From a virus, in IMG/VR virus record IMGVR_UViG_3300020404_001964, positions 62,001 to 126,000 of that record: a DNA stretch of 64,000 nt, one strand, 5' to 3'. Under the pieces are notes generated by a model, which saw nothing but the letters and a program-made list of their open reading frames with translations, ran no database searches and was not told the DNA's origin. Below are positions 1 to 64,000 of the stretch, one piece after another (position 1 is the stretch's first letter; each line of letters begins with the position of its first letter). The translations under genes and the position numbers were made by a program.

Positions 1-378
1 AACAGATTGATAGTCTTCTCCACGAGCAAAGTAAACCCATTTTAATTCATCACCTAATACACCGTTGTTGGCATCCGCATTTGAAATATGTCCTTCGATA
101 CATTTGTAAATTAAACCACCAACTTTTACTAGTTCACCAATTTTGTAAAAAGTAGAAGGTGCCCAATCGCCGGTCCAACTTTGACCGTCCATCATTTGTA
201 CCCATCTTGGAATTGTGTTGTTTAAGTCGTTATAAAAGTTTGTATCAGAAGTGTGTACTTCAACACAAACAAAAACTTTCGCACCGTATCTTAATACGTC
301 ATCTTTTACATAAAGAGTGTTGGCTGACCAATCACCTCTCCATCTAAATCTTATCCTATCTATTCGAAAATCTGCCAT
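1..378 (-). CDS. Fibre/structural protein with CBM5/12-like modules (partial)
   Basis: The reading frame is open from an ATG at 378 to the left edge, so only the first 126 residues are visible. Two similar modules can be read: WRGDWSANTLYVKDDVLRYG at about residues 12-31, and WTGDWAPSTFYKIGELVKVG near residues 67-86. Both follow the W..Y..GD.V.Y.G..Y.C pattern of small chitin-binding-like (CBM5/12) modules. The same pattern recurs four times in the giant baseplate protein at 39136-53808. This suggests a virion appendage protein that binds a surface glycan, but that role is inference. An AGGA ribosome site lies upstream, and an ATAAATA late-type motif sits at 396-402. It is the last visible gene of the minus-strand fibre block. 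Confidence 0.6.
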   Translation of the reverse strand, partial: MADFRIDRIRFRWRGDWSANTLYVKDDVLRYGAKVFVCVEVHTSDTNFYNDLNNTIPRWVQMMDGQSWTGDWAPSTFYKIGELVKVGGLIYKCIEGHISNADANNGVLGDELKWVYFARGEDYQSV

Positions 379-395
379 TGATTAATTCCTATATG

Positions 396-402
396 TATTT
401 AT
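396..402 (-). promoter_or_regulatory. T4-type late promoter motif ATAAATA
   Basis: On the minus strand ATAAATA lies about 18 bases before the start of the gene ending its 5' side at 378. It matches the -10 element read by gp55-type late sigma factors. The short leader would still hold an AGGA ribosome site. In AT-rich DNA such a heptamer can occur by chance. Confidence 0.4.
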
Positions 403-405
403 TTC

Positions 406-780
406 CTAACTACTATAAGGTTCCACATATCCTACATATGTGTGAGCCTCGTTAACTTTTAATACTAATTCTCCTTCTTTGTTCACGTAATAAAACAGGT
501 TTCTTCCGTCCCATTTATACTGTTCGTATACTAAATTTGGATAAGTTTTTCTATGTTGTTGATCTCTGCCTTCAAAGAAATCTTCACCTCTACTCCAATT
601 ATTGTAATTTTCATCAATATTTCCTGGTCTATTCAATTGTACACCATCTTCTAGTCTTAATAAATCTGATTTCACCATGTATAATTCGCCGGCATCTGTT
701 CTACGCAAACCATAGAAATATCTATTGTTTGCCAGTGTTTTCTGTAATTCGTCTATGCCTACGCCAAATACTTGTGCCAT
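406..780 (-). CDS. Small structural protein, paralogue of the protein at 2095-2556
   Basis: This 124-residue protein is of unknown function. It shares an extended region with the 153-residue protein two genes upstream: NRYFYGLRRTD, then NRPGNIDENY, FFEGRDQQH and PNLVYEQYKWD, then a YYVNKEGELVLKVN strand. The two clearly arose by duplication. It starts immediately after the fibre gene at 784-2076, and the two are probably translated together. The position inside a fibre operon suggests a small tail-fibre or adhesin subunit, but no known fold is recognised. Confidence 0.7.
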   Translation of the reverse strand: MAQVFGVGIDELQKTLANNRYFYGLRRTDAGELYMVKSDLLRLEDGVQLNRPGNIDENYNNWSRGEDFFEGRDQQHRKTYPNLVYEQYKWDGRNLFYYVNKEGELVLKVNEAHTYVGYVEPYSS

Positions 781-783
781 TTA

Positions 784-2076
784 TTAACTCACTATGTTGA
801 TTGTGTTACCCATACCAGAATGAATTGTACATTGATAATACAATGTGCTTGGTGCATCCATTGGTACTGTGAATAATTGTGTTCCGTTTTTACTACCACT
901 TACGCCTGATGTGTATGCTGAACCACCATTAGAAACTCTAATTTCAAATGGGTGACTAGCACCAGTGTTGTTCACAAACACATAAGTGTGTCCTCTCATC
1001 AAGTATAATACTGGATCATTTGTAGTAGTTGGAAATCCTGGACCACTAAATGTGTAGTCTGATGAACCATTTGAACTAATGCTCCATCTCATTGTTGGGC
1101 CGTTTTGTTTTACCCAACCTGAGCCATCATAGTACAACACATCACCTTGTGCTGGACTAGAAACTGTTACATCTGATAGATCGTTAAGAGCACTTGCTCC
1201 GCCACCTGCGTCAACAACAAATTCTAATGCTGTACCACCTGCGTTTACTTTAACAAATCTTCCACCTACACCTGTTAGTGTTGAAGGAGTGTCTGATAAA
1301 TCTGTGAACGCCGCTGGAATAGTTGGCTTGTTGTTCAAGTTGTTGTAGTTTAAGAAGTATGTACTATCTAAACCATCTAATGTTCCAGCATCAGCGGCTC
1401 CGCCACCTGCTGTTGAATCATCTCCAGGTACCCATTTTGTACCATTCCATTTTAAAACTTGTCCTGAACTTGGAGCAGATGTTGTTGTATCAACGTCTGA
1501 TAATTTGTCAATTGAAAATGCCGCAACAATTTCTAAACCATCGCTTGTGCCGTTCACTTGTAAAAAGCCACCTGCTAGTCCGCTGTATGATGCTGGAGTA
1601 TCTGTTAAGCCAAGGAAATTAGTTACACCTGAGCCACCGCCACCACCACCGCCGGCTTGTACATCACCTGGTTTCCAAGTTTGTGCACCTGAATCATAAA
1701 TTAATGCTTGTCCGTTCGTTGGTGTTGCTGTTAAGTCAACATCTGAAAACATTCCGATAGATTTATTCGCATCTGCTAGTTTTACCCAAGCACCTGCGTG
1801 AGCGTAGTAGGAGGCATTCTCACCGTGTACATGAGCAAACATTCCATGATACGTTCCTGCATCTGGTAATTCTGCTAGAGTGTTATATAAAAAAGTTATT
1901 TTGTTTGCACCTGTGGCAGTAATCAAATTATTATTGACAACTGTCAAAGTTGTGCCATTTCCAAGAGCCGTATACAACTCCTCGAAATTGTTATTCATTT
2001 TTCCACCAGCAGTCCTTAACGAGTCACCTTGACCGTCATTTGGAATAATACCAGTGTTTATAAGTTGTCGTGTCAT
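784..2076 (-). CDS. Fibre-like structural protein with C-terminal cupredoxin-like domain
   Basis: This 430-residue protein begins with a fibre-type head, MTRQLINTGIIPNDGQGDSL. It continues with a Gly run at about 142-149 and repeated LSDV...GQVLKWNGTKWVPGD modules around residues 105-135, 190-220 and 298-325. These modules are typical of marine phage fibres. The last 100 residues (about 330-430) look like a small blue-copper (cupredoxin) fold: RGHTYVFVNN, then GASHPFEIR, then VPMDAPSTLYYQCTIHSGMG. The candidate copper ligands are all present: His375, Cys416, His419 and Met422. The C-x2-H-x2-M spacing is that of amicyanin. Whether it binds copper is inference. A strong ribosome site (AGGAGG) precedes the ATG. 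Confidence 0.75.
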   Translation of the reverse strand: MTRQLINTGIIPNDGQGDSLRTAGGKMNNNFEELYTALGNGTTLTVVNNNLITATGANKITFLYNTLAELPDAGTYHGMFAHVHGENASYYAHAGAWVKLADANKSIGMFSDVDLTATPTNGQALIYDSGAQTWKPGDVQAGGGGGGGSGVTNFLGLTDTPASYSGLAGGFLQVNGTSDGLEIVAAFSIDKLSDVDTTTSAPSSGQVLKWNGTKWVPGDDSTAGGGAADAGTLDGLDSTYFLNYNNLNNKPTIPAAFTDLSDTPSTLTGVGGRFVKVNAGGTALEFVVDAGGGASALNDLSDVTVSSPAQGDVLYYDGSGWVKQNGPTMRWSISSNGSSDYTFSGPGFPTTTNDPVLYLMRGHTYVFVNNTGASHPFEIRVSNGGSAYTSGVSGSKNGTQLFTVPMDAPSTLYYQCTIHSGMGNTINIVS

Positions 2077-2094
2077 TCGTTTTTTCCTCCTACT

Positions 2095-2556
2095 TTATCC
2101 TCTATCGAATGTTATTTCATTACTATCCATTAAGTAATTTGTTTTATCCAATGTAAACACAGTTGTTTCTACTATTACAGATTCATCAGTTTGTGGATAT
2201 GTTATTTCTCCATCACCAACGTTACTGTTTATTCTTACAACTAGTTCGCCTTCTGAATTAATATAATAATTTAGATTAACATCGTCCCATCTAAATTGTT
2301 CGTATCTTAAATTTGGAAAAGGTTTAGCGTGGTTCAAATCTCTTCCTTCGTAAAAATCATAACCTTGATCAAAATCTTTAAAGTTGTCATCTATGTTTCC
2401 TGGATTGTTAATTGACACAGGATCGTTTGCAGACAATTGGTCAACTTTACCTATGAATAAAGTTCCTTCGTCTGTTCTTCGTAATCCATAAAAGTATCTG
2501 TCTTTGATACCATTTGCTAGATATACGCCAGTATCCTGTCCAACTGTATTTGACAT
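2095..2556 (-). CDS. Small structural protein, paralogue of the protein at 406-780
   Basis: This 153-residue protein is of unknown function. Its middle region (NRYFYGLRRT-like, INNPGNIDDNF, DFYEGRDLNH, NLRYEQFRWDD, YYINSEGELVVRIN) is clearly homologous to the 124-residue protein at 406-780. It has a longer, acidic and Thr-rich C-terminus of about 35 residues that the paralogue lacks. It is preceded by GGAG and follows the 110-residue gene with almost no gap, so it is part of the same fibre operon. Confidence 0.7.
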   Translation of the reverse strand: MSNTVGQDTGVYLANGIKDRYFYGLRRTDEGTLFIGKVDQLSANDPVSINNPGNIDDNFKDFDQGYDFYEGRDLNHAKPFPNLRYEQFRWDDVNLNYYINSEGELVVRINSNVGDGEITYPQTDESVIVETTVFTLDKTNYLMDSNEITFDRG

Positions 2557-2557
2557 C

Positions 2558-2890
2558 TTATGTTATCTCCACGTAACTTAACACACAATCTAATGAGTCG
2601 TTAATATTACATTTTACGTTTAAACTGTTTTGACTTGCTACAATTAATTTTTCTCCTGAGTTTAACACACGTAAACTAGAGTTTGGTGCAATCAAAACAT
2701 CTTTTACTATAAATCCTGTAACTGAGTCTGGAGTTGCTGTAAGTGTCACACTTGCTTCAACAACTGATTCTGTCAAGTTTGCTAAAACCATTCCAATGAT
2801 TGTTGTGTATGATCCTGGTGCGGCTTCGTATACAGCCGTAGTTACAGTTCCTATACTTTTTGTTACAGAGTTTCTAAAATTTGTTGCCAT
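2558..2890 (-). CDS. Small beta-rich structural protein, related to the protein at 10806-11132
   Basis: This 110-residue protein has alternating hydrophobic strands and no transmembrane segment. It has the same length and layout as the 108-residue protein at 10806-11132: an N-terminal T-V-DV/VTTAVY strand, a central IIGMVLANLTES / VTSILITNVGPE strand, an asparagine-rich loop, and a C-terminal VLSYVEI / VVSYLEV ending. The two probably share a fold. Both lie directly downstream of a large or mid-sized fibre gene. A small fibre-associated or connector subunit is plausible, but the function is unknown. An AGGA ribosome site is present. Confidence 0.65.
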   Translation of the reverse strand: MATNFRNSVTKSIGTVTTAVYEAAPGSYTTIIGMVLANLTESVVEASVTLTATPDSVTGFIVKDVLIAPNSSLRVLNSGEKLIVASQNSLNVKCNINDSLDCVLSYVEIT

Positions 2891-2897
2891 ATTTTTC

Positions 2898-5800
2898 CTA
2901 TCCCATAAACAGTGCGTATTCCACTGCTATTTCTGTTGCGTCAATAATACTTACAGCACCTGATGAACCTGCGATTGAACCCCATTGGTTCCCATCATAT
3001 AATTCAACACGTTGATCTGCGGTGTTGTAACGTATCATACCTGTTACAGGTGTAATCGGTCTGTTTGCTGTTGTTCCCACTGGAAGCACAAAACCGCCCG
3101 AGTCTGACACATCAATATACCCCGTTCCAGTTGTTTTTAACACAATCGGACTAGATATAATATTAGTTATCGCATTTCCCTCAAATTTGTAGTCTTCAAT
3201 TCTAATGCTACCATTTCCTTGAGCATTTAGGATTAAATCTTGGTCAGTTCCAGTGGTTGTAAGGGTATTTCCACTGATTGTTATATCGTCAACCTGTAAT
3301 GATGTGACATCAAATCTAGTTGGGTTCACATTTGCTACCAAAACTCCGCCAGCATAAAATCTTAATGTGTCATCATCTGCGCCTGGTGTAGCCTCAGCAG
3401 TGATGTATGTGTCTTTATCTAAGTCATAAACACCAGATAAAGCCAACCAGTTCGTTCCGTTATATCCTTCAAACACTGAATCATCAGTGTTATATCTCAT
3501 CATACCTGCTGTAGGTGAGCCTGGTCTTTGAGCACTTGTTCCTGTTGGAATTCTTACTGAACCAGTCCCGTCAACTCTGAACACACCTGAAGCAGGATTA
3601 ACAATGAAGTCTCCTGTATCATTTGTCATTGTGTCACCAGACACTGTAAAGTTTTCAACTCTCACAGAACCTGTGCCACTTGCTCTTAAATCTAAATCAG
3701 CATTTGTGTTGTTAGATGTAATTACATTATTAGTAATATTAATACTGTCAATTTGTGCTTCATTGGCAAAAATTGTATTCCATCTTTTTGTTGCTGAACC
3801 AACATTGTAAGTGTTATCTTGGGCAGGAATAATGTCTGAACCTATACCTGCTGTTATGTTGATTGAATCTGTTGTCTCATCACCAATAGTAACATTACCA
3901 CCAATAGTGATGTCACCAGTGATATCTAAATTTCCTGTTATGTTTACATCATCTACAAAATTAATTTGATTGTTAAATGAATCTAAATTTAAATCTCCAG
4001 AAGTTGTTGTAATTGTATTTCCAGAAATTTGTACATTTCCTGTTTCAACTTTGTCACCTGCTATTACTGTAACATTAGGTCCTGATGTAAATGTCAATGC
4101 TTGATCCACATCAATGTTCAATGAAGCAGATGTAAAGTTTACTTCACCTGTGTCTTGATTAACATGGAATTGATCACCAACTCTAAAATCACCTTTGTGG
4201 TCAACTGATGAATAGAAAATTTTAGCACCATTTGATGTTACAACTTCATTGGCTTGAATCACTGTTGTTGCATCGTTGTCTACTTCATAATCATTTCCAA
4301 TGTAAGCAAAGTTGTGTGAAATCAAATACATTTTTACACCAACACCATCACCTACTGCACCAAATGTTCCGTAGATTGATGCTGATGCTATTGCTCTAAC
4401 TTCTGCTCCAAAGTCTGTATAATCTACAAGTGTAAAGTTTGTTGCTGTTGCGCCTGTTGAAAATCTAATATCTTGAAGAGCAATGTTTGTATCTAAAATT
4501 GTAGTTGATAGATTTTGTCCATTAAATCTACTTACTAATACTGTGCTGTTATTTCCAATTGCTTCAGTTGTTGGAGGAGTAAAGTTTCCTGAACGTATTG
4601 CTGAACCTTTGTAAATTATAAAATCATCTATGTTTCCAATAAATCCATTGTTGGCATCATAATTGTTACCCATTACAAGTGGTTTAGCCGCACCTAAATC
4701 ATTAGCAACAGTAGCCGATCCAACATTTTGTCCTGCAACATACATTGTTACAGTGTTACTGCTTCTTACTAATGAGAAGTGTGTCCAAGTGTTTAAGTTA
4801 AAGCCTTGACTTCCTATTATAACATCAGCACCGTTAACATAAAGTTTAGGTCCGTTGTTTGTCATATACAACATCAATGAATACTCTATCGATGTGTTGT
4901 TTCTAAAATCAAACACTGTTGTTGATTGAAGTGTTGTTGGGTATGCCCAAAATTCTATTGTAAAATCTCCTGTGCCAAATCCAAAGTCTGCTGTCGTTCC
5001 TATTGACGCACTGTCTCCTACACCATCAAGAAGTAAACTTGATTGTCCAAATTTGTAAACAGATGTATCTAATTTAGCATCACCGTTGGCTGTAATTTGT
5101 TTTCCTGTTGTTTCTGGTGGCATAGCAAATCCAGTAGATTTACCATCAATAATTATTTTGCCATTGTCTACAGATTCAACTGTTCCAGATGCTAGTTGTG
5201 TTACTCCATCTGTGTCATAATAAGATATTACGTGTCCTGCCGCTACAGGTGTGCCTGAAAAACCTGAAACTTTTAATTGTGTTTTACCATCTTCAGCCAA
5301 ACCAGTTGTGCCGTCAACAGCATAGATACTTCTTGCCGCAAAATAAGTGAAAGAGTTTAACCATTCTATTCTAACACCGTTTGTAAGTGTGATCGCATCT
5401 ACACCTGGTGTAATAAATGTTGCGTTTTGAAACAAACAACTTGCTTCGTTAGAAGCAGGCGTTGCCACTGAACCATCTAGTAAAGCACCTTTACCAGCAT
5501 CACCAGAACCAAATCCTCTTGGATCTAGTGCTGTTGTAACTGAACCTTGTGTAATTACTGTAATATTTCTAATGTAAGGTGATCTTGATGTAACTTGAAA
5601 ACCAGTCGAATCATCTGCACCTGTTGAATTAAATCTAAATGCGTGTCCTGTGTTTGCAGAACTGTTGTAATAAAAACCTGTTATAGTTAAATCTTCAATT
5701 GTTGTTTCGCCATTTAATATAAAAGCGTCATTTGTGTTTGTTAAAGCACTTGGTTGAATTTTTACTGCTCTTAGTCCATCACCTCTAATACTAACTCCTG

Positions 5801-6629
5801 TTGGAATAGTTAATGGAAAATCTTCTGTGTAGGTGCCTGGATAAATGTATACATGGTCTCCAGCAATAGCCACTGATAAGGCTTGTTCAATTGTAGCATA
5901 CGGATCATTTTGGTGTGTTCCTGATTTTGAATCATCACCGTTTGTTGCCACATATATTACTTTTCCTGGACGTGCTGTTAAGTTTAGTCCTTGTACTGTA
6001 ATGTTTCCTGACAGTGCCAAGTTATCCACAGTCAAGTTGTTGGCATATGCTTCGTTCCAACGTTTTGCCGCTGTACCTAATTTGTATGTGTTTGATTGAT
6101 CAGGTATAATGTCAGATGTAATATCAGCATTGATTGTGATTGAATCTGTATCATTATCACCAATAGTGATGTTACCGTCTGCTCTAATATTTCCTGTTGC
6201 GTGAATATTTCCTTGTACTTCTGTGTCACCTATAATGTCTACAACACCAGTTCCACTTGTAACAATTTCAAAATTTTGATTGGTATCTGTGGCTTCTATT
6301 CTGTTGTTTCTGATTATAAGGTCATCGACGTGAATTTCGTTGTTGTAGATTATGCCATCTACTGCGTTAAAATTTAATTGAGACTGTGTTGTTGAAATTG
6401 TGTTACCTGTAAGTGTGATATTTCCTACATCTACTTGTCCAGTAACTTCAGCATTTGTTGTACGTGCTGTTCCATTTACATCTAAGGGGTATGCCGGAGT
6501 AGCGGTCTTAACACCAATCCTATTGTTATTAACATCAATGTATAACAAGTTTGTCTCGAAAGCCAAATCTGCGCCATTACGCAGTAAGTTGGACTTCAAG
6601 AGTTGACCTGATATTCGACCTACAGCCAT
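2898..6629 (-). CDS. Large tail-fibre-like protein with beta-helix and LamG-like domain
   Basis: I place the start at 6629 rather than 6668. AAAAGGAG sits just upstream of this ATG, and the protein then begins MAVGRISGQLLKSNLL, matching the start of its paralogue at 6806-9967. That gives 1243 residues. In order: an N-terminal RISG...DLAFETNLLYID attachment motif; repeats of the TGNITIGDN...DSI type; a right-handed beta-helix/pectate-lyase-like segment from about 221 (VIYVATNGDDSKSGTH, PYATIEQALS, IYPGTYTEDFPL) to about 450; a LamG/concanavalin-like domain at about 528-683 (GDFTIEFWAYP, WTHFSLVRSS); an ISHNFAYIGND motif; and two C-terminal GT.A.RP..P..GM.RYNT modules. It is likely an elongated virion fibre that contacts the host surface. 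Confidence 0.8.
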   Translation of the reverse strand: MAVGRISGQLLKSNLLRNGADLAFETNLLYIDVNNNRIGVKTATPAYPLDVNGTARTTNAEVTGQVDVGNITLTGNTISTTQSQLNFNAVDGIIYNNEIHVDDLIIRNNRIEATDTNQNFEIVTSGTGVVDIIGDTEVQGNIHATGNIRADGNITIGDNDTDSITINADITSDIIPDQSNTYKLGTAAKRWNEAYANNLTVDNLALSGNITVQGLNLTARPGKVIYVATNGDDSKSGTHQNDPYATIEQALSVAIAGDHVYIYPGTYTEDFPLTIPTGVSIRGDGLRAVKIQPSALTNTNDAFILNGETTIEDLTITGFYYNSSANTGHAFRFNSTGADDSTGFQVTSRSPYIRNITVITQGSVTTALDPRGFGSGDAGKGALLDGSVATPASNEASCLFQNATFITPGVDAITLTNGVRIEWLNSFTYFAARSIYAVDGTTGLAEDGKTQLKVSGFSGTPVAAGHVISYYDTDGVTQLASGTVESVDNGKIIIDGKSTGFAMPPETTGKQITANGDAKLDTSVYKFGQSSLLLDGVGDSASIGTTADFGFGTGDFTIEFWAYPTTLQSTTVFDFRNNTSIEYSLMLYMTNNGPKLYVNGADVIIGSQGFNLNTWTHFSLVRSSNTVTMYVAGQNVGSATVANDLGAAKPLVMGNNYDANNGFIGNIDDFIIYKGSAIRSGNFTPPTTEAIGNNSTVLVSRFNGQNLSTTILDTNIALQDIRFSTGATATNFTLVDYTDFGAEVRAIASASIYGTFGAVGDGVGVKMYLISHNFAYIGNDYEVDNDATTVIQANEVVTSNGAKIFYSSVDHKGDFRVGDQFHVNQDTGEVNFTSASLNIDVDQALTFTSGPNVTVIAGDKVETGNVQISGNTITTTSGDLNLDSFNNQINFVDDVNITGNLDITGDITIGGNVTIGDETTDSINITAGIGSDIIPAQDNTYNVGSATKRWNTIFANEAQIDSINITNNVITSNNTNADLDLRASGTGSVRVENFTVSGDTMTNDTGDFIVNPASGVFRVDGTGSVRIPTGTSAQRPGSPTAGMMRYNTDDSVFEGYNGTNWLALSGVYDLDKDTYITAEATPGADDDTLRFYAGGVLVANVNPTRFDVTSLQVDDITISGNTLTTTGTDQDLILNAQGNGSIRIEDYKFEGNAITNIISSPIVLKTTGTGYIDVSDSGGFVLPVGTTANRPITPVTGMIRYNTADQRVELYDGNQWGSIAGSSGAVSIIDATEIAVEYALFMG

Positions 6630-6805
6630 TGTTTCTCCTTTTACAGCACGGGGATCTTGTCCCACCAACCCTTGTTTTCACCCTACGTTATTCATAGGTT
6701 CTTCGCCGGTTGTACCACGGTTTGTCCTGCTGGACCTGGTCTGATCCTGCATTAATATTATTTATCGGTATTTCGGTATTATATTGTGTACAAGGTTAAT
6801 TTATA
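6630..6805 (-). promoter_or_regulatory. Long structured 5' leader of the large fibre gene
   Basis: This gene-free stretch of about 175 bases precedes the 1243-residue fibre gene. It carries an ATAAATA late-type motif at 6759-6765 and is richer in G and C than its surroundings. Small inverted repeats are visible, for example GACC-A-GGTC and GTCC-AGCA-GGAC on the minus strand. Most other genes in the block have leaders of only 5-40 bases, so a regulatory leader is possible. No known riboswitch is recognised. Confidence 0.4.
6759..6765 (-). promoter_or_regulatory. T4-type late promoter motif ATAAATA
   Basis: The minus-strand context is CGATAAATAATA, about 130 bases before the start of the 1243-residue fibre gene. 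It lies in the only sizeable gap between the two large fibre genes, where an operon promoter would be expected. Confidence 0.5.
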
Positions 6806-9800
6806 CTAGTTTAATATGAGGTTGTAAACCACGTTGAGATCTTGAGCAATTTCGTCTGTTACTGTGACTGATTGTACACCAATTGAAGAAACCCAACCAT
6901 CAACTGCTCCAGCATACACTTCTAAAAGACCACTGTCTGAGTTCCACCATATTGCTCCTAATCTTGGAGTTGTGGCATCTCTTTGTACACCTGTTCCAAA
7001 TGGTCCTACATAACCATTTGTTGAGTCAAATGTTACTGTTCTATTTTGTTTTACACCTGTACCAGTAAAAGTGATATCTGCGTCTACCACACTGTTTTCA
7101 ATAACACCGCCAGATACTGATAGATTAGCAGTGTCTAGTAAAACTTTACCTGTGCCATTTGCTGTAAATCCTGCTTGAGGATTTGAAGCAGTACCCACTG
7201 TAACTGTGTTGCCATCTATAGCAAATTGATCCTGACTTGAAAACCTATTAACAATTAAATTTCCAGCACCATCTATTTCACCAATAGAAGTGTTATCTGC
7301 GTAAAAAGTAAATTTATTATTGCTTAAATCTATGTAAGTGTCTCGGTCACCATCTTTGATTCCATTTAGTGCTATTTTACCTGTTGAAAATAATTCAAAT
7401 TCATTTATACTTGAATCAAATCTTACAGCATTTCCTTGATTAGGATTTTGTGCTGACGTGCCTGATGGTAGCAATATATGACTTGTTGTGTCTATAATTG
7501 TGCTTGTTGCTCCACCACTAAATGCTACATCTCCTTGTTCTGAAGTTACTGTTGTTTTAAAACCAATATCTTCTAAATTAACTTTACCTGTGCCATTTGC
7601 TCTTAATTCTAATTGTGAATTTGTGTCTGTAGTTTGTATTATGTTGTTATGAATATCAATGTTATCTAATGCGATTCTTGATGAATTAGTTGATTTCCAA
7701 TTCTTTGTTTGTGAACCAATGTTGCTTTGAGTGTTGTTCGTTGGTAATAAATCTTGTTCAAACTCCATAGCAAAATCAACAGTGTCACCTGCTTCATTTC
7801 CAAAATTTATTCCTGATCCGCCAATTGTAGCATTACCTGTAACATCTACATTAGGCATTAAAACATTTGAATTTAAATTTATATTATTTGATCCAACAGC
7901 ACTTATTGTAAATCCATTGTTTAAAGTTTGAATTTTATTATCTTTAATTCTAAAATTAGGTACATCTATTTTAGTAGCATCAACAAGAGTTTGTTTACCT
8001 TGTACACCAATTGTTAATGTTGAAGCACCAAGGTCACCTTCATTTACTGCTATTGATGTTGTACCTTTTGCTAGGTCCACAATAAAATTATCACCAACTC
8101 TAAAATCTCCGCCTTGGTCTTGACTAACAAAATGAACTTTAGCATTATTTGTTGTTACAACTTCATTTGCTTGATCAATGCTGTCTACATCATTTTCTAC
8201 ATTTTTTCCTGCACCAACATAAGCAAAGTTATGACTTATCAAATATGCTAAACAACCATTACCGTCTGCTACAACACCTTGATTACCATAAACTGTGGCA
8301 CTAGCAATTACTCTTGCTTCGTTCATTGTGCCTTCTGTTACAGCATTGGCAGTAGCACTTTTGAATGTGTGTGCTGATGTGTTGCTGGATATACCAACAT
8401 TACAAGTAATAGACGTTGCGGTTGTGTCTGTAATTGTAATCTTTTTTCCTGAATAAGGATCTGTTGCTCTTGGGTAAGTGTGATCTGTTTGATGATTGTC
8501 CATAGCACACGTGAAAGTCAAACTGTTATTTGCGATAGTGATTGTTTCACCAACTCTCATCGAGTGATTGCCAACGGTCAAACTCATTACACCAGTCGCA
8601 GGATTATAACTTCCTCCTGTTGGCGTGTATTGATTTAACGAGTGTTCTAAATACAAACCTCTGTTTGCGAAGTACGTAAAGCAATCTATAAATTCTATTC
8701 TTGATCCATTTTTAACTGTAACAGCATCTGCGCCTGGAGTGATAAATGTTACACCATTGAAAAGCATACTTGCTCTTGGAGATGCTGTATCTAAAACATT
8801 TCCATCTACTAAAGCACCTCTACCTGCGTCACCTGAATCAAATCCTCTTGGGTCAGTGGCTGTACGATTGTCGCCTTGAGTAACAACTGAAACGTTTTGT
8901 ATATAAGGTGACTTGGTAACTATACCGGCGTTAGGAGCAAATCTAAATCCATAACCTCTGTCTAGACTAGCACTATAATGGAAATTTTTAATTGTTAAAT
9001 CAGTTACAGAAGAACCATCATTCATTAAAAATGCATCTTGATATCTTCCTGGAACATTTGGTTTAATTGTTACTGAACGGATACCTGCACCTTTTACTGT
9101 TACGTTTGCTGGTACTTCTAAAGGAAATTGTTCTATATAAGTTCCTGGTAAAATATGTAATTGATGTGGTCCTGCTGTGCTTTCTTCAATGTATTGAAGT
9201 GCATGACGTATTGTTCCAAATGCGAAGTTAGGGTGATTACCTGCTAGGTTATCAGTTCCATTTGTACTTACATACCATTTGTTTTCAATACCTAAGTTTA
9301 CTCTTACACCTGCTAAAGAAATAGTATTATCAACAACAATATCATTTAAACCAGTCATGGAACCAACATGAACATCGCCCCAACGTTGTGAAGTTGAACC
9401 AATATTATAAGTGCCTGTGACATCAGGAATTAAATCTGATTCTATATCGCCTTTGAAACTTAAAGTATCTTCTGGACCATCACCACCTATAAAAATATTT
9501 CCGTCAAAAGAAATATCTCCAGTAGCATGAATACTTCCTGTTGTATTAAGGTCTGATGGAATTATTACTTTACCTGTTCCCGGTCCTGGTGCAATTTCAA
9601 TATTTTGACCGTTGTATGCTCTTATACCACTGTTTGTAAATGCTAAATTTCCTGTACGTAATTCAGTCATTTGGAATTTTGTAGTGGCATTCATATTGAT
9701 TGGACCAGTAAATGTTGAGAATGTACTGGTTAAACCATCAATTTCTAAGTTTCCAAATGATGCGGAGTTTGTGGCAATTAAATCGCCTGTGTATCTAGCA

Positions 9801-9967
9801 TTACCATTAACTTGAAAATCTCTTGTAGGAGCATCACTTTTTACACCTATTCTGCCGTTAGTGTGTCCGATGTATAAAAGATCCGTTTCAAAAGCCAAAT
9901 CAGATGTTCTTGTAAGATTTGCTTTTAATAATGGTCCTGATATTCTACCTACATTGGTTACAGCCAT
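6806..9967 (-). CDS. Large tail-fibre-like protein with beta-helix, paralogue of the gene at 2898-6629
   Basis: This 1053-residue protein starts MAVTNVGRISGPLLKANL, closely matching the neighbouring giant fibre. The order is the same: RISG...DLAFETDLLYIG head, TGDISFDGNIFIGG-type repeats, then a beta-helix from about residue 232 (WYVSTNGTDNLAGNHP, FGTIRHALQY, ILPGTYIEQFPL). The shared ISHNFAYVGAGKN...QANEVVTTNNAK motif follows near 559-620. Between the last two it carries a different insert at about 449-539 (GNHSMRVGETITIANN, NHQTDHTYPRATDP) where the paralogue has a LamG-like domain. A further GTSAQNPNQG module lies near the C-terminus. AAAGGAG and an ATAAATA motif precede the ATG. It is likely a second host-contact fibre. 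Confidence 0.8.
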   Translation of the reverse strand: MAVTNVGRISGPLLKANLTRTSDLAFETDLLYIGHTNGRIGVKSDAPTRDFQVNGNARYTGDLIATNSASFGNLEIDGLTSTFSTFTGPINMNATTKFQMTELRTGNLAFTNSGIRAYNGQNIEIAPGPGTGKVIIPSDLNTTGSIHATGDISFDGNIFIGGDGPEDTLSFKGDIESDLIPDVTGTYNIGSTSQRWGDVHVGSMTGLNDIVVDNTISLAGVRVNLGIENKWYVSTNGTDNLAGNHPNFAFGTIRHALQYIEESTAGPHQLHILPGTYIEQFPLEVPANVTVKGAGIRSVTIKPNVPGRYQDAFLMNDGSSVTDLTIKNFHYSASLDRGYGFRFAPNAGIVTKSPYIQNVSVVTQGDNRTATDPRGFDSGDAGRGALVDGNVLDTASPRASMLFNGVTFITPGADAVTVKNGSRIEFIDCFTYFANRGLYLEHSLNQYTPTGGSYNPATGVMSLTVGNHSMRVGETITIANNSLTFTCAMDNHQTDHTYPRATDPYSGKKITITDTTATSITCNVGISSNTSAHTFKSATANAVTEGTMNEARVIASATVYGNQGVVADGNGCLAYLISHNFAYVGAGKNVENDVDSIDQANEVVTTNNAKVHFVSQDQGGDFRVGDNFIVDLAKGTTSIAVNEGDLGASTLTIGVQGKQTLVDATKIDVPNFRIKDNKIQTLNNGFTISAVGSNNINLNSNVLMPNVDVTGNATIGGSGINFGNEAGDTVDFAMEFEQDLLPTNNTQSNIGSQTKNWKSTNSSRIALDNIDIHNNIIQTTDTNSQLELRANGTGKVNLEDIGFKTTVTSEQGDVAFSGGATSTIIDTTSHILLPSGTSAQNPNQGNAVRFDSSINEFELFSTGKIALNGIKDGDRDTYIDLSNNKFTFYADNTSIGEIDGAGNLIVNRFSSQDQFAIDGNTVTVGTASNPQAGFTANGTGKVLLDTANLSVSGGVIENSVVDADITFTGTGVKQNRTVTFDSTNGYVGPFGTGVQRDATTPRLGAIWWNSDSGLLEVYAGAVDGWVSSIGVQSVTVTDEIAQDLNVVYNLILN

Positions 9968-9983
9968 AGTGCTCCTTTTTTAG

Positions 9984-9990
9984 TATTTAT
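9984..9990 (-). promoter_or_regulatory. T4-type late promoter motif ATAAATA
   Basis: The minus strand reads CAATAAATACTA, then AAAGGAG, then the ATG at 9967. If used, transcription would start only about 10 bases before the ribosome site, a compact layout also seen at 396-402. Confidence 0.5.
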
Positions 9991-10008
9991 TGAAATTTGG
10001 TAAAGGTA

Positions 10009-10806
10009 TTATTTGTCAAAGTTGTGTAAAACAGTGACTGGTTTACCTGTTGGAACTGCTGTTCCAAATGTAATATATTGTCCTGCTGGGTAAGATAATC
10101 CTGTTACAGAACTTTTTCCATCCATGTTGAATGTGTTTCCACCACCATTGTTTGCTTCTGTGTTCAACAATGTAGTCACGCTCAAATATTGTGGAGTAAC
10201 TGCTGACACTGTGTACGTGCCGTCATTTGTTGCTGAACCTGAAACTACCACAGTTTGTCCAACATGATAACCTTTTGACTGCCAATCAATCAAAGCAGTG
10301 TTGCCACTGATAAAAGCACCAACTCCTGTAGAATTGTAATTTGCGACAGCACTTATAATATTGCTGTTTACATCACATGGATTTTGTGTTAAAGTGTAGT
10401 TTGTGTTTGGAATTTGTAAAACGTTTTCAACCATTACTAAAATATTTTCTGGTGAAGTTGGATAACCTAAACCTGATCCAAATCCATCATTTAATCCTCC
10501 AAAGTTTACTTCTACATCATCACCATTACTTAAATTTTGTACAACAATATTTTGTGCTTCAGATAATCTAAACTGTTTCCAAACAGGTGCACCACCACCT
10601 AATGATTCATAAACTTCTAGTTGTCTTAATGTTGTGTTGAATCTTAATTGTCCTTCTGTTGGTGATCCAGGACGTTGTGCTTGAGTTCCTTTAGGAACTA
10701 AAAAAGCACCTGTAGATTGTGCTTCAATTTCTTCATACTGAGTGTAAATTAAACCTTTACCTCGTAGGAGTCTTCTATTTGTTGATTGACGTTTTAAATA
10801 TCTCAT
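10009..10806 (-). CDS. Tail-fibre-like structural protein
   Basis: This 265-residue protein carries the recurrent fibre module GTQAQRPGSPTEGQLRFNT at about residues 40-58, followed by LRQLEVYESL. That module is also found in the two large fibres at 2898 and 6806. The rest is beta-rich: VMVENVLQIPNTNYTL, a Gly/Asn-rich centre and a final ITFGTAVPTGKPVTVLHN strand, resembling the repeats in the C-terminus of the giant protein at 39136. Its start overlaps the stop of the gene at 10806-11132 as TAATG with a GGAGG site, so the two are translationally coupled. The exact role is unknown. Confidence 0.7.
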   Translation of the reverse strand: MRYLKRQSTNRRLLRGKGLIYTQYEEIEAQSTGAFLVPKGTQAQRPGSPTEGQLRFNTTLRQLEVYESLGGGAPVWKQFRLSEAQNIVVQNLSNGDDVEVNFGGLNDGFGSGLGYPTSPENILVMVENVLQIPNTNYTLTQNPCDVNSNIISAVANYNSTGVGAFISGNTALIDWQSKGYHVGQTVVVSGSATNDGTYTVSAVTPQYLSVTTLLNTEANNGGGNTFNMDGKSSVTGLSYPAGQYITFGTAVPTGKPVTVLHNFDK

Positions 10807-11132
10807 TACACCTCCAAGTAACTAACCACAACTGAAATATTGTTATTACCTGATTGAGCAACTCTGATAAAGTCTCCAGCACCCAACACTATTTTTTCTG
10901 TATCTAGTGTAAAAGTTTCTGCTCCAGGAAGTAATGCGTTGTTAACTATCATTGATGCATTTGAACTGTAAGAACCTGTAACAGCGTACAATGTGAAGTT
11001 ACTGTCTTCACTGCCATCTGAGGCTTCTGGTCCAACGTTTGTGATCAATATAGATGTAACAGCATAACTTTTGCCTGCAGGTACTGTAAGAACGTCTACT
11101 GTTCCGTTTACTTCTGAGTTTGTTATTGCCAT
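10806..11132 (-). CDS. Small beta-rich structural protein, related to the protein at 2558-2890
   Basis: This 108-residue protein has no recognised fold. It opens MAITNSEVNGTVDVLTVPAG and closes with ISVVVSYLEV. Its length, strand pattern and ending match the 110-residue protein at 2558-2890. AAAGGAG precedes the ATG. It sits between two fibre genes and overlaps the next start, which points to a virion component made together with them. No signal peptide or membrane segment is seen. Confidence 0.65.
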   Translation of the reverse strand: MAITNSEVNGTVDVLTVPAGKSYAVTSILITNVGPEASDGSEDSNFTLYAVTGSYSSNASMIVNNALLPGAETFTLDTEKIVLGAGDFIRVAQSGNNNISVVVSYLEV

Positions 11133-11142
11133 CGTTTCTCCT

Positions 11143-12156
11143 TTAAAAAATTAATCCAAAAAGCAGTGCTCTGTTCTTGCTGATCACTTCTCCTCTTGTA
11201 TCGTTTGTATTTACAAAATATAATCCTGTATCTCCACCAGATGGTGATTTAGCATACAATTTAACGCCATTGGCGTCATATAACGGGTCTACAGCAGGAT
11301 CCTGCACACTTGGTCTATTGTTGATAACGAACGAGTCATTTGCCCTTACTGAACCCGTACCCGGTGCTACCAATTCTAAATCTTGATTTGAATTTAATCC
11401 ACTGATTGTGTCACCTTCAATTCTTATGTTAGCAATATCTGTTGTTTGTTGGTATAATTCAAATCTTGTAGGTTCCCATAATCCTAATAATGTTCCATCA
11501 ATAGTAACTTCTATTTTAGATGTGTTACCAGATACACTGTTGTCTGTTATTTTTACTTCTGTGTCATCTTGAACTATTCTAGGAAATGCCGCACCAATTA
11601 CAACAGCATTAATTTCATCATCAACATATTTTTTATTTGGAATATCGTTGTCATCGTTCATTCTGCTGATGTAGTTTGCTGGAGCAATACTGCCACCTAA
11701 TCTCAAAGTGCCTGTTCCACCTGGTTCAAAATAAATTGCGTTTGTGTTGTTTATGTTGGCAACTCTTAATGCTAAAATGTCATTTCCATCTGTTGATGAA
11801 ACTTTGAAAGAACCATATCCTGGACCTTGTAGTCCTGGTCCTTGTGAAACTGTTTGTGTGCTTGGATTGTTCCATGCTATTGATTCGTCATAAATTATTT
11901 GTACGTTTGCGTATGTACCTCTATCGATACTTACACCTGCTGTGCCTTCACCAACACCTGCACCTGCTTCATTCTTGTTTAAAAGAATATTGTTATCTTC
12001 GATTTCTAAGTTTGTTGTGTTGACAGTGGTTGTGTTTCCTTCAACTCTTAAATCACCTGTGATATGAGTTAAAGCAGAATCTAATGTAATTTCATTACTG
12101 GTATCTGCTACCTTAATTTTGTAATCACCTGTTTCTATATAAACTGTTTTTGCCAT
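11143..12156 (-). CDS. Tail-fibre-like structural protein
   Basis: This 337-residue protein contains the module GDLRVEGNTTTVNTTNLEIE followed by DNNILLNKNE at about residues 33-64. An almost identical module (GDLTVGGTTTSVDTVNLRVE) occurs in the plus-strand fibre at 56472-58679, so fibre modules are shared between the two strands. Later segments (GNTSKIEVTIDG, LWEPTRFELYQQ, SNQDLELVAPGTGSVRAND) match the LTTTGTDQDLILNAQGNGSI type of repeat in the large fibres. It is likely a virion fibre or adhesin. Its ribosome site is weak, and the hairpin at 12169-12194 lies just upstream. Confidence 0.7.
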   Translation of the reverse strand: MAKTVYIETGDYKIKVADTSNEITLDSALTHITGDLRVEGNTTTVNTTNLEIEDNNILLNKNEAGAGVGEGTAGVSIDRGTYANVQIIYDESIAWNNPSTQTVSQGPGLQGPGYGSFKVSSTDGNDILALRVANINNTNAIYFEPGGTGTLRLGGSIAPANYISRMNDDNDIPNKKYVDDEINAVVIGAAFPRIVQDDTEVKITDNSVSGNTSKIEVTIDGTLLGLWEPTRFELYQQTTDIANIRIEGDTISGLNSNQDLELVAPGTGSVRANDSFVINNRPSVQDPAVDPLYDANGVKLYAKSPSGGDTGLYFVNTNDTRGEVISKNRALLFGLIF

Positions 12157-12168
12157 AGTTTTTTATAA

Positions 12169-12194
12169 TTTAGGGAGTGTTGCCACTCCCTAAA
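12169..12194 (-). terminator. Strong hairpin between the 152-aa protein gene and the fibre gene
   Basis: A perfect inverted repeat with a 10-bp stem (TTTAGGGAGT/ACTCCCTAAA) and a 6-base loop lies 13 bases past the stop of the gene at 12207-12665. It has no clean U-run after it on the minus strand (TTATAAAAAA follows). It may be a partial terminator, an RNA-stabilising 3' end or an attenuator rather than a full intrinsic terminator. Confidence 0.55.
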
Positions 12195-12206
12195 CTGTAT
12201 TTTATA

Positions 12207-12665
12207 TTATGCGTCATCTGTGAAGTCGTCGTCGTCTGAGTTAGCAACGTCGTCATCACCCGCTTCTTCAACTTTTACTTTACCAGCACTAGCCGCCGCA
12301 AAATCCCATGCGAGTTTTTGTCCGTCTAATGCGTTTGATCCAGTATTGCTTGGTTTAGCAACTGTCAAAGTACGTCCTGAAATTTTGCTTACGCCGTAAG
12401 TTTCATTGTCAGAACCTTGTACTGATATTGTCATTTCGCCTGAAGTTAATGCCGCAGGTAATTTTCCAGATACCAATGTACAAGTGATTTCAGTGTCAGT
12501 GGCACCAGTTTCAGCAACTACGAATTTTTTAGATCCTTTTTGCCTTACGATAGTACCTTCAACAACTGATGAACCATTGTGAAAGTTGACTTTAATTTCA
12601 CTTGCCGCCGCAGTTGCACCGCCAGCCGCTGTTGTGAACAGTCTTTTGTTAAGTGGTCTTCCCAT
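12207..12665 (-). CDS. Small structural protein with acidic C-terminus (possible capsid-associated protein)
   Basis: This 152-residue protein starts MGRPLNKRLFTTAAGGATAA. The middle is beta-rich (IKVNFHNGSSVVEGTIVRQK, KKFVVAETGATDTEITCTLV) and the end is a highly acidic tail, EEAGDDDVANSDDDDFTDDA. An AGGAG site precedes the ATG, and the gene has its own ATAAATA motif at 12772-12778 with a leader of about 100 bases. A strong hairpin follows it. The isolated transcription unit suggests high-level late expression, as for a capsid decoration or abundant virion protein. That is inference; I do not recognise the family. Confidence 0.6.
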   Translation of the reverse strand: MGRPLNKRLFTTAAGGATAAASEIKVNFHNGSSVVEGTIVRQKGSKKFVVAETGATDTEITCTLVSGKLPAALTSGEMTISVQGSDNETYGVSKISGRTLTVAKPSNTGSNALDGQKLAWDFAAASAGKVKVEEAGDDDVANSDDDDFTDDA

Positions 12666-12771
12666 TTGTTTTCTCCTATTTTAGAAGTCCAATCCGGGTT
12701 CTATCCGGTACGCAGTGGGTTATTACTGCATAAGACTTTGACATTATGCCAAAGTTCGTTTGAACTAAAGG

Positions 12772-12778
12772 TATTTAT
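12772..12778 (-). promoter_or_regulatory. T4-type late promoter motif ATAAATA
   Basis: The minus-strand context CGATAAATACC overlaps the end of the 90-aa gene. It lies 107 bases before the start of the 152-residue structural protein. The leader in between (12666-12771) contains a CCGG-ATAGAAC-CCGG inverted repeat. Confidence 0.5.
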
Positions 12779-13047
12779 CGTTTGCTGAGTGATGCCAATA
12801 GTTCTACTTTTGAGAATTTTTTTGCTAGATTTATTGCTTCTAACAGCACTTTATTGGCTTCTTCTAGGTATCTGTCTTTTTTGGTTCTACGGTAATCAAC
12901 TAAAATATTAGTGTATTCATCATACATTTTATTCATGGAGTTTTCCAGTTTCTTTATGTCATTGATGAATATACCATGATTTTTCTTCCATATTTGAAGT
13001 CTATCCATGTATTCTTTAAATTCTATCAGTATCTTTTCGTGTTCCAT
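12775..13047 (-). CDS. Hypothetical helical protein of the hemB cassette
   Basis: This 90-residue protein is mostly alpha-helical by composition, with long charged amphipathic stretches (EFKEYMDRLQIWKKNHG, IKKLENSMNKMYDEY, RYLEEANKVLLEAINLAKKF). A short coiled coil is likely. Its ATG overlaps the stop of the HemB-like gene as TAATG, so the two are translationally coupled. No domain is recognised. Small helical proteins at this length can be adaptors, but nothing in the sequence shows a partner. Confidence 0.55.
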   Translation of the reverse strand: MEHEKILIEFKEYMDRLQIWKKNHGIFINDIKKLENSMNKMYDEYTNILVDYRRTKKDRYLEEANKVLLEAINLAKKFSKVELLASLSKR

Positions 13048-13847
13048 TAAATTTTCCCAATTATATCTCTTGCTCCGTATGTGACTAAAAATTTAGCACC
13101 TGCTTTGCGATACACTTTAGCAATTTCTATTTGATGCTCTACAGTGGGCAATCCTAGATATTCATCACTCACTTGATACAATCCTACTGGATTATATGTA
13201 CTGATGGATATCATGCCTAAATCATTCAAACTGTGCTGTGCTGGTTTAAGTAGGAGATAATCTGCTTTTTGACTTCTAAATTTATTTGCTGTGGCAATCA
13301 TTCCTGAATCACCATTGATAGGCAACTGATATGTTCTTTCAGTTGTTGGTGTGCTGTCTGCTAAATTTCTAAATGAACTGTAAAACACACTTCTATATTT
13401 TACATACGCCATTACTTCACAGTCGGTTTCTGCTTTTAAATTCTGCACTGTGTTGTCTCCCATGTCTGATGGAGCCAATATGTCTGCACCTGCTGATTCT
13501 AATTTCTTACCCAAGTTGATTAACAGTGCTTCACTGGTGTCTGGTTTGTCCATCACTCTACAATGACCATCTGGCAAAGTAGAACACAAACAAACATCTA
13601 CAATCAATTGTATTTTTGGAAATTGTTTTTTAATTTTGGCTACCATCTCTGCTTGGTAGTTCCAATCAGGAGTCCATGTTTTTTCTTCTGGTTTAATAAA
13701 CAGTAAGAAACTGTCTACACCTTTGTCTATGTCTTTTTGAATTACATCAAAGATAAAAGTTTGTGACCAACTACTATTGGCTACGCCTAATTCAGCCGTT
13801 TCTGTTCTACCTGATTGGTTCAAAAACAATGGCTGAATTAGGTCCAT
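13047..13847 (-). CDS. hemB: HemB-like porphobilinogen synthase (delta-aminolevulinate dehydratase)
   Basis: This 266-residue homologue belongs to the family that joins two 5-aminolevulinate molecules into porphobilinogen, an early step of tetrapyrrole synthesis. Family motifs are present in order: DVCLCSTLPDGHC at 84-96 (Cys86, Cys88, Cys96 of a zinc-type site); GADILAPSDMGD at 120-131; VMAYVKYRSVFYSSFR at 145-160 with Schiff-base candidate Lys150; RTYQLPIN at 171-178; ADYLLLKPA at 195-203 with the second active-site Lys201; YQVSDEY at 224-230; and VTYGARD at 255-261. The family arm of about 30 N-terminal residues, used in octamer assembly, is missing; the protein begins at DLIQPLF. The gene lies 5 bases behind the lipoprotein gene, under a sigma70-type promoter. 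It is an unusual gene for a T4-like phage. Confidence 0.85.
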   Translation of the reverse strand: MDLIQPLFLNQSGRTETAELGVANSSWSQTFIFDVIQKDIDKGVDSFLLFIKPEEKTWTPDWNYQAEMVAKIKKQFPKIQLIVDVCLCSTLPDGHCRVMDKPDTSEALLINLGKKLESAGADILAPSDMGDNTVQNLKAETDCEVMAYVKYRSVFYSSFRNLADSTPTTERTYQLPINGDSGMIATANKFRSQKADYLLLKPAQHSLNDLGMISISTYNPVGLYQVSDEYLGLPTVEHQIEIAKVYRKAGAKFLVTYGARDIIGKI

Positions 13848-13852
13848 GAAGT

Positions 13853-14059
13853 TTATTTGCCTTTTGCGTTAGGTAGTGCTTCACACTGTTCTGCTGATGC
13901 AGGTAAGCCTGTGTTCTTATCATATAACCAAACGTAAGAGTAACTGACACTTTCGTCTTTTACCATACATTTTTTTCCAAAAGAAACTTTTGGATTTTTT
14001 GGAATTGAACAAGCAGATACTATGAACAACGTTGCTAATATTAATGCTATTTTTTTCAT
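13853..14059 (-). CDS. Small predicted lipoprotein
   Basis: This 68-residue protein has a lipoprotein signal peptide: MKKIALILATLFIVSAC, with a lipobox ending at Cys17. The mature part is about 51 residues, with two further cysteines (Cys31 and Cys59) that could form a disulfide in the periplasm. It is not proline-rich, so an Rz1-type spanin is not supported. AAGGA precedes the ATG. It is the first gene of the cassette driven by the consensus promoter at 14088-14116. The role is unknown; cell-envelope modification or superinfection exclusion would be speculation. Confidence 0.7.
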   Translation of the reverse strand: MKKIALILATLFIVSACSIPKNPKVSFGKKCMVKDESVSYSYVWLYDKNTGLPASAEQCEALPNAKGK

Positions 14060-14087
14060 TTGTTTCCTTGTTAGAGTTTTCGTAATA

Positions 14088-14116
14088 ATTATAACAGATT
14101 TTGGTTAATCTGTCAA
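14088..14116 (-). promoter_or_regulatory. Consensus sigma70-type promoter of the lipoprotein-hemB cassette
   Basis: The minus strand reads TTGACA (14111-14116), exactly 17 bases, then TATAAT (14088-14093). This is a perfect match to the bacterial housekeeping consensus. It lies about 30 bases before the lipoprotein ATG and immediately behind the gp23 terminator. It implies transcription by host polymerase early in infection, unlike the surrounding late genes. Confidence 0.9.
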
Positions 14117-14134
14117 GTCTGATAAAAAAGTCAA

Positions 14135-14160
14135 TAAAAAAGGGGGCCGAAGCCCCCTTC
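14135..14160 (-). terminator. Intrinsic terminator of the gp23 operon
   Basis: On the minus strand a GGGGGC-TTCG-GCCCCC hairpin (14142-14157) with a UUCG tetraloop is followed directly by TTTTTT. It lies 23 bases past the stop of the major capsid gene. This is the clearest rho-independent terminator in the window, and it separates the head operon from the hemB cassette. Confidence 0.95.
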
Positions 14161-14182
14161 AATATATCGTTCAAGTTACGGA

Positions 14183-15361
14183 TTAACTGAAAGATGTGTT
14201 AGACACACCAATAGTCTCAACGTAATCTGCCGCGTTACCTAGTGATGAAGCAGTATTGTTTAACTCAACATAACCATATCTAGTCATGAAAGAAACAACT
14301 GGTTCAAACGTACCTGGATCAAGTACAACACCAGAAGACATTAACGGAATGTATGGGCAATAGAATGCCGCCGCATCTGCTTCTGATGAACCTTTGTAAC
14401 CTACTAATACGTCTGTATCATCAGCCGCATATGTATCTACGTAGATTTTCATCGCACTGTTTAAAGTTCCAACCATTTTTTGGTTAGTTGGTGCTTCAAA
14501 CGTTCCTTCAGTTGTTCTTGCGAACGCTGAAGTTGTTGCTGACTGAAGTACTGTTAATGCTAATGGTGAAACCACTGCAAAATTACCAGCACCACGTCTT
14601 GTGTTTTGTGCGATTTTGTTCGCCGCTCTGTTTATAACAACAGCCAAAGCCGCGTGTTCATCACCTACGAATGTTGCCGTACCTGATACTGCCGCTTGGT
14701 TGTATGTTCCAGATGATTGAGCACCTGCTAAAGTTCTTAATGAAGTGATGATCTCTTGGTCGATTTCAGCAGTAATTTCTTGTGCTAATGCCGCCATGAT
14801 TTCAGCCTCTACATCAATACCTTGTTGTGCTTGAGCATCTTGAGCAGATTCAAATGTCCATCTTGCTTGTAACTTACGTGATTTTGCTTCAACCGTTTGT
14901 TTCAAGATTTGGATTGACATTGCTCTACCACCAGTACCCTCTTTAGCCGCTGTCGCGTCACCAAGACCACCTGTGCCGTCACCTGAATAGGCTTGACCTA
15001 TTTTGAACGGAGATAGAGCCTCATCGCCTGCTGTTACATCATTTGCTGTACCAGTCGCGTTGTTTGTCTCTGCGTATCTTACTCTTAATGTGTGGATTTG
15101 ACCAACTGGGCCAGTCATTGGTTGAACTCCAACCAATTCGTTAGCGATCACAGTAGGCATAACCCTTCTGATCACCGGTAGGATCACTCTGTTTAAAGTA
15201 GCAACGTTACCAGCCGATGTAGCACCTGCTGTTGCCGCCTCAGCCAAATACGCTTTCGTATTTTCTAAAGTAGCCGCCATAACTGCTTTTTTATTTCCAG
15301 TTAAGCCTTCTAATAACGCACTCTTTGTGTCCTGCCAGCGAGTTTCTGTTAGTTCTGACAT
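14183..15361 (-). CDS. 23: Major capsid protein gp23
   Basis: The start is placed at 15361, where AAGGAG precedes MSELTETRWQ. The longer frame back to 15409 would run into the end of gene 22 without a better ribosome site. The protein is 392 residues. Typical T4-family segments are visible: TLNRVILPVIRRVMPTVIAN and LVGVQPMTGPVGQIHTLRVR near residues 53-95, AKSRKLQARWTFESAQDAQA, and the C-terminal FEPVVSFMTRYGYVELN. A T4-type prohead-protease site (L-x-E) occurs at Leu39-Ala40-Glu41, so the mature protein may begin at Ala42. It forms the hexameric shell. It follows gp22 and gp21 in canonical order and ends in a strong terminator. Confidence 0.97.
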   Translation of the reverse strand: MSELTETRWQDTKSALLEGLTGNKKAVMAATLENTKAYLAEAATAGATSAGNVATLNRVILPVIRRVMPTVIANELVGVQPMTGPVGQIHTLRVRYAETNNATGTANDVTAGDEALSPFKIGQAYSGDGTGGLGDATAAKEGTGGRAMSIQILKQTVEAKSRKLQARWTFESAQDAQAQQGIDVEAEIMAALAQEITAEIDQEIITSLRTLAGAQSSGTYNQAAVSGTATFVGDEHAALAVVINRAANKIAQNTRRGAGNFAVVSPLALTVLQSATTSAFARTTEGTFEAPTNQKMVGTLNSAMKIYVDTYAADDTDVLVGYKGSSEADAAAFYCPYIPLMSSGVVLDPGTFEPVVSFMTRYGYVELNNTASSLGNAADYVETIGVSNTSFS

Positions 15362-15377
15362 TGTTTTTTTCTCCTTT

Positions 15378-16466
15378 TTATATACCCGCCAGTCTTCTAA
15401 TGTCAACAATGTTACTGTTGAACTGACTGCCGTTTACAATGTTTGTTTGTTTATCGCCTGTTACTTCTGTGCCTTCATTTATAGCCTGTTTTTTCGCTGG
15501 AGTCCTACCGTTTAGTACGGACGGAATGTACTTTTCGAATTGCTTTCGTAAAGCACCCGTCTGCACACTCTCCAGTAAGTTGTTCATTATTTCTTTTTGT
15601 TCAGTGTTCAATGGAGTTACTAACTCATTGATTACTTTTTCTCTCTCAGCCGCTTCTTTGATTGTAACAATTTCTTTTTCTTTTGCTTCAATCTGCTTTT
15701 TGTTCTCTTCGGCTGTCTTCTTCGCTTCTTCCGCCTGTAGTTTCGCCATGTCCACTACTTTTAGAAGTTTGGCTGTTTCACCTTTTTCGTTCAAGAATGA
15801 TTGTGTGTATTCTTGTGCGTAAGATTCAAACAGTCTGCGACCAAAGTCATTTTTGCGAGCCGCTTCAATGTCATCTTTTAATGAACTAATCTCTTTTTGT
15901 AGAGTTTTGCCCACTACTTCTGACACTTTACTAGCACCTTTTTTCACAAAGTTATTTCTAACTTTTTCAAAATGTGCCTTCGCTTCTCTGATAAGACGTA
16001 CTTTTGTCTCAGCAACGTCTTGTTTGTCTTTTTGAAACTCTGCGATTTCTTTAGATAGAGCATCAACTACGAATTCCTCAAGTTTCTGGAAGTTTTCTGC
16101 CATAACTTTTTGGTCTGCGTGTAATTCAGCAACTTCACCTTTAAGTTGTTCAAAAACAAACGACTTTAATTTGTCTGAGTGTTCACGGATTTGAGTAGCA
16201 TACTTAACTTTTTCTTCTGCTAATTGCTTCTTGTCTTCTGCGAACTCTGCCATTTCTGCTTCTATTCTTTCAGATACCATTTTGTCAACAGCGTCTGTTA
16301 AAGTTGCTTTGTCGTGTTCATACTTCTCAGCAAACTCTGAACGAAGTTCAGCAGTGGCAGAAAGTTTGTTTTCTTCAACCTTCTGGTTCCATGCTTGTTC
16401 GATTTCTGCTCTGATCTCTTCCGAAATTGCGTTGTTTTCAAAAAGTGATTTCAGTGCTTCTAACAT
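15378..16466 (-). CDS. 22: Prohead scaffold/core protein gp22
   Basis: This 362-residue protein lies between the protease and capsid genes, as in T4. Residues about 20-300 are almost continuous charged heptad-like helix (AELRSEFAEKYEHDKATLTD, MAEFAEDKKQLAEEKVKYAT, KTAEENKKQIEAKEKEIVTI), the composition of a scaffold. The C-terminus is less helical (SNIVDIRRLAGI). It builds the internal core around which gp23 assembles and is then degraded by gp21. It is longer than T4 gp22 (about 270 residues). AGGAG precedes the ATG. Confidence 0.92.
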   Translation of the reverse strand: MLEALKSLFENNAISEEIRAEIEQAWNQKVEENKLSATAELRSEFAEKYEHDKATLTDAVDKMVSERIEAEMAEFAEDKKQLAEEKVKYATQIREHSDKLKSFVFEQLKGEVAELHADQKVMAENFQKLEEFVVDALSKEIAEFQKDKQDVAETKVRLIREAKAHFEKVRNNFVKKGASKVSEVVGKTLQKEISSLKDDIEAARKNDFGRRLFESYAQEYTQSFLNEKGETAKLLKVVDMAKLQAEEAKKTAEENKKQIEAKEKEIVTIKEAAEREKVINELVTPLNTEQKEIMNNLLESVQTGALRKQFEKYIPSVLNGRTPAKKQAINEGTEVTGDKQTNIVNGSQFNSNIVDIRRLAGI

Positions 16467-16476
16467 TTATTTTCTC

Positions 16477-17100
16477 CTATTTAGATTGGAGTTTTCCAAT
16501 TATGTTTATTAGTTGTTCTTTTAAGTATTTTTGTGCCTTTGTGTCCCTTGCTGTATTAAATGCTTTTAAACCACCTTTTGCGTTCATTAGATGTTCGTAG
16601 ATTGGCTCTGGATATGCTCCAGGCGCCGATGGTTGTGCTACGATATCTACTGTGATGATTTCAAAATCTGATACTTCACCGGATCCGTCTTCTTTAACAT
16701 TGCCCGAACCCCTAGATGAAACACCAAGTTTAACTCCGCTTTCCAGCATTGTTTTAACAAGTTGTCCCATCGGGGTTGGTAATACTTTTAATTTTCCGTA
16801 TCCGTTCGGTCCGTCCATCCACATTTCATTTACCATGTGGCTTACACGGTCTAGGTTAATATTAAGGCCTTCAGGATGATCAACTTCGCCGAGAACACTG
16901 TATCCACCAGTGACTTGATCGTTAAGTGTGCTGACAGCCCTTTGGATTTCGTTAACAGGATACACTCTTTGGTTGGCGTTTTTAACACCTCCCTGAATGC
17001 AGATTCCCTTCATGTAAAGGGATTTACCGTTGTGTTCGTCCTTAGTCTCAACGACTATGCCTGCTTGGTCGAAAGTAAGCGTCTCACGTAATGATAACAT
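16477..17100 (-). CDS. 21: Prohead core protease gp21
   Basis: This 207-residue serine protease of the T4 gp21 type cleaves the prohead core and the N-terminus of gp23. Visible landmarks are GEVDHPEG with catalytic candidate His75, KLGVSSRGSG with catalytic candidate Ser128 or Ser129, and the following FEIITVDIVAQPSAPGA strand at about 147-162. The length matches T4 gp21 (about 212 residues). It lies directly upstream of gp22 in the head operon. AAGGA precedes the ATG. Confidence 0.95.
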   Translation of the reverse strand: MLSLRETLTFDQAGIVVETKDEHNGKSLYMKGICIQGGVKNANQRVYPVNEIQRAVSTLNDQVTGGYSVLGEVDHPEGLNINLDRVSHMVNEMWMDGPNGYGKLKVLPTPMGQLVKTMLESGVKLGVSSRGSGNVKEDGSGEVSDFEIITVDIVAQPSAPGAYPEPIYEHLMNAKGGLKAFNTARDTKAQKYLKEQLINIIGKLQSK

Positions 17101-17122
17101 CCGTTTTCCTTATACTACCTTA

Positions 17123-18136
17123 TTAACTGCCCATTGTAGACTTTTTAGCAGAACCGTCGTCATCTGCTTTAGTCTGAGCCTTTGGTGCCGCAGATTGCTT
17201 CACTTTAGCGCCTGGTACATTAATGTTACCTGCGTTATCTTCTTTACTCGCTGGTGTTGAAGAACCTTTTTCTTCTCCGCCTTTTGCGATGTTTGAAGAT
17301 GTACCGCCCATATCATTTTTGCCAGCAACTGGTGATTTAGTTGAATCTGAACCATCTGTATGCGTTACGCCTACTTTGTTCACATATTCTCTAATTTCTT
17401 CACTTGCTGTTTTTGGCTCTGCCGTTTCTACTGCTGGTTGTTCACCAAGTTCAGGAGCAACTTCTACAGTTTCTCCCTCTGCTGATTGATCTACAACTGC
17501 TTCTTCTTCTTTGTCGCCGTTGTCTTCAGCGTCGTCGCCATGATCTTCTGCGTCGTCACCGTCTTCCTTGTCATGCATCATTTTTTCAAATTCTGCTTTA
17601 AGGTCATCAATAGCATCTTCTAGGTCAACTACTCTGTCTTCGATTTCTTCTTCACCTTTTTCAGAGTCGTCGCCGTTATCCATATCACCTGCTGGTGCTT
17701 CAATGTCGCCAACCATATCGTCAGTTGCGTCACCGCCTGCTTCAACTGGTGCTACTGCTGTTTGTTCTACATCTAATAAAGATTCATCAGTTGCTTCTTC
17801 ATCTTTTGACTCTTCTTCTTTAGTTTCTTCTTCTTTAGATTCGTCTTTTGATGCTTCTTCTACTGCTTCATCTTCTTTTGACTCTTCTGAAGTTTTTTCT
17901 TCTACTTTTTCGTCTTCTTTTTTGTCTTCTTTAGACGCTTCTGTAGTCTCTTCTTCTTTTGAGTCTTCTTTTGAAGTTTCTTCTACTTCGATATCTTTGA
18001 TATCATCTTCTAAAAGACCTTCATATATTGATCTTGATTTCTCCACAACGATATCATGGAAAATCTCTTCTGCCGCTGTTCTATCGTCAGCGACTAGTTT
18101 TTCAAGCATTTGCTCGAATTTGCTTTTATCTGACAT
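17123..18136 (-). CDS. Highly acidic, repetitive prohead-core-type protein
   Basis: This 337-residue protein has a conserved-looking N-terminus (FEQMLEKLVADD, AAEEIFHDIVVEKSRSIYEG) and then a low-complexity run of Glu, Ser, Lys and Asp repeats (ESKEDE, SKEEET type) at about 50-115. More acidic stretches and a helical segment (VVDLEDAIDDLKAEFEKMMH) follow at about 168-187. The C-terminus is Gly/Ser-rich and basic. Its place between gp20 and gp21 is where T4 encodes the small core proteins gp67 and gp68, so a prohead core role is likely. It is much longer than those. The function is inferred from position and composition. Confidence 0.65.
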   Translation of the reverse strand: MSDKSKFEQMLEKLVADDRTAAEEIFHDIVVEKSRSIYEGLLEDDIKDIEVEETSKEDSKEEETTEASKEDKKEDEKVEEKTSEESKEDEAVEEASKDESKEEETKEEESKDEEATDESLLDVEQTAVAPVEAGGDATDDMVGDIEAPAGDMDNGDDSEKGEEEIEDRVVDLEDAIDDLKAEFEKMMHDKEDGDDAEDHGDDAEDNGDKEEEAVVDQSAEGETVEVAPELGEQPAVETAEPKTASEEIREYVNKVGVTHTDGSDSTKSPVAGKNDMGGTSSNIAKGGEEKGSSTPASKEDNAGNINVPGAKVKQSAAPKAQTKADDDGSAKKSTMGS

Positions 18137-18244
18137 TGTTTTTCTCCTATTAACGTTTTATGATAAGACTGTCATGTATTATTTAACCGATAGGTAAAAA
18201 AATAGGTAGATAATGGGCCGATATTGACCCGTTTGACGCCGATT

Positions 18245-18832
18245 TTAAAGATGATAGCGTCTTTTGAACTCTTGTACAGTGATTTCACTGTAATTTGTAA
18301 ACTTCTTAAGGTCTTTAGCCTCAAAAACATCAGTGCCTTCCGGCACTACTCGTATATATCTCTTCAAGGAGTTCTTCTGTAGGATAATGCTGGTTTGTCT
18401 ATTCCAATTGCCATGGTACGTTGCTGTGTCTGAATTCTTTTTGTAGTTGGGTGTGTCACCATATATGTTGTTTAACTTGCCTTCCATGGTGCCTGTGAAG
18501 TCAAATCCCAACAAAAAGAATGTTTGATGCATATGTTTAGATGCTAACCACAGTGCTGTGGGTCCAGATGACCAGCCTAGACTGGGTTCGAAGAAATTTA
18601 AGCCTTTATACTTTTTATATGCTCTATTTGGATTCGTCCAAACAGGCATTTTCAACTGGGCACCTGCCATACATATCTCATTAACCATCTTGGCATCCAC
18701 TGCCACAAGGTAATCTGGTGTGAAAGTTCTATACACCGCATTGCAGGCGTATATTTTTCCATGTTGTTTTAAAGGTTCTAAAGGTATTGGCTTGCGACTG
18801 AGACCATTGCCTAATACAAAAGCAACAGTCAT
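18245..18832 (-). CDS. Conserved-type protein with Rossmann-like N-terminus (DUF115/MptE-like?)
   Basis: This 195-residue protein opens MTVAFVLGNGLSRKPIPLEP, continues IYACNAVYRTFTPDYLVAVD, and has a SSGPTALWLAS segment and a FFLLGFDF strand. The LGNG...ACN..YR.F.PDYLV..D pattern resembles the 6-hydroxymethylpterin pyrophosphokinase MptE-like (DUF115) fold. This is a weak, pattern-level match. The gene lies inside the head operon between the portal and core genes, an odd place for an enzyme. It may be a morphogenesis-linked or modification protein. Confidence 0.5.
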   Translation of the reverse strand: MTVAFVLGNGLSRKPIPLEPLKQHGKIYACNAVYRTFTPDYLVAVDAKMVNEICMAGAQLKMPVWTNPNRAYKKYKGLNFFEPSLGWSSGPTALWLASKHMHQTFFLLGFDFTGTMEGKLNNIYGDTPNYKKNSDTATYHGNWNRQTSIILQKNSLKRYIRVVPEGTDVFEAKDLKKFTNYSEITVQEFKRRYHL

Positions 18833-18835
18833 TTA

Positions 18836-19075
18836 TTACATTTCCGGTTGATTAGCGGCACCGTACATCTGTCTCACAAATTCTAACTCTTTTTGTTGTT
18901 CGTCTTTGTGAAATTCACCGGCTTTTCTTGCTTTGTTGATCTGTTTTAATGATAATCTTGTTTTACGTGTGTCATCTAAACTCATGATTGACTGATCTTC
19001 AGTAGCATCATATTGCTTCTGTTCGCCAGGCTCAGTTGTTATTTGATCGTAATAAAAAAGTTCACGTAGTATCAT
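18836..19075 (-). CDS. Small head-operon protein downstream of gp20
   Basis: This 79-residue protein is charged and helical, with MILRELFYYDQITTEPGEQK at the start and SLKQINKARKAGEFHKDEQQ in the middle. It lies between the portal and the DUF115-like gene with short gaps (12 and 3 bases). That is roughly where T4 has gene 67, but sequence similarity is not evident to me. No ribosome site of note is seen; translation may be coupled to gp20. Confidence 0.55.
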   Translation of the reverse strand: MILRELFYYDQITTEPGEQKQYDATEDQSIMSLDDTRKTRLSLKQINKARKAGEFHKDEQQKELEFVRQMYGAANQPEM

Positions 19076-19087
19076 AAAATTATTTAT

Positions 19088-20812
19088 CTAGGCGCCCGGA
19101 GTTGGAGTACCGCCACCTGCTGGTGGATCTCCTGCTGGTGATGGAGCACCTTCTTCACCTGGAGCAGTTGCTGGTGCTTCTGGTTCTGCCGCATCTAAGT
19201 CTGCTTGAATACCTGCTGTGCTTACACCAGCACTTCTTAATTCAGTTGCTGATGTTGTAGGTTTAGATTTGACTGAAGCATCGTTTTCTTCTCTCCACAT
19301 TCTTTCGTTTTCTGCCATCTCTTCTGGAGTTAATCCTAAGAATCTTGATAGAGCATAACGTTTGCTTACAAATGGCACTGTTGCTATTTGTGTGTATGTA
19401 GAAATTCTATTGTTATCCACCTCTGCTTGTCTGTAAGAAGCAAAGTTCATTGGTGGTTGGAACTTGATATCAAACATTGCTGTGTCAATGTTAACACCTT
19501 TTTCTAAAAGATAACGTTTAAACTCTTGATTGAATTCATCTGATACTAAATTTTGTAGTCTTTCACAGTATTTGTTGAATCTTAATTCTTGAATGTATGC
19601 TGTTCCTACTCTACCATCATTGTAATTGCTTTGTGAATCGTCTGCGCCTGTTGGCAAATATGAACTAGGAATACGTAAACCTCTTAATAGTTTGTTTGTA
19701 AAGTATTTTAGGTCATCAATCTCACCTAAGTTAGTACCACCTGGCAGTGTTTCTACTTTAGAACCTCTACCTTCTGCTGTTTGTGGGAAGAAATAATCTT
19801 CATTGATTGATAATGGATTGTACGCAGAGTCTACAACGTTTTGTCCACCACCTGTTGATGAAGGAATACGTCTTTGGTGTATCTCTGTTTTAACTCTTTC
19901 AACGAACTGCATAGCCAAATGCGATGGCATATTACCTACGTCAATGTAAAACACTCTACGTTCTGGTGCTCTTTGTACTCTGTAAATTATAATTGCGTCT
20001 TCTAGTAATTCTTTTTGTTTGTAAACTTTGAAAATGCTTTCTAATAATGAATTACCAAACGGAAAGTTGTTGTCCAGTCCTTCTGATAAACTTAAATGCA
20101 CCATGTGATCGGCATCAACAGCAATTTCTCTTGTTCCTGTTGCGAATCTTGTTCCTGGAGAGTCTTGATAGTTTGCTCCAACCATGCCTCTTACTCCACC
20201 TGTTAAATATCCTGAACCACCGCCAGTAACATTACCAGTTGTTTGATATGGAGTTGTTGCTACAAGATTTTTGAAGTTGAAATTTATATCTCTTACAACA
20301 TATTGTTCAGGTGTTTTACCTGTGCTTTCGTTTACAATGATTTTAGAAACTTTTGCTGGATCAACATGAAACATTTTTTTAGTTTCAGGATCTCTAATAA
20401 AGAAAGCATCACCATATTTGAATACATTACGCATAATTTTAAACACACGTTTGCTGAAATCGTTCATCTTGCACCATTGATGCAGATATTGTTCTATAAT
20501 TTGTATTTCTGTGTTTGTTGCTTTCTGATTATATTCAAATTTGAACGGTGTGTTGTTTTGTGTGTTGTTCTGTGTGCAGAACTCTGCTAGAATATCTAAT
20601 GCGGCATTTACTTCTGAGTCTAAATCCATCACATTGTATTGACCATAACGTTCAATTCTGTTTGGAGCACCACTGTACACATCAGGTAGATATGATGAAT
20701 AGTTTGTTTTGGCAGGGCCTGCCTTGCCACCAGGAGCGCCACCCAATGGTGAATTCATTCCACCCATGCCATCTGATAAAGGCACTTCTGTAAAATATTT
20801 TTTCCAACTCAT
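19088..20812 (-). CDS. 20: Portal vertex protein gp20
   Basis: This 574-residue portal forms the dodecameric ring for DNA packaging and tail attachment. T4-family segments are visible: PDVYSGAPNRIERYGQYNVM near residue 43, DLDSEVNAALDILAEFCTQ near 63-81, YRVQRAPERRVFYIDVGNMP near 277-296, and TNKLLRGLRIPSSYLP near 371-386. The C-terminal 70 residues are Pro/Ala/Gly-rich. The length is close to T4 gp20 (about 524). Its start overlaps the stop of the tape-measure gene as TAATG, so the two are coupled. Confidence 0.96.
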   Translation of the reverse strand: MSWKKYFTEVPLSDGMGGMNSPLGGAPGGKAGPAKTNYSSYLPDVYSGAPNRIERYGQYNVMDLDSEVNAALDILAEFCTQNNTQNNTPFKFEYNQKATNTEIQIIEQYLHQWCKMNDFSKRVFKIMRNVFKYGDAFFIRDPETKKMFHVDPAKVSKIIVNESTGKTPEQYVVRDINFNFKNLVATTPYQTTGNVTGGGSGYLTGGVRGMVGANYQDSPGTRFATGTREIAVDADHMVHLSLSEGLDNNFPFGNSLLESIFKVYKQKELLEDAIIIYRVQRAPERRVFYIDVGNMPSHLAMQFVERVKTEIHQRRIPSSTGGGQNVVDSAYNPLSINEDYFFPQTAEGRGSKVETLPGGTNLGEIDDLKYFTNKLLRGLRIPSSYLPTGADDSQSNYNDGRVGTAYIQELRFNKYCERLQNLVSDEFNQEFKRYLLEKGVNIDTAMFDIKFQPPMNFASYRQAEVDNNRISTYTQIATVPFVSKRYALSRFLGLTPEEMAENERMWREENDASVKSKPTTSATELRSAGVSTAGIQADLDAAEPEAPATAPGEEGAPSPAGDPPAGGGTPTPGA

Positions 20813-22971
20813 TATCCGAAATTCTCCGCTGTTTCTGTTGTTGCTTGAGAAGTAATTCTAGTGTAACGATTGTTATCAGTCATCGCCATTAAAATTTGTT
20901 CCATCGTGTTATTTAACTGATCCAACTTGTCTCCTGTCGCTGATGCGGTTGTTGTCATTGTGCCCGTCATACCGCCTCGTAAATTTGTCATTGCATTTCC
21001 TAAGTTCTCTAAACTGTTAGCATACATATCTATTTTCGATTTGTCAAGTTCATCTAGTGTTTTATTGAGGTTTTTGGCAAAATTTTCTGAGCCTCCACCA
21101 AAAATCTTACCTACAAAGCCTGTAATCGCACCTGCGGCACTTCCTGCCCCCATTGCCGCCATAGCACCTGACAGTGCCAAAGTACCTTTGGCTACTTGTA
21201 TTAAATTACCGCCATCTACTTCTGAAAATCCTTGTAAACCACTGCTAAACTTCTCTAATGCTCCTCCCATTAAGAAAGTTGCCGCGGCTAAACCTGCTCC
21301 AATTGCCGTGATTGCTAATCCTAAATTCGCCGCACCTAATAGAGTCGCCGGATTTGCCATTGCTGTCAAACCACTTGCTAATCCTTTTAGTCCGCCACCC
21401 ATGCCGGCTAACATTCCGCCGCCACCAGCACCAGTTTTTCCTAAAACATTTTTTGCCGCACCGCCACCGCCGCCACCTGTTAGGTAACTTGCCGCTCCAC
21501 CAACTACTGCTTTACCTGTTTTGACTGCGCCGATTGCCGCCAATGCCGTCGCCGCACCTACTGCCGCAGTTGCTATTGCTCCGAATGCCGCTTTACCTTC
21601 TGCTGATAATCCATCAAACCATTCATTAAATTTTGTTCCTAAATTATCAAGAGTCTCTCCTAAAGGTGTTACAAAATCTGCTATGAAACCTAACACGGCA
21701 TCAGTCATTTGTTGGAACGGAACCATTAATTTTTGAAATGACGAACGTAATTTTTCGCTGGCTTGATCAAATTGTTTAGCACCTTTAGTATTTTCCGCTC
21801 TTGCTTTTTGTTCTGCTATGATATCACTTGTACTTTGTCCTAAGAATTTTCTAAACTTAACAGAATCTGCCGCAATGTTGAAGAATTCATTGCCCACGCC
21901 TAACTGAGTGGCAATTAATCTTTTCTGACTTTCGTCCATGTTAGCAATGTTTTCACCATTACGTGCCAATGCTTGAATAAACATATCACTTGCACCTGGA
22001 ACACCATCTCTTAATGCCGCAACTGCTTCACGCACTCCGTCTACAGCAAATATACCAACTTGTTCTCCGCCTTCTGGGAATCCTTTTGCCAACAATCCTG
22101 TCACAGCATTAACCATTTCAGGAGCCGCCGCTTTGACCCTTACCATGGTTGCTTCTATTTCATCGTTTGAAATTAAACGTAACTCTCTGGCATCTGCCAC
22201 TGCTTGAAGTTCTGCTTTGACTTGATCTCTTTGTAAACCTGTCAATCTTGATAACTGGTCTAATCTCAATAGATACTCTTGCGAGCCTGCCACCAACTGT
22301 GAATTACTCATTGATTGTGATCTACCTAAACTGGTTTGTAAGTCTAGATAATCAGCAAAGCCTTCTGTGATGTCTTCCATAGAAAATCCAAGACCTGTGA
22401 TTTGTCTTCTGAAATCACTCTGCAGAATTTCTGCTATTATTGAATTAAATCTTCTAGCACCCGATGCCGCGTCACCGCCGAAACCAGCAAGTGATGTGTT
22501 AGCACTCATCAATGCCTGCGCCAACCTTGTCATGTCTATGCCGGCATCACCTGCTATACGTCTGAAGTCACTTACAGTTTGAGTTGTGTTGGCACCTATC
22601 TCTGCCAAGTTTCTAAATGTGTCAACGTTTTCAAATACTCTTGCCGCTAGGTCGGCTGTGAATTGTAAGATTACTTTGTTTAAACCTGTGGTGCTGTATG
22701 CCAGTTGATTAAATCCACCAACTAATCCATTTGCTCCATTAGATAGCGATTCAAAGCCGGCTCCTGCCGCACCTAAAACTTTTTTGAATACAACGACTGA
22801 TTTGCTGGTTTTCTTAGTTTCTTCTGTGAACTCACGTTGAGCACTACTTCCGCCACCGCCTCCACTGCCACTAGAACCACCTAAAGCCTGTAGAATTTTT
22901 TTGGCAGTATCTTCGCTGGCTATTCCGCCTTTTCCTATTGCGTCTTGTAATAAATCTTCAATTTGTGCCAT
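20812..22971 (-). CDS. 29: Tail length tape-measure protein (gp29-like)
   Basis: This 719-residue protein has the features of tape measures. The first half is helical and polar (FRRIAGDAGIDMTRLAQALM, LLRLDQLSRLTGLQRDQVKA). Long Ala/Gly-rich hydrophobic segments (AIATAAVGAATALAAIGAV, GLAITAIGAGLAAATFLMGG) follow at about 470-580, and the C-terminal helix-rich tail ends TTETAENFG. A Gly/Ser linker occurs near residues 31-43. It would set tail length and pass into the host envelope on DNA ejection. It lies back-to-back with the gp26-like gene, consistent with a tape-measure/chaperone pair, and is coupled to gp20. An ATAAATA motif lies at 23074-23080. Confidence 0.8.
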   Translation of the reverse strand: MAQIEDLLQDAIGKGGIASEDTAKKILQALGGSSGSGGGGGSSAQREFTEETKKTSKSVVVFKKVLGAAGAGFESLSNGANGLVGGFNQLAYSTTGLNKVILQFTADLAARVFENVDTFRNLAEIGANTTQTVSDFRRIAGDAGIDMTRLAQALMSANTSLAGFGGDAASGARRFNSIIAEILQSDFRRQITGLGFSMEDITEGFADYLDLQTSLGRSQSMSNSQLVAGSQEYLLRLDQLSRLTGLQRDQVKAELQAVADARELRLISNDEIEATMVRVKAAAPEMVNAVTGLLAKGFPEGGEQVGIFAVDGVREAVAALRDGVPGASDMFIQALARNGENIANMDESQKRLIATQLGVGNEFFNIAADSVKFRKFLGQSTSDIIAEQKARAENTKGAKQFDQASEKLRSSFQKLMVPFQQMTDAVLGFIADFVTPLGETLDNLGTKFNEWFDGLSAEGKAAFGAIATAAVGAATALAAIGAVKTGKAVVGGAASYLTGGGGGGAAKNVLGKTGAGGGGMLAGMGGGLKGLASGLTAMANPATLLGAANLGLAITAIGAGLAAATFLMGGALEKFSSGLQGFSEVDGGNLIQVAKGTLALSGAMAAMGAGSAAGAITGFVGKIFGGGSENFAKNLNKTLDELDKSKIDMYANSLENLGNAMTNLRGGMTGTMTTTASATGDKLDQLNNTMEQILMAMTDNNRYTRITSQATTETAENFG

Positions 22972-23073
22972 TATGCGATACCAAAATCCTTGTTACTTGT
23001 ATTTAATGCCAATCATTAAGTACGCATTTAATATGCCATACTAAATATTAGCAGTTTAAAAATTAATTAACAA

Positions 23074-23080
23074 TATTTAT
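23074..23080 (-). promoter_or_regulatory. T4-type late promoter motif ATAAATA for the tape measure-gp20 operon
   Basis: The minus strand reads CAATAAATATTG about 105 bases before the tape-measure start, in the divergent gap 22972-23090. On the plus strand the same gap holds an imperfect ACTAAATA at about 23038 that could serve the gp26-like gene, so transcription probably diverges here. Confidence 0.45.
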
Positions 23081-23090
23081 TGGAGATTGA

Positions 23091-23957
23091 ATGTCACAAG
23101 AACAAATAGGTACAAATAGTAATCCACTTAAAAAGTATTACAGACAACCCAAACAGTTTGTAAAATTACCAAGCGGATATAAATTCTATCCAGAAGGATC
23201 TATACAAGTTCCTGAATCAGGTGAAGTTGCTGTGTACCCTATGACAGCAAAAGATGAAATGCTGTTGAAAACTCCAGACGCATTATTAAACGGCGAAGCC
23301 ACAGTATCAGTAATTCAAAGTTGTATACCCGCAATTCAGAATGCTTGGGTAATGCCTTCAATAGATTGTGATGCCGCATTGATGACAATAAGAATGGCAA
23401 CATATGGCAACAAGATGACTGTGCCAATCACAGTGCCAGGCACTAAAATTAAAAAAGATTTAGTGTTGGATTTACAAGAAAGTTTATCCACAATATTGTC
23501 AGCACAATACAATGACACGTTCTTTTATCAAAACATGGAAGTAAAAACAAAACCATTAACATACAAAGAATTTACAGAGAGTGCGATACAAACTTTTGAA
23601 CAACAAAGAATTCAAAAAATTGTGGATGACACTAAAATGAACGATGAAGAAAAAATTCGACAGTTTCAAATCACTTTTAAAAAATTAACAGAATTAAGTG
23701 TGGGCATGGTTGCTAACACAATAGCATCAATCACAGTGGATGGTGAGACTGTAACAGATGCCAAACAGATAAAAGAGTTTTTGGAAAACACAGGCAAAGA
23801 ATTTTTCAGTTCCATCATGGAACATCTAGAAAAAAATAGAGAAGCATTCCAATTGAAGCCTCAAAAAATACAATCTTCTGAAGAAGAAGTAAAAGAGGGA
23901 GCACCTGCTGAATATAACATTCCAGTTGCTTTTGATTCCGCAAATTTTTTCGTATAA
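23091..23957 (+). CDS. 26: gp26-like tail/baseplate hub assembly protein (tape-measure chaperone type)
   Basis: This 288-residue protein resembles the T4 gp26 baseplate-protein family. Characteristic stretches are LPSGYKFYPEGSIQVPESG near residues 25-43 and MTAKDEMLLKTPDALLNGEA near 51-70, followed by VSVIQSCIPAI. Family members help build the hub and tape measure. A helical, charged C-terminal half follows. Just before the stop the frame contains A-AAT-TTT at 23942-23948, a canonical -1 slippery heptamer in the correct phase. The -1 frame is then open for 77 codons to 24181, so a longer product of about 363 residues is likely made as well. GGAG precedes the ATG. Confidence 0.7.
   Translation: MSQEQIGTNSNPLKKYYRQPKQFVKLPSGYKFYPEGSIQVPESGEVAVYPMTAKDEMLLKTPDALLNGEATVSVIQSCIPAIQNAWVMPSIDCDAALMTIRMATYGNKMTVPITVPGTKIKKDLVLDLQESLSTILSAQYNDTFFYQNMEVKTKPLTYKEFTESAIQTFEQQRIQKIVDDTKMNDEEKIRQFQITFKKLTELSVGMVANTIASITVDGETVTDAKQIKEFLENTGKEFFSSIMEHLEKNREAFQLKPQKIQSSEEEVKEGAPAEYNIPVAFDSANFFV
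23942..23948 (+). other. Candidate -1 ribosomal frameshift site (A AAT TTT)
   Basis: The heptamer fits X XXY YYZ in the gp26 reading frame three codons before its TAA. Re-reading one base back gives an open frame (FRIKIATLDTSEILKLSTEM...) through to 24181. The arrangement copies the G/GT frameshift of tape-measure chaperones in other tailed phages. I see no obvious strong stimulatory hairpin just downstream. Confidence 0.7.
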
Positions 23958-24004
23958 AGATAGCAACACTCGACACATCTGAGATCCTGAAACTTTCCAC
24001 AGAA

Positions 24005-24181
24005 ATGGAAAATGAAATAAAAAACTTCAAAGCAGACTTGTTTAAATTGGCATGGTTTATGCGTGGCGGACTATCATTGGATGATATGTTTGCTACTTGC
24101 CATGAAGACAGAGAAGTTATGGGCGGTGTTATAAAAGACAATTTAGACACTGCAAAAAAGACCGGACAACCGTTTTTTTAA
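24005..24181 (+). CDS. gp26 frameshift extension or small gp51-like hub assembly protein
   Basis: The -1 frame after the slippery site contains an in-frame ATG at 24005 that would give a 58-residue protein. Key segments are FKADLFKLAWFMRGGLSLDD, a CHEDREVMGGVIKDN helix and the end TAKKTGQPFF. The W-[FY]-M-R-G ... DRE.....I..N...TKK.G.P pattern is one I associate with a small conserved protein near the hub genes of T4-like marine phages. No good ribosome site precedes this ATG (CCACAGAA). Expression by frameshift from gp26 (23091 to 24181, about 363 residues) is therefore the more likely route, although independent initiation cannot be excluded. Confidence 0.65.
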   Translation: MENEIKNFKADLFKLAWFMRGGLSLDDMFATCHEDREVMGGVIKDNLDTAKKTGQPFF

Positions 24182-24285
24182 TACAAGGTACTATATATAA
24201 AGTATAGAAAATATCAGCACACACGGTGTCTAGAACCAAATAGCAACATTTAATCAATCACACTGCACTTCTAAATAAATCACAT

Positions 24286-24855
24286 ATGCAAGTCTACACA
24301 CAAATTGTACGACCCCAGGAGTTGGATGAGGATGACCTGTGGATTCCTTGTCTTACCACAGCCACCGTTAAACACTCACCTGCTGAAAAACAACCTTTGA
24401 TTGTCACACACATCGAAGCAATCAATCATTACGAACACAGTCTTACAAAACTGTTGGAACAGAAGGTGTTTGCTGTGGGGTCAAAGACATATGACCGACT
24501 TGTAGAGGTTGGCTTCCACCAAGATAATATTCATTGGCGACACAGAGCGGACGAGTTAAGATTGCGTGCCAAAAACATAGGCCCAATGACTTGGCTCCAC
24601 GGAGACAAGTACGCCAGAGATTTTGGCGCCATACCAGAAGTCACAGCAATTCAAACCTACGAATCAAAACCAGATGCCACAGCCATCAAACAGATATTGA
24701 AACTGGAACCAGATGTAATTCATGTGTATTCAGATGCTGTATTGAAAGAGTTGGAGATTAGAAACTGGAGTCACACCAAGTTGAAACACGTTGCGTCCGC
24801 GGAACCTGATAATTCTGTTTGGTTAGATTGTGAATCGTTTGATCCTAATGTTTAA
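24286..24855 (+). CDS. HemD-like (uroporphyrinogen-III synthase-like) protein
   Basis: This 189-residue protein has the layout of the HemD family, whose members cyclise hydroxymethylbilane to uroporphyrinogen III. It opens with a TQIVRPQEL strand-turn (cf. ITRP..). VFAVGSKTYDRLVEVGF follows at 61-77 (cf. AVG..TA..L...G). Next come MTWLHGDKYARDF at 101-113 (cf. L..RG...R), VTAIQTYESKP at 119-129 (cf. V.VY.T.P) and DVIHVYSDAVLKELE at 143-157 (cf. D.V.F.S...V). HemD sequences diverge strongly, so this is a fold-pattern call. The protein is shorter than the usual 240-260 residues. Together with the HemB-like gene at 13047 it makes two tetrapyrrole-type genes in the window. Its last stop base starts a hairpin terminator candidate. 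Confidence 0.55.
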   Translation: MQVYTQIVRPQELDEDDLWIPCLTTATVKHSPAEKQPLIVTHIEAINHYEHSLTKLLEQKVFAVGSKTYDRLVEVGFHQDNIHWRHRADELRLRAKNIGPMTWLHGDKYARDFGAIPEVTAIQTYESKPDATAIKQILKLEPDVIHVYSDAVLKELEIRNWSHTKLKHVASAEPDNSVWLDCESFDPNV

Positions 24856-24874
24856 GAACGACTAGCGTCGTTCT
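24855..24874 (+). terminator. Hairpin at the end of the HemD-like gene
   Basis: A perfect 8-bp stem (AGAACGAC/GTCGTTCT) with a TAGC loop begins on the last base of the HemD-like stop codon and is followed by GCTTTTC. The U-run is short, so it may be a weak terminator. It could also be the first hairpin of the structured region that follows. Confidence 0.5.
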
Positions 24875-25240
24875 GCTTTTCGCTTACGCTCAAGCATTAA
24901 AGCAATTACATAACGAAGTTATGTGTCGCATCATGCAGACAGTTGATCCATACTTCACCCAGTAACGGGAAAAGTATGAAGCCATCATGCGAGACTAGCC
25001 TGCCATTTTGTGAAAGGAACTTTTGTACGGAAGCGGTGACCCGCCAACTCCCTATTCCAGACTTCATTAGTCACGGGCAACTGACCCACCCTTCACAAAC
25101 AAAGTGAGCAGTTGTGATGTTGTATCTTTTTCACAGAGCATCTTCTTTTGTGCCTTTAGTTAGCACTCGACTTGCAACTCAGGATTCACCATTGTGTTTC
25201 AAACGCACTTCCTGGATCTACGATCAATTTGGTTGCTATG
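24875..25240. ncRNA. Structured GC-enriched non-coding region between convergent genes (candidate ncRNA)
   Basis: No coding frame is visible in this stretch of about 365 bases, which lies between the ends of two convergent genes. It is richer in G and C than its surroundings; 31 of 60 bases at 25021-25080 are G or C. Several stems are visible: ACATAAC-GAA-GTTATGT (24908-24924); CATACTT/AAGTATG (24949-24955 with 24972-24978) enclosing CCC/GGG; GCGG-TGAC-CCGC (25033-25044); and a long-range TTTGTGAA/TTCACAAA (25007-25014 with 25092-25099) closing a domain of about 90 bases. No tRNA, tmRNA or RNase P signature was found. The strand cannot be decided from the sequence. Confidence 0.5.
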
Positions 25241-25672
25241 TTAAGCCTTGTTGTAATTTTTAAGTTCTTCTTTAAGGATTTTGGAACCACCAACTCTCAC
25301 ATTGATAATGCCATTGTAGTAATCATCGGATTCTAATACTCGCCTTTCGAACTGTTCTCGAGCCTCGAGATAACTCATTACGCCTCTAGTGTTACAGATG
25401 TATAATATTTCCCTAGTAAATTTGTCTTCGCCTAATTGTGCCACGTCAGCAAGTAAATGATCTGAAGAACCCCAATAGTCCTTCCAGTCCGATTCAACCT
25501 TGCTTCTACGTTTGTTTATCCTGCCCTTGAGAGGCGGACGTGTCTTCTTGAATTTTGCTAATTTTTTGCCCACATACCGTTTACCGTTGGTTGTGTTTGT
25601 GATGAGATACACAAATCCTTCGCAGTCTTCTGGTAGTGAGTCTATTGTTTTACCTTGATAAGTCCATGGCAT
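25241..25672 (-). CDS. GIY-YIG-like nuclease domain protein
   Basis: This 143-residue protein has the GIY-YIG core near its N-terminus: GFVYLITNTTNGKRYVGKK at residues 19-37, with VYL standing for GIY and YVG for YIG. It is followed by a basic stretch (KTRPPLKGRINKRRSK) and a candidate catalytic Glu in YLEAREQFER (101-110), then YYNGIINVRVGG. T4-like phages carry such small nucleases as homing (Seg-type) enzymes or as DNA-processing proteins. The structured non-coding region borders its 3' end, but no split gene is evident nearby. It is the last gene of the gp55-gp47-gp46 run. Confidence 0.75.
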   Translation of the reverse strand: MPWTYQGKTIDSLPEDCEGFVYLITNTTNGKRYVGKKLAKFKKTRPPLKGRINKRRSKVESDWKDYWGSSDHLLADVAQLGEDKFTREILYICNTRGVMSYLEAREQFERRVLESDDYYNGIINVRVGGSKILKEELKNYNKA

Positions 25673-25689
25673 ATGGACATACTTACTGA

Positions 25690-25908
25690 TTATTTTTTCC
25701 GCTCTTGCTGTTTTTGGATCTTGGACACTTTATATTGTGCTTCAAGTTCTTTACGTCTTTGACGTGCCAAAATTCTAATTTCCGCTAGTGCCTTTCTAGC
25801 GGCTACTTTGGTAGCGAGGCTTCGCCTCTCAGCAAACAACTCGTTTGCCTTGAAATAAGCCATGTACGCCTTGGTCAGTTTATCGTGAGTATCATCTTGA
25901 ATGGTCAT
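25690..25908 (-). CDS. Small basic helical protein downstream of gp46
   Basis: This is a 72-residue protein if translation starts at MTIQDDTHDK (25908). Upstream ATGs at 25929 and 25923 would add up to seven residues within the end of gp46. The sequence is strongly helical and basic (LTKAYMAYFKANELFAERRS, ATKVAARKALAEIRILARQR, KELEAQYKVSKIQKQQERKK). No domain is recognised. It overlaps the end of gene 46 and probably belongs to the same message. A DNA- or RNA-binding accessory role is possible on charge alone. Confidence 0.55.
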   Translation of the reverse strand: MTIQDDTHDKLTKAYMAYFKANELFAERRSLATKVAARKALAEIRILARQRRKELEAQYKVSKIQKQQERKK

Positions 25909-27676
25909 AAGTTTCCACGTCATTAGCATATGCTGTAAAGCCGTTCTCTTTCACAACTTTCAACACATTGTTAACACGTCCCATTAATTCATCTTTGTGC
26001 GATATCAAGAATATATTTTTGCCTGCTTCTCTGCTCATTTTCTTCAAGATTGCCAAACTGCTTTCTACACCTGCTGAATCCATTCCTGAATCTATTAATT
26101 CATCTAAGAACAACAAGTTGATGTTTTGATACAAGTTTTCCCATACATCTCTAAATGCGAAACTTAATCCTAATATCAATCTGTTACGTTCTCCTCTACT
26201 TAAATTATCAAAATCTAGTTCTTGTCCCAGTTGAGTGATCTCCACACTTAAATCATTTTTAAATGTGACCAAGTGTGGAAGACCCAATTGATCCAAGTAG
26301 TGAGTTAACCTGTTGTTCAAGAAGGTTAAGTTTTGATCAATTATTTTTTTCCTTATGAAGGAATCTTTGTTTGTAAGCAGTTTGTATAAAAACTCTTGGT
26401 GCTCTTTCAGTTTCTGTAGAGTGTTTGCTGTGTCCCAATTTATTTCTTGTACTGCTTGATTCTTTAATTCATCTATTTGATCTAGATATGGATTTGCTTC
26501 TTCTTTTTTGTTTTTGAGTGCTGTGTTGATTGATTCCACATACTGTCTGTGATCATATGCTTCTTTTAGTGTGTCATAATAAGTGTTTGGTCTTTGATCC
26601 AAATCCCCAACTGCTTCAATATCTTTTGTTGTTTGTTCCAGTTGTTCACTTAATTCCATTACATAACTGTTGGATTCACCATATTCCATTTCTAATTTTT
26701 TCTGCATTTCTTCAATTTTATCTTGCGGTAAGTCTTGTCCACAAGCATAACAAGTGGCTTTGTGATTTAATTTTTCTAAATCTTTGTGTAATTTTTTTGC
26801 TGTTTTGTCTGCTTGTTCTATTGTGCTTTCCAAACTTGCTCTATCTTTTTGTAATTGTCTTAATACATCATTAAGTTTTGTCCAATCTTCAAGTTTTTGA
26901 TGTGCTTCTAATTCAGCATCAATGTCTACACTTTGTAATTCTTTTAAATTATTTTCTAATTTTTCAATATCTGTTTTGTTTTGATTGTGCCAAGCACTGC
27001 TTTTATTAGTTAAACTGTGAATTGTTTCTTCTACTTTCTCATTACTAATTTTTAAACCTTCTAATCTTGCTGTCTCAAGTGCTATATCTTCTTTTGAACG
27101 TTTAATATGTGTCTTTAAGATGTCTGCTTTCTCAGACAACAGTTGAATTCCTAATAGTTGTTCAATTATTTCCTGTTGTTCATTGTTGTGTAAACTTAAA
27201 AAAGGTTGCGTGTATGTGTTGAGTGCCACAATGTGTTTAAACATTTTTGGATTCATTCCAATCATTCTGTTCAAGTCTTCTTGTGTTTTACGTGAATCTC
27301 CTTGACTGACATCTGAAAGTTCTTGTTCTTGTTCGTCAATGTAATATTTCATTACATTTGGTTTTCTACCACGTTCTACTCTGTAGTTTACTCCATCTTT
27401 TTCAAATGCTATTGTGACCAACATTGATTTGCTGTTGGTTTTATTCACAAGATTGTCTTTACGAATTTTTGTTAGTGCTTCACCATATAGTGCGTAACAC
27501 AATGCGTTGACTATGGTTGTTTTACCTGTACCATTACGTGAACCTGCGTCATCACCGCCCATGTCCAAGTTTTCACCTAGTACCAGTGTTAACAGTTTTT
27601 GTTGAAAGTCTATAGCCTGGGTTTGATTACCCACACTCATAAAATTTTTTACCGTAAGTGTTTTAATCAGTATCAT
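25892..27676 (-). CDS. 46: Recombination endonuclease subunit gp46 (Rad50/SbcC-like)
   Basis: This 594-residue ATPase partners gp47 in DNA end processing and recombination-dependent replication. Walker A is GSRNGTGKTT at residues 45-54. A long coiled coil runs from about 180 to 450, interrupted by the zinc-hook CYACGQ near residue 309. The ABC signature LSRGERNRL lies near 490, and the Walker B/D-loop LLFLDELIDSGMDSAG near 525. The length is near T4 gp46 (560). The start overlaps the end of gp47 by 14 bases, as expected for a coupled pair. Confidence 0.97.
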   Translation of the reverse strand: MILIKTLTVKNFMSVGNQTQAIDFQQKLLTLVLGENLDMGGDDAGSRNGTGKTTIVNALCYALYGEALTKIRKDNLVNKTNSKSMLVTIAFEKDGVNYRVERGRKPNVMKYYIDEQEQELSDVSQGDSRKTQEDLNRMIGMNPKMFKHIVALNTYTQPFLSLHNNEQQEIIEQLLGIQLLSEKADILKTHIKRSKEDIALETARLEGLKISNEKVEETIHSLTNKSSAWHNQNKTDIEKLENNLKELQSVDIDAELEAHQKLEDWTKLNDVLRQLQKDRASLESTIEQADKTAKKLHKDLEKLNHKATCYACGQDLPQDKIEEMQKKLEMEYGESNSYVMELSEQLEQTTKDIEAVGDLDQRPNTYYDTLKEAYDHRQYVESINTALKNKKEEANPYLDQIDELKNQAVQEINWDTANTLQKLKEHQEFLYKLLTNKDSFIRKKIIDQNLTFLNNRLTHYLDQLGLPHLVTFKNDLSVEITQLGQELDFDNLSRGERNRLILGLSFAFRDVWENLYQNINLLFLDELIDSGMDSAGVESSLAILKKMSREAGKNIFLISHKDELMGRVNNVLKVVKENGFTAYANDVETYDHSR

Positions 27677-28682
27677 TGTTTAGATCTCTAAATATTTTTA
27701 GCAAAACAGATTTATCATATGCATCAGATTCGATTGTTTCAATTTCTTTTGATACAATTTGATCAACACTTTCAAACTTGGTTATGTCTAGTTCTGTATT
27801 GATCTCTTCTTCTTTTTTGCTAGGAATTAAAGTAATTTCTCTACAATCATATTTTTTCATGAAAGTCTCTTTGATATAACTTGCTTCTTCAAAACTTATA
27901 TCAATATCTAGTGTAACTCTTAGATGCATTTTGCTTTTCATTATTTCATCTGTTTTGTCCAGCAATGTGCTTAATTTTACATTTCTATATTTAGGACAGT
28001 TGCCCCAATTGAAATACACAGGCTCTGTGCCATGTTCTAGTATCATCATACCACGCTCATCATCATCAACATCTGCGTAATTGTGCGGAAACGGATTACC
28101 TAAGTAATGAATATTATTTTTAACTTGTCTTTTATGAAAGTGACCAGAGAAAACATACTCTTGTTTTTTAAAGTCGCTTGGTCTTAATTCTCCTGTGTCT
28201 GGCATTTCTACCATAGCATTCATAAAGAAGTTAGGCAGTTCAAAATGACCAAACATATATTTGCATTCCATATTGCCAACTTTTTTCCATTCATTGCCTA
28301 TTAACCAAGGCACTAATATAGTGTCATCTATTTTTGTAATTTTATTAACCATTGTGATGCCTGGAATAAATCTTCCAAACTCTGTGGATTGAATGTCTCT
28401 GCTGTCTTTGTAATACAAATCGTGATTACCTGGAAAAAAATAAAAATTATCAAATGCTTTTCCTAATTTTTCCAAACATCTGATTGAAGCATCCATTGTG
28501 GTTATGTTTACACTGTTCCTGTTGTGATGCCAATCACCACAAAAGAGTCCTGTCTCACAACCATGTTTCTTTGCTAAATCTATATACCAATCTACAAATT
28601 CTTCACAATCATCGTTGTGTAATTTAGAGTTGGATTTTAATCCGAAATGTATATCGGTAAAAACTGCTAATTTCTTGAACAA
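27663..28682 (-). CDS. 47: Recombination endonuclease subunit gp47 (Mre11/SbcD-like)
   Basis: This 339-residue metallophosphoesterase is the nuclease partner of gp46. Phosphoesterase motifs appear in order: TDIHFGLKSNSKLH at about 9-22, GDWHHNRNS near 50, FFPGNHDLYY near 88-97, FGHFELPNFF near 145, and FSGHFHKRQ near 180. The length equals T4 gp47 (about 339). The start codon is TTG, with AGGAG a few bases upstream. A sigma70-type promoter lies immediately before it. Confidence 0.97.
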   Translation of the reverse strand: MFKKLAVFTDIHFGLKSNSKLHNDDCEEFVDWYIDLAKKHGCETGLFCGDWHHNRNSVNITTMDASIRCLEKLGKAFDNFYFFPGNHDLYYKDSRDIQSTEFGRFIPGITMVNKITKIDDTILVPWLIGNEWKKVGNMECKYMFGHFELPNFFMNAMVEMPDTGELRPSDFKKQEYVFSGHFHKRQVKNNIHYLGNPFPHNYADVDDDERGMMILEHGTEPVYFNWGNCPKYRNVKLSTLLDKTDEIMKSKMHLRVTLDIDISFEEASYIKETFMKKYDCREITLIPSKKEEEINTELDITKFESVDQIVSKEIETIESDAYDKSVLLKIFRDLNNDTD

Positions 28683-28703
28683 AATAATCTCCTACTTTTC
28701 TTT

Positions 28704-28732
28704 AGAATAACTGAAAATGTTAAATTTGTCAA
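28704..28732 (-). promoter_or_regulatory. Sigma70-type promoter of gp47-gp46
   Basis: The minus strand reads TTGACA (28727-28732), 17 bases, TATTCT (28704-28709), ending about 22 bases before the gp47 start. The -35 and spacing are perfect; the -10 differs from consensus at two positions. It overlaps the last codons of gp55. Confidence 0.8.
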
Positions 28733-29584
28733 CTACTTTTTTGTTCGTTTACTGACTTTTGTTTTTGGAGCCGATTTTGTTGCAGGTTTTGGCGCACTGC
28801 TATCACCGGAAGTTTGTCTGGTCATACTCGGCATCATATTGTTAAGTTCTAAAATATCATCTCTAATGTTTTGATTTCTTTTTTCAATATTAATAATTCT
28901 CACAAATGAATTAGTCACTGCCGCTGTGTAATAAGCAAACGGATTGTTAGATTTACTTTCATCAAATTGTAAACCAATTTGTGCTAATTGTAAAATGGCC
29001 TGACCCTGCATTTCATCATTGTAAGTATAACCTCTCACGTTACCTCTTGTACCGTATCTTTCACACAATTTCATCCACATCTTTGCTAATTCGTTTGTGG
29101 CTCTGCCGGCATCTTTATTAAATTTACCGTTTTCCATTCCACCATCCCAATGACTTTTACCCACACAAACCAAGTTGCCTTTTTTATCATATTTCCAATG
29201 CTGGAAAGGAGGAAAGTTAACTTTTACTTTGCCATCAGCAACTGTTTTTGGATTCTTTTTTCTGCCAGGTTCGTCTGGGATATGCTCAAAAGTCATCACT
29301 CTAAAAACTACATCATCTTTATCTATTGACCTATAATCTATTTCGCAGTCACTTAATTTTGTTTTTGGGTCTACTTTTTTACGTTGTTCATACGTTTGTT
29401 GCGTAAGTTTTTTGGCTTTATTTCTTTTGGCTTGGGCCACAGTTCGTATGTTTATGGCATCCACATTGTTCACAATCAAATTGTATGTGCTGTAGGCTTC
29501 ATCCACAAAACTACAAAAAGTGCTTTTAGACTTGTGAATTTCGGCTAATAGGTCTCTGTTGTTAAGATAATTGACTTTTTTCAT
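28733..29584 (-). CDS. 55: Late-transcription sigma factor gp55
   Basis: This 283-residue protein directs host RNA polymerase to late promoters. The sigma region-2-like core is at about 180-245: GYTYNDEMQGQAILQLAQIG, FDESKSNNPFAYYTAAVTNS, FVRIINIEKRNQNIRDDIL. These match T4 gp55 and distant sigma70 region 2. It is about 100 residues longer than T4 gp55 (185). The extra sequence is N-terminal (basic, KRNKAKKLTQQTYEQRKK; a HIPDEPGRKKNPKTV loop) and a short basic Ser/Pro/Lys-rich tail. It stands first in the 55-47-46 group, as in T4, with a perfect sigma70 promoter. The ATAAATA motifs in this window are its expected targets. Confidence 0.9.
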   Translation of the reverse strand: MKKVNYLNNRDLLAEIHKSKSTFCSFVDEAYSTYNLIVNNVDAINIRTVAQAKRNKAKKLTQQTYEQRKKVDPKTKLSDCEIDYRSIDKDDVVFRVMTFEHIPDEPGRKKNPKTVADGKVKVNFPPFQHWKYDKKGNLVCVGKSHWDGGMENGKFNKDAGRATNELAKMWMKLCERYGTRGNVRGYTYNDEMQGQAILQLAQIGLQFDESKSNNPFAYYTAAVTNSFVRIINIEKRNQNIRDDILELNNMMPSMTRQTSGDSSAPKPATKSAPKTKVSKRTKK

Positions 29585-29610
29585 TAATATTCCTTGTTAT
29601 ATATCTCTTC

Positions 29611-29639
29611 ATTATAAACTACTCAGTTAATTTTGTCAA
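29611..29639 (-). promoter_or_regulatory. Perfect sigma70-type promoter of gp55
   Basis: The minus strand reads TTGACA (29634-29639), 17 bases, TATAAT (29611-29616), about 27 bases before the gp55 ATG. It shares base 29639 with the late-type ATAAATA motif that faces the other way. Confidence 0.9.
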
Positions 29640-29645
29640 TAAATA
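29639..29645 (+). promoter_or_regulatory. T4-type late promoter motif ATAAATA of the baseplate operon
   Basis: The plus strand reads CAATAAATAAATG, then TAAGGA, then the ATG at 29662. It lies in the 77-base divergent gap and abuts the gp55 early promoter. Confidence 0.6.
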
Positions 29646-29661
29646 AATGTAAGGACACAAA

Positions 29662-30582
29662 ATGAGCATAGATAAATTCAATAAAAACATATTAAAGAAC
29701 GTAGATAGTCTAAAAGACCTAGGGCAAGACATACAGAAAAATATGTCTGGATTTTTAGATACAAAAATTGATACCCTGGGCAAAACACTTGATACAGCAT
29801 CTTCCTTTGCTTTTGGAAAATTGAAAAGAATGAAAGGTGATTTGAAAAAAATCACTGACGGAGTGTTAAAATTTGATAAATCAATGCCTGCGATCACACT
29901 GAACACTTCAGGTAAATCATCTGGAGAAGAATTGGATTGGAGAGTTAGTTTGTCCATACCACAGCAAATTAAAGACATTATTCAAGACCAAAAAAGTTTA
30001 TTGGACCCACTTAAAGCCACAGGAAATAAATTGGTTTTTCCTTATACTCCAACGATTTTAGTAGGGCAATCAGCAAGTTGGAATCCAATGCAACCAGTAC
30101 ACACCAATTATCCATTTTATGCTTATGAAAATTCACGTGTGGATCAAATGACAATCACAGCACACTTCTATGTACAAAATGAAATAGAAGCAAGATACTG
30201 GGTAGCCGCTGTTCATTATCTAAGATCAATGACAAAAATGAGTTATGGACTATCACCTAATAAAGGTGCTCCACCACCAGTTGTACGTTTAAATGGATAC
30301 GGTGATTACACATTCAAAGATGTTCCTGTTATTATACAAAACTTTACATTTGACTTAAAAGAAGATGTTGACTACATCAGCACAAGATTAACAGCAGAAG
30401 AATCTGGAACAGCAGATGGACCATCATCAGTAACATCCAAAGGTGGCACTTATGCTTGGGCACCTACAGAAAGTTTATTAACTATTGGTGTTGTACCACA
30501 ATACAGCAGAACAAGACAAGCACAATTTGATCTTGCTGATTTTGTTAAAAACGGCGGCACAAAAGGAAGTGGATTTATTTAA
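29662..30582 (+). CDS. Baseplate tail-tube cap protein (gp48/gp54-like)
   Basis: This 306-residue protein has landmarks of the gp48/gp54 tube-cap group: LVFPYTPTILVGQSASWNP near 124-142, FYAYENSRVDQMTITAHF near 151-168, EARYWVAAVHYLRSMTKMSY near 173-192, then GAPPPVVRLNGYG and FKDVPVIIQNFTFDL. The N-terminal 80 residues are helical. Such proteins sit on the baseplate hub and start tail-tube polymerisation. I cannot decide between gp48 and gp54. It is the first gene of the long plus-strand baseplate operon, and its stop overlaps the next start (TAATG). Confidence 0.75.
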   Translation: MSIDKFNKNILKNVDSLKDLGQDIQKNMSGFLDTKIDTLGKTLDTASSFAFGKLKRMKGDLKKITDGVLKFDKSMPAITLNTSGKSSGEELDWRVSLSIPQQIKDIIQDQKSLLDPLKATGNKLVFPYTPTILVGQSASWNPMQPVHTNYPFYAYENSRVDQMTITAHFYVQNEIEARYWVAAVHYLRSMTKMSYGLSPNKGAPPPVVRLNGYGDYTFKDVPVIIQNFTFDLKEDVDYISTRLTAEESGTADGPSSVTSKGGTYAWAPTESLLTIGVVPQYSRTRQAQFDLADFVKNGGTKGSGFI

Positions 30583-30884
30583 TGGGATTCTTTACTAATT
30601 CAAGTCCATATGCGTCTACACAGATTGTTGATGATCAATATCTTGACACATTAACTATACGTCCAATTCCTGCACAACCAGATGATGTGTTGTACACAGT
30701 GGAACCACAATACAATCATAGACCAGACTTGTTGGCTTATGATCTTTACGGCAACGAAAAACTATGGTGGGTGTTTGCTCAACGCAACATGGATAAAATT
30801 TCAGATCCAGTGTATGATCTTATTCCTGGCTTAGAAATTTTTATTCCACAAGGACCTGCTCTTAGAGATACACTAGGAGTATAG
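30582..30884 (+). CDS. 53: Baseplate wedge protein gp53-like with LysM-like fold
   Basis: This 100-residue protein contains YNHRPDLLAYDLYGNEKLWW at about residues 45-64, followed by VFAQRN and LIPGLEIFIP. The R.DL.AY..YG...WW...N pattern is typical of gp53/LysM-like phage baseplate proteins. It is about half the length of T4 gp53, corresponding to its C-terminal part. It starts on the TAATG overlap with the tube-cap gene and ends two bases before the hub gene. Confidence 0.65.
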   Translation: MGFFTNSSPYASTQIVDDQYLDTLTIRPIPAQPDDVLYTVEPQYNHRPDLLAYDLYGNEKLWWVFAQRNMDKISDPVYDLIPGLEIFIPQGPALRDTLGV

Positions 30885-30885
30885 T

Positions 30886-33357
30886 ATGTCGGCAATAAAG
30901 ACAAAGACCCTTAGTAAAAACAGTGCCATAAATGTTGTGGATGAAGTTGCTCTTAACAAATCATCAGTAGTAACAAACGGAACAAAATTTTCTAGCAGAA
31001 AAGAAATTAAAGCCGCACAAAAACTTACTAATAAAGACAAGGCTAAATTAAATGCCTTAGGCGTTGATACGGAAAAAAAAGAAAAGAAAAAACCCAATAT
31101 ACTAGTAAAAGAATTTATTAGAGAATTTATACCTAATCCTCTGCATGACTATGAATCATACAATGCTGTGTTCACACTAGCGGCATTGACACTGGAAGAA
31201 GTAAATTTTCCTAACATACTTTATAACAGAATGCCTCTGCATCCTATCGCACATTCCAGTGGAAAAGGAAAAATAGAAGAAGTCACTTTCTACAAACAGG
31301 CAGGAGTCAATCTTGAATACTTTATAGACAATGTTGAGGTAAAATCTTTCATTACACCCAATCCAAAAACTAAACACGTACAAAGATCAGAAATTTCTTT
31401 TACTGTAACGGAACCTTACAGTATTGGTTTATTTTTACAGACTATGGCGATACAAGCCGCCAAAGCATCAGACGATGGCAATGTTGAATTTACAAATGCA
31501 CCTTATGCCTTGATAATAGATTTTGTTGGCACTGATGTAAACGGCAAAATTTTTAGAAATAACAATCTTCGTAAAGTAATGCCTATTCAAATGACAAAAG
31601 CGGCTATAAGAGCCAGCCAGGCGGGTGCTGTGTATGATTGTGTTGGCGCACCTTGGGTAGAAACTCCAACAATGGATGTGAATAATGCTATCAACACTGA
31701 TATCACTCTGGCAGGAAAAACTGTTTACGAAATGATGCAGGTGGGTGATGACAGTTTGATGGGACAATTAAATTTTAAAGGAGCAGAACTAGACAAAAAA
31801 GCAAAAAAGAAAGAACAACTTGCCACAGTACCTGCAGATGATTATGTGATATATTTTCCTAAAAACTCTGAAATTGAATACACAGAAGCAGAGCGAAAAT
31901 TAGTTTTACAAGATAGAGCAACAACGGCTGACCAATATGGCACTGGTGAACAGGGTGATTATTTCTTTAACACTGTAAAAAGAGATAGAATTGTTGAAAC
32001 ACTGCTGGGAAAAAATATATCAGTTACTAATGAATACACTGGTACAAGCGGAGAAGGAATAAGAGTGGATCAAACTTCAGGTGAAGGGCCTAATGCTACT
32101 TTTTTAGGAAATGACATTGGAGCATCAAAAATGGCTATTAATGAAAACAACATGGCTATAATGGGTAAAAGATTTCCTGACTTTGAAGAAAAATACGATA
32201 AACGTAAAAAAACTTTCACGAGAGATGGTATTACTTTAGATTTAAAACAAATGACTTTAAGTTTTAAAAAAGGTACACGTATTACAGATATTATTGAAAC
32301 TGTGATACTGTTGAGCGAATATGCTAAAAATCTAACAAAAAATCCTGACGAAATGAAAAACAAAGAGCCAGGCAAACATCCTTGGTTTAGAATTAGAACC
32401 AAATGTTTTCAACTGCAGGATTCCTTTTTTAAAGCCAAAGCAAATAATCATCCTAGATTGAATGTGTTCAGCATTGTGCCTTATCAAGTGCCTGACACTA
32501 TATTTGACGATGATACATCAATGCCATCAGGTTATACAGTGATTAGACAAAACATTGTAAAAGGTTACAATTATCTGTACACTGGGTTAAACAAAGATGT
32601 ACTAGATTTTGATCTCACTTATAATTTTGCGTTTTTCAATAGTGCTCCTGCCAATTTGAAAAAAAGTTCAGCCACATCATCTGCTGGAGGTAACAAGAGC
32701 ATAGAAAAATCAGCAGTAGCAACAAGTGGACCAATATACACTATTACAGATTCTGAAAATAATAAACCAGGTCATCTAGCATCTAAAATCATAAAGGCTC
32801 AAGACCAAAAGACATCCAGTGAAGGTACAGAAAATGAAAGTGCAGAATTAAAAATTGCTAGAACGATGAATGATAGAATTATCAATGGTGGAACAACTGA
32901 TTTAATTCAGATGGATTTAACGATAATTGGTGATCCTTATTTCCTACCAGCAAGTGGAATGATGAATTCAGATGAACCTACAAGATTTTTTGTGGATCCT
33001 AGACCTTACATCACAACGTCTGCCAGTGATAAAAACAACGGTAACGGCAGAGGAGAAATTAACTATCAAGATACTGCTTGTTTTATAGAAATGAATTTTC
33101 AAACACCAATAGACTATCAACCTGGTACAGATAATTTAATGTTCCCTCAAGGTGGAGCGTACACTAACGGAGCAGGAGAAACAATTAGATTGGGTGAATT
33201 CAGCGGGATATTTCAAGTACAAACAATCACAAGCAGTTTTAGACAAAACATTTTTGAGCAAACATTGAGAATAAACAGACAGTCCAACATGACATTGGAT
33301 GCTACAGAAGGCTCAGGCAACAAGAAAAAAATTGTAAAGGACAATAGCAACAACTAA
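30886..33357 (+). CDS. Large baseplate hub protein (gp27-like, tentative)
   Basis: This 823-residue protein lies between the gp53-like and gp5-like genes. Segments such as YESYNAVFTLAALTLEEVNF near residue 87, FYKQAGVNLEYFIDNVEVKS near 130, and ISFTVTEPYSIGLFLQTM near 168 look like a tail-hub tube domain. The C-terminal DLIQMDLTIIGDPYFLPASG and FSGIFQVQTITSSFRQNIFE are characteristic of hub or tube proteins that hold the spike. It is twice the length of T4 gp27 (391). The assignment rests on neighbours and these strands rather than on a firm match. The N-terminal 60 residues are basic and low in complexity. Confidence 0.6.
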   Translation: MSAIKTKTLSKNSAINVVDEVALNKSSVVTNGTKFSSRKEIKAAQKLTNKDKAKLNALGVDTEKKEKKKPNILVKEFIREFIPNPLHDYESYNAVFTLAALTLEEVNFPNILYNRMPLHPIAHSSGKGKIEEVTFYKQAGVNLEYFIDNVEVKSFITPNPKTKHVQRSEISFTVTEPYSIGLFLQTMAIQAAKASDDGNVEFTNAPYALIIDFVGTDVNGKIFRNNNLRKVMPIQMTKAAIRASQAGAVYDCVGAPWVETPTMDVNNAINTDITLAGKTVYEMMQVGDDSLMGQLNFKGAELDKKAKKKEQLATVPADDYVIYFPKNSEIEYTEAERKLVLQDRATTADQYGTGEQGDYFFNTVKRDRIVETLLGKNISVTNEYTGTSGEGIRVDQTSGEGPNATFLGNDIGASKMAINENNMAIMGKRFPDFEEKYDKRKKTFTRDGITLDLKQMTLSFKKGTRITDIIETVILLSEYAKNLTKNPDEMKNKEPGKHPWFRIRTKCFQLQDSFFKAKANNHPRLNVFSIVPYQVPDTIFDDDTSMPSGYTVIRQNIVKGYNYLYTGLNKDVLDFDLTYNFAFFNSAPANLKKSSATSSAGGNKSIEKSAVATSGPIYTITDSENNKPGHLASKIIKAQDQKTSSEGTENESAELKIARTMNDRIINGGTTDLIQMDLTIIGDPYFLPASGMMNSDEPTRFFVDPRPYITTSASDKNNGNGRGEINYQDTACFIEMNFQTPIDYQPGTDNLMFPQGGAYTNGAGETIRLGEFSGIFQVQTITSSFRQNIFEQTLRINRQSNMTLDATEGSGNKKKIVKDNSNN

Positions 33358-34841
33358 TGGCAACAAATCAAAACACAAGAAAATCGCATAAAATAGATCC
33401 TAAATTAAATGCAGGACCTTTCGAAGCCATTGTGAGAAATGTGTTGGATCCCAAATACAGTGGAGCCATTGAAGTTGAATTGGTAAAAACATTGGAATCA
33501 GGCAATGCCGCAACAACTGGACAATTCATCACAGCAAAATATCTCAGTCCATTTTACGGCACAACCAATGTGGCAGGATTAACTAAAAACAAAGATCACA
33601 GAGACAGTCAACAGAGTTATGGTATGTGGTTTGTTCCACCTGATGTTGGCAACACTGTAATGGTTATGTTCATAGAAGGCAATATCAATAGAGCATACTG
33701 GATTGGTTGTATTCCACAAGAATTAATGAATGTAATGATTCCAGGCTCAACACCTGCCATGTCAAACACAGACACAACAGATTCTGAACACCAAGAAGAT
33801 CCTGCTGACGCAGACATTAGAGGCAAAAAAATGCCTGTAGGCGAACACAACAAATTAAAATTTGCTGACCGTCCTGCGGACAAACCTTTAATGATTAAAA
33901 AACCTATCAACAGATTGTTCAAAGCAGTGTTGGATAATCAAGGCTTGATAGCAGATGAAACAAGAGGACTTACAACGTCTAGTGCTAGACGTGAAGTGCC
34001 TTCAAGTGTGTTTGGCATAAACACACCAGGACCTATTGACAAAGTGTTTACTTCAAATCAACCTGTAGCATCTGCTAGAACAGGTGGTACTTCATTTGTA
34101 ATGGATGATGGCGATGACAAGTTTATTAGAAAAGCAAAAGCCAAAGATGGGCCAATGGAATATGTGGATATTGAAACTAGCGAAGATGTTATTGAAGGAG
34201 AAAAGAACACTCCGCACAATGAATTGTTTAGAATAAGAACACGTACAGGACACCAAATACTATTACACAATTCAGAAGACCTTGTGTACATTGCTAACGC
34301 AAATGGCACAGCATGGATAGAAATGACTGCCAACGGTAAAATAGATTTTTATGCTGAAGACAGTGTTAGTGTTCACAGCAAAGGTGATTTCAATTTTAAA
34401 ACAGATAGAGATTTCAATCTAGAAGCAGGCAGAGACATAAATTTAAAAAGTGCCACAGTCAATCAAGAGTCTACAACACACAACTTGTTGACCACTGGAG
34501 CACAAACTGTGGAAGTTGGCGGTGCACAAACAATCACAGTTGGAGGAACTACCAATCATTATGCTGGTGGTAACATTAATTTAGACGTTGGAGGACTCAT
34601 AAATCTTTCTAGCGGAATAGCAGTGGCTACGCCGGTGGCGCCTTTAGCGGCTTGGAGCCTTCCAGGCGAAGCAAATCCAACTATCATGAAACGTGTACCG
34701 CAACATGAACCTTGGAGTCATCATGAAAATTTTGATCCAATGGCAGTGGCTTTAATTAAAACAGATAGAAGTGAACAGGAAAATATAGTTGTAGCAGAAC
34801 CAATTAATATTCCAGATACTTTTAAAAATGCGAGAACGTAA
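33357..34841 (+). CDS. 5: gp5-like central spike protein without a visible lysozyme domain
   Basis: This 494-residue protein has an N-terminal OB-fold: FEAIVRNVLDPKYSGAIEVE near residues 22-41, YGMWFVPPDVGNTVMVMFIE near 88-107, then AYWIGCIPQ. The C-terminal half is a triple-beta-helix type (FRIRTRTGHQILLHNSEDLV, GTAWIEMTANGKIDFYAEDS, LEAGRDINLKS). T4 gp5 carries a T4-lysozyme domain between these parts. Here the linker (about 120-285) is polar, Pro/Asp-rich and shows no lysozyme motif. It probably forms the membrane-piercing spike capped by the PAAR protein encoded next. It is joined at both ends by TAATG overlaps. Confidence 0.85.
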   Translation: MATNQNTRKSHKIDPKLNAGPFEAIVRNVLDPKYSGAIEVELVKTLESGNAATTGQFITAKYLSPFYGTTNVAGLTKNKDHRDSQQSYGMWFVPPDVGNTVMVMFIEGNINRAYWIGCIPQELMNVMIPGSTPAMSNTDTTDSEHQEDPADADIRGKKMPVGEHNKLKFADRPADKPLMIKKPINRLFKAVLDNQGLIADETRGLTTSSARREVPSSVFGINTPGPIDKVFTSNQPVASARTGGTSFVMDDGDDKFIRKAKAKDGPMEYVDIETSEDVIEGEKNTPHNELFRIRTRTGHQILLHNSEDLVYIANANGTAWIEMTANGKIDFYAEDSVSVHSKGDFNFKTDRDFNLEAGRDINLKSATVNQESTTHNLLTTGAQTVEVGGAQTITVGGTTNHYAGGNINLDVGGLINLSSGIAVATPVAPLAAWSLPGEANPTIMKRVPQHEPWSHHENFDPMAVALIKTDRSEQENIVVAEPINIPDTFKNART

Positions 34842-35113
34842 TGCCAGGAGTTAGTAGAGTAACAGTAGACACAGCAGTAGGTACAATAGTTGGTAATCTA
34901 GCACCAAAAGTTATTGTCGAAGGAGTTCCTATTGTTGTAAAAGGAGCGGCAGTTGAACCTCACGCACCTTGTCCTATACCACCACACTGTGATGCTGTAA
35001 TGGACGGGTCTAGTGCTAAAGTAAAAGCAAACGCAATATTCATATGTAGGGAAGGAGATGCGGCAACTTGTGGTCACACCGCTACTGGTAGTGGCAAAGT
35101 ATTTGCTGGTTAA
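34841..35113 (+). CDS. PAAR-repeat spike-tip protein
   Basis: This 90-residue protein resembles the PAAR tip proteins (T4 gp5.4 type) that sharpen the central spike. It has an Ala/Val/Gly-rich start and His/Cys-containing loops (VEPHAPCPIPPHCDAVMDG at about 43-61 and CREGDAATCGHTATGSG at about 70-86) that could hold a metal at the tip. The gene directly follows the gp5-like gene with overlapping stop and start, as usual for a spike and its tip. Confidence 0.85.
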   Translation: MPGVSRVTVDTAVGTIVGNLAPKVIVEGVPIVVKGAAVEPHAPCPIPPHCDAVMDGSSAKVKANAIFICREGDAATCGHTATGSGKVFAG

Positions 35114-35121
35114 ATATCATT

Positions 35122-35562
35122 ATGGCACAGAAAAAATTATATAAAGAAGTTACAGTAAAATCGGCTCAAACAGCACAAACTCCTGCTACTCAAAGAATGT
35201 ACAGAGGAATCAGCACTGTCAACCCAGACAACACAACTTTTTCTCTAAATGACATTGGATTGATCAAACAAGATTTATTGAATCATTTCCACATTTCACA
35301 AGGAGAAAAATTAGAAAATCCAGAATTTGGCACAATCATTTGGGACGTGATACATGATCCATTAACACCTGATCTAGAAGAAGCAATTAAAGAAGATATT
35401 CTTAAGATTATTGAGACAGATCCAAGAATTAAAGCGGATTCAGTGATTGTAACACCATTTGAATCAGGCTTACAAATAGAAGTTGAACTAACTTATGTCA
35501 AATATAATGTCTCAGAGAAACTTAGACTAACGTTTGACGAAAATAATGGATTACTGAATTAA
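35122..35562 (+). CDS. 25: Baseplate wedge protein gp25
   Basis: This 146-residue protein is of the gp25/GPW family, which lies in the inner wedge and starts sheath assembly. Landmarks are NDIGLIKQDLLNHFHISQGE near 47-66, NPEFGTIIWDVIHDPLTP near 71-88, a helix ending IIETDPRIK, and LQIEVELTYVKYNVSEKLRL near 119-138. The family Glu-Asn-Pro-x-F-G motif (ENPEFG) is intact. The length is close to T4 gp25 (132). It is followed by gp6, as in other T4-like phages. Confidence 0.93.
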   Translation: MAQKKLYKEVTVKSAQTAQTPATQRMYRGISTVNPDNTTFSLNDIGLIKQDLLNHFHISQGEKLENPEFGTIIWDVIHDPLTPDLEEAIKEDILKIIETDPRIKADSVIVTPFESGLQIEVELTYVKYNVSEKLRLTFDENNGLLN

Positions 35563-35583
35563 ATGCCCACTTTATACAAACAA

Positions 35584-35590
35584 ATAAATA
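35584..35590 (+). promoter_or_regulatory. T4-type late promoter motif ATAAATA before gp6
   Basis: AAATAAATAATG lies in the 49-base gap between gp25 and gp6, followed by AAAGGA and the gp6 ATG. It would give a separate late message for gp6 and the giant gene. Confidence 0.5.
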
Positions 35591-35611
35591 ATGCTATAAC
35601 AAAGGAAACCA

Positions 35612-38600
35612 ATGTCATCCACAGATAGACAAAACAGATTATTGTTGGCAGAAGACTGGAAAAGAGTATACCAGTCTTATAAAAATGCGGAATTTAAAAG
35701 TTACGACTTTGACACTATCCGTAGAACAATGATTCAATACATTAGACAAAATTATCCAGAAGATTTCAATGATTATATTGAATCTTCAGAGTACCTAGCA
35801 TTGATAGATTTGGTTGCTTACCTAGGTCAAAATTTGGCATTCAGAACAGATTTAAATGCTAGAGAAAATTTTTTAGAAACAGCAGACAGAAGAGAATCAA
35901 TTTTGCGTTTAGCAAGACTGATCAGTTACAATCCAACACGTAATCAAGCCGCAAATGGTTTATTGAAAATAGTAGGAATCAGTACAACTGAAAATATTGT
36001 AGACAGTAATAACTTAAACCTAAGTGGTCAAACAGTAACTTGGAATGATTCAGGTAACACTAATTGGTACGAACAGTTTATAAAAATTTTAAATGCTTCA
36101 TTGGCTGAAAATGAAAAGTTTGGCAATCCAGTGAAATCTGAAAACATAGATGCTATTCCAACTAATCAATACAGAATTAATGCTAACAGTTTAGATGTTC
36201 CAGTTTATGCTTTTGACAAAACTGTAAATGGACAAAATTTACCTTTTGAAATTGTTTCAACATCTTTTAACGATGGTGCTATTGTTGAAGAAGCACCTTT
36301 AACAGGCAGAAAGTTTAGTATGTTGTATAGAGATGATGGCAAAGGTGCTAGTAGTAACAACACAGGATTTTTCGCACACTTTAGACAAGGAGTTCTTGAT
36401 AATGGTGATTTTAACATAGATGTTCCTTCAAACAATCAATCAGTAGCAATAGAATCTAGCAATATCAATAATACTGACGTTTGGTTATACACACTTGATA
36501 CTGACACTGGATTAGAAGATACATTGTGGACTAAAGTTGATTCAGTCACTGGTAACAACGTGATATACAACTCAACAGAAAAAAATATAAGAAATATTTA
36601 CACAGTATTAAGTGGTGCTGATGATTCAATCAGTTTAAAGTTTGCTGATGGTATATTTGGAAATTTACCGCAAGGTAATTTTAAAGTTTATTACAGAAGA
36701 AGTAAAAATCAAAATATAAGAATTACTCCTGCTGATATGCAGAACATACAAGTAGATGTTCAATATGTATCAAGTAACAACCAAGTAGAAGTTTTAACAT
36801 TTACACTTGGTTTACAATACACAGTTGACAACGCAACGTCATCAGAAACTAACGACAATATTAGATTGAATGCTCCTGCAACTTATTATACTCAAAACAG
36901 AATGATTACAGGTGAAGATTATAATGTTGCTCCACTTGGAACTAATCAAGAAATTATTAAAGTAAAAGCAACAAATAGAACTGCGAGTGGAATATCAAGA
37001 TATTATGATTTAATTGATGCTACAGGCAAATACAGTAACACAAATGTATTTGGTGCAGACGGTGTAATATACAAAGAAGAAACAGAAAATTTAGATACTT
37101 TTAGTTTTGCAACACAAACTGATATAGAAGGTGTAATTGTAAATCAATTGGAACCTTTATTGTCTAAACAACAAACAAGAAACTTTTACATAGAAAAATT
37201 TCCAAAAGTAATTTTAACAGATTTTGTTCCAGTATGGCAACAAGTTACAAATGCTACAAATGAATCAACAGGGAAATTTATAGATGCTGTAAATGTTATT
37301 GATTATCAAGTAGGTTCTTTTACAGCCAGTCAATTAAAATACATAGAGCCAGGTGCTATGGTAAAATTTGTGGCACCAACTGGTTTTCATTTTATGCCAG
37401 ACAATAGTTTAATGGCAGGACCAGGTGACCACCCAGGTGCTAAAGACTATATTTGGACTTCAGTTGTGAGTGTATTCAATGATGGAGTGTCAAACACATC
37501 CACAGGCGAAGGTGCTGTTAAGTTTAATGATGTTATACCTACAAGTGCTGTTGCTAGTGAAATTTTACCTAAATTTTCAAAACAATTTTCAGATGATGTA
37601 AAAACATTAATTATAGATCAGGCTTTTGCTTATAATAATTTTGGAATACGTTACGATGTTCAAACTAGAAAATGGAATGTAATTGATGAAAACAATTTAA
37701 ATGTTTTTGGCACTTTCAGTGTTGGTAAAACAGGTGACGAATCAAATCAGCAATTAGATGCTAGTTGGTTAATCAAGTGTGTAAACAATGGTGCTACATA
37801 TACAATTACATTTAGAGGATTACGTTATGTGTTTGAAAGTAAAAAAGAAGTAAGATTCTTTTATGATAGTGCTGACAGAAACTTCAATGCTAAAACTGGA
37901 GCAACAATTCAAGATAAAATTTCAGTATTATCAATTAATACAAAACCAGACAGCAATAATGCGTTTAACAATGATATAAATTTTGCTATTTCAACAGAAT
38001 ACAGAACACAAAACGGTTATGTTGACAGTGCTAAAATTGAATTAACACAATTTGATTCTGACCAAGACGGCATAGTTGACAATCCAAATGCTTTTGACCT
38101 TGTTGTTGATCCTAGCACAAATGCATCAACAAAATACATTTTTCAAAAACTTGTGAAAAATACAGATGGCACAGAAAGATATCAATATTGTGATGCTACA
38201 GAAGAATTCATTTACACTAGACAAACGTCTGTAGGCGCTATTGGAGATTATCCAAATGGTTCTATTGTGTATCTAATAGACAGCGACAGTTTCAAACAAG
38301 TTAATACAACAACGAACACAACAACTGATGTAACCAATTATGTTGCTCATGTTGGTAGAGACAAAGTTAAGTTTCAATATGTACACACAGTGGACGGTAA
38401 CACAAGACTTGACCCAAGTTCATCTAATATAATTGATATGTACATACTAACAAGAACTTATGACATTAATTTTAGATTGTGGTTGGCAGGTGTAACAGCA
38501 ACGAAACCATTGTTACCAAGCAATGATTCATTGTACACAAACTTTAACACTCCGTTAGCAAAAATTAAATCAATAAGTGATACAATAGTGTATCATCCAG

Positions 38601-39136
38601 TAAAATACAAAATATTATTTGGGTCACAAGCAGATACAAGTTTACAAGCAACATTTAAAATTGTTAAAAACACAGAGCAAGTCACAAACGATAGTGATGT
38701 GAAAAGTAGAATTATAACAGCAATCAATCAATTCTTTGCTTTAGAAAATTGGGAATTCGGAGATACTTTCTACTTTACAGAATTAAGCACATATGTGATG
38801 AATGAATTAGCACCTGACCTAGCAACTTTCGTTATTGTACCTAAAGAAGGTTCTAAAGCATTTGGTAGTTTATTTGAAGTAAAATCTGAAAATGATGAAA
38901 TTTTTATCAGCGGAGCAAAAGTTTCTGATGTTGAAATTATAGATGCTGTAACAGCCTCAAAATTAAAAGCAGATGGTAACATAACAACAAGTTCATCAAC
39001 AACCAGCACATTAAGTGGCACATTGCCTACTAGTTCAAGTTCAAGTCCAAGTTACAGCGGAAGTTCAAGTTCAAGTTCCAGTGGAAGTTCAAGTGGAAGT
39101 TCAAGCGGAGGCTCTAGTGGAGGAAGTGGATATTAA
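35612..39136 (+). CDS. 6: Baseplate wedge protein gp6, extended
   Basis: The 1174-residue product has a clear gp6 N-terminus: YDFDTIRRTMIQYIRQNYPE near residues 31-50, SSEYLALIDLVAYLGQNLAF near 58-77, and ETADRRESILRLARLISYNP near 89-108. A later VNQLEPLLSKQQTRNFYIEK region also fits. gp6 dimers form the wedge ring that opens on contraction. T4 gp6 has 660 residues, so about 500 extra residues are present, mainly beta-rich central and C-terminal sections. The last 48 residues (about 1127-1174) are an almost pure Ser/Gly low-complexity tail. The stop overlaps the start of the giant gene (TAATG), consistent with coupled wedge production. Confidence 0.92.
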   Translation: MSSTDRQNRLLLAEDWKRVYQSYKNAEFKSYDFDTIRRTMIQYIRQNYPEDFNDYIESSEYLALIDLVAYLGQNLAFRTDLNARENFLETADRRESILRLARLISYNPTRNQAANGLLKIVGISTTENIVDSNNLNLSGQTVTWNDSGNTNWYEQFIKILNASLAENEKFGNPVKSENIDAIPTNQYRINANSLDVPVYAFDKTVNGQNLPFEIVSTSFNDGAIVEEAPLTGRKFSMLYRDDGKGASSNNTGFFAHFRQGVLDNGDFNIDVPSNNQSVAIESSNINNTDVWLYTLDTDTGLEDTLWTKVDSVTGNNVIYNSTEKNIRNIYTVLSGADDSISLKFADGIFGNLPQGNFKVYYRRSKNQNIRITPADMQNIQVDVQYVSSNNQVEVLTFTLGLQYTVDNATSSETNDNIRLNAPATYYTQNRMITGEDYNVAPLGTNQEIIKVKATNRTASGISRYYDLIDATGKYSNTNVFGADGVIYKEETENLDTFSFATQTDIEGVIVNQLEPLLSKQQTRNFYIEKFPKVILTDFVPVWQQVTNATNESTGKFIDAVNVIDYQVGSFTASQLKYIEPGAMVKFVAPTGFHFMPDNSLMAGPGDHPGAKDYIWTSVVSVFNDGVSNTSTGEGAVKFNDVIPTSAVASEILPKFSKQFSDDVKTLIIDQAFAYNNFGIRYDVQTRKWNVIDENNLNVFGTFSVGKTGDESNQQLDASWLIKCVNNGATYTITFRGLRYVFESKKEVRFFYDSADRNFNAKTGATIQDKISVLSINTKPDSNNAFNNDINFAISTEYRTQNGYVDSAKIELTQFDSDQDGIVDNPNAFDLVVDPSTNASTKYIFQKLVKNTDGTERYQYCDATEEFIYTRQTSVGAIGDYPNGSIVYLIDSDSFKQVNTTTNTTTDVTNYVAHVGRDKVKFQYVHTVDGNTRLDPSSSNIIDMYILTRTYDINFRLWLAGVTATKPLLPSNDSLYTNFNTPLAKIKSISDTIVYHPVKYKILFGSQADTSLQATFKIVKNTEQVTNDSDVKSRIITAINQFFALENWEFGDTFYFTELSTYVMNELAPDLATFVIVPKEGSKAFGSLFEVKSENDEIFISGAKVSDVEIIDAVTASKLKADGNITTSSSTTSTLSGTLPTSSSSSPSYSGSSSSSSSGSSSGSSSGGSSGGSGY
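38990..39133 (+). repeat. Ser/Gly low-complexity coding repeat at the gp6 C-terminus
   Basis: Tandem AGTTCAAGT-type units encode a run of about 48 Ser, Gly and Thr residues. Such repeats can slip in length between strains and probably form a flexible linker. Confidence 0.8.
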
Positions 39137-42100
39137 TGGCATACGACAACAATCAGAAAGATTTCAGTTTGCCTTCAGGCAAAGACAGCGGTAAAAGAGA
39201 ATCTTCAGAATTTTTACCTAAATATTTTAGAACACCAGTCAACCAAAAATTTCTACACAGCACACTTGATCAATTAATATCTCAAGGAACATTAGAAAAA
39301 TTAAATGCTTATTATGGACGTAAGATTACGGACGCCTACAAAGCATCTGATTTGTATGTGCCTGAAGTTGATGCAGACAGAGAAAATTATAAGTTTGAAC
39401 CTAGTGTTGTACAACAAGATGATTTAGGTAATGTAAATTTCTATTCTGATTATATAGATTTTGTTAACCAAGTTAAAAATTTTAACGGTGATGTAACCAA
39501 TCACAGTGTATTGAACGCCCAAGAATATTATGCTTGGTCTCCTAGAATTGATTGGGACAAATTTGTTAATTACAGAGAATATTTTTGGATGCCATACGGT
39601 GCTTCTGCTGTTACAATCACAGGACAACAAAGAAATGTTGTTAGCACATACACAGTAACAAAGTCTGATCAAACAGACAACTACGCATACATTTTCACGC
39701 CAGATGGATTAACAGCAAATCCAACACTTAAATTATACAAAGGCCAAACATACAAGTTTGATATTAATGCTGAAGGTTTACCTTTTGTTATTAGAACACA
39801 AAGAATATTAGACGCATCATATAATGTTACTGACGGAATAGATGTACAAAGTGTAGAAAAAGGAATAATGACTTTTCAAGTCAAAGATTCAGCACCTGAA
39901 AAACTTTACTATGGAAGTGATAATGATATTAATGCTTGGGGACTGATACAAATATATGCTATTGAAGAAAACTCTAGCATTGATGTTGCTAATGAAATAA
40001 TTGGCAAAAAAAATTACACAACGGCTGACGGCGTAGAACTTTCTAACGGTATGAAAATAAATTTTGCCGGAACAGTGACACCTAGTCAGTATGCGGAAAA
40101 AGACTATTTTGTTGAAGGAGTTGGCGAAGCAATTCAATTAATAGATACACAAGAACTAGAAGTTAAAAGTGCTTTTACAGATGTTACTCCGATTCCATTT
40201 GATTCACAAAACTTTGATACAGTAGGATTTGGTACTGCTACTTCTTATGCTGTTGATAAAGACTACATTGTAATCAATAGATCATCTCCAGATAGAAACC
40301 CATGGGCAAGACACAACAGATGGATTCATAAATCTGTAATAGAAGCAAGTGCTAAAGCAAATGGTCAAACAGCCAATATTGATCAAGCCACTAGAGCAAG
40401 ACGTCCTATTATTGAATTTGAAGCAGGTATAAAATTATATAACTTTGGTTTTAAAGCAAAAACAAACATTGACTTAATTGACACAGTAACCACTGATGCG
40501 ATGAGTGACGTAGAAGGTTCACAAGGTTTTTACATTGATGGCATTGCTTTGACTAACGGAATGAATGTCATCTTTTCTGCTGATACAGATCCATTAGTAA
40601 AAGACAAAATTTTTGAAGTTAAATTTATTGATTTTACAGAAGGAACTACCACTACTAAACAAATCAGTTTGGTTGAAGTTACAGGTGGTTCACCAGTTGA
40701 AGGTGATACAGTTTTAACCACAGACGGAAAAAAGAACCAAGGTAAATGGTATTGGTACACAGGCACTACTTGGAAAGTTGGGCAAGAAAAAACAGCAGTC
40801 AACCAGACACCTTTGTTTGATTTATTTGACGACAATGGAGTAAGTTTCACTGATTCAATATTGTATCCTAATAGTTCATTTTTAGGAAATAAAATTTTCA
40901 CTTATGTTGAAGGCACGGGAACAGCAGACACAGAATTAGGTTTTCCTTTAACATATTCAAATGTTGAAAATATAGGTGATATAGTATTTGATTTTAATCT
41001 ATTAAATGAAAATTACACATATCAGTCACAAAATTTAAGTGGAACTCTTAATTCAGAAACAGCATTTTTAAAAAAATATGATGCCACAGGAAATTTTAAA
41101 ACTGTAAACGGTTGGACAAAAGCACCAACAGACAGTTTTCAAAAAGTTAATAGACAGTATGTTGCTACATCAAGTCTAATGAATAACTTCGCTATTGATG
41201 TATACAATCAAAGTGGCGACTTAAATGATTTAACAGCAAATGTTTTTGTAAACAATGTTAAAAAGATTGAAAATACAGATTGGTCTTTTCTAAGAATAGA
41301 TGGCATTGCTTATATTAATTTTACAAAAGACTTAAATGTTGATGATGTTGTTGTAATTAGAACAAACAGTGCTACACCAAAAAATGCTAATGGTCATTAT
41401 GAATTCCCAACAAATTTACAGTCTAATCCATTAAATGCTAAAACAACAAAATTTACTGTGGGTCAAGTTACGGACCATGTCAAATCAATAACAAATGAAC
41501 TTGTAGATATTGAAGGTGTAACTCCAGGAGTAAGCAACCTAAGAGATTTTCCAAATGCTTCAGCATATGGTAGAAAGTTTTTACAACACAGTGGCCCTAT
41601 GCCTTTGGCATCATTCTTGTTAGATAACAGACAAGTTGATTTAATTAATTCTATTTCTACTAGCCAGTATGATTATTTTAAATTCAAAAGAACATTTATT
41701 AAAGCAATGGATGACTTGGGTTTTGATGGAACGCCTAGCCAGACTGTTGATAAAATTTTAAGTAAAATTAATAAAGATAATAACAACAATTTACCTTACT
41801 TCAAAACAGACATGATGGGTATAGGTGCTTTTAAAACAACTACACATACTATATTAGATTTAGATAATAAATTTTTTGCTTTATCATCTAGTTTTAATTT
41901 AACAACATTGTCTACAAAAGCAGTGTACGTGTACCACAATGGTACGCAACTAACACATGATATTGATTATGTGTTTTCAGATGGCTTTGTACAAATTACA
42001 AAAACTGTGGCACTTGATGACACAATAGTAATAAACGAATTTGAAACAACAAATGGAACACATATTCCTGCTACTCCTACAAAACTAGGATTGTATCCGA

Positions 42101-45100
42101 AATATGCTCCTAAGAAATATTTAGATACAACAGCAGTAACTCCATTAAATGTGCTTCAAGGTCATGACGGTAGTGTTATGGTTGCTTTTAACGATTTCAG
42201 AGATGATGTAATCTTAGAAATGGAAAAAAGAATTTTTAACAATATTAAATGTACATACGATGAAGAATTATTTGAAATTAAATCATTTATTCCTAGAGCG
42301 TACTCAAAAAATAAATTCACTTTAGAATCAATCAACAAAACTTTATTAGGAGATTTCAACGAGTGGTTAACATTTATAGGTAACGAAGATTACACAGCAA
42401 ACACTTATTGGGCAGAAGATAACAGTCTTACTTGGAATTACAGCAATATGGTGTCTCCTAATGACACAAATATATTAGGTTTCTGGAGAGGTGTGTATAA
42501 TCATGCTTATGATACTGACAGACCAAATATAACTCCATGGGAGATGTTGGGTTACACAATTGAACCTAGTTGGTGGTCATCAGTGTATGGGCCAGCACCT
42601 TACACAAAAGACAATTTAATTTTATGGCAAGACCTTGAAAAAGGTATTGTGAGAGAGCCTAATAAAAAAATTGTTGTAAAAGAAAACTATAAAAGACCAG
42701 GATTAGCAAGTCATATACCAGTAGACAGCGAAGGAAACATAAGAAGTCCATTTGACAGTGCTTATGCCAGAGGGGCAGTTTTACAACTGACAAAACAAAA
42801 ATTTAAATTTGGGGATCACTCTCCAATAGAGAATACATGGAGAAGAAGTGTTCATTATCCATTTGCTCTTTTAAAAAGTTACATTTTACACCAACCTTGT
42901 AAAGCAATAGGCATAGGTTTAGATACAAGTCGTGTAGGCAGAAATGCTAGTGGTCAAATTGTATACAATTCAGCCACTGCTGTAAGACCTACTGATATTG
43001 TGTGGCCAAGCAGTATAAATGACGAAACAGAAATTTTAACATCAGGACTTTTAAATTACGTTTATGAAACAGTGGAAGATTCACAAACTACAAATTATAC
43101 AGATTACAAAGAACAATTTGCTGGTATTCAAACACAGGTTGGTTTTAAAATAAGAGGCTTCAGTAATAAAGACAAATTTAAATTATTATTGGATAGCAAA
43201 ACACCTTTAAATTCATCAACGTTATTTGTACCAGAAGAAAACTACAAACTGATTTACAATGTTTCTACGCCAGTAGATATTTTAACATACAGTGGTTTAA
43301 TCATAGAAAAACAGCAAACAGGTTTTGCTATCAAAGGTTATGACAAAAATGATCCATACATTAGATATCATATGCCATTTGAACAAGCCAGTGATCCAAC
43401 AGTAAATGTAGGTGGAGTTAGTGCCGCATTTGTTAAATGGGACGCAAACAAAAGATATGATAGCGGTTCTTATGTAAAATATGAAGATAATTTTTATGCT
43501 ACAGATGAAACACACTTATCAACTGAAACATTTGACAGTTCTAAATTTATAAAAATAGTTGAACTTCCTACTGAAGGTGGAGCATCAGCAATTTTAAGAA
43601 AAAGTTTTGTAACAGATAAAGTTATTTCTGCTCCTTATGGCACAGTAATTGATAATATTCAAACAGTAGTGGATATAATTTTAGGTTACGAATCATATCT
43701 AAAATCACAAGGTTTTGAATTTGACCAATTTGATTCACAAAGTTTATTGGTTGCCAATTGGCAATTAAGTGCTAAAGAGTTTTTATTTTGGACAACACAA
43801 AACTGGGATGAAGGCGCTGTAATAAGTTTAAGTCCAGCCAGCAAAAAATTAGTTGTAAATTCAAAATTTGCTACAACAGACAATGTGATAGAAAACAGTT
43901 ACTCTTACGGAGTATTGAAAGAAGACGGAAACACTTTAGATAGAATCAATTTAAGAATTGTACGTAAGTCAAATACATTTGAATTGTTAACAAAAAATAC
44001 AATCAATGGAATATATTTTGCTAAAGTGCCGCTAGTTCAAAAAGAACACGTTTGTTTACTTGACAATACAACAGCATTTAGTGATTTAATTTACGACCCA
44101 GCAAGTGGTTACAAACAAGATAGAATTAAAATGTTGGGTTACCTAACAGAGTGGGATGGTAGTTTAAACATTCCAGGTTTTGTTTTTGATGAAGCAAAAG
44201 TAAAATCTTGGCAACCATACACAGACTACGCAATGAGTGATGTAGTAAAACACAAACAGTTTTATTATACAGCAAATTCAAAATTAAAAGGCACTGCTGA
44301 ATTTGATAGTAATAATTGGCGTAAATTAGATGGCAAGCCAGATAGCAATCTGCTTTCTAACTTTGATTATCAAACAAATCAATTTGGCGACTTCTATGAT
44401 TTAGACACAGATAATTTTGATAGACAACAACAAAAACTTGCTCAACATTTAATTGGTTATCAACCAAGACAGTATTTGAGCAATATAATAAACGACGATG
44501 TAAGTCAGTATAAATTTTATCAAGGATTTATAAGAGAAAAAGGCACAGCAAATGCTTTGAACAAATTGTTTGATGCACTAGCAAGTGCTGATAAAGAAAG
44601 TTTAGACTTTTTTGAAGAGTGGGCAATCCGTAAAGGTCAATATGGTGCTGTAGATACTTTTGACGAAATAGAATACAAACTGGATGAATCGAAAGTAAGA
44701 TTAAATCCACAACCTATTCTATTAACTGATGATCAACCTGTTGCCACAGATTTAGTTTATAGAATACAATCAGGACAGACATATATTGCTCCAAATGGTT
44801 ACACACATAAACCGTTTCCTGTTATGTATGATCAAAACACATATATCAAAACTGCAGGTCCTGTACATCCAATTGATATTACTTTAACTTTAGCAGATTA
44901 TGATGACTTATTAACTACGTCAAGTCTATCAACATTACAGGAAAATCAATATGTATGGATTGGAAACAATCAAGGAACGTGGAGTGTCTTGAAATATACT
45001 AACACAGATCAACAGATTACATCTGTGATAAAAGATGGTAGCACAATTACTGTAAACACACTTACAACTGCTAATATGCAGGCAGGTGAAATTTTTGTTG

Positions 45101-48100
45101 TAAATGCGAATGGAACAGATTATGTATTAAAATGTTCTTCTGTGAATTTAACATCTATTGTATGTGAAGACAAAGAAGGATTTGTTTCAATTGATCCTGC
45201 TACGGGCATTATTAAAAGATTTACTGAATCTAGATTAAGTTCTATAAATGATATTAACACAACTATAAATGTCAAAGGATTGAAGGACAACGAAAAATTC
45301 TGGATTGATCAATCAGATGATGGCACATGGAAAATTGTAAACAACAAATTTGTTTTCAAGAAACACAATGAATTAAGCACAACTACAGAATCTGGAGATT
45401 CAAGTTTTGGAACAGTAATTGCGGCTAACAAACAAAACACAACAGTGTTGGTAAGCCAACCAACAGATGGTGATGGCAAGATATATGTTTTCAACAGAGG
45501 TTTTGAAAGTGGCACATTAGTTTTAAAACAAATTATAGAAGCACCAACTACTGATCCATTAATAAACTTAGATATATTTGGACCTAACAGTAGTTTTGGT
45601 AAAGGAGTAGATATTTCGCCAGATGGAAAATTTGTGTTAGTAGGTGCTCCTACTGCCGACAATCTTCAAACAGAATACAAAGGCGTATTCAATCCAACTT
45701 CAAACTACAATGTTGGAAATATTGTTCAATACAAACAACAATTATGGAGAGCAGTAAATCAAATAGAAGGGGCAGTAGCACAAGACTTATTTTCAACATT
45801 TGATTCAAGTGCATTTTATAAAGAAAATGTAGGTTTTCAAACAACTAATCTTTTAATTGGTGACAGTATTTTCTTGAACAAGACAACTGATCACTTGCTA
45901 ATTAGAGCATCTGCTGATCAATATTCAGCAACTAAAATAGGCGACAGATTAATTTTAAATTATTTAGATTTCAGTTCAGAATATCCTTTAGATAGAAGCA
46001 ATTATTCTAAAGCACCTAATCAACCGTTTGGAGGAGTTTCAAGTCCAACTATAAAAGACAATGTCTTTAGTGGAACAGACGTACCAATTCAAGAAAAAAT
46101 TGATGAAATATTAGAAATTTCTAACACACTTGTAGACCCAGCAGTTGGACAAACTGTAATTACAGGCACAGCAGAAGGAACAGTTGCGTACATAAGAAAA
46201 GTTGCGTCTAAGTCATTGATATACTTAAAAGATGTGAGCGGTGTATTTGAAGCAAGTGCAACATTATTTTTAGATTTACAACCAGTGGGAGATTACACAA
46301 GAGTAAATTCAGAAGATTACAACTACTTAGGCGGATGGTGGAAAGTAGCCGTTGGTGCCAATGTAAGCACAAACGCAGGCTCCGACATATCAACAAGTGT
46401 TGTTGTAAGAGACATAAAAGTACAAAATGAAGTTAGAGACACCAATTCATTTTTCAGTTCTTTGGAACAACCTATAGTGCCAATCACTCCACAAACACCT
46501 TTAGTGAAAGCACAATTTGGTGTTGGTTCTCATTACGAAACTTACAAAATTAATCCTGCCAACAATACGTGGGAAGTAAGTGGTCAAAATATTTTAAGCA
46601 ACAAATGGTTTGTGAGAACAGGTTATGACATTGCTCATGACAGTACTTTAAATACAAGTAATTCAAGTAATAACATAAGTGTATATTTCAACAATGTTGA
46701 TTCGAGTGCTTATGATTTTTCTGACCTAAGTATTAGTGCTTCTGACACAAATGGTTTGAAAGAAGTTGTAGACGTTTGGGAAGGATATGTTGATGTAGAT
46801 TCGCAACCAGATAATAATGCTAATTATTATTTTCCAGAAGCAGGCGTACACCAAATATACGATCCAAGCACACAGGCACAGGCTGACGTAACTTTTGTAC
46901 AATTTATTGCTTTAGAAAAAATAAGAATTTACTTTAACAATTCAAACGGCAAACAATTTAGTTTAGGTTCTGATGCTGGAGTATCATCTACATTAACAAG
47001 ACTAGGTGGTGGCGTAAACAGAAGCCTAGGATCAATTGAGCAAACAGTTCAATCAGGTCCAGCAGATGGAGATATTTTAGTTTTTAATCATACACAAAAC
47101 ATTTCAGTAACTGGAAATCAAAATTTTTACGCAGTAAATGATATTGAATATTGGATTTGGGACGAGTTTGAAAATGTTCCAGGTATAAGTCAAAGTGCAA
47201 ATATTCCTAGCAGTCAAAATAAAGACTATGTACAAGTTTACAATATTCCAGTTGGCGAAGGTGTACAAAGCGGATTAACTAATCAAGGTGCATTTTTAGT
47301 TTATAAGAAAAATACTGATGGAATATTTGAATACAATTCAGCATACACAGTACCAGACACACAAAGTGGTTTAAGATTAGGAAACAGAATACAAATACGT
47401 GAAGTGGCAGATACAACTGTGGCATTTATAGGTGCTGAAGGAGATGGATCAAGTAATTTACCAGGTAAAGTTTACTTTATAAAATATAGTGCTACTAAAA
47501 ATTGGTGGTTAGGCATAGATGAAAAATACATGGGTCTATTTGATGATCAAGCAGATTACATTAAAGATGAATTAGTTGTATACAATAATCAATTGTACAA
47601 AGCCAGCACAAACATAAGTGCAGGTGCATTTCAAACAAGTTTATGGCAACTACAAGACACACATACAGATGTATTAGGATATGTGCCTAACGATAGTGGC
47701 ATAGAATTACAAGGCGACTCAACATTAGACCAAAGCAATTTAATACGTTTTGCTAAAACATTTGATGTTGATACAAATGGTGTAAATCTAGTTGTTACAA
47801 ATGAATATGGCGATGATAGACAAAATGTCGTTGTGTACAGAAACACAGATGGGCATTACACTTACAAACAGACTATTACACCATTAGATGATTCTACACC
47901 AATTATAAACTTTGGTGCTGATATCAGCATATCTGGAGACGGTGAATTAATTGCTATTGGATCACCACTGAAAGATTTGACAGAAATTGACATGGGTGTT
48001 GTCAATGTATACAAAAAAGTAAACAATGACTCTGGACAATATGTATTAAATCAAACATTAGTAAGTCCAAGCATGGAAACTTCAGAACAGTTTGGGTCAA

Positions 48101-51100
48101 CATTATCATTTAGCGGTGATACTTTAGCAGTAACATCATTTAAAGGCGATCAACAAGTTGATGACGGTTCGACAGTGTTTGATACTAGACATGATGTTGG
48201 TTCAGTACACATATTTGAAAAATTTGAAAACACTTTATTGTACGCAGAAAAATTCAGTTATGATGAAACATTCACAGAGTTTGGAACAAACTTACTAGTA
48301 AACAATAATCACGTTTACATTGGATTACCTAAATTACAATTGGCTGGAAAAGAAAAGGGCACAGTCGTTAACTTTAGAAAATCTCCAGAACAAAACAACT
48401 GGACAAGTTTACATCAAAGTGTTGGAGGAGTAGCACAACCAGATTTATCTAAAGTACAAGGAATATTCTTATACAGTAAATCAAAAAACAAATTATTAAC
48501 TAGATTAGATTTTGTTGATCCAATAACTGGAAAAATTCCTGGACCAGCAGAAGCGGAAATTAGTTACAAAACAAACTATGACCCAGCAGTATACAACAAT
48601 GATTCAGCAGTAGGAACAGTAGATAAAACAAATCACTGGGATGAAAGTCAAGTTGGTAAATTATGGTGGAATATAAGCAAAGCGAAATACTACTATCCTT
48701 ATTTGGACAATATTATTTTTAACAATTCATATTGGAACAAATTATTTGTTGGTGCTAGTATAGATGTACATGAATGGAGTGAATCTTCATACACACCTAC
48801 ACAATACAATGCTATTAGTCAATCAGAAGATGGCTCTGCACTGGGTATAACGGGAACAGTAGAAAACACAACCAACTTTGTTACGAAAAGAATTTATGAC
48901 AAAGTTGCAGGCAAGTTTAATAATAGATATTATTACTGGGTAAAAAGTAAAACAACTACTCCAGAAATAGAAAATAGATTATTAAGTGCGAATGCAGTTG
49001 AAAAATTGATCAAAGATCCTCGTGGACAAGGATACAAATACGTTTCAGTATTCGGCGAGAACAAATTTGCTATTGTAAATTGCGACTCTTTTATTGAAGC
49101 AAATGATACTGTGATTAATTTTAGAATAAACAATGTAGATTCTAACAATAACGTTCACAAAGAATATGCTTTAATAACAGAAGGCAGTGCTACAAGCACA
49201 TTACCGAAAGATATAGAAACTGTATGGTTCAACAGTTTAATTGGATATGATGCTCAGTCTAATCAGATCCCTGATCCAAATTTAAGTGACAAATTAAAAT
49301 ATGGAACACTTCAAAACCCAAGACAAAGTTGGTTTGCAGACAAACAAGAAGCATTAAAACAAGTAATTGAAAGAGTTAACACTTCATTGAAAACAAATTT
49401 AATTGTTGATGAAGTAGATTTAAGCAATTTAATACAATCTGATCCTGCTCCATTAATTAATTCAGGTCTGTTTGATACTACAATCGATACAGAACAAGAA
49501 TTAGATTTTGTAGGAATTGGTTCAGTCAAACCTGCGTTTCTAAATATAACAATTACAGATGGAAAAATTTCAAATGTAGTTGTCACAGATGCAGGTAAAG
49601 GATATAAATCTATTCCAACTGTTAAAATTAAAAGTCTTACAGGTGAAGGTGCATTAATAGGCTTAACAATTGATACAAATGGATCAATTAACAGTGCTAA
49701 AGTATTGAAATCAGGGAAAAATTACAGCAACAATGCTACTATTGAAGTACGTCCATTTAGTGTGTTAGTAAACAATGACAGCACAGTCGATGGTAAATGG
49801 GCAATATATGGATATGTTACAGGTGATGGTTGGCAAAAAACTAAAATACAATCATTCAATGTGAACTTGTATTGGGAGTATGCTGATTGGTATGCTACAA
49901 ACTATAATTCATACACTGCAATAGACCATGTGATATCTCAAAGTTATCTAATTAACTCTTTAGAAGACAGCATAGGACAAATTGTTAAAATTGAAAACAT
50001 TGGTTCAGGCGGATGGTTACTACTTGAGAAAATTGATGATCAAGCAGATGTTGATTACACTGTAAATTACAAAACTATTGGTAGACAAAATGGAACGATA
50101 CAGTTTTCAGATAAACTTTACGTGTACAGTGGAAATGTTGGATTTGATTCCAACAGTTTTGACATTCAATTGTATGATAGACAGCCTATACAAGAAACAA
50201 GAGTTGTATTAGAAACAATTAGAGACAAAATATTTGTTGAAGAATTAGCAATAGAATATAATAAACTTTATTTCTCTAGTATTCAATATGCTTTATCTGA
50301 AAATAAACTTAATGACTTTGTGTTCAAAACAAGTTTTGTTAAGGCACAACACAATGTTGGTCAATTAGAACAAAAAATTACATTTAAAAATGACAATCTA
50401 TCTAATTATGAAGATTATGTTCAAGAAATTAAACCATACAAATCTAAAATTAGAGAGTATGTAAGTTCATATGAAAAATTAGAACCAACAAATTCTGTAA
50501 TAACTGATTTTGACTATCCACCAAGATATGTTAATGGAATAATTACACCATCAAAAGTTACTATTAACAATGATCAACTTGTAGGTGCTGATGGCATTAC
50601 AACTTATCCAGATAAAAATTGGAAAGATAACATTGGATTCAAAATTACTGGCATTAATATAGCAGATGGTGGCACAGCATACACAAATCCACCTGCTGTT
50701 GAAATAACAGGCGGTGGTGGTTCAGGTGCTAAAGCCACAGCATACATTAAAAATGGAGTTGTATATAGAATTAATGTTACAGCAGGCGGTTCAGGTTACA
50801 TATCATCACCAACAATTATTTTAAGTGGTTCTACAACTGGTGTACAAGCAAAAGCAAGTGCAGTGTTAGGCGAAAGTTTAACAAAAACAAGTCATATAGG
50901 AATCAAATTTGACAGAAATACTGGTGATTCTTTTATTACAAACCTTAACAGAACAGAAACGTTTACAGGCAACAACAGCCAAATTAAATTTAAATTAAAA
51001 TGGCCTATGGATGTAAGAACAAACACAATCAGTATACTTGTGGCAGGCAAAAAACAATTGAAAAGCACATTTACATATGGCAATGAAACAGATAACACAA

Positions 51101-53808
51101 AAACTTACACAAGACAAACAGGTTTCATACAATTTAATTTACCGCCAGCAAATTTATCTAGTGTTTCTATCAGTTACAAAATAAATGAAGACGTTTTAAA
51201 CACTGCTGATAGGTTTGAATTGTATCAACCAACTGCTGGAATGCCAGGCAAGGAACTTGCTCAGGTAATAGACGGAATAGATTATGGTGGAGTTGAAGTA
51301 CGAAGTATTGGACTTGAAGATACTGTAGGTTGGGGTAATGAACCTTATATGCAGGGTGAATGGGATACCTTTGATGAAACTTATGAAGACCAAGAATTTT
51401 ATTTAGATGGCAGTACTCTTACATTAAATCTTTCTAAACCATTAGAACAAGGTGTTGAATATCATGTGTATCACAAAATGTACCTTGGCAAAGATAATCT
51501 TGGCAAAGATAAATGGGCTAGAATAAAAAGAATGGATGATCCAAACTTTGGCACAGGAAATCCTGTTACAAATACAAATGCTGTGATGGCATCACTACAA
51601 GGTGACGGAAGCACTAACACTGTAGACGTCAGTGCTATAGAAACAGGAGATAAAGACGAAATAATTGTTAGAAAATCTACAAGTGATGGCGCTTACTTGC
51701 CAGATCCAAATGCAGTTGACACACTTGTAAAAGGTGGAGATTTAGCATACTCAACAGCACAAGGTATAAATGCTGAAGACATAAACATAGATGGTGATGG
51801 ATTTGTAACAGAAACATCTGCTAAAGGTCCAGAAGAATTTGTACCAGGACAAGTTTTAGACACATTAGACATTCAAGTGTATGACAGAGGACAAAACACA
51901 GGCAGTAAAATTAATAGTTACAATTATTTAGGTGACGGAGCAACAACACAGTTTAGTTTCGTTGATGCGCCACAAAGCAATACTGCTATATTCTTAAGTG
52001 TTGATAATATTTTATATAATTCAAATCAATACACAGTTGATTACCAGGATAAATTTATCGAAATAACACCAGCGCCTACTACTGGAGCAAAAATTAATTT
52101 TATTACAATGGGAAACAACGGTGAGGCAATACTTGACACTGATACATTTAAAGGTGATGGTAGCACAGTTGAATTTGTAACAAGAGCCAAATTTACACAA
52201 GGCAATATACAAACTTTTGTGCGTGTAGATGGTGAAGAATCCGCATACACTGTGATAGAAACAGATTCATCTTATGCTGTTCCTAATAGAGTAGCAATAA
52301 GATTTAACACTGCTCCAACATCAAACAGTTACATAAACATTGTGGTGTATGCTAGTGCTTCACAATCATTTAGCGAAGTTACACAAGACATATTCACAGG
52401 TGATGGAAGTACAACAACTTATCAAATGAACCAAACTCCGTTCAGTCAAAAACCATTTACTAACAATGTAATTGTAAAAGTTGGTAATGACGTGTTAAGA
52501 AGCGGATTCCATAGAAAATTCACAGTTAGCACATTGAGAGAATATGAATTTAAAAATTGGCAAGTGCTTCCAGGATTAATAAATGCTTCTGATGTAAGAG
52601 CATTCTTAAACAAAACAGAATTAACTTCAGCAGAATACAGATGGAATCCAGGAACTTCAAGTGTTACACTTACGTCAGGTGTAGGAGAGATTGGTGATAT
52701 ATTAGATGTGTACATTGAAAATGGAGAATACAGTGTGAGTGATACAGGATTAATTACTTTTACTTCTGCTCCAGCACAATCAAGCACAATTACTGCTTAC
52801 CAGTTCAGTAAACATGACGTACAAGACATAGATAGAACACAATATGATGTCGTGGCAAAATTAACTGTTACTGTGAACACAGATGATTATTTCCAATACA
52901 ATCAATTGACTAGCGGTGTTGTAAAATTAAACCGTCCGGCAGTTGATGCTCAATATGTTTGGGTATGTTTAAATGGCGAGTGGTTAGCACCTAGCATAGA
53001 CTACACTGTGTCTAACAATCAAATGTTCTTAAAAATAAGCAGAACACTATCGCAGAATGATGAAATAGATGTAATACACTTTACAGCACCTTCATTCATA
53101 GGAAAATTTGCGTACAGACAATTTAAAGATTTGATGAACAGAACACACTTCAAACGTTTAGGTAATGACAGACAATACACTTTAGCAGAAAATTTAAGTT
53201 GGAATGATAAAGAAATTACATTAATTGATGCCACAGGCATCACAGAACCTAGTGTTGCTTCGCAACTTCCAGGTATAGTGTTTATTGATTCTGAAAGAAT
53301 TGAATACTACAAAAAAGATGGCAACAAACTTCAACAGTTGAGACGTGGAACATTTGGTACTGGTATAGCAGAAATACATCATGCCAACACAGATGTTCAC
53401 GATCAGAGTGCGTTCCAAAATGTACCATACAAAGATAATTTCATATCTGAAACGTATACAGGTGCTGATGTGGTAAACAATACATTAAACATTGGCTTTA
53501 CACCTAAAACAGCAAATGAATTTGAATTATTTGTAGGTGGCAAAAGATTGAGAAAAAATAGTATTAGTGTGTATGATCCTGCACTAGGACAAGATAGTCC
53601 TGAAGCAGATAGCACTGTGCCTGCTGAATTCAGTGTTACAGGCACAACTGCGGTGATAACATTTACTAACACACCAGCCGAAAATGCCCAAATTTTGCTG
53701 GTTAGAAAACAAGGTAAAATATGGCAAACAGGAACAGATCCACTGAGTCAGACAGAAAATGACATCGCAAGATTCATACGTCAAAAAGAAGTGGCTGTGC
53801 CGCAATAA
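39136..53808 (+). CDS. Giant modular baseplate/structural protein (4890 residues)
   Basis: One uninterrupted frame of 14.7 kb follows gp6, the position of gene 7 in T4 (about 1030 residues). The N-terminus (FLPKYFRTPVNQKFLHSTLD, LNAYYGRKITDAYKA) and residues about 1000-1350 (FNDFRDDVILEMEKR, WWSSVYGPAPYTKDN) look like a conserved wedge core. Added modules, with rough positions: a degenerate cupredoxin-like domain (185-276); CBM5/12-like modules near 1434, 1691, 2181 and 2799; FG-GAP/beta-propeller-like repeats near 2088, 2151, 2926, 2985 and 3049; Gly-rich beta segments near 3470-3540 and 3836-3915; and C-terminal GDGST repeats from about 4260. It may join gp7-like wedge and fibre functions in one chain. 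The function is inferred. Confidence 0.8.
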   Translation: MAYDNNQKDFSLPSGKDSGKRESSEFLPKYFRTPVNQKFLHSTLDQLISQGTLEKLNAYYGRKITDAYKASDLYVPEVDADRENYKFEPSVVQQDDLGNVNFYSDYIDFVNQVKNFNGDVTNHSVLNAQEYYAWSPRIDWDKFVNYREYFWMPYGASAVTITGQQRNVVSTYTVTKSDQTDNYAYIFTPDGLTANPTLKLYKGQTYKFDINAEGLPFVIRTQRILDASYNVTDGIDVQSVEKGIMTFQVKDSAPEKLYYGSDNDINAWGLIQIYAIEENSSIDVANEIIGKKNYTTADGVELSNGMKINFAGTVTPSQYAEKDYFVEGVGEAIQLIDTQELEVKSAFTDVTPIPFDSQNFDTVGFGTATSYAVDKDYIVINRSSPDRNPWARHNRWIHKSVIEASAKANGQTANIDQATRARRPIIEFEAGIKLYNFGFKAKTNIDLIDTVTTDAMSDVEGSQGFYIDGIALTNGMNVIFSADTDPLVKDKIFEVKFIDFTEGTTTTKQISLVEVTGGSPVEGDTVLTTDGKKNQGKWYWYTGTTWKVGQEKTAVNQTPLFDLFDDNGVSFTDSILYPNSSFLGNKIFTYVEGTGTADTELGFPLTYSNVENIGDIVFDFNLLNENYTYQSQNLSGTLNSETAFLKKYDATGNFKTVNGWTKAPTDSFQKVNRQYVATSSLMNNFAIDVYNQSGDLNDLTANVFVNNVKKIENTDWSFLRIDGIAYINFTKDLNVDDVVVIRTNSATPKNANGHYEFPTNLQSNPLNAKTTKFTVGQVTDHVKSITNELVDIEGVTPGVSNLRDFPNASAYGRKFLQHSGPMPLASFLLDNRQVDLINSISTSQYDYFKFKRTFIKAMDDLGFDGTPSQTVDKILSKINKDNNNNLPYFKTDMMGIGAFKTTTHTILDLDNKFFALSSSFNLTTLSTKAVYVYHNGTQLTHDIDYVFSDGFVQITKTVALDDTIVINEFETTNGTHIPATPTKLGLYPKYAPKKYLDTTAVTPLNVLQGHDGSVMVAFNDFRDDVILEMEKRIFNNIKCTYDEELFEIKSFIPRAYSKNKFTLESINKTLLGDFNEWLTFIGNEDYTANTYWAEDNSLTWNYSNMVSPNDTNILGFWRGVYNHAYDTDRPNITPWEMLGYTIEPSWWSSVYGPAPYTKDNLILWQDLEKGIVREPNKKIVVKENYKRPGLASHIPVDSEGNIRSPFDSAYARGAVLQLTKQKFKFGDHSPIENTWRRSVHYPFALLKSYILHQPCKAIGIGLDTSRVGRNASGQIVYNSATAVRPTDIVWPSSINDETEILTSGLLNYVYETVEDSQTTNYTDYKEQFAGIQTQVGFKIRGFSNKDKFKLLLDSKTPLNSSTLFVPEENYKLIYNVSTPVDILTYSGLIIEKQQTGFAIKGYDKNDPYIRYHMPFEQASDPTVNVGGVSAAFVKWDANKRYDSGSYVKYEDNFYATDETHLSTETFDSSKFIKIVELPTEGGASAILRKSFVTDKVISAPYGTVIDNIQTVVDIILGYESYLKSQGFEFDQFDSQSLLVANWQLSAKEFLFWTTQNWDEGAVISLSPASKKLVVNSKFATTDNVIENSYSYGVLKEDGNTLDRINLRIVRKSNTFELLTKNTINGIYFAKVPLVQKEHVCLLDNTTAFSDLIYDPASGYKQDRIKMLGYLTEWDGSLNIPGFVFDEAKVKSWQPYTDYAMSDVVKHKQFYYTANSKLKGTAEFDSNNWRKLDGKPDSNLLSNFDYQTNQFGDFYDLDTDNFDRQQQKLAQHLIGYQPRQYLSNIINDDVSQYKFYQGFIREKGTANALNKLFDALASADKESLDFFEEWAIRKGQYGAVDTFDEIEYKLDESKVRLNPQPILLTDDQPVATDLVYRIQSGQTYIAPNGYTHKPFPVMYDQNTYIKTAGPVHPIDITLTLADYDDLLTTSSLSTLQENQYVWIGNNQGTWSVLKYTNTDQQITSVIKDGSTITVNTLTTANMQAGEIFVVNANGTDYVLKCSSVNLTSIVCEDKEGFVSIDPATGIIKRFTESRLSSINDINTTINVKGLKDNEKFWIDQSDDGTWKIVNNKFVFKKHNELSTTTESGDSSFGTVIAANKQNTTVLVSQPTDGDGKIYVFNRGFESGTLVLKQIIEAPTTDPLINLDIFGPNSSFGKGVDISPDGKFVLVGAPTADNLQTEYKGVFNPTSNYNVGNIVQYKQQLWRAVNQIEGAVAQDLFSTFDSSAFYKENVGFQTTNLLIGDSIFLNKTTDHLLIRASADQYSATKIGDRLILNYLDFSSEYPLDRSNYSKAPNQPFGGVSSPTIKDNVFSGTDVPIQEKIDEILEISNTLVDPAVGQTVITGTAEGTVAYIRKVASKSLIYLKDVSGVFEASATLFLDLQPVGDYTRVNSEDYNYLGGWWKVAVGANVSTNAGSDISTSVVVRDIKVQNEVRDTNSFFSSLEQPIVPITPQTPLVKAQFGVGSHYETYKINPANNTWEVSGQNILSNKWFVRTGYDIAHDSTLNTSNSSNNISVYFNNVDSSAYDFSDLSISASDTNGLKEVVDVWEGYVDVDSQPDNNANYYFPEAGVHQIYDPSTQAQADVTFVQFIALEKIRIYFNNSNGKQFSLGSDAGVSSTLTRLGGGVNRSLGSIEQTVQSGPADGDILVFNHTQNISVTGNQNFYAVNDIEYWIWDEFENVPGISQSANIPSSQNKDYVQVYNIPVGEGVQSGLTNQGAFLVYKKNTDGIFEYNSAYTVPDTQSGLRLGNRIQIREVADTTVAFIGAEGDGSSNLPGKVYFIKYSATKNWWLGIDEKYMGLFDDQADYIKDELVVYNNQLYKASTNISAGAFQTSLWQLQDTHTDVLGYVPNDSGIELQGDSTLDQSNLIRFAKTFDVDTNGVNLVVTNEYGDDRQNVVVYRNTDGHYTYKQTITPLDDSTPIINFGADISISGDGELIAIGSPLKDLTEIDMGVVNVYKKVNNDSGQYVLNQTLVSPSMETSEQFGSTLSFSGDTLAVTSFKGDQQVDDGSTVFDTRHDVGSVHIFEKFENTLLYAEKFSYDETFTEFGTNLLVNNNHVYIGLPKLQLAGKEKGTVVNFRKSPEQNNWTSLHQSVGGVAQPDLSKVQGIFLYSKSKNKLLTRLDFVDPITGKIPGPAEAEISYKTNYDPAVYNNDSAVGTVDKTNHWDESQVGKLWWNISKAKYYYPYLDNIIFNNSYWNKLFVGASIDVHEWSESSYTPTQYNAISQSEDGSALGITGTVENTTNFVTKRIYDKVAGKFNNRYYYWVKSKTTTPEIENRLLSANAVEKLIKDPRGQGYKYVSVFGENKFAIVNCDSFIEANDTVINFRINNVDSNNNVHKEYALITEGSATSTLPKDIETVWFNSLIGYDAQSNQIPDPNLSDKLKYGTLQNPRQSWFADKQEALKQVIERVNTSLKTNLIVDEVDLSNLIQSDPAPLINSGLFDTTIDTEQELDFVGIGSVKPAFLNITITDGKISNVVVTDAGKGYKSIPTVKIKSLTGEGALIGLTIDTNGSINSAKVLKSGKNYSNNATIEVRPFSVLVNNDSTVDGKWAIYGYVTGDGWQKTKIQSFNVNLYWEYADWYATNYNSYTAIDHVISQSYLINSLEDSIGQIVKIENIGSGGWLLLEKIDDQADVDYTVNYKTIGRQNGTIQFSDKLYVYSGNVGFDSNSFDIQLYDRQPIQETRVVLETIRDKIFVEELAIEYNKLYFSSIQYALSENKLNDFVFKTSFVKAQHNVGQLEQKITFKNDNLSNYEDYVQEIKPYKSKIREYVSSYEKLEPTNSVITDFDYPPRYVNGIITPSKVTINNDQLVGADGITTYPDKNWKDNIGFKITGINIADGGTAYTNPPAVEITGGGGSGAKATAYIKNGVVYRINVTAGGSGYISSPTIILSGSTTGVQAKASAVLGESLTKTSHIGIKFDRNTGDSFITNLNRTETFTGNNSQIKFKLKWPMDVRTNTISILVAGKKQLKSTFTYGNETDNTKTYTRQTGFIQFNLPPANLSSVSISYKINEDVLNTADRFELYQPTAGMPGKELAQVIDGIDYGGVEVRSIGLEDTVGWGNEPYMQGEWDTFDETYEDQEFYLDGSTLTLNLSKPLEQGVEYHVYHKMYLGKDNLGKDKWARIKRMDDPNFGTGNPVTNTNAVMASLQGDGSTNTVDVSAIETGDKDEIIVRKSTSDGAYLPDPNAVDTLVKGGDLAYSTAQGINAEDINIDGDGFVTETSAKGPEEFVPGQVLDTLDIQVYDRGQNTGSKINSYNYLGDGATTQFSFVDAPQSNTAIFLSVDNILYNSNQYTVDYQDKFIEITPAPTTGAKINFITMGNNGEAILDTDTFKGDGSTVEFVTRAKFTQGNIQTFVRVDGEESAYTVIETDSSYAVPNRVAIRFNTAPTSNSYINIVVYASASQSFSEVTQDIFTGDGSTTTYQMNQTPFSQKPFTNNVIVKVGNDVLRSGFHRKFTVSTLREYEFKNWQVLPGLINASDVRAFLNKTELTSAEYRWNPGTSSVTLTSGVGEIGDILDVYIENGEYSVSDTGLITFTSAPAQSSTITAYQFSKHDVQDIDRTQYDVVAKLTVTVNTDDYFQYNQLTSGVVKLNRPAVDAQYVWVCLNGEWLAPSIDYTVSNNQMFLKISRTLSQNDEIDVIHFTAPSFIGKFAYRQFKDLMNRTHFKRLGNDRQYTLAENLSWNDKEITLIDATGITEPSVASQLPGIVFIDSERIEYYKKDGNKLQQLRRGTFGTGIAEIHHANTDVHDQSAFQNVPYKDNFISETYTGADVVNNTLNIGFTPKTANEFELFVGGKRLRKNSISVYDPALGQDSPEADSTVPAEFSVTGTTAVITFTNTPAENAQILLVRKQGKIWQTGTDPLSQTENDIARFIRQKEVAVPQ

Positions 53809-53811
53809 ATA
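53805..53811 (+). promoter_or_regulatory. T4-type late promoter motif ATAAATA before the fibre block
   Basis: CAATAAATACAATGG overlaps the stop of the giant gene and lies 22 bases before the next ATG, which has its own AACGGAG site. It would give the fibre genes a message separate from the 14.7-kb gene. Confidence 0.5.
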
Positions 53812-53832
53812 CAATGGTAGAACGGAGCAAAA

Positions 53833-54444
53833 ATGAGCAAAATTAAAGAGAATAGTGGTGTATTGATACAAGGACATATTAAAATCCACGATCCAGAATC
53901 AGACAAGGTTTTTGTTGATAAACGCAACGCAATTCATTATGAAAATATGAGTGTTGCTTTAGCAGAAAGTGTTGCCAATCAAGGTCAAGGTTTCATAAAT
54001 TCAATGTCTTTTGGTAATGGTGGAACAAGCGTTGACCCAACAGGAATTATTACATACCTTACTCCAAACAGTACAGGTACAAATGCTACACTTTACAATC
54101 AAACTTACACAAAAATTGTTGATGATAGATCAGTATCAAACCTAGATCCACAAAGAAACAAAATAGAAACAAGACACATTAACGGAACAAACTATACAGA
54201 TGTTGTTGTTACTTGTCTTTTAGATTATGGTGAACCAAATGGACAGGACGCTGTTGATGGCGCAAGTGCATCAGACAGTCTTTATGTATTTGATGAATTA
54301 GGATTAGTGAGTTATGCACCATCAGGCGCAGGCAAACTTTTAACACACGTAATTTTCCATCCTGTACAAAAAAGTTTAAACAGATTAATACAGATTGATT
54401 ACACAGTCAGAGTTCAAAGTTTGACAGGTTTTAACGAAGGGTAA
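53833..54444 (+). CDS. Conserved-type structural protein following the giant baseplate gene
   Basis: This 203-residue protein is of unknown fold. It starts MSKIKENSGVLIQGHIKIHD, has a helix NMSVALAESVANQGQGFINS and then beta strands ending LNRLIQIDYTVRVQSLTGF. It looks like a compact virion subunit placed between the wedge protein and the collar-type fibre genes. In T4-like phages small wedge or fibre-connector proteins such as gp8 to gp10 occupy this area, but I see no specific match. An ATAAATA motif and a GGAG site precede it. Confidence 0.65.
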   Translation: MSKIKENSGVLIQGHIKIHDPESDKVFVDKRNAIHYENMSVALAESVANQGQGFINSMSFGNGGTSVDPTGIITYLTPNSTGTNATLYNQTYTKIVDDRSVSNLDPQRNKIETRHINGTNYTDVVVTCLLDYGEPNGQDAVDGASASDSLYVFDELGLVSYAPSGAGKLLTHVIFHPVQKSLNRLIQIDYTVRVQSLTGFNEG

Positions 54445-54447
54445 TAA

Positions 54448-56472
54448 ATGGCATACATTATAAGTTTTACGGATGCTGTAAACAAAGGCACTATTACGAT
54501 AGAAGACAACACGGTTAACAACGAAACCAGTGTTAATTTTCCAGGTAAAAATACAACGTCATATGGAACAGTAATATCTGAAAACTTTTTACATTTATTA
54601 GAAAATTTTGCTAACAGTTCAGCACCACTGAGACCGATTGAAGGTCAACTTTGGTTTGATACTTCTGCTGGAGTTAATCAACTAAAAGTTTATGATGGAG
54701 CAAACTGGGTAGCGTCAGGTGGATTGAAAAAAGCAATTAACCAACCAAGTGCGTCTGAAAGTATTTCAGGTGACTTATGGGTAGACACAAATGCTCAACA
54801 ATTATATTTGTTCACAGGTTCAGGTTGGGTACTAATTGGTCCACAATACAGTCAAGGTTTAAAAACTGGAGCAACTCCAGAAACTATTATCGGCACAGAC
54901 GATTTATCATACAGCATTGTAAAATTAGAAGTTGAAGCACAAACAGTTGCCATTATTTCAAAAAATTCATTCACACCTAAAATTACTATTCCAGGATTTT
55001 CAGCATTAAATCCAGGAGTAAATTTAAGTTCAACAAATTTTGGTTCTGATGTAAACAAACTTTATGGAACATCTGAAAAAGCAGAATCATTAGTTGTTGG
55101 TAACACAACAGTTGCCGCAGGAAACTTTTTAAGATCAGACACAACATCATTAACGGATTTTCCAATTAAAGTTAAAACAGATGATGGTATAGAAGTAGGT
55201 GCCGCTGGAACATTTAAAATGTTTGTGGAAAATCAAGCAGGTATAATTCAATTAGGAACACAAGATGAAGAAATAGATTTTAGATTGAACAGTGGTGGTT
55301 CAGTATCAACTGTGATGAGAATAAGTTCACAACAGCAAGTTGGTATTAATAAAACAAATCCAAATGAAGCATTAGACGTAACAGGAAATATTTTATCATC
55401 TGGATCAATCACAAGTAACAGCACAGCACCTTCAACTAATATTGGATCAGGCGCTTTAGTATCCAAAGGTGGATTAGGTGTTGCTCAAGATGTAAATGTT
55501 GGTGGAGCAGGTACGTTTGCTGGCAACATAACAGCACAATCAATTTTGCCAACACAAGATATTACTTTTGACATTGGTTCTAATACAAAAAGATACAACA
55601 CTGTATACGCAAATAATTTAAACGCAGGAACTATTGTAGGAAATGTTACAGGTACTGCTAGTAGTACTGATGAAGCAAACAAATTATCTTCTGCTTCTAC
55701 ATTTAGAATGACCGGTGATGTTACAGCAACTGATGTATCTTTCCAAGGAGACGAAGGAACACCAAGAACATTTAACACAACAATAAGCAATTCGTTTATT
55801 GGCAATCAAACACTTACAACAACAAGTCAAGTGAGTGATGAAATTATTTTAAACAGAACAACAGGCACTACTGGAATATTTAAAACAACAGTTGGCACAA
55901 TTACAGGTGCTATACCAACTCCACCTGTTGCGTCAATAATGGCTTTTGCTGGAGCAACTGCTCCAACAGATTGGTTATTCTGTGATGGTGCTGAAGTCCA
56001 GAGATCAGTGTACAATCAATTGTTTCAAGCAATAGGAACGCAATATGGAACACCAAGCAGTTCTTCAGTATTTAAATTACCAGACTTACGAGGTAGATTT
56101 GCTTTAGGTAAAGATAACATGAGCAATCCAGGTTTAGGACAAGGTTCAGCAGACAGAGTGACTTCTCCAGTAGCAGATGGTTTAGGTTTAGGTGCTGGTG
56201 ACGAGAAGAAAATAATAGCAAAAGAAAATTTACCAGATCACGAACACGATTTAAGAGCAAACAATGGAGATCAATTCTTTGCTTCAAGAAATATAGCAGG
56301 TGCTTCTACAGATCCAGAAGTAACTACAACAAGTGGTCCAGATTTATCTAACAGTGCTGGTGCTCAACAATTACCTAACTCAGGTGGAATTGATGGCACA
56401 ATAGGACAAGCAATGGATGTAATGAATCCATACCTAACATTAAATCACATAATTTATACTGGAGGAGCATAA
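54448..56472 (+). CDS. Tail-fibre protein with C-terminal phage collar domain
   Basis: This 674-residue protein has an N-terminal module (about residues 1-100) shared with the next two genes: SYGTVISENFLHLLENFANS, then a PIEGQLWFDTS loop and LKVYDGANW. The centre has fibre repeats (LDVTGNILSSGSITS; DIGSNTKRYNTVYANNLN). The C-terminus, about 490-674, is a tail-collar domain: VASIMAFAGATAPTDWLFCD, GTPSSSSVFKLPDLRGRFAL, ENLPDHEHD and NPYLTLNHIIYTGG. Collar domains close receptor-binding fibres or short tail fibres such as T4 gp12. It overlaps the next start (TAATG). Confidence 0.85.
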   Translation: MAYIISFTDAVNKGTITIEDNTVNNETSVNFPGKNTTSYGTVISENFLHLLENFANSSAPLRPIEGQLWFDTSAGVNQLKVYDGANWVASGGLKKAINQPSASESISGDLWVDTNAQQLYLFTGSGWVLIGPQYSQGLKTGATPETIIGTDDLSYSIVKLEVEAQTVAIISKNSFTPKITIPGFSALNPGVNLSSTNFGSDVNKLYGTSEKAESLVVGNTTVAAGNFLRSDTTSLTDFPIKVKTDDGIEVGAAGTFKMFVENQAGIIQLGTQDEEIDFRLNSGGSVSTVMRISSQQQVGINKTNPNEALDVTGNILSSGSITSNSTAPSTNIGSGALVSKGGLGVAQDVNVGGAGTFAGNITAQSILPTQDITFDIGSNTKRYNTVYANNLNAGTIVGNVTGTASSTDEANKLSSASTFRMTGDVTATDVSFQGDEGTPRTFNTTISNSFIGNQTLTTTSQVSDEIILNRTTGTTGIFKTTVGTITGAIPTPPVASIMAFAGATAPTDWLFCDGAEVQRSVYNQLFQAIGTQYGTPSSSSVFKLPDLRGRFALGKDNMSNPGLGQGSADRVTSPVADGLGLGAGDEKKIIAKENLPDHEHDLRANNGDQFFASRNIAGASTDPEVTTTSGPDLSNSAGAQQLPNSGGIDGTIGQAMDVMNPYLTLNHIIYTGGA

Positions 56473-58679
56473 TGAGTTATAGATTGAATAAAACTGATGG
56501 CAGTTTACTTGTAGATCTAGTTGATGGTCAATTAGACACAACTTCCAGTGACTTAACATTAATAGGCAGAAACTATTCTGGCTTTGGTGAAGTATTAAAT
56601 GAAAACTTCATTCAATTATTAGAAAATTTTGCTAACGCATCTGCTCCTATAAATCCAATTAGAGGACAACTTTGGTTTGACACAGCAGAAAATAGATTAA
56701 AAGTTTACAACGGTTCAGCATTTACTTCATCTGGTGGAACAACAGTTGCTGAAAATCAACCAAACATGGTTGCAGGCGATCTTTGGATTGACAGCACAAA
56801 AAGTCAATTATATTTCTTTGATGGCGTAAGATTACAATTAGTTGGTCCTGAATATTCAACAGCACAAGGCACATCAGGTCACCAAGTAGCAAGTGTATTA
56901 GACACACAAAATATTACACAAACAGTTGTGAAAATGTTTGTAGGTGGAAATCTTGTTGGAGTACACTCAAATGCAACATTTACTCCAGTTTCAACTGCTA
57001 GAATTCAAGAATTAGTTACTACTGCTAATCCAACAGGAAGTTTAGTAAAAGGTTTCAATGCAGTTGGCACAGATTACAAATATGCTGGAACTTCAACTAT
57101 TGCTGAATCTTTAATAGATGGTAATGGTGTTGTGAGAACAGCAGACCAATATCTTGTAGCAGACAGCGATGATTTAACAACAGGTGCATTAACAATACAA
57201 AATAATGCTGGTTTGACGATTGGATTAAATCAAAATACAAAATTACAATTTAGCAATAATGCTTTCCAAATAGCGAATCAATTATCAAATCAAGATGTTG
57301 AAATTACAGTAAGAACACCTGCTGAAGTTTCAGCATTCAAAATTGACACTTCTACATCATCAGTTGGAATTTACAAAGCGATTCCAACAGCAACACTCGA
57401 TGTTGGTGGAAATGTAAACATCGATGGAGATTTAACTGTTGGCGGAACAACTACATCTGTTGATACAGTAAATCTTAGAGTAGAAGATAAAAACATTGAA
57501 CTTAATATTACAGGAGCAGGCGTAACAACAAATGATGCTGGAGCAGATGGTGGTGGTATAACTTTAAAATCTGCTGACGGTGATAAAACATTTGCTTGGT
57601 CAAATGGTACAGATGCTTGGACTAGTTCTGAATATATAGATTTTGCTGTAGGTAGAGGTATAAAAATTAATACAAATACAGTGTTACTTGAAGACACACT
57701 AGGCGGTTCAGTTGTTAATTCATCATTAACATCAGTAGGTACATTGGCAAATTTAGATGTAGATGATGTAAACATAAATGGTTCTACTATTACAAGTCAA
57801 AATGCTCAGTCATTAAAATTAAGTTCAGACACAGCCGCAATTGAAGTTTTAAGTAACAAAAGAATTACAGGAGTTGGCACACCAATCAATGCTTCAGATG
57901 TTGCTACAAAAGAATATGCAGATGGTTCTACAATTATTAGTTTACAATTAGATGTTTCTGGATTTACACAAAACTCTGTAGGAAACAATTATCTGAACGT
58001 GAGAGAAGTTTTAGAAACTCTTTATCCTGTTGCAGGATATGGTAGCGGTTCTGCAGAACCACCATTAGGTGTATTTGCTAACAGTGTGATTCCAGCAAGA
58101 ACTGATGGTGCTTTAGCAAGAGTATTAACAGTTGATTACGGTGCTGGTGGAGGTTTTAATATTCCAACTATTGATTTCTCAGGATTGAAAAACTTTACGC
58201 AAGTGGATCAAACAATTACTATTCAATCAAGAACAATAGCAAGTGTAACATTTGGTGCTCAGGATCCTAATTTAGGTACAACAACAAAAATTACAACAAC
58301 TGCTTCACATTTCTATGAAGGTGCTCAAGCAGTTGTAATATCAGGAACAACTGTGGTAAATGGTGTAACAGCAAATATAGATGGCAACTACACAATACAG
58401 GCGGCAGAATTTCCAGCAGAAACTCCAAACTATGTGAGTTTCACAATTGATTTAGACACATCTGCGGCAGGATGGCAAAGTGCCACGTGTACAGTTGGTA
58501 CAGTACAAAGAACTCCAACTGTGGGTGCGGCGAATAAACAAGTGGTTGAAGATGTATCCAATGCTTCAAATGTAACAGGAACGATAACATTTGCTCCTAC
58601 AAGAAAACTATTACAATTTGGTGTCAACGGCGGTAGTTGGACATTTGATAGAGAAATAACACTAACATTAACTTCGTAG
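56472..58679 (+). CDS. Tail-fibre-like protein with shared N-terminal module
   Basis: This 735-residue protein carries the same N-terminal module as its neighbours (GFGEVLNENFIQLLENFANA, PIRGQLWFDTA, LKVYNGSAF). The central GDLTVGGTTTSVDTVNLRVE segment near 315-335 is also found in the minus-strand fibre at 11143-12156. After this lie a KRITGVGTPINASDVATKEY motif near 461-480, used in many fibres before the tip, and a beta-rich C-terminal domain of about 240 residues with no collar motif. It is likely a second fibre or an alternative tip on the same attachment module. Confidence 0.78.
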   Translation: MSYRLNKTDGSLLVDLVDGQLDTTSSDLTLIGRNYSGFGEVLNENFIQLLENFANASAPINPIRGQLWFDTAENRLKVYNGSAFTSSGGTTVAENQPNMVAGDLWIDSTKSQLYFFDGVRLQLVGPEYSTAQGTSGHQVASVLDTQNITQTVVKMFVGGNLVGVHSNATFTPVSTARIQELVTTANPTGSLVKGFNAVGTDYKYAGTSTIAESLIDGNGVVRTADQYLVADSDDLTTGALTIQNNAGLTIGLNQNTKLQFSNNAFQIANQLSNQDVEITVRTPAEVSAFKIDTSTSSVGIYKAIPTATLDVGGNVNIDGDLTVGGTTTSVDTVNLRVEDKNIELNITGAGVTTNDAGADGGGITLKSADGDKTFAWSNGTDAWTSSEYIDFAVGRGIKINTNTVLLEDTLGGSVVNSSLTSVGTLANLDVDDVNINGSTITSQNAQSLKLSSDTAAIEVLSNKRITGVGTPINASDVATKEYADGSTIISLQLDVSGFTQNSVGNNYLNVREVLETLYPVAGYGSGSAEPPLGVFANSVIPARTDGALARVLTVDYGAGGGFNIPTIDFSGLKNFTQVDQTITIQSRTIASVTFGAQDPNLGTTTKITTTASHFYEGAQAVVISGTTVVNGVTANIDGNYTIQAAEFPAETPNYVSFTIDLDTSAAGWQSATCTVGTVQRTPTVGAANKQVVEDVSNASNVTGTITFAPTRKLLQFGVNGGSWTFDREITLTLTS

Positions 58680-58683
58680 GACG

Positions 58684-58690
58684 ATAAATA
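58684..58690 (+). promoter_or_regulatory. T4-type late promoter motif ATAAATA
   Basis: CGATAAATATAAG is in the 29-base gap before the fibre gene at 58709. The same CGATAAATA context occurs on the minus strand at 6759 and 12772, which supports a real promoter class. Confidence 0.55.
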
Positions 58691-58708
58691 TAAGAAACAA
58701 AGGGATTT

Positions 58709-60187
58709 ATGGCATATATTGTTAACAAATTTGATGGAACACTGATAGCAACTGTAGAAGACGGTACTATTGATAATACAACTAATCTACGTTTTATAGG
58801 TAAAAACTATGCTGGTTACGGTGAAATTCAAAACGAAAACTTCTTACACCTATTAGAAAATTTTGCTAGTGGCACACAACCAACTCGTCCATTAGGTGGT
58901 CAGATATGGTTTGACACAAATTCAAGCAAATTAAAATTTTATGATGGAACAAAATTCAGAACAACAGGCGGTGCTGAAGTAGGTACTACTGCTCCAGCAG
59001 GTTTAACAACTGGTGACTTTTGGTGGGATTCAGCAAACAGTCAATTGTATGCTTGGGACGGCACAAGTTTTATTCTTGTAGGTCCACAAGGCACAGGAAG
59101 TACAGTAACACAATTTGTATCAAGACAAATCAAAGACAGTTTAAATGCCAACCAACAGATCATTGAAGGAAAAGTAAACAATGAAACTGTTTTAATTTTT
59201 AGTTCAACAGCATTCACAATAGGCACAGCAGATCCTTCAAACACAATTACAGGATTTGATGTTGTTAAAAAAGGTATTACATTAGTCAACACACAATCTA
59301 CAACAAACGGTGTAACAACAACTGACCACAGATATTGGGGAACAGCATCTAACTCAGATAGATTAGGTGGCTTCCTTGCTTCTGATTACATCAGATCAGG
59401 TTCAAGTGCTTTCTCTAGCATTGTAAGATTTGGAGATGTAGGTTTTACAGTTGGTGATTCAAATGATTTAAAAGTAGCAATAGAAAATGGATCTGAAGGA
59501 ATAATTGCCAATGAAATTGGAAACAAAATTACTTTAAAAGTAAATGACACAGGTTCAGTAAATGAGATTGCTTTTGTAAGTCCAGATGGAATTATACCTG
59601 GTACAGGAAATAAAAATTTAGGAATAGTAACAGACAAATGGTATGAAGTACACGCAAACTATTTTAAAGGTTTGGCTGACAGTGCTTCAGGTATTGAGTT
59701 TGGTGCACAAACTTATTTAGGTGCAACAACAGCCGTAAACAACACAGTGGCATTAAGAGATGGCACAGGAAAAGTTACAGCAAATACTTTTGACGGTGTG
59801 GCAACATCGGCTTCTTATGCTGACTTGGCTGAGATCTACACAACAGATAAAGAATACGAAGTTGGAACAGTAATGGCAATTGGCGGTGACGCAGAAACAA
59901 CAGCATTTTTTGATGGAGGTCCATTTGGTGGAAATGTTTTTGGTGTTATATCAGGCAGTCCAGGATTTTTGATGAACAAAGATGCTGAAGGACAAGCGAT
60001 TGCTTTTGTTGGTCGTGTGCCAGTTAAAGTTAAAGGCGCAGTTGAAAAAGGCGAAAAAGTTTATGCGATGGATTATGGTATCGCAACTACTACCAAAAAA
60101 GGACAATTGGTAGGTTTTGCTTTAGAAACAAATGCAGATGAATCCACAAAATTAGTAGAGGTAGCACTAAGGTTAATAAATAATTAG
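58709..60187 (+). CDS. Tail-fibre-like protein, third member of the N-terminal module family
   Basis: This 492-residue protein opens with the shared module (GYGEIQNENFLHLLENFASG, PLGGQIWFDTN, LKFYDGTKF, GDFWWDSANSQLYAWDG). The C-terminal 125 residues form a distinct domain: ASYADLAEIYTTDKEYEVGT near 368-387, then VPVKVKGAVEKGEKVYAMDY near 444-463. The ADLAEIY...Y..GTV start is common at the end of phage fibre and adhesin proteins and may be a trimerisation or chaperone-type end domain. It is the shortest of the three paralogues. Confidence 0.78.
   Translation: MAYIVNKFDGTLIATVEDGTIDNTTNLRFIGKNYAGYGEIQNENFLHLLENFASGTQPTRPLGGQIWFDTNSSKLKFYDGTKFRTTGGAEVGTTAPAGLTTGDFWWDSANSQLYAWDGTSFILVGPQGTGSTVTQFVSRQIKDSLNANQQIIEGKVNNETVLIFSSTAFTIGTADPSNTITGFDVVKKGITLVNTQSTTNGVTTTDHRYWGTASNSDRLGGFLASDYIRSGSSAFSSIVRFGDVGFTVGDSNDLKVAIENGSEGIIANEIGNKITLKVNDTGSVNEIAFVSPDGIIPGTGNKNLGIVTDKWYEVHANYFKGLADSASGIEFGAQTYLGATTAVNNTVALRDGTGKVTANTFDGVATSASYADLAEIYTTDKEYEVGTVMAIGGDAETTAFFDGGPFGGNVFGVISGSPGFLMNKDAEGQAIAFVGRVPVKVKGAVEKGEKVYAMDYGIATTTKKGQLVGFALETNADESTKLVEVALRLINN
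60176..60182 (+). promoter_or_regulatory. T4-type late promoter motif ATAAATA
   Basis: The motif overlaps the last codons of the fibre gene ending at 60187 and lies about 20 bases before the ATG at 60203. Confidence 0.4.
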
Positions 60188-60202
60188 TAGGAATAGAATA
60201 CA

Positions 60203-61072
60203 ATGGCTTTAGTAACCGCAAACAGATTTAATACTCTTAGACAGCAAATAGATAATGTGTTAGGAAATGGTTCAGGTGATACTGGATATGGACAAACACT
60301 TATTACACAATCAGTTCAGGTAGGTGATTTAATCAATGCTACCAACATCAACAACGCATACGAAGATTTAAGAAAAGCATACAAACATCAAACAGGTGGA
60401 GATCCAGCGTCTAACTTAATTCAAATTGTTTCTCAAGGAGATTTGATTAAAGAAAATGATGGTGTTAATTACACAGGTTGGGATCAATACGAAGCATTGG
60501 CAACAACAGTTGGAACAAATAGATTAACAGTTGACTCTACACAACAATCAGTTGTACTTGCTAGTAGCAATCAAAGAGGTTCGTGGAATGGTACAATTAC
60601 ATTGAGAATCGAAGTTAACTTTACATCTGAAGATGCTAGAAGACATTATTTCAACGCAGGCGGTTATATTCAAATTTCATCGAGTACAACAGACAGCAGT
60701 TCAAAAGGAAATTCCTGGAACAATGTAATGGGCGGAAATTTAAAATTTGGTGCTCACGGAACTACTCACACAGGAAACGGATCAGTAACAGGATCTGGAA
60801 TAGGAAACTACGAACTAGACGGAACTTCTCAGAGACTATTATCAAACTTTGATGCAGGTGGTGGAGCATATTCTGCCAACGATTACTATGTGGATGTACA
60901 GCGAACAAGTGCCACACAAATTAGATTCACAATGAACTGGAGAGACCAAGCAGGCGGTAATCCAGATGAAAACATTTCGAATTTAAGAAGTTACATTTAC
61001 ACAGCAACAGCAATCACAGATGTAATTGGTACTGCACCAGGTGTTGTACGTGGTTCTGGCGATAATTTCTAA
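60203..61072 (+). CDS. Structural protein at the end of the fibre operon
   Basis: This 289-residue protein starts MALVTANRFNTLRQQIDNVL and has a helical first 60 residues. It continues with a beta-rich domain whose landmarks are SWNGTITLRIEVNFTSEDAR near 127-146, RHYFNAGGYIQISSSTTDSS near 147-166, and YYVDVQRTSATQIRFTMNWR near 228-247. The RRHYFNAGG.I..S pattern recurs in structural proteins of T4-like marine phages. The exact role is unknown; a fibre-tip or minor virion protein is likely. It is the last gene before the sigma70-promoted cassette. Confidence 0.7.
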   Translation: MALVTANRFNTLRQQIDNVLGNGSGDTGYGQTLITQSVQVGDLINATNINNAYEDLRKAYKHQTGGDPASNLIQIVSQGDLIKENDGVNYTGWDQYEALATTVGTNRLTVDSTQQSVVLASSNQRGSWNGTITLRIEVNFTSEDARRHYFNAGGYIQISSSTTDSSSKGNSWNNVMGGNLKFGAHGTTHTGNGSVTGSGIGNYELDGTSQRLLSNFDAGGGAYSANDYYVDVQRTSATQIRFTMNWRDQAGGNPDENISNLRSYIYTATAITDVIGTAPGVVRGSGDNF

Positions 61073-61080
61073 TCTATAAT

Positions 61081-61109
61081 TTGACTTATATCCAAAAATC
61101 AAGTATAAT
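61081..61109 (+). promoter_or_regulatory. Sigma70-type promoter of the glycosyltransferase cassette
   Basis: TTGACT (61081-61086), 17 bases, TATAAT (61104-61109): one mismatch from the perfect consensus. The next ATG is only 13 bases past the -10, so the first message would be nearly leaderless unless translation starts elsewhere. Confidence 0.85.
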
Positions 61110-61121
61110 ATTCTTAATATT

Positions 61122-61457
61122 ATGGATGAATCCTTATCAAAATCTTTGGAATACGCAGAGCGTCTAAGAACGTTCAATAATCAATTAAAATTGTTGAAAG
61201 AGAAATGTCTTGAAAACAATATCTATTATACCGAAGGACATCAATTCACAATAGACCTTGCTCTTATAAATTACTGTCTCACGTATATCAATATCAAAAA
61301 AACAAATGAAGCAATATTTCTAGATGATTACAAACAACCTGTCAAAATTACAGATATTAAATCCTTTCATAGCGACATTACTGATTTGTATCAACGCAAT
61401 CTAAATCAATACCTTGTGGAATACAATCAATTAGTGAAAGACAAAGGTGAGATTTAA
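61122..61457 (+). CDS. Hypothetical protein, first gene of the glycosyltransferase cassette
   Basis: This 111-residue protein is helical and charged, with SKSLEYAERLRTFNNQLKLL near the start, a less polar INYCLTYINIKKTNEAIFLD segment, and DLYQRNLNQYLVEYNQLVKD near the end. No domain is recognised. It has no ribosome site of note and lies immediately after the sigma70-type promoter, so it may be translated from a near-leaderless message. It stops just before the first glycosyltransferase-like gene and probably shares its message. Confidence 0.6.
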   Translation: MDESLSKSLEYAERLRTFNNQLKLLKEKCLENNIYYTEGHQFTIDLALINYCLTYINIKKTNEAIFLDDYKQPVKITDIKSFHSDITDLYQRNLNQYLVEYNQLVKDKGEI

Positions 61458-61459
61458 TC

Positions 61460-62272
61460 ATGACCAAAGGGGTTTTGCTTTTTGCTCATAACAATAGCAC
61501 TGTGGATTATGTCAAACAGGCTAATTTTTGTGCAGGTCAGATTAAAAAACATCTTGATTTGCCAGTGTGTTTGATTACATCGGACAAATTCAACGAAGAT
61601 CATAATAATTTTAATCACGTCATTGTAGTAGAAAAACCAAACACAGATCAAACAAAAAGATTTTACAATGTTACAAACAGTTATGAGGATACATGGAACA
61701 ATACTTCAAGACCAGATGCTTATTCTTTAACTCCGTACGATGAAACCATTGTAATGGATACTGACTATATTGTGGCAAACAGCAACCTTAACAAAGTGTT
61801 TGAAAGCAAAGAAGATTTTTTAATCAACTACAAAGCACAACACGTAGACTTTGAATCTAGATACACAGAAGAAATGAAATATGTTAGTGATACAGGTATT
61901 GAAATGTGCTGGGCAACTGTATTTTATTTTAAGAAAACTGAAAGAACTAGAATTTTGTTTGATTTAATCAATCATATCAAAAAAGAATGGCAATTTTATA
62001 GATTCAAATATCAAATTGAAAATACAATTTATAGAAATGATTTTGCTTTTGCCATAGCAATTCACATGATTAATGATTTTGCTAAAACAAGTTGGCCCAA
62101 GCAATTGCCTAGCAAGTTGTTTTATACAACGGACAAAGATAGTGTAGACTCTTATCTTGATAATAAATGGAATTTTACATTAGAGCGAGGAGCAAAATGT
62201 CAGATTAAAGATATGAATATACACATAATGAACAAAATAGGATTGAATAAAATTATAGATCAATATGAATAG
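61460..62272 (+). CDS. Glycosyltransferase-like protein (GT-A type) 1
   Basis: This 270-residue protein has a Rossmann-like start (GVLLFAHNNSTVDYVKQANF, LPVCLITSD) and a DxD-type motif in DETIVMDTDYIV at about 95-106. These features suggest a GT-A fold nucleotide-sugar transferase (GT8-like). A later SDTGIEMCWATVFYFKKTER stretch matches the WATVFYF/YCGFHYF position of its downstream paralogue. Targets could be host envelope glycans, phage proteins or modified DNA; the sequence does not decide. It overlaps the next gene by 8 bases. Confidence 0.7.
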   Translation: MTKGVLLFAHNNSTVDYVKQANFCAGQIKKHLDLPVCLITSDKFNEDHNNFNHVIVVEKPNTDQTKRFYNVTNSYEDTWNNTSRPDAYSLTPYDETIVMDTDYIVANSNLNKVFESKEDFLINYKAQHVDFESRYTEEMKYVSDTGIEMCWATVFYFKKTERTRILFDLINHIKKEWQFYRFKYQIENTIYRNDFAFAIAIHMINDFAKTSWPKQLPSKLFYTTDKDSVDSYLDNKWNFTLERGAKCQIKDMNIHIMNKIGLNKIIDQYE

Positions 62273-63086
62273 AGGTTTTATATTATTTGTACAGCAGAAT
62301 GAAACTTGTGATTATTTAAAACAAGCAGTTGCCTGTAGTTTAAGCATAAAGAAATTTATGCCCAAAGAACAAATATGTTTAATGACAGATATCATTGTTC
62401 CTGAAAAATACAAGAAACATTTTGATCATATTCAAGACATACCAGGAGATGATCTCGCAGTTGACAGCGATTGGAAAGTTAATAACAGATGTAAAATTTA
62501 TAATAGCAGTCCATTTGATGAATCTATTGTGCTAGATGTGGATATGTTATTGTTAGAGAATATAGAGCATTGGTGGAAACAATTAAGCAATTATGAATTG
62601 TTTTACACAAACAAAGTTAAAACCTATAGAGATGAATGGGTAACAAATGATTATTATAGAAAAGTATTTGTGGACAATGACTTGCCAAATGTGTATTGTG
62701 GATTTCATTATTTTAAAAAATGTAAAAACAATGATGTGTTTTTTAAATTGTTAACAGATATTGTAGTGAACTATGAACAATACAGCAAACGTTTTACAAA
62801 AAATCGCACTCAATCTTGGTGCAGTATGGATGTTGCCACAGCAATAGCAATAAAATTATTAGGTATTCAGCATAAAGTTTTCAGCACACAGTCTAATTTG
62901 ACATTTACACATATGAAACCTAGAATACAAAACTATCAAAGTCAATTGAAATTATGGACGGAACAGATAGATTATAATCTTACACCACAAAATGAATTAT
63001 TTGTGGGAAACTTTAAACAAAAAGGAATATTTCATTATGTTGAGGATAATTTTTTAACAGATAAGATGTTGGAGCAACTACAATGA
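62265..63086 (+). CDS. Glycosyltransferase-like protein (GT-A type) 2
   Basis: This 273-residue protein is a paralogue of the preceding gene: FILFVQQNETCDYLKQAVAC start, QICLMTD, the DxD-type DESIVLDVDMLLL at about 84-96, then VYCGFHYFKKCKNNDVFFKL and WCSMDVATAIAIKLLG (cf. RNDFAFAIAIHMIN). Both proteins keep the same order of motifs, which points to duplication followed by divergence. The overlapping starts and stops show one operon. Confidence 0.7.
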   Translation: MNRGFILFVQQNETCDYLKQAVACSLSIKKFMPKEQICLMTDIIVPEKYKKHFDHIQDIPGDDLAVDSDWKVNNRCKIYNSSPFDESIVLDVDMLLLENIEHWWKQLSNYELFYTNKVKTYRDEWVTNDYYRKVFVDNDLPNVYCGFHYFKKCKNNDVFFKLLTDIVVNYEQYSKRFTKNRTQSWCSMDVATAIAIKLLGIQHKVFSTQSNLTFTHMKPRIQNYQSQLKLWTEQIDYNLTPQNELFVGNFKQKGIFHYVEDNFLTDKMLEQLQ

Positions 63087-63679
63087 AGATAAGACCGCCA
63101 CTAGAATTTGACGTAATACGTCCTAAAGTAAAACATTACTTTCATTTCGAGCCTGAAAGCGGAGATGTGTTTGGTTGTAGTGTACAGCAACAAGGACATA
63201 GTGTTGAAATTACAAAAGAACTAGCAGATGAAATACAAAAAGGTTCAAAACATTTAGCAGACTACAAGGTGACATTTAAAAATACAGGTTATGTTGTGGA
63301 ATCACGTTATGTAGTAGACAACAAACTGCCAACTGATATACAAACAGATAATCACACCAACAAAGTAGTCTATGAAATAGTAAAAAATGATAAAGATTCT
63401 TGTATTAGATTTAAACTTGATATGAAAAATAAAAAATGGAACGTCAGTATAGATGATGATTTAAAAAACATAATACAAACCACAGTAAAACAAGACAATT
63501 ATGTGTTTAAATTTTTTACTACACCACAACACAATACAAGTGTTGCTGATTATTCTTTCAATATAGATTTAAAACAGTTATGTGACACTGGTGATATTCA
63601 ACTTCAACACAAATCTAATGAAACACCCAGATTGTTTTGTAGAAAAATTTACAATTATTCATATGAGGTAGCACAATGA
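63083..63679 (+). CDS. Hypothetical protein of the glycosyltransferase cassette
   Basis: This 198-residue protein opens MKIRPPLEFDVIRPKVKHYF and alternates short beta-like strands with polar loops (YKVTFKNTGYVVESRYVVDN, CIRFKLDMKNKKWNVSIDDD). No signal peptide, membrane segment or known motif is seen. Its ATG overlaps the stop of the second transferase, and its own stop overlaps the next start (ATGA), so it is translated within the cassette. A structural or accessory role alongside the transferases is possible. Confidence 0.6.
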   Translation: MKIRPPLEFDVIRPKVKHYFHFEPESGDVFGCSVQQQGHSVEITKELADEIQKGSKHLADYKVTFKNTGYVVESRYVVDNKLPTDIQTDNHTNKVVYEIVKNDKDSCIRFKLDMKNKKWNVSIDDDLKNIIQTTVKQDNYVFKFFTTPQHNTSVADYSFNIDLKQLCDTGDIQLQHKSNETPRLFCRKIYNYSYEVAQ

Positions 63680-64000
63680 TTTTAAAAGTAGCAGACATGG
63701 ATTTTATATTTTTAAGTGTTGATGAACCTAATGCTGAAAAGAATTTTGCTGATTTAAAAAGAAAAATCCCATGGGCAAAACGTGTTCATGGTGTAAAAGG
63801 TTTTGACACAGCACATAAAAAGGCGGCAGAGGTATCTGAAACAGACAGATTTATCACAGTTGATGCCGACACCCAAGTACATAACAGTTTTTTAAATGTA
63901 ATGGTTGATTTAAATTCATTAGGATTAGACAACACATATCAATTAAGTTGGTGTGGACATATTGATCTTAATGGATTAAGATATGGTAACGGCAGTTTGA
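63676..64000 (+). CDS. Glycosyltransferase-like protein 3 (partial)
   Basis: The frame is open from ATG at 63676 to the right edge; 108 residues are visible. It reads MILKVADMDFIFLSVDEPNA, then KIPWAKRVHGVKGFDTAHKK and SETDRFITVDADTQVHN. The DADT motif is of the DxD kind, and this N-terminus is the pattern of a GT-A family that I associate with T4-like marine phages. It starts on an ATGA overlap with the preceding gene. The C-terminus lies outside the window. Confidence 0.65.
   Translation, partial: MILKVADMDFIFLSVDEPNAEKNFADLKRKIPWAKRVHGVKGFDTAHKKAAEVSETDRFITVDADTQVHNSFLNVMVDLNSLGLDNTYQLSWCGHIDLNGLRYGNGSL

Follow-up and report, generated by a model that had tools for sequence, protein, structure and literature searches.

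A minimal porphobilinogen synthase homologue of T4-like phages, linked to a putative second heme-pathway gene

Introduction

Genes of tetrapyrrole metabolism have previously been described in aquatic phages. Viral AlaS occurs in such phages together with heme oxygenase and bilin reductases (PcyA/PcyX), and the phage AlaS is active, complementing an E. coli 5-ALA auxotroph (PMC11480375). In addition, a pelagimyophage ecotype carries porphobilinogen deaminase and coproporphyrinogen oxidase (PMC7029224), and phage genes for vitamin B12, e.g., cobS, are also known (PMC13390420). The HemB (porphobilinogen synthase, PBGS) step is named in the main text of neither of the first two studies, and we found no report of a phage HemB/PBGS in the open-access literature.

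Here we characterize a hemB-like gene of a T4-like phage, which, going by the literature open to search, adds the PBGS step, in an unusual form, to the phage tetrapyrrole genes already known. The stretch of DNA that was analyzed, hereafter the window, comprises 64,000 nucleotides (bases 62001-126000) of the IMG/VR virus record IMGVR_UViG_3300020404_001964, a T4-like sequence of 134,280 bases. Judged by its sequence, the phage HemB is most likely an active PBGS that sustains heme supply.

Results

A hemB-like gene lies among T4-like structural genes

The gene under study and the capsid gene upstream of it are positioned in the window as follows:

13047-13847, minus strand: hemB-like gene for a 266-aa minimal porphobilinogen synthase homologue (ALAD family) with an E. 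coli-type Cys3 zinc site, assigned by Pfam, AlphaFold (AF2), Foldseek, residue comparison and dN/dS
14183-15361, minus strand: gp23 major capsid protein gene (PF07068), upstream of the hemB cassette

The hemB ORF starts with ATG and encodes 266 aa without internal stops. The original prediction, made from the letters alone, had called its product a HemB homologue, and a profile search, set beforehand as the test of this assignment, placed the protein inside the ALAD family (Pfam PF00490, E = 4e-39, 135.1 bits against a cut-off of 24.6, residues 2-262). A sequence search of the PDB returned PBGS/ALAD chains only, the best being that of E. coli (1b4e, 1.1e-17), and no PHROG family matched. The product scored below the cut-off of the NCBIfam PBGS equivalog PRK09283 (119 vs 297 bits), as did the operon-borne HemB of an alphaproteobacterium, L050 (278.5 bits); E. 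coli HemB scored 476.8. The gene is under purifying selection, with a pairwise dN/dS of 0.13-0.26 between its relatives and the window copy, and its product is the one ALAD match in the whole 134,280-base record.

Searches against Pfam and PHROG identified the neighbors of hemB as gp23, the gp21 protease, the gp20 portal and long fibre-like or structural ORFs, in agreement with the T4-like head and fibre surroundings first proposed. Of note, gp23 is 67-69% identical to that of two isolate jumbo phages, Vibrio phage 2.275.O and PA5oct, and, with a gp23 of this jumbo-phage kind, the 134-kb record may represent only part of a larger genome. The structural genes also include a single ORF of 4890 aa (window 39136-53808), which is unusually large for a phage protein.

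Toward both ends of the genome, a group scan (L023, L024, L027 and window 61122-63679) found radical SAM (SPASM), glycosyltransferase, epimerase, carbamoyltransferase and 2OG-Fe(II) oxygenase families. The same genome encodes, outside the window, an alternative oxidase (G000:C1:129913-130524, i.e., L027:4913-5524, plus strand), a heme-free terminal oxidase whose ORF was chosen by motif and whose E-value (Pfam AOX, 1.4e-80) comes from the group scan. Its sole relative in the isolate collection is in Phage C48C1 (55%), and a respiration theme joining alternative oxidase and HemB is possible.

Viral HemBs form one clade next to alphaproteobacterial HemBs

Scans of IMG/VR recovered relatives of the window HemB in about 50 uncultivated viral contigs, 33 of them in what we term clade I (64-100% identity) and 17 in clade II (34-37%). 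No credible HemB was found in isolate phages, where tblastn gave only 9 hits, 24-33% identical. The one region inspected proved to be a bacterial chromosome (ggt, emrB, dadA, sbcC), and most other hits fell in wastewater 'clone NODE' records attributed to phages of Listeria, Salmonella, Staphylococcus or E. coli, which, being short and unannotated, were discounted as phage hemB genes. CAKLQH020000030.1, OR847151.1 and similar hemB-bearing isolate-phage records look like misfiled bacterial contigs.

In a maximum-likelihood tree, which has long branches and whose cellular rows are restricted to those retrieved by a pattern scan, the viral HemBs form one clade (99/95) adjoining the 307-aa HemBs of small-genome Alphaproteobacteria, while 26 other cellular HemBs fall outside the viral and alphaproteobacterial group (split supported at 100/100). 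The 307-aa type is present in about 46 of 120 genomes of the alphaproteobacterial order concerned. Its gene sits in a hemC-hemB-hemE-hemH-hemF cluster (L049-L051), in which hemC and hemF were confirmed and hemE and hemH were identified by eye. SAR11 was considered as the identity of this lineage and rejected, as the 16S sequences of two members showed 2 or more mismatches at every one of the four SAR11 probe sites compared.

The phage HemB keeps the catalytic lysines and zinc cysteines of PBGS and lacks its arm and allosteric glutamate

An AlphaFold (AF2) model built from an alignment of 61 sequences reached a pLDDT of 93.8 and a pTM of 0.93, replacing a run on a shallower input of 13 viral sequences (pLDDT 64). 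The model has the TIM-barrel fold of PBGS, and all 50 PDB matches listed by Foldseek were PBGS/ALAD (E down to 8e-21), with TM values of 0.77-0.92, mostly about 0.9, among these matches. The BFVD viral structures yielded generic barrels only, with no PBGS among the matches listed. In the model, K150 falls in strand 144-151 and K201 closes strand 197-201; the two strands are neighbors in the barrel, and both lysines are predicted to lie at, or close to, their C-terminal ends. The second outcome set beforehand as refuting the assignment, a model with the lysines not in one active site, was not seen in this prediction.

We then aligned 27 distinct viral HemBs (15 of clade I, 12 of clade II) and the divergent sequence of contig L331 with E. 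coli HemB, whose residue numbers and roles we take from established family knowledge, and with HemBs of diverse bacteria. Eleven residues are invariant in the 27 viral HemBs and L331. These include the Schiff-base lysines K150 and K201 (E. coli K195 and K247), in line with the claim that both active-site lysines are intact, and C86, C88 and C96 (E. coli C120, C122 and C130), which make up a Cys-x-Cys...Cys zinc site. The remainder are D84, S127, Y156, R160, Q174 and Y257, equivalent to E. coli D118, S165, Y201, R205, Q220 and Y312, respectively, and S227 (E. coli S273) is retained in all viral sequences but one.

Compared with E. coli HemB (PDB 1b4e), the phage protein thus has the same barrel, lysine pair, Cys3 site and most substrate-binding residues, yet it departs from the canonical enzyme in several respects, beginning with its length (266 vs 324 aa). 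It begins at the first barrel strand and lacks the N-terminal arm of about 25-30 residues, as does every one of the 27 clade I and clade II sequences compared; in PBGS, this arm serves octamer formation. The glutamate of the allosteric Mg site (E. coli E232) is replaced by T186, and the lid loops are shortened. The position of E. coli R216, in the A-side substrate pocket, is occupied by E170, next to which every viral HemB has an arginine (R171). Clade I alone shows a one-residue deletion at E. coli position 193, two positions ahead of catalytic K150. Homology, lysines and genomic context stood as originally described, and what had been overlooked was the loss of the arm and of the Mg site, the replacement of R216 and the clade I deletion, as well as the promoter and cassette, the co-occurring HemD-like gene and the hemF-hemB pair described below.

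Part of this departure is shared with the closest cellular relatives, the alphaproteobacterial HemBs of L049-L051 (39-43% identity), which have the Cys3 zinc site and the GLG and TYGARD motifs in common with it, have likewise lost E232, and, where operon-borne, share the F313 to G change seen in viral HemB. Unlike the phage protein, they keep a short N-terminal extension, R216 and the pre-lysine residue, and they are encoded in a chromosomal heme operon.

Since the equivalog score falls below its cut-off and both the arm and the allosteric site were looked for and are missing, we infer, rather than observe, isofunction with canonical PBGS. Conceivably, the protein is an ALAD-fold Schiff-base enzyme with a changed job, either condensing other aminoketones or binding 5-ALA so as to lower its level or store it. 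The deletion beside the catalytic lysine, the replaced R216, the shortened arm and lid loops and the long branch would all suit such a role, whereas the invariance of every Schiff-base and zinc residue and of most substrate-binding residues, the occurrence of F313 to G in operon-borne alphaproteobacterial HemBs as well, and the linkage of hemB with enzymes of the same pathway (described below) speak against it. We therefore consider a changed job unlikely, and favor PBGS activity.

hemB is linked to a HemD-like gene and, in clade II, to hemF

A second gene of the window bears on the pathway:

24286-24855, plus strand: HemD-like (uroporphyrinogen-III synthase-like) gene, 189 aa, assigned by a sub-threshold Pfam HEM4 match, hhalign and co-occurrence

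Its product matched HEM4 with an E-value of 5e-4 and 19.7 bits, under the cut-off of 27.5. HEM4 was matched by 17 of 17 phage relatives, at best at 1.7e-5 and always sub-threshold, and is the sole Pfam family common to all of them. Aligned by hhalign with cellular HemD, the profile of the phage proteins gave 87.4% (E = 3.7e-6, 136 columns, both halves covered), compared with 6.6% for a control of HemB against HemD. Three of the four HemD columns invariant in the cellular set (G, T, Y) are kept. Unlike cellular HemD, the phage protein measures 189 rather than about 240 aa, with its C-terminal part shortened, and a sequence search of the PDB recovered no match for it. Its gene has a pairwise dN/dS of 0.11-0.18 against the window copy. 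On these sequence comparisons, the product is probably a second heme-pathway protein, a putative HemD.

By contig name, hemB and the HemD-like gene are both present in 16 contigs, and both are absent from 8 gp23 relatives that cover the two sites. This co-occurrence is confined to one phage clade, so part of it could reflect nothing more than common ancestry. No HemC was found in the phage genome. As for the cellular relatives, a Pfam-detectable HemD was present in 0 of 60 genomes of the L049/L050 order, despite the clustered hemC, hemB, hemE, hemH and hemF. HemC of L049 and L050 has a long C-terminal extension, which could hold a very divergent HemD; hhalign gave no support for a relationship between this part of HemC and the phage HemD-like protein (0.6%).

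In clade II contigs L136 and L137, the start of hemB is overlapped by the gene of a HemF (oxygen-dependent coproporphyrinogen oxidase) of 263 aa, whose NCBIfam match has an E-value of 4e-86 and, at 288.6 bits, stays under the cut-off of 297. In L137 (82 kb), the overlapping pair spans 7213-8819, and the contig also encodes ribosomal protein bL12, a ClpP-like protease and a carbamoyltransferase-like protein. In another clade II contig, L146, hemB directly follows a 2OG-Fe(II) oxygenase-like gene, near bL12.

In the pathway, HemF comes later than the point at which siroheme and B12 diverge, and it belongs to heme/protoporphyrin synthesis alone; heme is therefore the likeliest product. The range originally proposed, covering precursors of heme, siroheme, cobalamin or chlorophyll, is narrowed accordingly by the hemF-hemB pair of the sister lineage. 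An active PBGS feeding siroheme or vitamin B12 instead, e.g., for B12-dependent enzymes, would accord with HemB and HemD being common to all tetrapyrroles and with the known phage B12 genes such as cobS. We regard this destination as improbable in view of the HemF pairing, the heme operon in which the nearest cellular homologues sit, and the fact that the scanned phage proteins matched no cobalamin or siroheme family of Pfam.

hemB sits second in a conserved three-gene cassette

Four further features surround hemB in the window:

12775-13047, minus strand: ORF of 90 aa, cassette gene 3, beside hemB in clade I and in L331
13853-14059, minus strand: small lipoprotein-like ORF of 68 aa, cassette gene 1, with a signal peptide and a lipobox-like LFIVSAC
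14088-14116, minus strand: sigma-70 promoter sequence TTGACA-17-TATAAT with TG before the second hexamer, 12/12 matches, upstream of the cassette
14139-14160, minus strand: strong intrinsic terminator GGGGGC-TTCG-GCCCCC with a T run behind it, separating gp23 from the cassette promoter

Five bases separate the lipoprotein-like gene from the hemB start codon, and the hemB stop codon shares one base with the ATG of the 90-aa ORF, which had no match in Pfam or PHROG. Clade I contigs covering the region share the order gp20-gp21-scaffold-gp23-lipoprotein (68 aa)-hemB-small ORF (90 aa)-structural genes. The short contig L331, whose gp23 is 78% identical and whose HemB is only 38% identical, has the same two ORFs flanking hemB in the same place, and thus the three genes behave as one cassette. 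Of 80 gp23 relatives, 44 span the insertion point to the downstream structural genes, and among these hemB was found only in L269, a known member of clade I.

Among the clade I loci examined, those that extend to the promoter sequence conserve 11-12 of its 12 positions; L331 conserves 10. Two perfect TTGACA-17-TATAAT sites occur in the 64-kb window, against 0.28 expected; the second (29611-29639, minus strand) lies upstream of a 283-aa ORF (28733-29584). The terminator is present in most clade I loci, missing from the L134/L041/L042/L020 branch and replaced by a different hairpin in L331. From this conserved arrangement, we predict that host RNA polymerase would transcribe the cassette separately from the capsid gene. 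The T4 late promoter motif TATAAATA was found 0 times in the window against 5.9 expected, so the phage is unlikely to rely on it.

With hemB at the same locus in more than 30 IMG/VR contigs and under purifying selection, the gene bears the mark of a phage tetrapyrrole auxiliary metabolic gene. That it is a bacterial contaminant, as misfiled contigs among the isolate-phage hits are, a misassembly or a decaying passenger can be dismissed almost entirely. The main evidence against it is synteny, with position and cassette shared by those contigs; a dN/dS well below 1, a single ALAD copy in the virus record and the absence of stops add to it.

Discussion

We propose that the phages encode a minimal zinc-type PBGS, which they would have obtained from, or hold in common with, a small-genome alphaproteobacterial lineage. 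It would be expressed from its own host-type sigma-70 promoter, in the lipoprotein-hemB-small ORF cassette and apart from the capsid transcript, and would join two 5-aminolevulinates into porphobilinogen inside the infected cell. Together with the HemD-like protein and with HemC, HemE, HemF and HemH of the host, predicted to be an alphaproteobacterium akin to L049-L051, it would keep heme synthesis, and hence respiration, running. As a whole, we hold this explanation to be reasonably probable. The linkage of a promoter-driven hemB with a second heme-pathway gene suggests that these uncultivated marine viruses of bacteria maintain heme production in infected cells.

More tentatively, the two genes might constitute an 'upper heme' module, consisting of an armless, low-order PBGS devoid of the Mg site and of oligomer switching, a shortened HemD and a host-type promoter for HemB. 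Such a module would bypass host regulation at two trunk steps and send more heme flux through host HemC.

The about 50 contigs, with their linked HemD-like and HemF genes, make phage support of host heme and respiration directly testable. They also offer natural minimal PBGSs devoid of the two features, arm and allosteric site, that govern switching between octamer and hexamer.

Like the tetrapyrrole genes described previously (PMC11480375, PMC7029224), the genes presented here belong to phages and to the same pathway, those earlier genes being from marine or aquatic phages and likewise proposed to keep up heme supply and respiration. Unlike them, the present hemB belongs to a T4-like lineage, is paired with a HemD-like gene and is preceded by a sigma-70 promoter sequence of its own.
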